A DNA stretch of 28,279 bases, taken from IMG/VR virus record IMGVR_UViG_3300046516_000900, positions 1-28,279 of that record; one strand, 5' to 3'. This DNA comes from a virus. This document shows positions 1 through 28,279 of this stretch, piece by piece. Each line of letters opens with the position of its first letter. Position 1 is the first letter of the stretch. The notes under the pieces are model-generated. The model did no database searches and had not been told where the DNA came from. It worked only from the letters and a program-made list of their open reading frames with translations. Both the position numbers and the translations under genes were made by a program.

Positions 1-81
1 TTCCCAACCTAGCAAAACAATTCCAGCATCTTCTACCTCCTCAAAGAAGTAGTCAAATTTGGCGCGTCGATTTTCAATCAT
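1..81 (-). CDS. smpB: SsrA-binding protein SmpB (N-terminal part, runs off the window)
   Basis: Only the first 27 codons are inside the window; the rest lies beyond base 1. The visible residues include NRRAKFDYFFEE followed by AGIVLLGWE. This matches the start of the SmpB core, where E. coli SmpB has NKRARHEYFIEE and AGLALQGWE at the same spacing. SmpB is known to bind the tRNA-like part of tmRNA and carry it to stalled ribosomes. The ATG (81-79) sits one base after the stop of the upstream gene, with AAGGAT as ribosome binding site. The protein starts almost directly at the core, without the 15-20 residue leader of many bacterial SmpB proteins. That shorter N-terminus is typical of a compact phage version, but it is an observation only. 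Identity is strong for so short a piece; whether the C-terminal tail needed for decoding-centre function is present cannot be seen. Confidence 0.88.
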   Translation of the reverse strand, partial: MIENRRAKFDYFFEEVEDAGIVLLGWE

Positions 82-82
82 T

Positions 83-955
83 TTAATCCTTAATTTTCTT
101 ACGGCTCCAACGATGAATAATTGCGCTATGACTAAAACACTTGGCGATGTCTTTGATGCTCATCGTGTATTCCAGCATCCGCTCAGTGCGTGTCGCATCT
201 AAATCGTTTTTCTTGATGACGTGCGTAATTTGAGGTTTTGCCACCAACCGATACGGTTGTGATGAATCACGATAGATCATCACATATCGCTCTTTCACGT
301 TCTTAACATCTTCCCAGCGATAGCGAGCATACCAGCGATCATTGCTGGTATTTTTGACGCGTTTTCTTTCCGTGACTTCAATGAAGATTTTGCCAAGATA
401 TGTCGCTTCAGTGCCTTCAGCCGTCATCACCCAATCTCCAGGCGATGCATCACGAAGCGAAAATTTAGCTGCTGCGGTTTGCAATTCAGAAGCTTTCTTC
501 GTTGCTCGATATTCATCGCTGTCCACGAGCATCAACGCATTTTTAGCTCCATCTCTAGCAAAAATACATTCACCTTGAATGATGCCGTGATCGATTTGAC
601 CATTCAACATTATTTCAAACATGTTTGCGCCGTAGATGTCGAATTCAAACCCGCGTGGATCTTCAATTCGAAAAACAGTAGCACCAGAGCCAAACCAGTC
701 ACGACTACGCTTCTTCGCCTTCACGATTTTGAAACCACTAGTCGGAATGTTAGTGATCGAAATCTCCGACCACTTATCCTTGGCTCCGCTGCCATAATGG
801 CGTCGGCCTTCAGCCCAAGCGACCGCAGTTTGACGGCGCTTTTTAGCTGGAGCATCGCTTCCAGATGGGAAAGCAAACCCGAGAGGAGCGTTACCTCCTT
901 CTGATTTACTCATGTCTGATTTTAGAATGACATCAAGTTTGTCTGGGAAATGCAT
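83..955 (-). CDS. Hypothetical phage protein, 290 aa
   Basis: I do not recognise this protein. The first 60 residues are rich in Lys, Gly and Ser (SGSDAPAKKRRQ, EGRRHYGSGAKD) and look disordered. The middle (about 85-245) is rich in aromatic and beta-branched residues and suggests a beta-rich fold. The C-terminal 35 residues (TMSIKDIAKCFSHSAIIHRW) could form a helix-turn-helix, so nucleic acid binding is possible but unproven. The start at 955 is preferred over the internal Met15 because GAGGTA lies five bases upstream and the ATG overlaps the stop of the nucleotidyltransferase gene (TAATG). The smpB start follows directly after its stop, so the three genes are probably co-transcribed and translationally coupled. 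Confidence 0.75.
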   Translation of the reverse strand: MHFPDKLDVILKSDMSKSEGGNAPLGFAFPSGSDAPAKKRRQTAVAWAEGRRHYGSGAKDKWSEISITNIPTSGFKIVKAKKRSRDWFGSGATVFRIEDPRGFEFDIYGANMFEIMLNGQIDHGIIQGECIFARDGAKNALMLVDSDEYRATKKASELQTAAAKFSLRDASPGDWVMTAEGTEATYLGKIFIEVTERKRVKNTSNDRWYARYRWEDVKNVKERYVMIYRDSSQPYRLVAKPQITHVIKKNDLDATRTERMLEYTMSIKDIAKCFSHSAIIHRWSRKKIKD

Positions 956-1962
956 TACGCTACCTCGTAAATTTCATAGAAGTCACGAAGCCAGCCAACT
1001 AAGAATTCTTCAAATTCGGTAGTCATTTCGTGAGACAGGGCCGGAAGTGAAGTCGTCTTTTCAAGCTCCTTGAGACGATCAAGCTTGGCCGACAGCTCAT
1101 CCGTCACTTCCTTGAGATCCACTTCACCACGCTTGATACTCAGCAACCGATCCACATATGATTGTTCGAACGGGAAGCGCAGCTCATGTTTTTCAAGTAG
1201 CATCAAACCTTCGTCAACGATGCGAAGCGCGTGCATTGTCGCCTTCCAGTCAACGTTGCTTTCCGAAGCAGCATCGGCGCGTGAACCATACTTCTTCAAC
1301 AGTGCGTTCACCACGACCTTGGAGTGTGAGACCGTGTTTGTGTACGGAATCGTCTTCTCGAGCAGCTTCAAGCACGGCTTGAAAACTCCGCCACCGATGT
1401 CATACTCATCAACTTTGATGTACTTTGGAAATTGCGCTTGGAGCTTGATTGCTTCTTGCGTAAATTCACTTTCCACTTCAAAAATTTGATCGGTGTCGCT
1501 GAATGCGTTCAGCAACTCACTTACTGCGCGAGTTGCATTCAGCCGTTCGCCCTTGAATGAATACAAGCTAGCTTGGTTGACGACATAACCCATCATCGCT
1601 TTGATGTCCGACGTCAAGAAGCGTTGACGTAGCACCTGGCAAAACTCAATGAATCGTGCATCATAAACCTGCTGTTCAGCGTGAGTGCCGCTTACCGCAA
1701 ACGCGAGCTCTAGTGCGTAGGTTTGTCCGCGCATGAAATCCCGGGCAAACACTTGCAATGGGATAAATTCCTCATCCACATCTTCTGCGCTGTTGCGTAC
1801 GTTTGTAGCTGTGTTTGTCTTCTTGAAGGTGTTCTTAACCGGCTTACCTAAGAGCAGCTCATCAACATCAAGCAGTGTAACGTGCTTGATGTCACGGTCA
1901 GATGCCGGTGTGGATGTTCCGTACAGCTTTGAGCCAAACAGGCATGTAAATAGCTTTTTCAT
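955..1962 (-). CDS. RlaP-like predicted nucleotidyltransferase (DNA polymerase beta superfamily)
   Basis: The N-terminus carries the nucleotidyltransferase signature: FGSKLYGT (Gly10-Ser11) followed by ASDRDIK with Asp22 and Asp24, the two metal-binding aspartates of the polymerase-beta fold. The remaining 300 residues are helical. The length and layout match the RlaP group, a family linked to RNA repair; from memory, T4 NrdC.11 belongs to the same group, but I could not check this. Substrate is unknown; transfer of a nucleotide to RNA or protein is an inference from the fold. I chose the ATG at 1962 over a GTG two codons upstream. Neither has a strong ribosome binding site. It lies 12-18 bases downstream of the 115-aa gene and overlaps the next gene by one base, in a transcription unit that ends in smpB. 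Confidence 0.8.
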   Translation of the reverse strand: MKKLFTCLFGSKLYGTSTPASDRDIKHVTLLDVDELLLGKPVKNTFKKTNTATNVRNSAEDVDEEFIPLQVFARDFMRGQTYALELAFAVSGTHAEQQVYDARFIEFCQVLRQRFLTSDIKAMMGYVVNQASLYSFKGERLNATRAVSELLNAFSDTDQIFEVESEFTQEAIKLQAQFPKYIKVDEYDIGGGVFKPCLKLLEKTIPYTNTVSHSKVVVNALLKKYGSRADAASESNVDWKATMHALRIVDEGLMLLEKHELRFPFEQSYVDRLLSIKRGEVDLKEVTDELSAKLDRLKELEKTTSLPALSHEMTTEFEEFLVGWLRDFYEIYEVA

Positions 1963-1980
1963 TTTCACATCTTATTATTT

Positions 1981-2328
1981 TTAGAAGCGAAGCTCGTACT
2001 TTGATTGTGCTGTACGAACACCGTCCCAGACGAGTGCATTTACATCATCATACATCGTCCTGGTTTTCTTCTTAGTTAGATTTGAAACATCAAACGCAAG
2101 AGCTGCTAGGTTTGAGAAAAACCAGTTCTCACGAGCATTACCGTCATCTTTTTGCTGGCGCACGATTCGATTGAACCGAGCAAAAGCCGGAGCAATGATC
2201 TTCTCATACTGAGCTTTCTTTTCAAGAGACTGCACTGCGGCTACGAAAAGATCGAATGCGAGACGCACAAAGAGTTCTTCACTGTTTTGGATATTTGCGA
2301 AGTCGGTAGTTTGCATTTTGAAGTCCAT
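1981..2328 (-). CDS. Hypothetical protein, 115 aa
   Basis: Not recognised. It is a mostly helical, soluble protein with no signal peptide or metal motif. The middle holds a basic stretch (RFNRIVRQQKDDG, then LTKKKTRTM) that could contact nucleic acid. The ATG at 2328 has no good ribosome binding site; a second in-frame ATG at 2316 would shorten it by four residues. It is the first gene behind the promoter at 2352-2380 and is followed closely by the nucleotidyltransferase gene, so it probably leads that unit. Coding is supported by position and the lack of any competing frame; function is open. Confidence 0.7.
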   Translation of the reverse strand: MDFKMQTTDFANIQNSEELFVRLAFDLFVAAVQSLEKKAQYEKIIAPAFARFNRIVRQQKDDGNARENWFFSNLAALAFDVSNLTKKKTRTMYDDVNALVWDGVRTAQSKYELRF

Positions 2329-2351
2329 TCGGTTGGTGTTGCGATATGAAG

Positions 2352-2380
2352 ATTATATCTCACCGTGAATGGTTGGTAAA
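2352..2380 (-). promoter_or_regulatory. Promoter TTTACC-N17-TATAAT for the 2328-to-left-edge unit
   Basis: On the minus strand TTTACC (2380-2375) and TATAAT (2357-2352) are separated by exactly 17 bases. The expected start of transcription is near 2345, giving a leader of about 17 bases before the ATG at 2328. It is one of eight matching promoters in the window. Confidence 0.7.
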
Positions 2381-2398
2381 TTTATGACTTTCTAAGCC

Positions 2399-2406
2399 TA
2401 TAAATA
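2399..2406 (+). promoter_or_regulatory. T4-type late promoter TATAAATA
   Basis: A perfect TATAAATA box lies 36 bases before the plus-strand ATG at 2443. In T4 this box is read by RNA polymerase carrying gp55 with help from the sliding clamp. It faces away from the minus-strand promoter at 2352-2380. Confidence 0.65.
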
Positions 2407-2442
2407 CTCTCACCAAATATTGCAAACCAATAGGCACTACTG

Positions 2443-2865
2443 ATGGCTAAAGTACCACCACTTGTATTAGAATCACTCGAAGACGAATCGAACTGTGTGT
2501 TCTTGACTTTGATCGAGTATAAGAAGCAACGTTATCTCACCGTAATTGAGAACGTTGTTGAGGATGAAATTCAAGCTTATATGCTAGATCAGCTTGCGGC
2601 AGAGGGAATTGACCAGAACTGGTTCATGTCAGTGGCTGTGCGTTGGTTCTATTCTTCTTCGCACAAGTATCCACTGTCATTCGAATTTGCGAAAATTGGG
2701 AAGGGTGATATCGTGAAACGCGTGTTGAAGACCTTCAACATCAATTCTACTTCACGAATCATTGGGAAGCTGTTCACGTATAAAGTGAACTCTAAACCTA
2801 AGGTGAAACGTAGAAAGCTGGTAGCTATTCCGGAATACTTTGAAGTTAAGCTTCGAAAAGATTAA
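2443..2865 (+). CDS. Hypothetical late-expressed protein, 140 aa
   Basis: Not recognised. This is one of only two convincing plus-strand genes. The protein is mixed alpha/beta, with a hydrophobic strand near the N-terminus (FLTLIEYKKQRYLTVIENVV) and a strongly basic C-terminal third (VNSKPKVKRRKL), which suggests nucleic acid or virion binding. A perfect late promoter box lies 36 bases upstream, and the late box of the other plus-strand gene is at nearly the same distance, so late expression is likely. The ribosome binding site is weak (TAGG, 10 bases upstream). Its stop codon overlaps that of the convergent membrane protein gene. Confidence 0.75.
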   Translation: MAKVPPLVLESLEDESNCVFLTLIEYKKQRYLTVIENVVEDEIQAYMLDQLAAEGIDQNWFMSVAVRWFYSSSHKYPLSFEFAKIGKGDIVKRVLKTFNINSTSRIIGKLFTYKVNSKPKVKRRKLVAIPEYFEVKLRKD

Positions 2866-3182
2866 TGTGGATGATTTGCCAAGTCATATGCCCATGAATT
2901 TGTAACATCCCACGAGTCGGGCATAATGCGAAATATCACTGCCATCATATACGGAAGATACCAGATGTAATGCAGTAGGACGATCACCAAGATCCACTTC
3001 AGCATGAACATCACGGCGTCAGCTCGACGGTTTGCAACTTCAAGATCTCCAGGCATGATGAAGATGAAAAAGAGGTTAAGCCTATGCACAAAAGCTGCTT
3101 GCACATACAAAACTAAGGCCGCGATAAGATAGAGCCGAATAGGTCCGAGCCCCATGAAAGCTGTTGAAAATAGTTGGAGCAT
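2862..3182 (-). CDS. Small membrane protein, 106 aa
   Basis: The sequence predicts two or more transmembrane helices: a hydrophobic stretch at about residues 5-45 (LYLIAALVLYVQAAF and LNLFFIFIM) and another at about 60-88 (LKWILVIVLLHYIWYLPYMMAVIF). They are joined by a charged segment (PGDLEVANRRAD). The family is unknown; inner-membrane residence is inferred. A role in lysis or superinfection control would be a guess, although the early-type promoter argues against a simple holin. The start has GGAGAT six bases upstream. A promoter lies at 3213-3241, and the gene is followed by the convergent late gene with no room for a separate terminator. Confidence 0.75.
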   Translation of the reverse strand: MLQLFSTAFMGLGPIRLYLIAALVLYVQAAFVHRLNLFFIFIMPGDLEVANRRADAVMFMLKWILVIVLLHYIWYLPYMMAVIFRIMPDSWDVTNSWAYDLANHPH

Positions 3183-3212
3183 GACATCTCCATTAGCTAG
3201 TTAGATGATTTC

Positions 3213-3241
3213 ATTATAATCAACTAATGGAGGAAAGTAAA
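3213..3241 (-). promoter_or_regulatory. Promoter TTTACT-N17-TATAAT for the membrane protein gene
   Basis: TTTACT (3241-3236) and TATAAT (3218-3213) on the minus strand, 17 bases apart. The predicted start is near 3206, leaving a 24-base leader that contains the GGAGAT ribosome binding site of the gene starting at 3182. Confidence 0.72.
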
Positions 3242-3244
3242 TGC

Positions 3245-3268
3245 AAAAGCGTGGAAAACCACGCTTTT
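3245..3268 (-). terminator. Terminator hairpin after the DnaE-like C-half gene
   Basis: A perfect 10-bp stem (AAAAGCGTGG with CCACGCTTTT) encloses a 4-base AAAA/TTTT loop, and A/T runs flank both sides. It lies between the stop codon at 3276 and the -35 box of the next promoter, insulating the two units. Confidence 0.8.
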
Positions 3269-3275
3269 GTTGTGT

Positions 3276-3857
3276 TCAGGAGAAGTTAATTCCTGCTTTT
3301 ATGAGATGCAGCTGTAGTACTGCTGCGAGTGCATAAGCGACCGCGTGAGCTTTCTTAAACGCATAGCCATTGCTATCTTGCCGATAGAGTTCTACTCGAT
3401 ACCGAGTAGGATCCTGTACATAGTTCTTTAGCATGAATCGTTTCTGTGGACGAATCAGAGCCATGCAATCGGCTAGCTCAAGAATGCTTCTTGGCTTTAC
3501 TTGATCAACAAGCTCATAATGCTTGGAGAGCTGGAAAAGTTGTGCAACAACCGAGGGGATCTTCAAAAGATCCCAGTCTGGTTCCGTCTTTACTAGCACT
3601 CGGATGTCATCCTTTGACTCAAAATAGTCATAGATGTACAAGTGCAGAAAGTCAACCTTAAAGCAATCTAACTGCTCCGCCACGTCGTAGGGAACAGCAG
3701 CTAAACCGGTGACCGGGTCAACAGCGATGTCCTGAAAGTAAACGCCGCACGGATGCGGAAGCAATTTACCGTCTTTCAACATGGACGCTCGGACCACGTG
3801 CTTAGGAAAGACTTTTAGCGGATCAAAACTATTTGGGGTGTCGATGTCGATGTCCAT
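3276..3857 (-). CDS. DNA polymerase III alpha (DnaE)-like palm, C-terminal half
   Basis: The protein begins MDIDIDT, which matches the PDFDVDF motif of E. coli DnaE with the catalytic Asp401/Asp403 (here Asp4/Asp6). Further matches in order: PHPCGVYF (35-41) to the KHAGGVVI region; CFKVDFLHL (65-73) to VKFDFLGL, giving Asp69 for catalytic Asp555; AQLFQL...ELADCMALIRP (105-137) to VFQLES...IALVALFRP; and YAFKKAHAVAYAL (165-177) to YGFNKSHSAAYAL. About 70-80 residues present in bacterial DnaE after the DxD motif are missing. The fingers end, OB and tau-binding parts are absent. The ATG follows an in-frame TAA by two codons and has no ribosome binding site. The gene for the preceding DnaE segment is at 9712-10242. 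Retained catalytic residues suggest activity, but a regulatory or degenerate role is possible. Confidence 0.82.
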   Translation of the reverse strand: MDIDIDTPNSFDPLKVFPKHVVRASMLKDGKLLPHPCGVYFQDIAVDPVTGLAAVPYDVAEQLDCFKVDFLHLYIYDYFESKDDIRVLVKTEPDWDLLKIPSVVAQLFQLSKHYELVDQVKPRSILELADCMALIRPQKRFMLKNYVQDPTRYRVELYRQDSNGYAFKKAHAVAYALAAVLQLHLIKAGINFS

Positions 3858-3862
3858 GAAAA

Positions 3863-3891
3863 ATTATATCATAGAGATTGACAAAAGTAAA
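3863..3891 (-). promoter_or_regulatory. Promoter TTTACT-N17-TATAAT giving a leaderless mRNA
   Basis: TTTACT (3891-3886) and TATAAT (3868-3863), 17 bases apart. Only five bases (TTTTC) separate the -10 box from the ATG at 3857, so transcription should start at or next to the A of the start codon. No ribosome binding site is present. Confidence 0.72.
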
Positions 3892-4010
3892 TTAGGCAGG
3901 GCACCCACAGCTCAAAGGCTGCAGGGACCCAGTTACTCACTTCTACACATGGTAGATGAGCTAAAATTTACCAACAGAGTGGTCGGATGTCACCACGAAT
4001 AGGCCGGCGA
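3892..4010. other. Non-coding, hairpin-rich gap upstream of the DnaE-like C-half
   Basis: No convincing gene is present. On the minus strand there are three possible hairpins: GTGGT/ACCAC (about 3985-4002), TGGTA/TACCA (about 3950-3974) and a longer bulged one at 3899-3930 made of GGG/CCC, CCC/GGG and CAGC/GCTG. None has a T-run that would mark a standard terminator. The segment could be a 3' UTR of the 61-aa gene or a small RNA. Confidence 0.4.
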
Positions 4011-4196
4011 TCAGCGCTGCATTGCATAATTACTTTCATAGAGTTCACTCGTATTAGAGGTAGTATGGCTAGAAGATCCAGCCATTGATGTAAGTTGTGT
4101 CTTAAGCTCATAATTTTCACGAACAAGATCGTTAATGACTGATTGTGCTTTAGACAATTGCTTTTCAAGAGTTTTTACTACGTGGCCTGTTGACAT
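4011..4196 (-). CDS. Small coiled-coil protein, 61 aa
   Basis: A short protein whose residues 5-40 form a probable coiled coil (heptad-like Leu/Val spacing in VVKTLEKQLSKAQSVINDLV and ENYELKTQL), followed by a Ser/Thr-rich tail. Function unknown. Coding is supported by an excellent ribosome binding site (AGGAGGG, six bases before the ATG) and a T4-like late box CATAAATA 28 bases upstream. It is therefore probably a late gene that can be expressed apart from the clamp loader unit before it. Small late coiled-coil proteins can be virion or scaffold components, but nothing here proves it. Confidence 0.65.
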   Translation of the reverse strand: MSTGHVVKTLEKQLSKAQSVINDLVRENYELKTQLTSMAGSSSHTTSNTSELYESNYAMQR

Positions 4197-4224
4197 TGCA
4201 GAACCCTCCTTACTATCATTGACC

Positions 4225-4232
4225 TATTTATG
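4225..4232 (-). promoter_or_regulatory. T4-type late promoter CATAAATA
   Basis: CATAAATA on the minus strand, 28 bases before the ATG at 4196. The same variant occurs at 13677-13684 and 17936-17943, each 28-37 bases before a start codon, which supports use by a gp55-like sigma factor. Confidence 0.55.
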
Positions 4233-4243
4233 GCGAGCTTTTT

Positions 4244-4912
4244 CTAGATGCCCAAAGCCTCCGCAATTTGCTTGATGTCACGAACTTCTTGCGGATGTTT
4301 TTCTAGCTTGTATGACCAATAATCTACACCAATTTGCTTCATCATCATTTGCCGATCAGTAGAAGAATGACCATTCAACCACTCCTTGAACTTCCTCGAA
4401 CAGAAGAGAAGCCACGGTGAAAGCTTGCGCTGTTGAATCAACTCGAGCATTTCACCAAAGGCGAGCTTTGGAAAAACATCCGAAGTCGGCACTTCAAAAA
4501 TTTCAGACAACGTCAACATCGTTTCAACCGAGACGTTCGTTTGCTCCATTGGAGTTGAACGTTTGTCACACCACTCCAAGTAGCGACGATACGCATCTGG
4601 GTGTTGCCAAAGGTTCGGTTGAAGCTTTTCCGAGACCATCAGCTTAACGTATGCTTTCGAATCCGCAATTTGCAGATCACGACAATACTGCGCGAACTTC
4701 ATGAATGCCGTGTAATAGCTCGACGTCATGAAGGTCTCAATCGGCGGTGCTTTTCGTCGTTGGGACTCCAACCAATGACCATATAATCCATATGCGGCTC
4801 GGCCAACAGGAGTTTGAATCTCCTTGGACCGAACCATTTCTTTACATTCATGTCGTAGATACACCTTTTCGGTGGCTATCTTCTTACGACAGTATTTGCA
4901 CTCGAAGCTCAC
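4244..4912 (-). CDS. Hypothetical protein with N-terminal zinc finger, 222 aa
   Basis: The N-terminus holds a probable zinc-binding knuckle: Cys5, Cys8, His21 and Cys23 (C-x2-C-x12-H-x-C). The remaining 195 residues are helical, with many Trp and Tyr, and match no family I can name. Start is GTG, overlapping the upstream stop by four bases (GTGA), so it is probably translationally coupled to the 149-aa gene. It is the fourth gene of the clamp loader unit. In T4 the genes after 44 and 62 are regA (translational repressor) and 43 (polymerase). This protein sits near the regA position, but I see no RegA similarity. A nucleic acid-binding role is inferred from the zinc finger and the company it keeps. 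Confidence 0.75.
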   Translation of the reverse strand: MSFECKYCRKKIATEKVYLRHECKEMVRSKEIQTPVGRAAYGLYGHWLESQRRKAPPIETFMTSSYYTAFMKFAQYCRDLQIADSKAYVKLMVSEKLQPNLWQHPDAYRRYLEWCDKRSTPMEQTNVSVETMLTLSEIFEVPTSDVFPKLAFGEMLELIQQRKLSPWLLFCSRKFKEWLNGHSSTDRQMMMKQIGVDYWSYKLEKHPQEVRDIKQIAEALGI

Positions 4913-5358
4913 TTGATTTCCGATCGTTTGACTAAATTCATTTTAATCCATGCCTCGATGGATGTGAATTTATGCAAAGACCACAAGTTGATGGATACCT
5001 TTGGTGGGTGAATGCCGTGGTCAGAAAGCATTCTCATTGCGACTTTTTCACTCAAACCGAGCTTGCGCATGCCACTTATCGTCTCTTTGTACCCATCTAG
5101 TGGTGTACAATTGATGGCTGCGGTGAGGACAAGATCTGCCGTCGCTTTATGAGAATCATAGATGAAATCTGGCAGACGCTTCTCCAATTCCTTATCGGTC
5201 TTGTAGAAAATTGAGACAGCGCACACTTCGCTCGGTGCGCTAAAGTGAAACACTCGACCGTCATGAACGTAGACGGCCCGAGGAGCATGAGGTTTCCCGT
5301 ACGGTTTGTTCACCGACGCTGTCCACATTTTAGTGAAGTCTTCATCAGTGTATTTCAT
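4909..5358 (-). CDS. Hypothetical protein, 149 aa, in clamp loader operon
   Basis: Not recognised. Mixed alpha/beta, soluble, with a beta-rich N-terminal half (APRAVYVHDGRVFHF, SEVCAVSIFYK) and a helical C-terminal half (GMRKLGLSEKVAMRMLSDHG) that resembles a helix-turn-helix or helical hairpin. The ATG at 5358 overlaps the stop of the gp62-like gene by four bases (ATGA), and its own stop overlaps the next start, so it is certainly part of the clamp loader operon. It occupies the place of regA in T4, but the sequence does not resemble RegA. A replication-linked job is inferred from location only. Confidence 0.75.
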   Translation of the reverse strand: MKYTDEDFTKMWTASVNKPYGKPHAPRAVYVHDGRVFHFSAPSEVCAVSIFYKTDKELEKRLPDFIYDSHKATADLVLTAAINCTPLDGYKETISGMRKLGLSEKVAMRMLSDHGIHPPKVSINLWSLHKFTSIEAWIKMNLVKRSEIK

Positions 5359-5828
5359 TTTACTCCCAGCTCTTTCTTTAGCGGTTTGATTTCATCTGCT
5401 TGCCACCCGAGATCTTCAGCCATCTCCACAATTTCCTCAGGAGAATACAGTCGCATTGCGTCAATTGCGTGGCGTTCGCTCTCACGAAGATAAGTCTTCA
5501 CTACTTCCAAAGCCAACTTCGATCCGGTCTTTTTGTTCGTTTTGTGGTTGATCCACTTGTAACGCTTTTGTCCGCCCTGAGATGATACAGTGAGAAGCTT
5601 CAACATCAGCTCCTTATGATCATTACCAACCGAGAACAGCAAAGTGTTGACGATTCGATTGAGAAAGATCAATTGCTTTTCGTTCGTGGTGCCGGTCATC
5701 CAGCGAAGAAGCATATACGGAGAAACCTCCTTGATCTGCTCTTCACTGAGACTATCCCAGATCGAATAATCTTTCTCATCGATCCGAGCCAACACGCTAA
5801 ACATGTCTAAGGCTCGTTCTTTTGCCAT
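5355..5828 (-). CDS. 62: Clamp loader small subunit, gp62-like
   Basis: This should be the single-copy partner of the gp44-like ATPase in the complex that loads the sliding clamp onto DNA. Supporting features are the position directly after the gp44 gene, the size (157 aa; T4 gp62 is 187), the absence of a P-loop, and patterns I associate with divergent phage gp62 proteins: SPYMLLRWMTGT near the N-terminus, QKRYKWIN in the middle, and a C-terminal helical pair (VVKTYLRESERHAIDAMRLY, then SPEEIVEMAEDLG). I start at the ATG of MAKERALDMF, which overlaps the gp44 stop (TAATG), rather than at an in-frame ATG 33 bases upstream inside gp44. Assignment depends partly on gene order. Confidence 0.78.
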   Translation of the reverse strand: MAKERALDMFSVLARIDEKDYSIWDSLSEEQIKEVSPYMLLRWMTGTTNEKQLIFLNRIVNTLLFSVGNDHKELMLKLLTVSSQGGQKRYKWINHKTNKKTGSKLALEVVKTYLRESERHAIDAMRLYSPEEIVEMAEDLGWQADEIKPLKKELGVK

Positions 5829-6775
5829 TACTTCACCAACACTTTCTTGAGGTGGATGCACATTTCTTCAAAGTTCAGTTGCGGGATCGCAATGAACGCA
5901 TGACGATACATAGCTTGTGAGATCTGAACCAGAGCCAGGTCATACGCTTCCAAGGTATTGCATTGCGGAAATTCATGCGCGTGCTTGTAAAGCAGCTCAT
6001 ACACGTCATTGAATTGCTCGTTGGTAACTTCAATCTTTGCGAAATCACGCAGACCTTGGAGATCGCCAGCTTGAATGAAGTCGACGATTTTGAATTGATA
6101 ATCAGCGGTTGCTTGAGCCGAGCCAGCCGGTACGAGCTTACCTTCTTTCGTGTTTTCCTCGAGGCGATCGATAATCTTGCGGATGTCAGGATACGATTCA
6201 TCGATGTAGAAATTTAGGTTGACGAGAGCTTCGTCATCGATTTCGACTCCTTCAGAAAGAAGGATCTCGACCGTACGCATCATGATCGCTTCTTTGTCCG
6301 GAGCCTTGAAGAAATATTGACGCATCCGGGACTTGATTGCCGGCATGATCTTGTTCGCGTAGTTACAGGTTCCGATAAACCGGCAAGTGTCGGAATTCTG
6401 TTCGAGCACTTCGCGAAGTACAGCCTGTGAGTTCAATGAGAGGTAATCCATCTCCTGAAGGCTAACGATCTTGAACGGACTGGAGAACGCGAATGACTCG
6501 GCGAACGGAAGGACTGTGTTGCGAATGAATTCAACGCTGTTGTCATTCGATGCATTTACACGGAGAACGTCAGCGTCCTCGATGCCAAGCGACTTGATAA
6601 TGACTTCCGTGATTGCGGTCTTACCAGCGCCTTGGCTTCCCGAGAGGAGTAAGTGCGGCAGATTACCGGTTTGAATGATTTCACTCAGCTTTTGCTTGTG
6701 TTCCTCATTTTGAAAGATGTACTCATCGATCGTGTTCGGACGGTACTTTTCGGTCCACAGCTTTTTGATTGCCAT
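5828..6775 (-). CDS. 44: Clamp loader large subunit, gp44-like AAA+ ATPase
   Basis: ATPase of the DNA polymerase clamp loader, related to T4 gp44 and RFC small subunits. It starts with LWTEKYRP, a hallmark of the family. Walker A is GSQGAGKT (46-53), sensor 1 is FIGTCNY (133-139), and the arginine-finger motif is SRM (149-151; SRC in T4). Length 315 aa compares with 319 in T4. Oddity: the Walker B segment reads IVSLQEMD (103-110). The first acidic residue, normally Asp in DE, is Gln; the following catalytic Glu108 remains. It is the first gene of a four-gene unit behind its own promoter (6812-6840), and the gp62-like gene overlaps its stop. The ribosome binding site is weak. Confidence 0.93.
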   Translation of the reverse strand: MAIKKLWTEKYRPNTIDEYIFQNEEHKQKLSEIIQTGNLPHLLLSGSQGAGKTAITEVIIKSLGIEDADVLRVNASNDNSVEFIRNTVLPFAESFAFSSPFKIVSLQEMDYLSLNSQAVLREVLEQNSDTCRFIGTCNYANKIMPAIKSRMRQYFFKAPDKEAIMMRTVEILLSEGVEIDDEALVNLNFYIDESYPDIRKIIDRLEENTKEGKLVPAGSAQATADYQFKIVDFIQAGDLQGLRDFAKIEVTNEQFNDVYELLYKHAHEFPQCNTLEAYDLALVQISQAMYRHAFIAIPQLNFEEMCIHLKKVLVK

Positions 6776-6811
6776 ATTCTATGCCTATACTAGGTGAGTT
6801 AAGATTGTATG

Positions 6812-6840
6812 ATTATAACCATGACTTGAGCATGAGTATA
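6812..6840 (-). promoter_or_regulatory. Promoter TATACT-N17-TATAAT for the clamp loader unit
   Basis: TATACT (6840-6835), one mismatch from the TTTACT class, and TATAAT (6817-6812), 17 bases apart on the minus strand. Predicted start near 6805, about 30 bases before the gp44 ATG at 6775. Confidence 0.65.
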
Positions 6841-6852
6841 TTTTAGAGACAA

Positions 6853-6876
6853 CAAAGGTGGCCGAGGCCACCTTTG
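6853..6876 (-). terminator. Terminator hairpin after the large membrane protein gene
   Basis: An 11-bp perfect stem (CAAAGGTGGCC with GGCCACCTTTG) around a 2-base GA loop, lying between the stop at 6889 and the clamp loader promoter. No long T-run follows on the minus strand (TTGTCTC), so termination may be partial. Confidence 0.7.
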
Positions 6877-6888
6877 AAGGCTCGCTTG

Positions 6889-8361
6889 TTATTCGTATTG
6901 TGCGCGCTTGGTAGATGCGTCTTGCGCTTCAAAAATCTCTAGCTCCGGTGTGTCAGTCAACACAACTTTGCTCAGAATTTCTGGTGCTAGCTCAAATTCG
7001 CCAGATTCGATAGCGGTTTGAATAGCCTCTATCTCAGGAGATGGCTCCTCTGAAAATGGCTCAACGTTACTGGCGATCTCAACAGCTTCTTGAGCGGTAA
7101 TACCTAGATCTTTCGCAGCGGCTAGTTGAATTGCGTTCAATTGCTCTTCAGTAAGCTCAGGAATTTCATCTATCGGCTTCGTGTTCAACGGCGAGATGAA
7201 AACGTTGCCAACCGATCGCTGGCCATCAATCGCTAGCGGCCCAGTGTAGATAAGCTCTGGCTCTGGCTCTTTAACGACCGGTTCTTCAACTACTTGCAGT
7301 TGCGGAATGAAGATCGCTTTTGGTTCTTCGATCACCTTTGCGTCGATCACCGGTTTCGGCGGATGATCGACATGCACGTAGGTTTGTTCTTCCTTCTCGA
7401 TGACATCGGCTTTGTCATTTTGTTCAAGACTATCAGCAATCATTCGCTGGTTGTCATCTACGACGACGCTTGGCAAGCTAAACTCAGGTTCATCACGAGT
7501 CAACTTATCTATCCGCGGCTGATGTTTTTCGACCGGGTCATGATCTTCCGGAAACATTTCCATTCTTGGAACATATTTCGTCGGTGATTCCTCAGGAAGC
7601 TGAACCGGCTCAGCTATTTGCGCCGATTTAGCTGACTTTTCGCGACGATACTTATCTAATGAAAAGTTACCAGCGAGAATCAGCATGATAGCCAAAGGAT
7701 CGAACACGGAGATAATGACTAGGTTAATATACTTACTCGCCTGTTCCATTGACACACCAAACGCTTGTGAGATGTAAGCGATTGGTCCGATGTGAACTTG
7801 CTTGTCAATGTCAGATGTTTGAAGTTGAAGCTGAGAGTCCTTCAACTTATCGAGTTTATCCTGATCATCCTTCACACGAGCGTTAATGCGATCGTAATCT
7901 GGCTTGAACGAAGTTAGAAGTCGCTGACGATCTTTCACACGGTTGGCTGGAAGTTGTGCTACCTGAGCGTCCAAGTTCTTACGTTGGTCGGTCAGCTGAG
8001 AAATTTCGGCCGTGAGAGAATCGATTTGTGTCTTTGAAGCATCGAGCTTTAAGCTCAGTTCTTTGTTTGGCTGGACCGCTTTTTGGAAAGCATTCGACAA
8101 ATATCCGAATGCACCCGACGAGGTGATCGTCATCAAGACAATAACTGCCGCCAAGAAGTAGCCCTTCATGGCACCTTTTAGCTCGCTCCAATTTTTATAG
8201 AGGAACGAAACGGACGTCACTTTCGCGACGTCCAGAATGACAGCCATCACCAAAATGACCAAGTCTCCAGCGAAAAGCGACGACAGACCAATCACGGAGA
8301 TGTATGAGCCGATCGCTTCCATTAGGAGAGCGGTTGCAAAAATGATGAAGGTGAAGATCAT
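6889..8361 (-). CDS. Large membrane protein with coiled coil and acidic Pro-rich tail, 490 aa
   Basis: Hydrophobic segments predict transmembrane helices at about residues 2-24, 33-53, 67-88 and 216-236. Residues 95-195 form a long coiled coil (LKLDASKTQIDSLTAEISQL onwards) between the third and fourth helices. From about 255 to the end the protein is acidic, rich in Glu, Pro and Val (VVEEPVVKEPEPEL) and probably disordered. The layout, a coiled coil inserted into a membrane bundle, recalls DUF4407-type proteins, but I cannot confirm membership. Location in the host inner membrane is inferred; function unknown, perhaps tethering replication or remodelling the membrane. The start has AAGGAG seven bases upstream. 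It is the last gene of the unit that begins with dCMP deaminase. Confidence 0.82.
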   Translation of the reverse strand: MIFTFIIFATALLMEAIGSYISVIGLSSLFAGDLVILVMAVILDVAKVTSVSFLYKNWSELKGAMKGYFLAAVIVLMTITSSGAFGYLSNAFQKAVQPNKELSLKLDASKTQIDSLTAEISQLTDQRKNLDAQVAQLPANRVKDRQRLLTSFKPDYDRINARVKDDQDKLDKLKDSQLQLQTSDIDKQVHIGPIAYISQAFGVSMEQASKYINLVIISVFDPLAIMLILAGNFSLDKYRREKSAKSAQIAEPVQLPEESPTKYVPRMEMFPEDHDPVEKHQPRIDKLTRDEPEFSLPSVVVDDNQRMIADSLEQNDKADVIEKEEQTYVHVDHPPKPVIDAKVIEEPKAIFIPQLQVVEEPVVKEPEPELIYTGPLAIDGQRSVGNVFISPLNTKPIDEIPELTEEQLNAIQLAAAKDLGITAQEAVEIASNVEPFSEEPSPEIEAIQTAIESGEFELAPEILSKVVLTDTPELEIFEAQDASTKRAQYE

Positions 8362-8370
8362 TCGAGCTCC

Positions 8371-8682
8371 TTAGAAGTAGCTCTTGCGCGGCACATCCGA
8401 TGCACAAATTAGTTGATCTTCATCGGTCTTCCAATAGCGTTCATCACCCAGCTTAAACGCGGTGGTCCACATTCCAGGTTCAATGAGAACGTACTCGCCG
8501 ACCTTGACGTCTTTAACATCAGGGCCGATATGAGTAACTTTTCCCCATCGTGGAATGTCAGATTGAGCATTCGATGAGTGCGCAATGAGAATGCCAGCGG
8601 TCGTGCTGTTGGCAAACTTGGTGTTCGTAGTGTCATCTACGAACTGGAAGAATACATTATTCTCGAACGGTTGAACGTCCAT
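8371..8682 (-). CDS. 31: GroES-like co-chaperonin (gp31-type)
   Basis: A 103-aa protein with the layout of the 10-kDa co-chaperonin fold. Residues 1-14 form the first strand (DVQPFENNVFFQF). A flexible Thr/Ser-rich loop ending in AGILIAHS (about 20-36) fits the mobile loop, whose hydrophobic tripeptide (here ILI) binds GroEL. GKVTHIGPDVKDVKVGEYVLIE (47-68) matches the GroES pattern G-V-x-x-V-G and V-G-D-x-V. T4 gp31 replaces GroES so that host GroEL can fold the major capsid protein, and the same role is likely here. No identity to gp31 beyond the fold pattern is claimed. AGGAGAT lies upstream of the ATG. The membrane protein gene follows after 10 bases. Confidence 0.8.
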   Translation of the reverse strand: MDVQPFENNVFFQFVDDTTNTKFANSTTAGILIAHSSNAQSDIPRWGKVTHIGPDVKDVKVGEYVLIEPGMWTTAFKLGDERYWKTDEDQLICASDVPRKSYF

Positions 8683-8714
8683 CTTTACTATCTCCTATAG
8701 GATGAGTGGAAGCT

Positions 8715-9338
8715 TTAAGCCAGCTTAGCCTGAGCTTTGATGCGCTTGAGCTTTGAGTCGTAACCGCGAGCCCATGAGGTGAAGGATTTCTTAAGAGCCT
8801 TGAACTTATCAGTGAAGATCTTGAACAAGTCTTTAACGGCGGCTTCATCCAGCTGAACATCTTCCTTGACGTCTTTAATCGTCAATGCCGATGACTTTGG
8901 TTTGCCAAGTTCACCTGGAACAGTAAATTCCTTGATGAGCTCATCACCGCGCTCTTTCAGTTCAGGCACGAGTTCCATGAGCGCTTTGAAAGCCTTCTCA
9001 TAATCGACCTTATCATCGCCGCGTTTTGCAACTGCAGCTTTTGATAGTTGAATCGTAGCCGAAGCCGTTTCAATGATACGAGTGACGTAGATTTCTTCAG
9101 CGTCGAAGAGATCTTCAGCCTTCTCTTTCATTTCTGCATTGAGTTCGCCGCGTTTTGCGCCGAGGGTTTCGATTTGCTTCTCGATCTCGACGTACTCTTT
9201 GATCAGCTTGGTGAATTGGCCAGATTCGTTACCCGACAATGCGACGGTAACTTTATCCAGCTTATCCTTTACTTTCTTCTCTTGATAGACGAGGTCTTGG
9301 CGACGGGCTTCGGCCAAGTAATGTTCCAGTTCTTTCAT
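8715..9338 (-). CDS. Coiled-coil protein, 207 aa
   Basis: An almost entirely helical, charged protein. Residues 1-85 show long heptad-like runs (EKKVKDKLDKVTVAL, EYVEIEKQIETLGAKRGELN), and a second helical region ends in a basic tail (ALKKSFTSWARGYDSKLKRI). It has no catalytic motif and no membrane segment. Function is unknown; its neighbours are the GroES-like protein and a 115-aa Ala-rich protein. The start overlaps closely with the previous stop (TAATCATG), indicating translational coupling, although the ribosome binding site (GCAGAG) is weak. The Lys/Glu-rich make-up suggests a structural or scaffolding role, but this is speculation. Confidence 0.75.
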   Translation of the reverse strand: MKELEHYLAEARRQDLVYQEKKVKDKLDKVTVALSGNESGQFTKLIKEYVEIEKQIETLGAKRGELNAEMKEKAEDLFDAEEIYVTRIIETASATIQLSKAAVAKRGDDKVDYEKAFKALMELVPELKERGDELIKEFTVPGELGKPKSSALTIKDVKEDVQLDEAAVKDLFKIFTDKFKALKKSFTSWARGYDSKLKRIKAQAKLA

Positions 9339-9340
9339 GA

Positions 9341-9688
9341 TTACTCTGCTTGAGGTTTCTTGCTCTTCTTCGTTGCAAGTTCAGCTGCGGCTTCGGCATC
9401 AATCAATGATGATTCCAAAGCTTCCTGAATTTCGGCTGGCGACGTTGGCGCAGCTGCTTGAAGATTTGCTAGTCGTTGTGCTTCTGCTGCAGCGTATGCG
9501 GCTACTGCTGCATCAGCTTCTGCTTGAGCGCTTTCGCGGACCGATTTAGCCTTCGATTCTTTCGAGTCGATGAACTGCTTACGGCGTGCTACTTCAATGT
9601 TCATTGGTGCTTGCGCGAGTTGCTGTTTGATCAAAATTGCATCAAAATCAACAAGCTCGCCACGAGCCGTGCGAACGATTCTTGGCAT
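9341..9688 (-). CDS. Ala/Glu-rich hypothetical protein, 115 aa
   Basis: The N-terminal 40 residues (PRIVRTARGELVDFDAILIK and QQLAQAPMNIEVARRK) look ordered and strongly phage-like; I have an impression of similar N-termini in other large phages but cannot name the family. From residue 45 the protein is a long Ala/Glu/Gln-rich helix (AQAEADAAVAAYAAAEAQRL), ending in a Lys-rich tail (ATKKSKKPQAE). The gene has a strong ribosome binding site (AGGAG, seven bases before the ATG) placed immediately after the stop of the DnaE-like N-half gene. Function unknown. Confidence 0.75.
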   Translation of the reverse strand: MPRIVRTARGELVDFDAILIKQQLAQAPMNIEVARRKQFIDSKESKAKSVRESAQAEADAAVAAYAAAEAQRLANLQAAAPTSPAEIQEALESSLIDAEAAAELATKKSKKPQAE

Positions 9689-9711
9689 TTTCTTTCTCCT
9701 AGGAGGATATG

Positions 9712-10242
9712 TTAATCTAGTCGTATGAAGTCTGTTATTGCGATGTCATACAAAACCGGATCCACATCATGCAAACCTAGAAGATAGAGCAGATAGCTTG
9801 AGCACGAACTACCACGACCGACACCCCAAACTACATTTTGCCGCTTGAATTCATCAAGCACATAGATCAGAGTACGGAGAACTGGATAGAGATTTAGCGT
9901 ACTGAAGAGATTGATCTCCAGCTCAAATCTTGCTAACCGCTGTTCGTACAAAGCGTCTTGTTCTACTTTCTCGATGAGGCCGATTAAGTATTCATCAACG
10001 TCTAAGTATTTATAGCTGTCAGGAAGGTTCCAGCTGGGAGGGAAGAGATCTGGAGCAAGATCAGTTTTGACACCGATCTTGGCTTCGGAAAACATGTTGA
10101 ACTGCTTAAGCTCCGGAGTCATGTGAGTAACTGCCAGCTTGCTGATAGGCAGTCCTTTTACAATCATCGATTGGAGCTTGTCTGGTTCGACGACGCTTAC
10201 GCCATCGAACCAGAGAACACGATCAGACAGTTGTATGTTCAC
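9712..10242 (-). CDS. DNA polymerase III alpha (DnaE)-like palm, N-terminal half
   Basis: Residues 99-166 align with the linker and start of the palm of E. coli DnaE: YEQRLARFELEINLF to YDERLETELQVINQM, then DEFKRQNVVWGVGRGSSCSS (130-149) to the GVPVGPGRGSGAGS nucleotide-binding loop, and YLLYLLGLHDVDPVLYD (150-166) to LVAYALKITDLDPLEFD. The protein ends 10 residues later, at FIRLD, which is just where DnaE continues into PDFDVDF. That next segment is encoded as a separate gene at 3276-3857. The PHP domain is absent; residues 1-80 probably cover the end of the PHP-palm linker. Start is GTG, overlapping the upstream gene by 20 bases. No intein motif appears at the C-terminus. Active only with its partner, if at all. 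Confidence 0.82.
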   Translation of the reverse strand: MNIQLSDRVLWFDGVSVVEPDKLQSMIVKGLPISKLAVTHMTPELKQFNMFSEAKIGVKTDLAPDLFPPSWNLPDSYKYLDVDEYLIGLIEKVEQDALYEQRLARFELEINLFSTLNLYPVLRTLIYVLDEFKRQNVVWGVGRGSSCSSYLLYLLGLHDVDPVLYDIAITDFIRLD

Positions 10243-10483
10243 CCGTCTTAGCCTCGTATTCGGCGATCTCGGCGCGCAGCGCGTGAGCTGCGAGTTTCGC
10301 TTCGATCGTACGCGGGATTGAATCGAGCTTCGGATCAGCGTAGAATGAAATGTCCCAGCGACCGGTGCGCGTGAACTTTACGTATGCGGCACGGTGCTCC
10401 TTGTTGGACGGATCAAAGTGCAAGCGGTTCGCGCGTTGCAGGCTACCTGCGAAGACAAACGATGCGTGATCGATGCTGCTCAT
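10223..10483 (-). CDS. Hypothetical protein, 86 aa
   Basis: Not recognised. A small, probably mixed alpha/beta protein with several aromatic and basic residues (RTGRWDISFYADPKL) and a helical C-terminus (AKLAAHALRAEIAEYEAK). I start at the second of two close ATGs (MSSIDH, 10483), because AAGGAG lies seven bases before it and only two bases before the first one at 10489. It sits between dCMP deaminase and the DnaE-like N-half gene and overlaps the latter by 20 bases, so it belongs to the same unit. Confidence 0.7.
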   Translation of the reverse strand: MSSIDHASFVFAGSLQRANRLHFDPSNKEHRAAYVKFTRTGRWDISFYADPKLDSIPRTIEAKLAAHALRAEIAEYEAKTGEHTTV

Positions 10484-10485
10484 AG

Positions 10486-10923
10486 TCATTCTCCTTTGAG
10501 ATGATCAACTATAATTCCGGCCCGGACGAGTAATTCGACCCCGGTGGTATCACGATATTGTCTACGATAAACGACACGAACAATCTTCGCTTGGATGATT
10601 AGTTTCGCACACTGTTCACATGGCGAGTCCGTCACGTACATCGTAGCACCATCGCTATTACCACTACCGCAAGCGAGCTTCATTAAAGCGTTGCTTTCGG
10701 CATGAAGGCCAATGGGATTTGTCTTAAGCCCACCAGCTCCATCATCAAGTTCGAGTTCTTCATGCGGAAACCCTGACGGCATACCGTTGTATCCGTCTGA
10801 AATGATGCGCTTGTCTTTAACAACAATTGCACCAACTTGGAGACGAGTGGCATATGAACGTTTGGCCCAGACTTCAGCCATCTGCATATATGCTTCATCA
10901 AGTTCAATTCGTTTATATTCCAT
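10486..10923 (-). CDS. cd: Deoxycytidylate (dCMP) deaminase
   Basis: Converts dCMP to dUMP, feeding thymidylate or a modified-pyrimidine pathway. Zinc-site motifs are HAE (74-76) with the proton-shuttling Glu76, and PCEQC (101-105) with Cys102 and Cys105. RLQVGAIVV (27-35) and GYNGMPSGF (44-52) are hallmarks of phage and bacterial dCMP deaminases. Length 145 aa is somewhat short against about 190 for T4 Cd. It is the first gene of a seven-gene unit. The -10 box TAGAAT ends six bases before the ATG, so the mRNA is probably leaderless or nearly so; no Shine-Dalgarno sequence is seen beyond a weak TGGA. Confidence 0.94.
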   Translation of the reverse strand: MEYKRIELDEAYMQMAEVWAKRSYATRLQVGAIVVKDKRIISDGYNGMPSGFPHEELELDDGAGGLKTNPIGLHAESNALMKLACGSGNSDGATMYVTDSPCEQCAKLIIQAKIVRVVYRRQYRDTTGVELLVRAGIIVDHLKGE

Positions 10924-10929
10924 TCCATA

Positions 10930-10958
10930 ATTCTAATACATCATGGAACGGAGGTAAA
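10930..10958 (-). promoter_or_regulatory. Promoter TTTACC-N17-TAGAAT for dCMP deaminase
   Basis: TTTACC (10958-10953) and TAGAAT (10935-10930), 17 bases apart on the minus strand. Only six bases separate the -10 box from the ATG at 10923, so the start of transcription should coincide with the start codon. Confidence 0.58.
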
Positions 10959-10960
10959 TT

Positions 10961-11260
10961 TTAGAGCACCGTCGCAAACAGCTGCGCGATGACTTCGGGC
11001 TCAGCCTTATCGAACAACATTTTCTGGTTGGTTTCGATCAGTGAGCCGTCTTCAGCTTCGTAATACCACGTGCCGGCTGGCCAACGCATGCTAAATTTGC
11101 CGCACGGATTTCCTTCTGCGTCTTTGCAGTTGCCTGAAGAGTCGATGCTCATCAGGAGATCATTGTTCAACTTTCGATAGAACGCGGTGTCGGTACCCAG
11201 GTCCATCTGCTGTTGGAAGCGTTTGTCATTGACACGGAGGGTCGTTGCGAAAAGTGACAT
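10961..11260 (-). CDS. Hypothetical protein, 99 aa
   Basis: Not recognised. It looks like a compact beta-rich domain, with WPAGTWYYEAEDGSLIE in the middle and a possible Cys pair (GNCKDAEGNPCG). I start at MSLFATTLRV (11260) rather than eight codons upstream because AAGGAT precedes it at good spacing and the ATG then falls just after the stop of the AlkB-like gene. It is the last gene of the unit from the promoter at 13002-13030; its end abuts the dCMP deaminase promoter with no clear terminator. Confidence 0.7.
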   Translation of the reverse strand: MSLFATTLRVNDKRFQQQMDLGTDTAFYRKLNNDLLMSIDSSGNCKDAEGNPCGKFSMRWPAGTWYYEAEDGSLIETNQKMLFDKAEPEVIAQLFATVL

Positions 11261-11264
11261 TATG

Positions 11265-11840
11265 TTATCCTTTATTGTATCCACGGAAGGTCAAGCTGAT
11301 TCTCTCACCGCACATGAAGCTCGCCTTTGGGATGCGGTGCATGTGCGTGTCTTGCATCCCAGGGTGCATCACGGCGATACTGCCATGCCCCAGGTTGAGA
11401 ACGGTTTTGTCACTCAGATCGCCGATCGGAGCGAACCAGATGTCACGAGCGACCCCGAATGAGACGATGACAATCGGTCGTCCATCGTCCATCTCTGGCG
11501 AGTTGTCTGAGTGCCAACCCAGATGGTCGGATTGGTCTTTGTAGTAGTTGAGGAAAACTACCTCAAACTGTGAGCCGATGAGAGTTTCGACCATACCGCG
11601 AATGCGAAGCATTGCGCCGGTCCACGGTTGTGGTTGGTATGTGCGCGCGAAGTCCTTGGCACCGTAGGTGTACGGCTCATTGAAATCATTCGCGTAGTAC
11701 TCGGAACGCGGAGTCTTATCGATGCGAACCCAATCGAGTGTGGACTTCAGCGTTTCAAAATATTGATCACTTTTGGGGATGCAGCCAGGATAGTAAGTCA
11801 CCGGTATGCAGTCCAGCTCACGCTTGTGGAATATTGTCAT
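11265..11840 (-). CDS. AlkB-like 2-oxoglutarate/Fe(II) dioxygenase
   Basis: Carries the AlkB signature: LNYYKDQSDHLGWHSD (97-112) with iron ligands His110 and Asp112, the third ligand His168 (MHRIP), and Arg180 and Arg186 in GERISLTFR, the RxxxxxR pair that holds 2-oxoglutarate and substrate. AlkB proteins remove alkyl lesions from DNA or RNA bases by oxidation. In this phage it could repair damage, or oxidise a base as part of DNA modification; the sequence does not decide. Length is 191 aa; I start at MTIFHKREL because GGAGAAG lies just before it, rejecting a start 43 codons upstream within the AAA+ gene. It follows the 360-aa ATPase after about 40 bases. Confidence 0.9.
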   Translation of the reverse strand: MTIFHKRELDCIPVTYYPGCIPKSDQYFETLKSTLDWVRIDKTPRSEYYANDFNEPYTYGAKDFARTYQPQPWTGAMLRIRGMVETLIGSQFEVVFLNYYKDQSDHLGWHSDNSPEMDDGRPIVIVSFGVARDIWFAPIGDLSDKTVLNLGHGSIAVMHPGMQDTHMHRIPKASFMCGERISLTFRGYNKG

Positions 11841-11881
11841 TTTCTTCTCCAGAGATGGGAGGCCGGAGCCTCCCTCCTTGC

Positions 11882-12964
11882 TTAGTGGCTGTCGAGCAGC
11901 GAGAACAGTGCGAGGCGCTTCCAATCCGAGACGGACGGATCCTTGCGGATCGAGATGATGTTCATCCATGACCGGAAGTTGATGTTCGACGTCAGATCTT
12001 TGTATTCGTCGAGCAGATTGAGCGCATCGAGCTTCAAGTCATTTTCTACGCCCGGCATCACATCCGCAATGACGTGGCGCATGCGTTCGATACGCTGTGC
12101 GTTTGTCATCGAAACATCCACCTTGTGGCAGCGGGTGCGAACTGCTTCATCAACCTTCCTAATGTTCATGTTCGAGATGAAGATGATCGAACCGGTGAAC
12201 AAGAAAGATGATGGAGCAGAAGAGCGATTTACAGCCGCTGACGAGGTATTCCAGGTGACCCAGCGCTCCTCGTACGTATCAAGTGCTGCTTTAAGCATGA
12301 GCGATGCCGTGCCGTCCTTGAGAACAGAATCGCAATCATCAAAAATGATGATTTTGTCACGGTATGTATAGAGGAATTCATACATACCGGCGGCCGACGT
12401 GTAACCTTTCATCACGACGTAATCACCCGGCTCGAACCGTTCCATCAGAGCGGTGTCGCGAGTATCGAATCGAGCTTCACTGCCTTCTTCCTCTTCCTCA
12501 TCATCGCCGTCTGCGAGAGCAACTTCAGCAATTTTTGCGGCGACCGGCTTCGGAGCTTTTTTCGTGTCGATCTTGCCTGCAGCAGCAAGTTCGCCGAGCA
12601 CCGTGTGGGTCTTACCGACACCACCTTCACCGGTGATCAGAATCGACCGAGCATTCTTGTTGATGACCATCTTGATGAGGTCAGCCAACATTTCGAAGCG
12701 CTCGTTGATGGTGAAAGTCGGACGCTGTGCGACGATGATCGGGCCGACATCATCAGTGGCGAGTTCGATCGAAGGTCCATCCGCTGGCTTGCGGGAGACG
12801 ATTTCCACCTTGGTGATATTGTGCATCCGGACTTTTTGGTTCGCTTGGTCACGAACGAGATATTCCAGATAGTCCAACTTCCCGGACTTGACGAGCGTCT
12901 TGCCGTTGAAGTTGAGGTGGTACTTTTGGGATTCTTCATGCCAGAGAATTTGAGCAGCCAGCAT
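11882..12964 (-). CDS. AAA+ ATPase with acidic insert, 360 aa
   Basis: Walker A is GEGGVGKT (112-119), Walker B IIIFDDCD (205-212), sensor 1 IIFISNM (around 267-273), and AVRTRCHK looks like the arginine-finger region. Between the Walker motifs there is a linker with a run of acidic residues (DGDDEEEEEGSE, 152-163). The N-terminal 85 residues form a small separate domain (NGKTLVKSGKLDYLEYL, VEIVSRKPADG). Similar P-loop ATPases are common hypothetical proteins in T4-like phages; a relation to T4 NrdC.10 is possible but unchecked. Role unknown: perhaps remodelling DNA or protein complexes. It is first in the unit with the AlkB-like gene, behind a strong promoter at 13002-13030; CTGGAG precedes the ATG. 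Confidence 0.85.
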   Translation of the reverse strand: MLAAQILWHEESQKYHLNFNGKTLVKSGKLDYLEYLVRDQANQKVRMHNITKVEIVSRKPADGPSIELATDDVGPIIVAQRPTFTINERFEMLADLIKMVINKNARSILITGEGGVGKTHTVLGELAAAGKIDTKKAPKPVAAKIAEVALADGDDEEEEEGSEARFDTRDTALMERFEPGDYVVMKGYTSAAGMYEFLYTYRDKIIIFDDCDSVLKDGTASLMLKAALDTYEERWVTWNTSSAAVNRSSAPSSFLFTGSIIFISNMNIRKVDEAVRTRCHKVDVSMTNAQRIERMRHVIADVMPGVENDLKLDALNLLDEYKDLTSNINFRSWMNIISIRKDPSVSDWKRLALFSLLDSH

Positions 12965-13001
12965 TTTTACTCCAGGGGTGGTAATGATTTACGATAGAAT
13001 A

Positions 13002-13030
13002 ATTATAACATCCACCACCACCAGAGTAAA
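13002..13030 (-). promoter_or_regulatory. Promoter TTTACT-N17-TATAAT for the AAA+/AlkB unit
   Basis: TTTACT (13030-13025) and TATAAT (13007-13002), 17 bases apart on the minus strand. The spacer contains four GGT repeats. Predicted start near 12995, leaving a leader of about 31 bases with the GGAG site. Confidence 0.75.
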
Positions 13031-13055
13031 CACATTTGTGCGGATTTTGTTGCTT

Positions 13056-13379
13056 TTACGAGAGATGTGCCTCTAGCACGGTTTCTAGAGCAGTTTTCGT
13101 CATAGCTCCACTTTTGCGGACTAGCTCTTCTTCTCCGTTTAGAAGAACTAGCGTAGGAATTCCGCGAACACCGAATTTCTGCGCGGCAGCAGAAACCTTG
13201 TCGGTGTCAATTTTGATGATTTGAACCTTATCACCCATAGACTCATCTACCTTGTCTAGCACAGGCGAGAGCATTTTGCAAGGTCCACACCACGAAGCGT
13301 AGAAATCTAGCAAAACTGGAAGTTCAGAAGTTTCGATAAGAGTTTGTAGCTCTTCATTAGTTTCAGGATTGAGAATCAT
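13056..13379 (-). CDS. trxA: Thioredoxin
   Basis: A complete 107-aa thioredoxin: FYASWCGPCKM (26-36) with the redox pair Cys31/Cys34, an IIKIDTDK strand, and GVRGIPTLVLL with the cis-proline. It should pass electrons from host thioredoxin reductase to phage ribonucleotide reductase (genes at 18996 and 20480). WCGPC is the classical thioredoxin active site, unlike the glutaredoxin-like CVYC of T4 NrdC. It lies 30 bases after the 79-aa gene. No ribosome binding site is evident before the ATG; the gap instead holds a small inverted repeat (GCGCTGTTGCGC). It is the last gene of the unit that begins at 17909. Confidence 0.95.
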   Translation of the reverse strand: MILNPETNEELQTLIETSELPVLLDFYASWCGPCKMLSPVLDKVDESMGDKVQIIKIDTDKVSAAAQKFGVRGIPTLVLLNGEEELVRKSGAMTKTALETVLEAHLS

Positions 13380-13408
13380 TTTGAGCAGCGCAACAGCGCC
13401 GAGGAAAG

Positions 13409-13648
13409 TTACTGTGCTACTAGGGTCGAGAGAATATCTCGACCGACTTGATCTACAATTGTGATGTGGCTTACAAGCTCACCGTCATACGGTTTGCCGG
13501 TTGTTTCATACGCTTGAAGCTTCGTGTAAAAATCTATCGCTTCGGCTGAGGTGTCAAATGCTTGGGACGTACCTTGCATGAAACGACCATCATTGGCGGC
13601 CGCGACTTGATAGAGCCAAACGACATAATACTGGGTAATGTCTTCCAT
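13409..13648 (-). CDS. Hypothetical protein, 79 aa, behind a late box
   Basis: Not recognised. A small, soluble protein with a beta strand at the start (QYYVVWLYQV) and a helix in the middle (SAEAIDFYTKLQAYE). I start at MEDITQYY because GAAGGGA lies seven bases before it; an alternative start 39 codons upstream would overlap the previous gene. A late-type CATAAATA box at 13677-13684 lies 28 bases before this start, so the gene, and possibly thioredoxin after it, may also be transcribed late. Confidence 0.72.
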   Translation of the reverse strand: MEDITQYYVVWLYQVAAANDGRFMQGTSQAFDTSAEAIDFYTKLQAYETTGKPYDGELVSHITIVDQVGRDILSTLVAQ

Positions 13649-13676
13649 TATATTCCCTTCTTTAGTTTGAGGGAAA

Positions 13677-13684
13677 TATTTATG
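13677..13684 (-). promoter_or_regulatory. T4-type late promoter CATAAATA
   Basis: CATAAATA on the minus strand, 28 bases before the ATG at 13648, the same distance as the box at 4225-4232 before the ATG at 4196. It overlaps the stop of the 70-aa gene. Confidence 0.55.
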
Positions 13685-13892
13685 GCCTGATTTTAGTGAG
13701 TGGAATTCCGAGTTCACACAATGCACACCCTGTCGGCTTTCGCTCACGGTTGACAGGTTGGTCAATTACCTGGAGCCTACTAGCAAATTCCAGTTTATCA
13801 TTCAAGATGATGACTTGATTGAGCATGCTGTCAGTTGCGTTATTTAATTTTTGAAGTAAATCCAGCATTGTTTCTTGCGGTTCAATCATCAT
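13680..13892 (-). CDS. Hypothetical protein, 70 aa
   Basis: Not recognised. The N-terminal 45 residues form a helical, heptad-like region (MLDLLQKLNNATDSML and NQVIILNDKLEF). The C-terminus holds a single CALC pair (Cys-x2-Cys), which could join a zinc site between subunits. AGGAAT precedes the ATG, and the gene begins five bases after the preceding stop. It probably belongs to the same transcript as the phosphoesterase. Confidence 0.62.
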   Translation of the reverse strand: MMIEPQETMLDLLQKLNNATDSMLNQVIILNDKLEFASRLQVIDQPVNRERKPTGCALCELGIPLTKIRP

Positions 13893-13897
13893 TATTC

Positions 13898-14158
13898 CTA
13901 GTAGAAGTACTCTACTTCAACTTTTTGTTTTTTCAAGCGCTGCTTTTCCTTCTGAAGATTGCGGTGCGCTTCCATTGCCATCTGTGCGTCGCTAAAATAA
14001 CGAAAATCCATCACAAACTCGCTACCACCATAGCCATAACGCATTAGCGGCTTCCAAAACCAGAAGAAACGCTTCACATAAACGCGATACTTTTCATCTT
14101 TACCTTTGACGATTTTGTACGTCGCGTTTGATGCTGAGATAGGAGCGCTGCCTGGCAT
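13898..14158 (-). CDS. Hypothetical protein, 86 aa
   Basis: Not recognised. The N-terminal half is rich in aromatic and basic residues (VYVKRFFWFWKPLMRYGYGG), followed by a long basic helix (MAMEAHRNLQKEKQRLKKQK). The Trp/Phe-rich segment is too short and charged for a clear membrane span. The ATG overlaps the stop of the phosphoesterase gene (TGATG), showing translational coupling. Possible nucleic acid or membrane-surface binding is only suggested by composition. Confidence 0.7.
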   Translation of the reverse strand: MPGSAPISASNATYKIVKGKDEKYRVYVKRFFWFWKPLMRYGYGGSEFVMDFRYFSDAQMAMEAHRNLQKEKQRLKKQKVEVEYFY

Positions 14159-14730
14159 CAGTCATCTCCAGCGTGGTGGTCAAGGAATTCCGGCACGATC
14201 GGCTTCATGTGAGCTTTCACCTGGTTGTATGAGATCGGCTTGTAGTTATGCACGTCTACACCAACGTCTAGAATGCGTCCAACAAATGGATAGCGTAGAT
14301 TGCCATGGCAGTGGCCATGAAGCATAAATGAACCTCTAGCCATTTTATTCCAAGAGATCATTGGGAAGTGACATAGCACCAGCTTCTGTGAATCTCGCTC
14401 CGCGTCAGAATCTTGAACATTAAGCTCATAGTATTCTTTGATCCACTCAAAGCGATCTTGAAGTGATTTGTTTTTCTTGATAACCTGATCATGGTTGCCA
14501 AGAATGAGGTAAATTTTACCATTGAGCTGGTCAAGAACTTCTTGGGCTTCAGTGACACCCATGAAGAAGGCATCACCAAGGTGATATACTTCATCGGTGG
14601 GTTTTACTGTCTCATTCCAGTTTTTGATGAGCATCTGGTTCATGTGATGCTTATCTTCGAACGGCCTGTTTGAATATTTGATCACATTGTTGTGCCCCCA
14701 ATGTGTATCACTCGTAAAGAATTTTGTCAT
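14158..14730 (-). CDS. Calcineurin-like metallophosphoesterase, 190 aa
   Basis: All motifs of the two-metal phosphoesterase fold are present in order: SDTHWGH (Asp8, His10), HLGD (50-53), GNHD (78-81), CHFP and HGHCHGN. These residues bind two metals and cleave phosphomono- or diesters. Substrate could be nucleotides, cyclic nucleotides, RNA or phosphoprotein. Small stand-alone members are common in T4-like phages. The ATG overlaps the stop of the VWA protein gene (ATGA), tying it to the MoxR/VWA module. No signal peptide, so it acts in the cytoplasm. Confidence 0.92.
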   Translation of the reverse strand: MTKFFTSDTHWGHNNVIKYSNRPFEDKHHMNQMLIKNWNETVKPTDEVYHLGDAFFMGVTEAQEVLDQLNGKIYLILGNHDQVIKKNKSLQDRFEWIKEYYELNVQDSDAERDSQKLVLCHFPMISWNKMARGSFMLHGHCHGNLRYPFVGRILDVGVDVHNYKPISYNQVKAHMKPIVPEFLDHHAGDD

Positions 14731-16085
14731 TTTGATGATTGAAATATGACGTTTTTGATCAGCATATGTCGTGAAGCTGAGTGGATAAACGTCTTCTTGT
14801 TATGGTCTGTCAGCAGCCAAAGCCAACGCTTCGGGTGCATGGGTTCTACTTTATTGCCGTCGCCGTCGGTAATGACGATGACGATGTCTGGGTAGGATTT
14901 GTATTTCTCTTTGAATGGACCTTGCAGCTCAGCTTCCATGATGTCAAATGCCGTGCCGCCGCCGACTCGATAGTTTTTGCCTTTGGTGGTGATGTTTTGA
15001 AGCGTCGTATCGAATAGATAGAACTCACAATCAAAATATTCTTGCTCATCACGGAAGGCTTGGATAATGTCATAAAATTTGCTGAGCTGTGAAAGGCAGG
15101 AGCCTGACACATCCATAAAAACTGCACCATGGAGCTTATCTTTGCGCTTCACGGTTTGCACAGTTCGGCCAGGGAGAATCACGCCAGGGTGAGCTGCCAT
15201 CACCTCCGAGAAGCGACGATCTTCACGTCGAAAAGACTCTTCAATCTTTTCTTTCTCTTTGAGCTTGGTTCGCTTTACACCTTCAATGATTTTCCGGAAG
15301 TCAACTTTTGGTGGCTTCTTTTGCTCTAGAATCACATCAAACATTCCGCTGCTAGTTCCACCGCCATTCAGCACGCATTCTTCATTTGCACCGCCAGCTT
15401 TAAGCATATCAGCGAGGTCACCAGCGTCCATTTCTTTTGCAAGTGCGCCAGCTGCTCGATCACGAGCTTCTTCGGCATCGTCATCGCCGCCACCGCCAGA
15501 CCCGTCTCCGCCTTCGTTCCCGGCTTCTCCATCTGATTGATCACCTGGTGCATCACCATGCTCATCGACCGTTTGCTTATCGTCCGACTTGCTCGAACCA
15601 TCTGCGTTTTTCTCGGCGACAAGCAGAGCCAGATAGTACAAGAAAGACTGATTGCGTTTTACTCCCGACGGTTCTTTGAAGCAAGTATCGATCCAACAGA
15701 ATCGCTGCCAGTTTTCGATCTCATTGCGATCGAATCCAAAGAGATCGATGATCATCTCATTGATCGTAATGTCCTGCGCGACGTTAACGAGACGAGGAGT
15801 CGCACCACGAATGTGTTGACCATTACGTTTGAAGTGATCAAGAAGCACGTGCAAACATTCGTGAAGAATCACGAATTGCTGCATCCGAAGTGAAAGTGCG
15901 CACCAGAAAGCTTGGTTCAGCAGCAAAATTGGAGGTGAATTCTTCACGAATTGAACCGCCGCCGTCGGCAGCTCATCAGTGAAGTGCACGCTTGACATCT
16001 GCCAAAAGGTGTAGAAAACCTTGTGGTAATCTTCTAGCGTGCTTCCGATCGCAACTAGTGTTTCATTCGGAACCGGCGTTCTCAT
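14727..16085 (-). CDS. Metallopeptidase-like / VWA-domain protein (DUF2201 type)
   Basis: The N-terminal domain has an HExxH zinc motif (HECLH, 75-79) and a downstream VAQDITINEMI segment typical of the putative metallopeptidase part of this family. A Gly/Asp-rich linker (about 165-210) connects to a von Willebrand A domain with the metal-ion site DVSGS (325-329) and a later ITDGDG. Proteins of this design partner with MoxR ATPases, as here: the gene overlaps the MoxR stop by four bases. In bacteria such pairs assemble or activate protein complexes. Phage target unknown. 452 aa, no signal peptide. Confidence 0.88.
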   Translation of the reverse strand: MRTPVPNETLVAIGSTLEDYHKVFYTFWQMSSVHFTDELPTAAVQFVKNSPPILLLNQAFWCALSLRMQQFVILHECLHVLLDHFKRNGQHIRGATPRLVNVAQDITINEMIIDLFGFDRNEIENWQRFCWIDTCFKEPSGVKRNQSFLYYLALLVAEKNADGSSKSDDKQTVDEHGDAPGDQSDGEAGNEGGDGSGGGGDDDAEEARDRAAGALAKEMDAGDLADMLKAGGANEECVLNGGGTSSGMFDVILEQKKPPKVDFRKIIEGVKRTKLKEKEKIEESFRREDRRFSEVMAAHPGVILPGRTVQTVKRKDKLHGAVFMDVSGSCLSQLSKFYDIIQAFRDEQEYFDCEFYLFDTTLQNITTKGKNYRVGGGTAFDIMEAELQGPFKEKYKSYPDIVIVITDGDGNKVEPMHPKRWLWLLTDHNKKTFIHSASRHMLIKNVIFQSSK

Positions 16086-17458
16086 ACATAAGCCTGTGAA
16101 GTATCAGTCCGGCTGTTGACCATATCTACCAAAGATGGATTTGACATGCCGTGAGCTGGCTCCATGGCTCGATCATACTTCCCTTGAATGTGTTGATATT
16201 GCTTGGAAGTCCAAGCATCACCACGATGATGCATCTTCACGAGAACTTGCACGATTTGTTGGAAATTCGTCGGTCGATTTCCAACTCGTCCAGCCATCCC
16301 CCACATCAAACGGTCAATTGTATCTTGACGGCATGAGATCAGAATGTCCGCGAATCGATTTGCGAGCTTCCGCACCATGTGAGGTTTCGTCTGGTGCATC
16401 TTCATGATTTCAGTCTCGAATGTATTTCCATTCGACATGAGCACTCGAAAATCCATTTCATTGATCCGCGAGCCACAGCCTGCATCAGCTTTTTCATCCG
16501 GGAGACTATTAACGATCTCATCGAATGACTTAACGGTGATGATTTTGGCAGCTTTCGACTTTGTCGCTTGCACCGCTTCAACAAATGGTGCAATGATTTC
16601 CTGCGGTAGCTCACCCTTAAACTTGGTGAAGAAATCAGTCGCAGCTTGATCCTTCTTTTTCACAAGATCAAGTAGCTTCGTGACGTTGTTACCGTTCGAA
16701 AGGATCGCTTTTGCAGCTTCGAGATCATTGGCTTGCGCCAGAGCGTCCTTAAACGGAAGCGTTTTGATCGAATCGCGTAGCTCTTTGATGTTGATTGTTC
16801 CCTTCGATTCAACAACGTCTTCCATGCGGCCGCCATCCAAGTGAGCTTGAATGAGATATTCCAGACGACGTGGAGAGATTTTAGCTTGCGCATCAGCCGG
16901 GAGCGCGTTCCACCAGTCGATGAAATAGATCGCGATTTGCGGATACTTGAGACGAAGGTACGCTTCATCCAGCTTGTACGGGACTTTGATGTAGCAATGA
17001 AACCGGTCGATAAGCGCCGGATCGAGTTCCTCAACTTGGTAAGTGCCAGAGTCATCATATGGGTTGATTGCGCCCCAGACACACTTGAGATTATTCAACT
17101 TGTGTCCGTTGATGCTGCCGAACTGGATGAGCTCCATGACAGCATCGAGCGTTTTTGAATTTGCACGGTTGAGCTCATCGAAGAAAATCGCTTCATAGAC
17201 ATCATCTTCGATATACCACGGACGAATGAGATCGGTGACCGCTTTACGTCCGCCGTCACGCTCAACCACCTTTGGCATTCCGACGAGATCAACCCATGGA
17301 TCCATCGTCGGAGTGCTGAAATACTTCCACTTCAATCCAAGCCCATTGAACACCTGGTTGATCGTCGCAGTTTTACCTACACCACGATGACCCTCGAAGA
17401 GAACATTGCGACCAGTCTTGGCATAATGCTCTAACATCGGGATGTTCAACAAGGACAT
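16082..17458 (-). CDS. MoxR-family AAA+ ATPase, 458 aa
   Basis: Walker A is GHRGVGKT (23-30) and Walker B IFFDELNRAN (91-100); the DELNRA form and the ALIDRFHCYIKVPY segment are typical of MoxR/RavA ATPases. The C-terminal 200 residues are longer than usual, with helical segments. MoxR proteins act as chaperones together with VWA-domain proteins, and the VWA gene follows with a four-base overlap. I start at MSLLNIPMLEHY because AAGGAGAGG lies seven bases before it; a start nine codons upstream would overlap the previous gene. Its target in phage growth is unknown. Confidence 0.9.
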   Translation of the reverse strand: MSLLNIPMLEHYAKTGRNVLFEGHRGVGKTATINQVFNGLGLKWKYFSTPTMDPWVDLVGMPKVVERDGGRKAVTDLIRPWYIEDDVYEAIFFDELNRANSKTLDAVMELIQFGSINGHKLNNLKCVWGAINPYDDSGTYQVEELDPALIDRFHCYIKVPYKLDEAYLRLKYPQIAIYFIDWWNALPADAQAKISPRRLEYLIQAHLDGGRMEDVVESKGTINIKELRDSIKTLPFKDALAQANDLEAAKAILSNGNNVTKLLDLVKKKDQAATDFFTKFKGELPQEIIAPFVEAVQATKSKAAKIITVKSFDEIVNSLPDEKADAGCGSRINEMDFRVLMSNGNTFETEIMKMHQTKPHMVRKLANRFADILISCRQDTIDRLMWGMAGRVGNRPTNFQQIVQVLVKMHHRGDAWTSKQYQHIQGKYDRAMEPAHGMSNPSLVDMVNSRTDTSQAYV

Positions 17459-17459
17459 G

Positions 17460-17909
17460 TTAACCTCTCCTTCGGTTTGCGCCACTCTTGACGCTAGTTT
17501 TCATATCTTCCTCCGACATCAGGATCAGTGGACCCTTATTGTAAGCCGGAGCAAGACGATTCATTTTGAGCTTTGCCTCATCAGCTGCGGCTGCTTCACG
17601 CTGCCTCAAGGCCTCTATCTGATCACGATCCAGGTGCAAATGCTCTGGGACCATTTTTCTTTGTTTCAGTGCAACCGCACCGGTAGCTCCTGTGTCTACG
17701 CTGTTTACTTTCTCGTGTCCACCACGATGTAGTTCCATGTTAAGACGAGCTGTTTTCATCGACTCTGCCCAGAAGTTCTTTTCCTGGGTTATCGGACCAG
17801 TTTTGGTAAGCTTACGGATATTGTTCTTTGCACCATTTTGATGCCGTGCCTTCCATTCTTCATACTCTTTCTGCTCCTTAGCAGTCAGAGTCTTACGAAC
17901 ATGCAGCAT
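17460..17909 (-). CDS. Basic hypothetical protein, 149 aa
   Basis: Not recognised. Highly charged and helical, rich in Lys, Arg and Glu, with no hydrophobic core of note: TAKEQKEYEEWKARHQNG at the start and LRQREAAAADEAKLKMNRL later, ending in NRRRG. It looks largely disordered or RNA/DNA-binding. It is the first gene of the MoxR/VWA unit behind the promoter at 17951-17979, with GGAG before the ATG, and ends two bases before the MoxR start. An adaptor role for the MoxR complex is possible but only suggested by position. Confidence 0.78.
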   Translation of the reverse strand: MLHVRKTLTAKEQKEYEEWKARHQNGAKNNIRKLTKTGPITQEKNFWAESMKTARLNMELHRGGHEKVNSVDTGATGAVALKQRKMVPEHLHLDRDQIEALRQREAAAADEAKLKMNRLAPAYNKGPLILMSEEDMKTSVKSGANRRRG

Positions 17910-17935
17910 TTTGTTACTCCAAGTTACGACAAATT

Positions 17936-17943
17936 CATAAATA
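17936..17943 (+). promoter_or_regulatory. T4-type late promoter CATAAATA
   Basis: CATAAATA on the plus strand, 37 bases before the ATG at 17981. It lies within the region where the opposing minus-strand promoter (17951-17979) starts transcription, so early leftward and late rightward transcription may exclude each other. Confidence 0.58.
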
Positions 17944-17950
17944 CGAGGTA

Positions 17951-17979
17951 ATTATAACCTACTCATGAGGGAAAGTAAA
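17951..17979 (-). promoter_or_regulatory. Promoter TTTACT-N17-TATAAT for the MoxR/VWA unit
   Basis: TTTACT (17979-17974) and TATAAT (17956-17951), 17 bases apart on the minus strand. Predicted start near 17944, giving a leader of about 35 bases before the ATG at 17909. Confidence 0.75.
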
Positions 17980-17980
17980 C

Positions 17981-18643
17981 ATGTTGTCATACAATAGCTG
18001 GCTCGGCAAAGCTGTCGAATTTGTCGTAGGTGGTTTTGGCAAGATTACTTGGTGTGGCCCTCGTGCGCTCTTTAATGGTGGATTGTACTACGATCTTACC
18101 GAAAGTGATCATGAGCAGCTGCGTAAGTTACTTGCAGAAAATTACTACATTATTCTCATCTATAGAAAAGCACATTTTTCATCATACATGGTCGGCTTGG
18201 CCAATCTGGTCAAAACAGGTAAGTGGACCAGCTACTCACACTCTTTGATGAACGTTGACAATGTAAATGACCCAGACGCTTGGGAAAAGTTCAAGCTAAT
18301 GGAAGCTACTCAAACTGGCGTTCATTGGTCTACTTTCATGCAGGTTTTTGATTGCGATTCAGTCTGCGTTCTTCGTCCTAAGAATTTGACGCCAGACGAT
18401 TGGAAGGCAGTCATCGATGGGCTGTTGAAGCAAGAGGGTTTGCCGTACGATGATCTCTTTGAGTTGTCAGATGCAACACACGTCTCATGCGTTGAGCTCG
18501 TATTGAATGCTCTTAAAGCAATGCCTGACTACAAAGAAAAATTTGCAGAGTTTGACGCTACCATCCAAAAGGTTGGTAATCTTACACCGCAGATGTACCG
18601 AGACTGCTCAGATTTTGAAGTAGTACTTGAGATAAAGCGATAA
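17981..18643 (+). CDS. YiiX-like permuted papain-fold (NlpC/P60-related) hydrolase, 220 aa
   Basis: The order of likely catalytic residues is that of circularly permuted NlpC/P60 proteins: His87 in YSHSLMNV, Glu108 in LMEATQTGVHW, and Cys170 in HVSCVELVLNAL. Between them lie a strand with VCVLRP and GLPYDDLFEL, matching the usual G-x-PYD-x-x-F pattern before the Cys. Known members cleave peptide, amide or acyl bonds, including in cell walls. No signal peptide. Rightward orientation and a late promoter box suggest a late role, such as lysis or a virion part, but this is inferred. GAGGGA precedes the ATG. Confidence 0.78.
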   Translation: MLSYNSWLGKAVEFVVGGFGKITWCGPRALFNGGLYYDLTESDHEQLRKLLAENYYIILIYRKAHFSSYMVGLANLVKTGKWTSYSHSLMNVDNVNDPDAWEKFKLMEATQTGVHWSTFMQVFDCDSVCVLRPKNLTPDDWKAVIDGLLKQEGLPYDDLFELSDATHVSCVELVLNALKAMPDYKEKFAEFDATIQKVGNLTPQMYRDCSDFEVVLEIKR

Positions 18644-18645
18644 AC

Positions 18646-18670
18646 AAAAGGCCGGGATTCCCGGCCTTTT
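18646..18670. terminator. Bidirectional terminator between convergent genes
   Basis: An 11-bp stem (AAAAGGCCGGG with CCCGGCCTTTT) with a 3-base loop, followed by T's on the plus strand and preceded by A's, so it can stop both the plus-strand hydrolase gene and the minus-strand nrdB unit. Confidence 0.88.
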
Positions 18671-18673
18671 TAC

Positions 18674-18994
18674 TTACTTATCAACGATCGTCGACGGAAT
18701 CGTGAAGTCCGATCGAGATGCGTTCTCTATTACGAACTGCTCTAGAGCGAGAGCCGCTGGAGCCATGATCGAGTTGAGAACCTTCTGATATTCCTCATTC
18801 ATGTCCTCATAGTACATCATGACGGTCCAGATGGTTTCACCAGTCGTCGCCGAAACATCCTTGAACACTTGGGTCTTTGGGCTGCTCGGCGTCGGAATGA
18901 CCTTAACAACATCCAACTCTATAAGATGAACTTCTGGCTTGCCGTCGGTAAATTTTTGCCCGATCTTGTAAATGTATGCGGTTTTATGTTGCAT
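18674..18994 (-). CDS. Hypothetical protein after nrdB, 106 aa
   Basis: Not recognised. Beta-rich first half (TAYIYKIGQKF, EVHLIELDVVKVI, GETIWTVMMYYED) and a helical second half (EEYQKVLNSIMAPAALALEQ). No Cys pair, so it is not a glutaredoxin. It starts one base after the nrdB stop and ends just before the terminator, making it the last gene of the ribonucleotide reductase region. A link to nucleotide metabolism rests on position only. Confidence 0.72.
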   Translation of the reverse strand: MQHKTAYIYKIGQKFTDGKPEVHLIELDVVKVIPTPSSPKTQVFKDVSATTGETIWTVMMYYEDMNEEYQKVLNSIMAPAALALEQFVIENASRSDFTIPSTIVDK

Positions 18995-18995
18995 G

Positions 18996-20147
18996 TTAGA
19001 AGTCCAAGAGGTTGTCTTCGTTGACGGAGGTATCCAACGCGTTGATCGCGTAGTCTGTAAGATCCTTTTCTTGCGGAGCAGTTTGATTGCTTTCTGCGTC
19101 CAACCAGCTCGAGAGCCAGCTAAAAGGATTGTCCTTGTGCTGATATCGCTCTTTCAAGCCGAGCGATTTCAAACGCTTATTTGCAATGTGCTCGAGATAC
19201 TGAGCAAGCAGTGTTTCATTCAGGCCGATGATTGAGCCATCCTTGAAGAGGTAGGTTGCCCATTCCTTTTCTTGGTTGACAACTTCATCAAAAATCGCGT
19301 AGATTTCATCTTCAATTTCATTGAAGATGGAGATCATCTCATCATCACCTTCACGACGAAGATAATTGCGAATGATATTCAGTGGAATGCCAACGTGCTG
19401 TGATTCATCCTTAGCGATGAATTTAATGATGTCGGCGTTACCGATCATCTTCCCCTGCTGACCAAAGGCAAAGCTGCAGGCGAATGAAACGTAAAAGCGA
19501 ATCGACTCGAGGGCGTAAATTGAAATTAGTGCGAGCAGCAGCTTCTTCTTTAGTTCACGCTTGGTGAGGTTATACGTCTTGCGATCGATGTCACAACCAT
19601 CTTCGGCGGTAGCAACTTCATGGTAGCCAGGACCGAGAGCCTTGTACAGATTTCCGTAGTTAATGAAATCATCATAGTAGCGAACGATCGCAGCTGCACG
19701 CTGAACAATATTGCTATCTTTCAGGATCGAGTCAAAGACTTCCGACGGATCGTTGTACAGATTTTGGAGAATCCACTGATATGACTGAGCGTGAATGTTT
19801 TCGAAGGCCGCCCACCAAATAACACAGCCTTCAAGTTCCGGCAGCGAAATCCATGGAATAAGTGCAACGAGAGGGGCGCGCTCTTGAACCGAATCGAGCA
19901 GCACTTGATAAGCGATATTCTTTGTGAAGATGTGACGTTCATGCTCTTGCATCATCTTGAAATCCGCATCATCCTTGGTCAGGTTGATTTCTTCCGGATC
20001 CCAATAGAACGACTTCATCGTTCGTTTGATCTTGTCAAAGATAGGGTACTTCATTCTGTCATAACGTGCGATGCCAGCTTCTTCGCCAAAGAACATTGGC
20101 TGATCTTTCACGTCGAACAAATTCAGATTCAAAACAGTGTGAGACAT
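18996..20147 (-). CDS. nrdB: Ribonucleoside-diphosphate reductase, small (beta) subunit
   Basis: Class Ia R2 protein that carries the diiron centre and tyrosyl radical. Ligand motifs are DADFKM near the start, ENIHAQSYQWIL with Glu, His and the radical-bearing Tyr, and IAKDESQHVGIPLN with the Glu/His pair of the second helix. FACSFAFGQQGKMIGNADII is the typical helix before it. The C-terminus (NEDNLLDF) is the acidic tail that docks on NrdA. 383 aa, the usual length. I start at MSHTVLNLN, which begins directly ahead of the conserved region; 16 extra upstream codons would be possible. The ribosome binding site is weak. Confidence 0.96.
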   Translation of the reverse strand: MSHTVLNLNLFDVKDQPMFFGEEAGIARYDRMKYPIFDKIKRTMKSFYWDPEEINLTKDDADFKMMQEHERHIFTKNIAYQVLLDSVQERAPLVALIPWISLPELEGCVIWWAAFENIHAQSYQWILQNLYNDPSEVFDSILKDSNIVQRAAAIVRYYDDFINYGNLYKALGPGYHEVATAEDGCDIDRKTYNLTKRELKKKLLLALISIYALESIRFYVSFACSFAFGQQGKMIGNADIIKFIAKDESQHVGIPLNIIRNYLRREGDDEMISIFNEIEDEIYAIFDEVVNQEKEWATYLFKDGSIIGLNETLLAQYLEHIANKRLKSLGLKERYQHKDNPFSWLSSWLDAESNQTAPQEKDLTDYAINALDTSVNEDNLLDF

Positions 20148-20221
20148 GTATTTCTTTACTCTATGAGACAGCGGTAGGAATTGATACTTTATCATTCCTA
20201 GCCACCATTGGATATTTTTCT

Positions 20222-20413
20222 TTACTTGGTGTAGATCGTGCGACGGCCATAAACTTTACCATCACCAGTGCTCTTAACCACCACGGTTTTTGGTTCAACT
20301 TCTTTCTTTGCACCAATAAAGAGGTTAGCCTTGTCATAAACGCTCAAAAGCTTGAGTTCGCCTTTGGCTTTTTCATCAAATTCACTTGGCTTAATTAGCT
20401 CTTTGAGTTTCAT
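20222..20413 (-). CDS. Small hypothetical protein between nrdA and nrdB, 63 aa
   Basis: Not recognised. A basic protein starting MKLKELIKPSEFDEKAKG and ending in GRRTIYTK, probably with beta strands in the middle (LLSVYDKANLFIGA). The ATG at 20413 is supported by GGAG seven bases upstream; an earlier in-frame ATG lies within the terminator hairpin and is rejected. It sits between the two reductase subunit genes, downstream of a hairpin that may lower read-through from nrdA. Confidence 0.68.
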   Translation of the reverse strand: MKLKELIKPSEFDEKAKGELKLLSVYDKANLFIGAKKEVEPKTVVVKSTGDGKVYGRRTIYTK

Positions 20414-20431
20414 GTTAGCTCCATAGATAAA

Positions 20432-20456
20432 AATGCCGGAGAAAATCTCCGGCATT
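20432..20456 (-). terminator. Hairpin after nrdA
   Basis: A perfect 11-bp stem (AATGCCGGAGA with TCTCCGGCATT) and a 3-base loop, followed on the minus strand by a T-rich run. No promoter of the usual class is seen between it and the next gene, so read-through or mRNA-end protection is likely. Confidence 0.8.
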
Positions 20457-20479
20457 CTATTTACCTCAATTGGCGAGAA

Positions 20480-22864
20480 TCAAATCTTGCATGCGCCTCC
20501 TGCGCAACCATCTTCACCGTCATCTTCTTCCAGGTCTGGTTTTGCTTCCTCAGCAACCTCACCCTTCTTTTCATCTTCGGTGTTGTCCTTTTCACCCTTA
20601 GTATTGACGTAGTAACGAGTCTTCACGCCGTATTTCGCTGCCAGGAACGTGTGGTTCATCAGCACTTCTAGCGGAATCTTGCGGTCCTTTGTCGGATCTT
20701 CACTGCGATAGTGATCACGATTGTATGAGAAGTTGGTCGAGATAGATTGGCACGTGAACTTCTGGAAAATTGCGACGTTCTTGATGTAACCATCATAGTC
20801 CTTCGCCGTCATATCCCAGAGGTAGTCATACTTCGACTTGAGCTTCACCGCATCCGGAGCAACCTGAACCATCGTCACCTTCTTGTTACCCTTACGAGTA
20901 ACGAGCTGGCGGAGCGGTTCAATACCGTTTGTAGCATTCGAAACGACAGATGAACTTTCCGACGGCATCAACGCGAGCAAAGTCGAATTGTAAACGCCAT
21001 AGAGGTTGACTTGTTCACGAATCCACTTCCAATCACACTCATAAGCTTGCTTGGTAATTTCATCAACCGCCTTGCAGTACGAGTCGATTAGCAAACCGCC
21101 CTTCGAGTAGATCGTGTCTTCCAAGCCAGGAATCGCGCCGTGTTCTTTTGCAAGTTCAACCGAAGCTTTCAACGCGTAGTAATGCATTTGTTCAGCAAGA
21201 CGGTGAGTCATGTCGAACGTGCGTTGGTCATTGTATTTTTGACCGTTCTTCGCAATTAGGTATGCGTAGTTGATAACGCCAATGCCAAGAGGTCGATACT
21301 TCATTGTCGCCATACGCGCTTGCGGAATCATGTAATCCTGGTAGTCCAGAATTTCATTCAGCAAGTTAACGAGAATCCACATACGACGTTCCATGTCGCT
21401 GTGATCATCAAGATTCAAGTTACCAACGTTAATCGCGGCGAGCGTGCAAAGTTGAACGAGGCCTTCATATGTTACAGTACCGGTGCCATCACCATTATCA
21501 GTCATCACATTGCGAACTGGCTCGGTCGGCAAGCAGATTTCCACACAAAGATTCGACATCGTCACCGGTTTCAGGAACGGTGAGTGCGTATTGACGTGGT
21601 CAGCATTGAAGCCGTAGATACGACCGGTTTCTTGTGATTGCTTGTGGAACGTGTCCAGAATATCGCGAGCATTGACTTGAACGCGGAACTTCAGCGTTTC
21701 ATCTTTCTCGTACTTTTCGTAAAGCGATTCAAACAGTGAACGATCACGACCGAAGAATGCCTTGTAAAGATCCGGCACTTCATGCGGTGAGAACAACGTC
21801 ATCATTTGCTTGTTACGAGCGCGACGAAGCAAGAACATGTCCCACTGCATTGCGTAATCAAGGCGGCGGACGGTCTTCTCATGTGTTTTGCGATTGTCCT
21901 TCAACGTCATGATCTGTTCAGCTTCGGCGTGCCAGATTGGAGCATACAGAGTAACCGATGCATCACGAATGCCACCCTGCGAACGAGATTTCACCGTACT
22001 TTCAAATTGACGATAGAACGGAGTTACACCAGTGTGGACGATTTCACCTTTACCAACCTTCGATCCGAGCGGACGAAGCTTACCACCATTGATACCGAGG
22101 CCAGCGCGTTTTGCTGCGTAGCGACCCATGACCTTCGATGCATCATCGATAGAATCCAGATCATCACCAACGTCAATTAGAACGCAAGATGAGAACTGCT
22201 TGATTGATGTGCGGAGCCCGGCGAGAATCGGCGTCGGTAGCGAGATCTTGAACGTCGACAGCATGTCATACGTTTCACGGATCAGTTGGAGACGTTGTTT
22301 CTTCGGGCGGTTGCGAAACGCAACTACCGGAATCAACATGAACATCACCTGCGGAGTTTCAAAATACGTTTTTGAGGAGCGGTCCTGAACCAGATACTTG
22401 TCACGAATCTGTTTGACAGCTGCGCCAGAAAGGTTATAATCACGATCATGCTTGATGTAAGCACCAAGCTTCAACCATTCATCATCCGTGTACCAATCAA
22501 GCAGCTTTGCGTCATAGACGCCACGTTCCACGTTTTTCTTCACTACTTCGATCAGACGTTCTGGTTCAAACGTGCCAAAAACACGCTTGCGCAGGTCGGT
22601 GATCAGAAGACGTGCGAGGACTCGCGAATAGTTAGGATGATCTTCCGAGATCAAATCCTCACATGACGAGGCCGTCATGTCTTCGAGGGTCTGAGTTGGA
22701 ATGCCGTCATAGACCTGCGGATCGGTCTTCATGGCAATGTCGCTGACTGACACGCCGAGGATACCTTCACATGCGTTTTGCAGCGAGGCATGAATCTTTT
22801 CTACATCATAATTTTCGAAAGTACCGTCGCGCTTGGTGACTCTCTTTACTTCTTTGATGCTCAT
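20480..22864 (-). CDS. nrdA: Ribonucleoside-diphosphate reductase, large (alpha) subunit
   Basis: Class Ia R1 protein making deoxynucleotides from ribonucleoside diphosphates. The N-terminus is an ATP-cone (VTKRDGTFENYDVEKIHASL), the allosteric activity site. SNLCVEICLPTEP holds the thiyl-radical Cys, and MPSESSSVVSNATNGIEPLR is the conserved loop near the active site. The C-terminus GCAGGACKI has the Cys pair that accepts electrons from thioredoxin, which this phage encodes at 13056. An acidic segment (EEDDGEDG) precedes it. 794 aa, slightly longer than T4 NrdA (754). No ribosome binding site is strong (GAGAG, nine bases upstream). A terminator hairpin at 22909-22941 separates it from the methyltransferase gene. 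Confidence 0.97.
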   Translation of the reverse strand: MSIKEVKRVTKRDGTFENYDVEKIHASLQNACEGILGVSVSDIAMKTDPQVYDGIPTQTLEDMTASSCEDLISEDHPNYSRVLARLLITDLRKRVFGTFEPERLIEVVKKNVERGVYDAKLLDWYTDDEWLKLGAYIKHDRDYNLSGAAVKQIRDKYLVQDRSSKTYFETPQVMFMLIPVVAFRNRPKKQRLQLIRETYDMLSTFKISLPTPILAGLRTSIKQFSSCVLIDVGDDLDSIDDASKVMGRYAAKRAGLGINGGKLRPLGSKVGKGEIVHTGVTPFYRQFESTVKSRSQGGIRDASVTLYAPIWHAEAEQIMTLKDNRKTHEKTVRRLDYAMQWDMFLLRRARNKQMMTLFSPHEVPDLYKAFFGRDRSLFESLYEKYEKDETLKFRVQVNARDILDTFHKQSQETGRIYGFNADHVNTHSPFLKPVTMSNLCVEICLPTEPVRNVMTDNGDGTGTVTYEGLVQLCTLAAINVGNLNLDDHSDMERRMWILVNLLNEILDYQDYMIPQARMATMKYRPLGIGVINYAYLIAKNGQKYNDQRTFDMTHRLAEQMHYYALKASVELAKEHGAIPGLEDTIYSKGGLLIDSYCKAVDEITKQAYECDWKWIREQVNLYGVYNSTLLALMPSESSSVVSNATNGIEPLRQLVTRKGNKKVTMVQVAPDAVKLKSKYDYLWDMTAKDYDGYIKNVAIFQKFTCQSISTNFSYNRDHYRSEDPTKDRKIPLEVLMNHTFLAAKYGVKTRYYVNTKGEKDNTEDEKKGEVAEEAKPDLEEDDGEDGCAGGACKI

Positions 22865-23092
22865 GTATGTTATTCTCTCATTGACTATATTGGCGGAAGT
22901 TGAAAATGAAAGCCGCTCACTAAAATTAGCTGAGCGGCTTTACTTGATATGCAAAGTCACCTGAAGAGCTGCTTTTGACTTGTTGCTGTGTTGCGGACTA
23001 TCTAATAGATGGCGCGTTACAGTAGTAGAATTAGATTTTAATCCTCAGGTGTCCATGTGTATATTTATTGAGCACTTCCAAACTCTACAATT
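22865..23092. other. Gap between methyltransferase and nrdA: terminator, possible promoter, tRNA-like element
   Basis: No gene seen. On the minus strand, a possible nrdA promoter has TATAGT (22889-22884) with TTTCAT 16 bases upstream, a weak match to the class used elsewhere. A terminator lies at 22909-22941. At 22958-23051 a 7-bp inverted repeat (CACCTGA/TCAGGTG) encloses 80 bases and is followed by TCCA on the plus strand, like the acceptor stem of a tRNA, but D- and T-arms do not fold. Confidence 0.4.
22909..22941 (-). terminator. Terminator hairpin after the methyltransferase gene
   Basis: A perfect 11-bp stem (AAAGCCGCTCA with TGAGCGGCTTT) around an 11-base loop, followed on the minus strand by CATTTTC. 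It separates the methyltransferase transcript from nrdA. Confidence 0.75.
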
Positions 23093-24310
23093 TTAGAAGT
23101 TGAACAGCTTCGACTCCTTGGTATCGGTTCGCTCTTTGATGTTGCTTTGCATCAAGAATTTTGCGTCAGTGAGAGTGCGTTCGCCATTCAAATATCCCAT
23201 GACTTCTCTAACCATATCTCCACCAGTGCAAACCGGAACATTTTGGCAAACGTGATTCAAATTGCCAGTCACCAGCTCAAAGTCGTGTGGGAGAGCCATC
23301 AGGTGCATACATTCACGTGGTGTCAAGATGCGATTTTCGACCGGATGAATAGAATCCAACTTACGGCCAATCATCGCCGAAAAGTCACCGTCTGGGCGAT
23401 AAAGTGACATGCTGCCATCCCAAATACCGCCGCCTGACTCAATTTTGGCTTTGATGCGGTCGATTTCACGAATCTGACGGTCCATGCCCTGAGTCACGAA
23501 GTATGCGCGGGCCTCGTTCCATTGCTCGGTGACGAACATATAACGAATCAGAGTCATCGTGTCAAGCTGGCGGTCAACCAAAACTTGGCGCATGTGCTTC
23601 AAGCCGTCGCCATTGTATTTGTGCTGTAGGAATTGCATGTATGGATTCGAGTACAGCGTATCATGCGCCGCCTGCAAGTCTTCCTTGGTATGGCCGCTTA
23701 CGCCCTCAGGAACCTCTGCCAGGTAATCAGCGAGATTTTTACGATCGCGCTTGTAGTAATGCATTTCTGGTGCCGCGCTATCACGCCAGAAGAAATAGAA
23801 AGTGCGCTTGCGATTTTGCGGAATACCGTGATAGATCGAATCGGTGTGATAGAGAGACAGGGAGTATCCGTTCTTTTCAGCAACATCCTGAAAGAATTCC
23901 TTGATCTCTTGACCGCGATTCGTGTACAGCGTCGGCGCATTTTCACCCCAGAAAACCTTTGGGCGAAGCGTTCCAAGAACATACTTGGAGGTTTCTAGCA
24001 TCCACTTGTTTTGAGTGGCGCGCTGTTCGGCACTACCGCTTGACAGCATTGACAAACCTGCGCATGGGCAAACCGCTGAGATAAAGTCCATGTCTTTGTA
24101 CTTATTCTCATCATACCCTTGAGCGGCATGATCGTCATCAATATTGAAGTGCGGAGTATTTGGGAAGTTGGCCTTGACGTTCTTTTCGTTTTCACCAAAC
24201 GGAACGTAAGAGAAAAGCACTTCTGGCGGTACGCCAGTTACTTGTTCACCTGCGACGGTGAGGCCACCGATGAGAGGGACAATGGTGCCCCAACGAAGAT
24301 TCTTGGTCAT
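23093..24310 (-). CDS. C5-cytosine DNA methyltransferase-like protein, 405 aa
   Basis: Motifs of the C5-methyltransferase family appear in order: motif IV CPCAGLS with the catalytic Cys (PC, usually PPCQGFS), motif VI GENAPTLY (ENV in the family), motif VIII GIPQNRKRTF (QxRxR), and motif IX LTPRECMHLMALPHDF. Motif X is changed (QNVPVCTGGDMV instead of GNAVP). Motif I is also altered: VPLIGGLTVAGEQ in place of DLFAGIGG. A long segment of about 150 residues before motif IX would hold the target recognition region. It may methylate cytosine, or with changed motifs act on a modified pyrimidine. No ribosome binding site is seen before the ATG. It follows the HTH gene across an inverted-repeat element. 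Confidence 0.85.
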   Translation of the reverse strand: MTKNLRWGTIVPLIGGLTVAGEQVTGVPPEVLFSYVPFGENEKNVKANFPNTPHFNIDDDHAAQGYDENKYKDMDFISAVCPCAGLSMLSSGSAEQRATQNKWMLETSKYVLGTLRPKVFWGENAPTLYTNRGQEIKEFFQDVAEKNGYSLSLYHTDSIYHGIPQNRKRTFYFFWRDSAAPEMHYYKRDRKNLADYLAEVPEGVSGHTKEDLQAAHDTLYSNPYMQFLQHKYNGDGLKHMRQVLVDRQLDTMTLIRYMFVTEQWNEARAYFVTQGMDRQIREIDRIKAKIESGGGIWDGSMSLYRPDGDFSAMIGRKLDSIHPVENRILTPRECMHLMALPHDFELVTGNLNHVCQNVPVCTGGDMVREVMGYLNGERTLTDAKFLMQSNIKERTDTKESKLFNF

Positions 24311-24334
24311 ATGAGTATAGTCTAGAAAAAGTAA

Positions 24335-24366
24335 AAAGCCTAAGATAGTTAACTATCTTAGGCTTT
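24335..24366. terminator. Perfect 32-bp palindrome, probable bidirectional terminator
   Basis: Two 16-base arms meet at GTTAAC with no unpaired spacer, flanked by A/T runs; on the minus strand TTTTTAC follows, so it can terminate the HTH transcript. A protein-binding role is an alternative. Confidence 0.7.
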
Positions 24367-24393
24367 GATGCGGCAGATAATTTCCGTTGAGGA

Positions 24394-24401
24394 TATTTAT
24401 C
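24394..24401 (-). promoter_or_regulatory. Possible late promoter GATAAATA
   Basis: GATAAATA on the minus strand, between the outer repeats. It is 84 bases before the methyltransferase ATG and would read through the palindrome, so it is less convincing than the other late boxes. Confidence 0.3.
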
Positions 24402-24428
24402 TGGCGTCTAGACTATACTGCTAGCTCA

Positions 24429-24959
24429 TTATCTGAGCGCTTCGACTTGCGATCGAATTTGCGAGGCCTGAGCGATCGCAGTCGCGTTGTTGCGAATCAC
24501 TTGATCCAATAGCGCAATCAATCCGTCTCGGTCCGCTTTCGACATCAGTTCGAGATTTTCGGCTACAACCGTAACAGACGCTTGCATCAAAGTGAATGTT
24601 TGCGGAAGAGTTTCGTTGATCGCGAGACCTGGATGTGGGTGAGGGTGGGCAGCCTTGGCCGGAGCCGATTTCTTCTTGAAGCTGGCCGATAGGTTGAGAA
24701 GATCTTCATGGGTCCAGCCGCGAGCTTCAGCAAATTCTAGAAGCTTCTGGCGATACTTAGGACCTGGACGAGCCATGTTGCTTTGCGTGCCGTTCACGTT
24801 ATCACGCGAGAACGGCTTTTCCCAGGAGTATATGGAAGCGGCAGGAATTCCGGAAGCTTCTGCCATGGCAGCTACCGTGTTGAAGCCACACTGCTTGCGG
24901 AATTCTTTGAGTTCCAGGTGGAACGTCGGGCTGTTATGAATCGGCTTGCTAAGGTCCAT
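24429..24959 (-). CDS. Helix-turn-helix DNA-binding protein, 176 aa
   Basis: The N-terminal 80 residues resemble an XRE-type domain: LKEFRKQCGFNTVAAMAEAS, GIPAASIYSWEK as the likely recognition helix, and a long insert (SRDNVNGTQSNMARPGPKY) before a final helix. A His/Pro/Ala linker (AHPHPHPG) follows at about residues 98-110. The C-terminal 65 residues form helices (TLMQASVTVVAENLELM, LIALLDQVI) that likely dimerise. It is probably a transcription regulator, perhaps of itself or of the methyltransferase gene, which lies across a palindrome-rich region. GGAG precedes the ATG; a promoter lies at 24990-25018. Confidence 0.78.
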   Translation of the reverse strand: MDLSKPIHNSPTFHLELKEFRKQCGFNTVAAMAEASGIPAASIYSWEKPFSRDNVNGTQSNMARPGPKYRQKLLEFAEARGWTHEDLLNLSASFKKKSAPAKAAHPHPHPGLAINETLPQTFTLMQASVTVVAENLELMSKADRDGLIALLDQVIRNNATAIAQASQIRSQVEALR

Positions 24960-24989
24960 GGTTTACTCCTTCGACGTTGGTATGGAAAC

Positions 24990-25018
24990 ATTGTAAACCT
25001 ACGTGGCGAAAAAGTAAA
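24990..25018 (-). promoter_or_regulatory. Promoter TTTACT-N17-TACAAT for the HTH gene
   Basis: TTTACT (25018-25013) and TACAAT (24995-24990), 17 bases apart on the minus strand. Predicted start near 24983, about 24 bases before the ATG at 24959, with GGAG in the leader. Confidence 0.65.
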
Positions 25019-25040
25019 CAGGATTCTCAATGGTTCTACT

Positions 25041-25427
25041 TCAAAAATCGTGGTTGCGCTGATTTTCCTTGTTTGTCAGGTCATGAACGACCATGATCAA
25101 GTTTACATCAGGATGCTCTGACTTGATGATCGCAGCTTGGACTTCATCATCTTCAAAGTGGCAACGAACGTTAAAGCCAATCGACTTCAACTTTGCGATC
25201 TGCGCTGCTTTATGATGACCCGACGATTCACGCGTCTTTGCTTCATACGGCAGCGGATTGAAGTGAACCTCATTCGATATGCCACGGTTTTTCAACATCT
25301 CCATCGTTTCACTGGTTTCTTGAAACGAGCGGCCTGTGATGATGTGATCACGTGGGCCAGGGTGAACGCCTCGGCATTCTTTATTGATGAAGATGACTCC
25401 ATCGATGTCAAACGTATTGATGTCCAT
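25041..25427 (-). CDS. HAD-like phosphatase, small, 128 aa
   Basis: FDIDGVIF (6-13) is the HAD motif I with the nucleophile Asp and the second Asp; HIITGRS (28-34) is motif II; CHFEDDEVQ (about 89-97) provides the acidic motif IV. Only about 130 residues are present, so it has little or no cap domain. Members of this size dephosphorylate small molecules or the ends of DNA or RNA. The ATG overlaps the stop of the glycosyltransferase gene (TAATG), so the two are coupled. In this setting it might process a sugar phosphate or a base-linked phosphate, but that is inference. Confidence 0.78.
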   Translation of the reverse strand: MDINTFDIDGVIFINKECRGVHPGPRDHIITGRSFQETSETMEMLKNRGISNEVHFNPLPYEAKTRESSGHHKAAQIAKLKSIGFNVRCHFEDDEVQAAIIKSEHPDVNLIMVVHDLTNKENQRNHDF

Positions 25428-26713
25428 TATTCGAAGGCAAGTAAGCTATTGATCGATACAACTTTCTTATCTTTGTATCGATCAAGAGTAGTGTTAAGGG
25501 TGTCATGCAATTCGGCGAGGCGAGCATCGCGAGAGTGTCTACGTATGACTTCTGTTTGAATTTCCTGTCGAGCTGTCATGCTGTCGATGCGTGGATCTTG
25601 AATCACTTCATCCAGGACCACGCCAAAATCTTTACTGCGCTTCAACAGCGCTTGAACAAAGTAATCCTTTCCAAGAGTGTCGAAGCATGCGTGGTGTATA
25701 GTTCCATCGCGAAGCGTCTTACAGAAGACGATTGATGGGATTCCGTACGTGCCAGCTTCTAGCGGCGCGACTGGCGACGACTCCACGGGGCACGTAACAA
25801 ATAACCCGCGCGCTTTCGAAAGGTCTCTGAGTAGCTCCACGCGAGGAGCATTACAATGAAAGGTAACGCCAGCCAGTTTGGGATTCCCGAGATGAGGTTT
25901 GATTTGCTCATTATAGTAGTCGTAGTCTTCAAGTTCGCCGCCAAAAGCAATATAGACCTTAACCTTTGGAGGATTGTCCATGAAAGTCATCCCCTCGAGG
26001 AGCTTTCCGATGTTTTTGTCCTTCTCAGGCCGACCAATCACCATGAAATAGTCATCCGGAGATACAATTTTTGGTGCATCCGCGTTGATCGCAGTAGAGT
26101 AGCAGACGTTGTCGAAGATCTTGTCAATTTCATCCGCTGACTTAATGAACGCAAAGTGTTCACTACCCGTGGCGTAACGACGATGAATCAACTTTCTCCA
26201 CAAGTTCCGCTGGTGTTTAGACACACAAACCAATGTGCTACCGTTCAACGTCATGTCGCGATAGCCTTGAAGTTTCGCGAACATGCTCATATCACCGGCG
26301 GTCTCCGGCGTGTTATGAATCACGCACAGCACAGGAATCGTGGCGGATAGCTCGGCGCAAAGCTTGACGTGGGAGCTGGAGAAACTATGATTGATGATCG
26401 CGGCTGGTTCTAGCCGTTTGATCGTAGCCCGGATTTCTGCTGTCTTCTTCTTATTAAGACGGCCCTTTTCAACCTTGTCGATTTCACCTTCTGATTCATA
26501 ACTTTCTTCTGAACCAGACTGCAGCTTGACGATCTTGATCTCTGGATAGTGTGGAAAAATCGCATCATCCGAATCGGCCGTTGTCAAGAAAAGAACTTCA
26601 TGGCCGAGCTCATAAAGAAGCTCCGCGTGAAGCCGTTCTACCGTTTGAATGCCGCCACCAAGCTTTCCAGCGATGTGGCGTTTTTCCATTTGACAGAGAA
26701 CCAAAACCTTCAT
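25427..26713 (-). CDS. GT-B glycosyltransferase (GT4-like), 428 aa
   Basis: The N-terminal GT-B half has KLGGGIQTVERLHAELLYEL (17-36), with the usual Gly-rich loop of family 4. The C-terminal half has GRPEKDKNIGKLLEG (227-241) and ESSPVAPLEAGTYGIPSIVF (311-330), the E-x7-E type donor-binding motif. It should transfer a sugar from a nucleotide sugar to an acceptor. The gene lies directly after a DNA base-modification family gene, so glycosylation of a modified base in phage DNA is an attractive idea; a cell-surface or other target is also possible. GGAG precedes the ATG, just inside the end of the preceding gene. Confidence 0.88.
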   Translation of the reverse strand: MKVLVLCQMEKRHIAGKLGGGIQTVERLHAELLYELGHEVLFLTTADSDDAIFPHYPEIKIVKLQSGSEESYESEGEIDKVEKGRLNKKKTAEIRATIKRLEPAAIINHSFSSSHVKLCAELSATIPVLCVIHNTPETAGDMSMFAKLQGYRDMTLNGSTLVCVSKHQRNLWRKLIHRRYATGSEHFAFIKSADEIDKIFDNVCYSTAINADAPKIVSPDDYFMVIGRPEKDKNIGKLLEGMTFMDNPPKVKVYIAFGGELEDYDYYNEQIKPHLGNPKLAGVTFHCNAPRVELLRDLSKARGLFVTCPVESSPVAPLEAGTYGIPSIVFCKTLRDGTIHHACFDTLGKDYFVQALLKRSKDFGVVLDEVIQDPRIDSMTARQEIQTEVIRRHSRDARLAELHDTLNTTLDRYKDKKVVSINSLLAFE

Positions 26714-26714
26714 G

Positions 26715-27761
26715 TTAAAACTCCAGAAGTCCTGCGGCTTTTTGAGCAGCTGCCTTTTCTCGATCCTTGGCAGCTTCCTTTTTCTTTTCTTTGTTGACTT
26801 CGAGCTTGCGAGCGTTGATCAACTCAGGTTTTTCGAGGAATCGTTGGTAGACTCCAAACTGACAGCATGTAATTTCACAACCGAATGACGTAAGGTAGTC
26901 AACATGCTGTGTAGGTTTTAGATGCTGTGATAGTGCCTTACGATCAATATCCTCATGATTGAATATTATATCTTGATTATCGCGCATGTAAAGGAGTATT
27001 TGCATGTCGCTCACTTTATCTTTCTTCTGATTCGGATAAAGCTTTTCGATAGTTTTATGAGCGCCAGGACCAGCGATCACAAAATCTTCATTCTCATTCA
27101 TTGAGATATCGTAACAGCGCGCCAAGTTCGAGTTCGCGTGATAGCCGTAGTAGTTACCAATGCCACGATAGCTGGTCAGCTGCTTAAACGCTTGCTCCAT
27201 CGTCGGACGGCCGGCATAAAAATCGATCAATCCGTCTTTCTTAAATGACGCGATCCATTCGATCATGTTTGCCCAGTCTGTCTCACCTACAGCTCCACCA
27301 CAATATTCTCTTGCGGCAGTCTGTAGTGACGTGCGAAGCTCGGTGGTACCCCACTGCTCTTTCTTCTCATCACGAGCGCGTTGCAAATTTTCACGAATCC
27401 ATTCTTGATAATCTTTGTCGTCAGGCAGACGCTCAAAGTCAATCAGGTTCTGTGTTGAAAATTCTGTCTCATTGATGGCATTCAGAATTGCTTGAGCTGG
27501 ACCGTAGAACTTGACCGCAAAAGCGTTCAGAATTTTGTTAGTGAAAGATACTTCTTCCTTGAAGATGTATTTCATTAGCCAATCAACTTCGCCGTGACGA
27601 GTACGATTCGGGTGCCAATACATGACGTCAATTTGCAATGCGTCATTTGGTGGAACGTATTCTTCTTTGCGGCCTTCCGAAATCAATACTTCACGCTTAT
27701 TGATTTCTTTAAGGAAGAACCGAAGTTCTTCCAACACGGTCTTGTCAAACTTGTCAATCAT
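26715..27761 (-). CDS. Alpha-glutamyl/putrescinyl-thymine pyrophosphorylase / 5-hmdU kinase helical-domain family protein
   Basis: Residues 193-245 contain LTSYRGIGNYYGYHANSNLA, then DFVIAGPGAHKTIEKLYP, the helix-hairpin-helix-like and FVVAGPGA-type signature of the family described by Aravind's group in phages with hypermodified thymine. Such proteins are related to DNA glycosylases and act on 5-hydroxymethyluracil derivatives in DNA. There is no P-loop here, so it is not the kinase form. Residues 40-92 (MYWHPNRTRH, KFYGPAQAILNAI) also fit the helical domain. The C-terminus is a charged Lys/Glu/Ala tail. The ATG overlaps the upstream ATPase stop (TGATG). Exact clade and reaction cannot be fixed by eye. 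Confidence 0.75.
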   Translation of the reverse strand: MIDKFDKTVLEELRFFLKEINKREVLISEGRKEEYVPPNDALQIDVMYWHPNRTRHGEVDWLMKYIFKEEVSFTNKILNAFAVKFYGPAQAILNAINETEFSTQNLIDFERLPDDKDYQEWIRENLQRARDEKKEQWGTTELRTSLQTAAREYCGGAVGETDWANMIEWIASFKKDGLIDFYAGRPTMEQAFKQLTSYRGIGNYYGYHANSNLARCYDISMNENEDFVIAGPGAHKTIEKLYPNQKKDKVSDMQILLYMRDNQDIIFNHEDIDRKALSQHLKPTQHVDYLTSFGCEITCCQFGVYQRFLEKPELINARKLEVNKEKKKEAAKDREKAAAQKAAGLLEF

Positions 27762-28279
27762 CAGACGAATCCAATTTTTCTTTGTTGTGGTTGTCGAGCT
27801 ACATGATCTTCCGGTTCAAAAATCTCAGCAAGCGTGTATTCTTCACGCTCTTGAAGCTTGTGACTAATACCAGCCACAGCCGCAAGATTTTTAGCTTCAT
27901 CAGCGGTAAGCTTACGAAAATCCAGCACATCATGACAGCGACCTGGGCGCATGAGCGCTTGATCGATGCTATCATATTTAGTGAGGTTAGCGCTAAAGAC
28001 GATTTTCTTAGATGAATGTTTGATCAACCCATCAGAAATGTTCAAGATGCGTGACATAAGCTTGTTGCCGTGATCTTCTCGGCTGGTGATCAGCAAATCT
28101 GCATCTTCGATTACCAATATGTCTTGCTCATCATTCATCAGGAAGTTGATGAAGAAGTCATCCATTTGAAGAATCTGTTCATCAAAGGTCAGAACCGCTG
28201 TGAGCTTATTGTCATAAATCATCTGACGCGTGAATGACGTCTTACCGGTTCCAGGCGGTCCAAGAAGCAACAGGATACT
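27761..28279 (-). CDS. AAA+ ATPase (C-terminal part, start beyond window)
   Basis: Reading on the minus strand from the right edge, the frame is open and already within a P-loop: LLGPPGTGKTS is the Walker A. ILVIEDADLLI is Walker B, IVFSANLTKYDSIDQAL contains sensor 1, and ALMRPGRCHDVLDFRKL contains the arginine-finger RPGR of classical AAA proteins. The N-terminal part lies outside the window. The apparent start at 28270 is a TTG inside the ATPase domain and is not the true start. This type of ATPase remodels protein or nucleoprotein complexes. It is coupled by overlap to the base-modification gene, which suggests a link but does not prove one. Confidence 0.88.
   Translation of the reverse strand, partial: SILLLLGPPGTGKTSFTRQMIYDNKLTAVLTFDEQILQMDDFFINFLMNDEQDILVIEDADLLITSREDHGNKLMSRILNISDGLIKHSSKKIVFSANLTKYDSIDQALMRPGRCHDVLDFRKLTADEAKNLAAVAGISHKLQEREEYTLAEIFEPEDHVARQPQQRKIGFV

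Follow-up and report, generated by a model that had tools for sequence, protein, structure and literature searches.

A Candidate Phage Operon for Decorating 5-Hydroxymethylcytosine with Inositol

Introduction

Hypermodified DNA is a main means by which phages withstand restriction enzymes, and it also yields new nucleic-acid chemistry. Four adjoining genes at one end of a 28,279-nucleotide stretch of viral DNA (the window; IMG/VR record IMGVR_UViG_3300046516_000900) raise the question of which base such an operon would modify and what it would attach. A sequence-only reading had proposed a sugar on a 5-hydroxymethyluracil (5-hmdU)-derived base. We favor, with moderate confidence, a different answer: that these genes belong to a DNA hypermodification operon, seen here in part, that acts on 5-hydroxymethylcytosine (hmC) and decorates it with inositol. 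To our knowledge, inositol, a sugar-like ring, has not been known as a DNA substituent.

Results

A conserved gene cluster at the window edge. We confirmed all four open reading frames at 25041 to 28279 on the minus strand, with neighboring ends 1 to 2 bp apart (a 1-nt overlap for HAD/GT, a 1-nt gap for GT/PF18723, and a 1-nt overlap for PF18723/AAA). The PF18723-family, GT-B, HAD-like, and AAA+ assignments of the sequence-only reading were borne out by Pfam matches, intact motifs, or both. The relevant features are as follows.

27761..28279, minus strand: AAA+ ATPase, last 172 aa only, truncated at its 5' end by the window boundary
26715..27761, minus strand: PF18723 (HMUDK_hel) family protein, 348 aa, no P-loop
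25427..26713, minus strand: GT4-type retaining GT-B glycosyltransferase, 428 aa, E-x7-E motif at E311/E319
25041..25427, minus strand: small HAD phosphatase, predicted inositol-1-phosphate phosphatase, 128 aa
24429..24959, minus strand: small HTH-like protein downstream of HAD, PF13560 at an E value of 0.06 only
24335..24366, minus strand: terminator-like hairpin after the HTH gene, 14-bp stem and T-rich tail, strong in a consensus scan
23093..24310, minus strand: C5-cytosine-methyltransferase homologue, PF00145 E value of 4.6e-22, CPCAGLS and GENAP motifs
20480..22864, minus strand: ribonucleotide reductase large subunit, PF02867 E value of 8e-111 (precursor supply, context only)
18996..20195, minus strand: ribonucleotide reductase small subunit, PF00268 E value of 7e-52 (context only)
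10486..10923, minus strand: dCMP deaminase, PF00383 E value of 5.2e-23

We found that the operon arrangement is kept in other phages, far beyond chance. The proposal of a base hypermodification operon that includes a glycosyltransferase and a phosphatase is supported. The dCMP deaminase, also predicted earlier, belongs to a family found in 48 of the PF18723-class contig groups. The C5-methyltransferase homologue, which lies just downstream and was not mentioned in the sequence-only reading, shares the conserved neighborhood of the module and occurs at 26 of 45 well-flanked PF18723 loci; its homologues in cyanophages S-TIM5 and S-TIM54 lie outside any such module. The HTH-like protein is a possible regulator of the operon, of which its membership is uncertain. 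The hairpin likely ends the transcript that runs from the AAA gene through the HTH gene, but the scan is only suggestive (8 sites observed versus 5.2 expected from shuffles).

The AAA gene encodes 376 aa in a relative (L002) and matches PF00004 (E value of 1.3e-11). Its presence in the operon stands as first described, but the module does not generally include it: it occurs in only 3 of 142 contig groups with an inositol-phosphate synthase (MIPS). On this distribution, we regard the AAA+ ATPase as a lineage-specific neighbor. We rejected a role as a core member or as the missing kinase on the grounds of its AAA+ family and its rarity in homologous operons.

The modified base is probably hmC. 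The family of the second gene is named for 5-hmdU kinases, a point in favor of a thymidine route like that of phages ViI and M6 (dUMP hydroxymethylase, 5-hmdU kinase, and then glycosylation). The match is strong (E value of 1.6e-16; 61 bits against a cutoff of 25) and covers profile positions 134 to 273 of 281. However, a Walker A motif was found in 0 of 95 proteins of the subfamily, the window protein included, and the ADDT-class P-loop kinase and TET families had no match in the window or in its collinear relative. The 5-hmdU kinase that the sequence-only reading had suggested looking for was thus not found.

The relative is 360 kb long and about 78% identical in nucleotide sequence over the window, and the PF18723 protein in L002 is 90% identical to that of the window. 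The window is a genome fragment. Three genes beyond it were read from this relative; they encode a dCMP hydroxymethylase of the T4/MilA type, MIPS, and an SGNH-like protein. The relative encodes ThyA plus the hydroxymethylase (G001, 57101 to 58036), which has Asp at the specificity position (T4 D179) and whose best PDB matches are the MilA CMP hydroxymethylase and the T4 dCMP hydroxymethylase. The relative thus has, elsewhere in its genome, a hydroxymethylase such as the sequence-only reading had called for, but it is of the dCMP type and not the dUMP type, which speaks against a 5-hmdU-derived base. The residue at this position is Asp in 49 of 49 hydroxymethylases of the PF18723 class and Asn in 2 of 2 of the ADDT class (Fisher P value of 8e-4). 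The relative also encodes a PRA-PH/MazG-type protein (HMM E value of 3e-25 to the module-linked family), a candidate counterpart of the T4 gp56 dCTPase.

In favor of the thymidine route, relatives of the PF18723 protein are found in Kuttervirus PM10 and also in Vibrio phage K471; the K471 gene adjoins ADDT and an Asn-type thymidylate-synthase-family protein. In contrast, the subfamily studied here shares no contig group with ADDT. We rejected the 5-hmdU kinase/ADDT route, which we consider very unlikely, given the absence of a P-loop, the type of the hydroxymethylase, and the exclusivity of the classes. That the base is hmC is probable and well supported.

The PF18723 protein is a predicted base-flipping subunit. 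Its AlphaFold2 (AF2) model (pLDDT of 87.9) has as top PDB neighbors the 5-PmdU glycinyltransferase PUGT (8z2n) and OGG1/AlkA-type glycosylases, with weak scores (for PUGT, an E value of 0.37 and a TM score of about 0.35). A comparison with ADDT by hhalign gave an E value of 8e-4 at a probability of 25%. There was no PF18724 (ADDT/PUGT) sequence match in the relative and no ADDT profile match in the window, and no useful PDB sequence match was obtained for the PF18723 protein, the glycosyltransferase, or the HAD protein. On the model, we predict a base-flipping transferase or recognition subunit with a DNA-glycosylase-like (HhH) fold.

MIPS and HAD travel with three kinds of base modification. 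The HAD protein is weak in Pfam (0.01), but all of motifs I to IV are present (D7/D9, T31, K73, and E92-D93-D94) and nearly invariant among 124 homologues. MIPS occurs in 18 of 50,697 sequenced-phage records, and HAD in those 18 and no others. The two genes are adjacent in Moby, Cr30, and L030. Across 124 contig groups the median gap between them is -3 bp, and they share a strand in all 124; for HAD and PF18723 the median gap is -7 bp, with the same strand in 94 of 94. The phosphatase had been expected to trim a sugar on the base; it is more simply the partner of the inositol-phosphate synthase encoded just outside the window. That synthase scores above the cutoff of PF01658, matches PDB 1gr0 (E value of 6e-55), and resembles mycothiol INO1 (TIGR03450 E value of 5e-62, below that model's cutoff). 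Its second PDB match is 6k96, a five-membered cyclitol phosphate synthase, and given this match it could make a different cyclitol phosphate.

MIPS is present in all of the 106 nonredundant viral contig groups with this PF18723 subfamily except the window, a fragment, and Aeromonas phages 31 and 44RR. Among 41 groups selected by PF18723 alone, 40 carry MIPS, 39 an SGNH-like protein, and 34 HAD; the only one without MIPS is Aeromonas 44RR. In both Aeromonas phages, an SGLT-type (sodium/sugar-type) symporter lies directly upstream in place of MIPS; it could import another sugar. The commonest gene orders are SGNH-MIPS-HAD-PF18723 and hydroxymethylase-MIPS-HAD-PF18723-SGNH-C5-methyltransferase. 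When bacterial genome contigs were screened for PF18723, three loci came up; at L255 the hydroxymethylase, deaminase, MIPS, HAD, PF18723, SGNH, and C5-methyltransferase genes stand in a row. Such sequence probably derives from phages and ended up in binned or metagenome assemblies.

The MIPS-HAD pair also lies beside thymidine clusters with ADDT, TET, and P-loop kinase and beside 7-deazaguanine clusters, neither of which ever overlaps with this PF18723 subfamily in a contig group. The MIPS tree requires many class changes and points to repeated swapping among cytosine, thymidine, and 7-deazaguanine chemistries; we used only the forced-change counts because the lack of same-class clustering comes partly from thinning within classes.

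The pair might instead make a soluble or lipid inositol compound (a mycothiol-like thiol, an osmolyte, or an inositol lipid), with GT4 and HAD in the roles of MshA and its phosphatase, while the base modification genes serve a separate function in the same early operon. The grouping of MIPS with mycothiol INO1 is consistent with this, and a GT4 enzyme plus a phosphatase mirrors mycothiol biosynthesis. We nevertheless consider it improbable: the pair accompanies three DNA modification classes that exclude one another, MIPS is nearly constant in the PF18723-selected groups, and GT4 homologues occur in a minority of contig groups (about 10, in a loose cluster), so that most systems are without an MshA-like step.

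The SGNH-like protein has invariant G171-D172-S173-H174, G223/D226, and H342 (the GDS(H) Ser, block III, and the C-terminal His), and its AF2 model matches SGNH esterases (E value of 1.3e-4, probability of 1.0). It is also found without MIPS or PF18723, in 22 of 70 SGNH-selected groups, and therefore is not specific to inositol.

The glycosyltransferase is not a core member. It matches PF13439 (1.7e-5) and PF00534 (4e-4) below the curated cutoffs but with both halves aligned, and its E-x7-E motif is intact (ESSPVAPLE). We found no relatives in the 50,697 phage records, and a scan of viral contigs recovered the known relative alone; homologues occur in the same cluster in L180, L181, and L195. 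Only GT4 models matched, with no match to T4-type alpha- or beta-glucosyltransferases. We rejected it as the central transferase, since few homologous operons carry it.

These results bear on plain glycosylation, in which GT4 would attach a hexose or pentose straight to hmC like the T4 or RB69 enzymes, with PF18723, SGNH, and HAD in support. A dCMP hydroxymethylase with a glycosyltransferase is indeed the T4 scheme, and in Aeromonas Tulanevirus Aes012 a UDP-galactopyranose mutase accompanies the SGNH protein. We judge it unlikely, as GT4 is missing from most homologous operons while MIPS, HAD, PF18723, and SGNH are near constant, and as the enzyme resembles neither a T4-type model nor any phage record.

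Discussion

We propose that inositol is joined to hmC in four steps. Phage dCMP hydroxymethylase would make hm-dCMP, which would be phosphorylated to hm-dCTP and polymerized, while the MazG/PRA-PH pyrophosphatase and dCMP deaminase would drain dCTP and dCMP, as in T4. MIPS would convert glucose-6-phosphate to inositol phosphate, from which HAD would remove the phosphate. The PF18723 protein would flip hmC out of the double helix and, together with the SGNH-like protein, join inositol to the hydroxymethyl group. In this lineage, GT4 would then add a sugar, most simply on the inositol. We infer that inositol is the substituent and that the metabolite is free inositol, judging by the pairing of MIPS with HAD and by the symporter that takes the place of MIPS; the proposed attachment chemistry, the identity of the transferase, and the GT4 acceptor are more tentative. 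We found no kinase for activating hmC, which adds to the uncertainty of the attachment chemistry.

A broader proposal, which we hold tentatively and rate slightly short of an even chance, is that MIPS and HAD form a portable cassette joined to three base-specific modules, each placing inositol covalently on its own modified base, be it cytosine, thymine, or 7-deazaguanine. The conserved C5-methyltransferase homologue of the cytosine class may have hmC as its substrate instead of methylating cytosine. If true, cyclitols would join the DNA substituents as a new class, and one small cassette would serve three bases. Inositol is an isomer of glucose with the same mass. A base that bears it would thus weigh as much as its glucosylated counterpart and could have been taken for it, a concrete warning for mass spectrometry assignments; because the masses are equal, proof of the substituent needs an isotope label. 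The calculated masses are 257.101 for hm-dC, 419.154 ([M+H]+ 420.161) for its inositol ether (C16H25N3O10), with a further 162.053 for an additional hexose, and 420.138 for hm-dU carrying inositol. The gene set is widespread and apparently undescribed: a literature search, whose incomplete coverage makes an earlier description possible, gave nothing that links inositol to the modification of phage DNA. The genes occur in phages already in culture (Aeromonas 31 and 44RR, Caulobacter Cr30, and Stenotrophomonas Moby), and the proposal is therefore testable now.

The system resembles several known ones in part. Like the T4 hmC pathway (gp42 dCMP hydroxymethylase, gp56 dCTPase, and glucosyltransferases), it has a dCMP-type hydroxymethylase, a predicted pyrophosphatase, and a dCMP deaminase, with later decoration of hmC, but the decoration genes are MIPS, HAD, PF18723, SGNH, and, in this lineage, GT4, and no T4-type glucosyltransferase was found. 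With the thymidine hypermodification of ViI, M6, and PaMx11 (5-hmdU kinase; ADDT/PUGT glycinyltransferase), it shares the PF18723 family and a predicted HhH-glycosylase-like fold whose nearest solved structure, a weak match, is PUGT; it differs in having no P-loop kinase and no ADDT and in having a cytosine-type hydroxymethylase and an inositol synthase in the operon. Mycothiol biosynthesis (Ino1, MshA, and a phosphatase) likewise combines an INO1-like MIPS, a GT4 enzyme, and a phosphatase; here, these are linked to base modification genes, the phosphatase is a small HAD protein, and no other mycothiol gene was seen in the operon. The RB69 arabinosyl-hmC pathway has a phage-encoded sugar supply that includes a protein with a PNK-phosphatase-like domain (PMC8056088); it too pairs hmC with a phage-encoded supply route, but with different supply genes and transferases.

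A further comparison is with Aeromonas phages 31 and 44RR2.8t (Biquartavirus), which have genes 42 and 56 and no known glucosyltransferase and whose further hmC modification was unknown in 2010 (PMC2993671). Both carry PF18723, as an SGNH-PF18723 fusion; unlike the operon described here, the fusion has no adjoining MIPS or HAD and has the SGLT-type symporter directly upstream. If our proposal is true, it gives a specific answer to the question posed in 2010 of how 44RR-like Aeromonas phages further modify hmC.

Operon and neighboring genes

The sequence-only reading had described a run of four genes as a candidate DNA hypermodification operon. We found that its gene description was correct: four minus-strand open reading frames (ORFs), each with a family match, are consecutive in the order it gave, with near-touching ends (1-nt overlaps or a 1-nt gap). 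We judged that it is very probably a real DNA hypermodification operon.

27761-28279, minus strand: AAA ATPase, cut by the window edge
26715-27761, minus strand: PF18723 (HMUDK_hel) protein
25427-26713, minus strand: GT glycosyltransferase
25041-25427, minus strand: HAD phosphatase

Three further features of the window are as follows.

10486-10923: dCMP deaminase
18996-22864: ribonucleotide reductase genes
23093-24310: C5-methyltransferase homologue, beyond an HTH-like gene and a strong hairpin

The window also carries an AlkB-type 2OG-Fe(II) oxygenase (11265-11969; PF13532, E = 1e-16), an RlaP-like RNA-repair nucleotidyltransferase with a homologue in Caulobacter phage Cr30 (955-1968; PF10127, phrog_388), and a MoxR-like AAA ATPase (AAA_3), after which come a metallopeptidase-like/VWA protein (DUF2201_N) and a calcineurin-type phosphoesterase, the three spanning 14158-17485.

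The window, a viral fragment of 28,279 bp from IMG/VR, itself has no hydroxymethylase, myo-inositol-1-phosphate synthase (MIPS), or SGNH gene; these were read in IMGVR_UViG_3300009709_000002 (L002/G001; 360,227 bp). By protein search, its PF18723 protein is 90% identical to that of the window, and the whole window is collinear with it at about 73-83% nucleotide identity. In this relative the operon extends upstream of the AAA gene.

L002:8301-8804: Cr30 gene homologue, upstream of the AAA gene
L002:6382-7665: MIPS, upstream of the AAA gene
L002:4397-5515: SGNH-like protein, upstream of the AAA gene
31023-31904: ThyA, away from the operon
57101-58036: second thymidylate synthase-family protein, away from the operon

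Just upstream of the SGNH gene lies an Acb1-type anti-CBASS phosphodiesterase (L002:3937-4422; PF23474, E = 6e-25). Cr30 carries an Acb3 homologue (L027:18858-19658).

MIPS and HAD accompany three classes of base-modification genes

MIPS occurs in 18 of 50,697 phage records, from Stenotrophomonas phages and Cr30, and HAD occurs in the same 18. The pair sits inside a FolE-QueC-TGT-QueE cluster in Stenotrophomonas phage Moby. In Cr30 it adjoins ADDT (PF18724, E = 1e-52) and a TAGT-like glycosyltransferase, as it does in contigs L030 and L031. We then scanned IMG/VR by MIPS, PF18723, and HAD and analyzed at least 217 loci, the closest relatives, forming at least 147 nonredundant groups. Among the matches listed, 124 of the 142 groups with MIPS also had HAD, in every case on the strand of MIPS and at a median gap of -3 bp; PF18723 occurred in 103 MIPS groups and in three others, two of them Aeromonas records and the third the window, which is cut; 40 of the 41 groups selected by PF18723 had MIPS; and no two of the three kinds of gene (PF18723, ADDT, and 7-deazaguanine) shared a group. 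The 45 well-flanked PF18723 loci contained MIPS (44), SGNH (44), HAD (42), hydroxymethylase (27), the C5-methyltransferase homologue (26), and GT4 (4).

In the listed matches, the ADDT class brings a P-loop kinase of its own (19/24) and a TET/JBP oxygenase (17/24); neither of these nor any activating kinase was found in the PF18723 (cytosine) class. The three classes are interleaved in the MIPS tree. For the PF18723 class, its well-supported branches require 14 changes or more; thinning within class inflated the mixing relative to shuffles and left the forced changes unaffected. With moderate confidence, we regard inositol as the likely substituent. The cyclitol could be one other than myo-inositol (6k96 was the second PDB match for MIPS). 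An FkbM-type methyltransferase recurs near the module in 34 PF18723-class groups among the matches listed, L137 (8782-9498) being one, possibly for further decoration of the substituent; the window and G001 lack it.

Predicted roles of the proteins

HAD has a full set of catalytic motifs, and GT has an E-x7-E motif. Since few PF18723-class systems have GT and looser relatives occur in the ADDT class, the predicted target of GT is less likely the base than a shared moiety. The PF18723 model is confident (pLDDT, 87.9); its nearest solved structure is the 5-PmdU glycinyltransferase PUGT, and DNA glycosylases come next, although every score is weak. No Walker A motif was found in the window protein or 95 homologues. 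A remote relationship to ADDT is suggested, and we read the protein as a predicted base-flipping transferase or recognition subunit.

In the SGNH partner, GDSH, GxID, and a C-terminal His are retained, and its predicted model matches SGNH esterases. Some contigs have the SGNH-like protein but neither MIPS nor PF18723: around 7900-12500 in L301, L283, and L323, read by eye, it precedes a PLP-enzyme-like protein and other helical proteins, which may represent a further modification class based on amino acids. Thus, SGNH seems to serve base modification as a general partner.

The modified base

The sequence-only reading had proposed a base derived from 5-hydroxymethyldeoxyuridine (hmdU), which was not borne out. 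The relative's second thymidylate synthase-family protein (top PDB matches, MilA CMP hydroxymethylase and T4 dCMP hydroxymethylase) keeps the catalytic Cys and has Asp at the dUMP-selecting Asn position of ThyA. Asp was found in 51 of 54 hydroxymethylase-type proteins among the matches listed across the analyzed contigs: 49/49 in PF18723 contigs, with Asn in 2/2 ADDT contigs (Fisher P = 8e-4, a value that depends on just two cases of the ADDT class), and one Asn and two Asp in unclassified contigs. Asn is present in Vibrio phage K471, in which ADDT and a PF18723 protein are neighbors. This pattern points to 5-hydroxymethylcytosine (hmC), not hmdU, and we concluded that the window operon probably acts on hmC. 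The C5-methyltransferase homologue is conserved beside the dCMP hydroxymethylase, an enzyme whose action should leave little cytosine unmodified. C5-methyltransferases can act on hmC in vitro, which may be a lead to its role.

Comparison with known phages

Aeromonas phages 31 and 44RR2.8t had no MIPS or HAD match in the phage-record search. Their SGNH and PF18723 are fused into one 795-amino-acid protein, directly downstream of an SGLT-type sodium symporter gene (vSGLT, E = 9e-104). The SGLT family includes sodium/myo-inositol carriers. Import of free inositol would stand in for exactly the two missing steps. According to PMC2993671, both phages have genes 42 and 56 and no known glucosyltransferase, and it was unknown how they modify their hmC further. 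Aeromonas phage Aes012 has a dCMP-type hydroxymethylase; side by side at L028:5740-9014, it carries a UDP-galactopyranose mutase, one more protein, and an SGNH-like protein. The PF18723 class is repeatedly accompanied, as in T4, by a dCMP deaminase and a MazG/PRA-PH protein.
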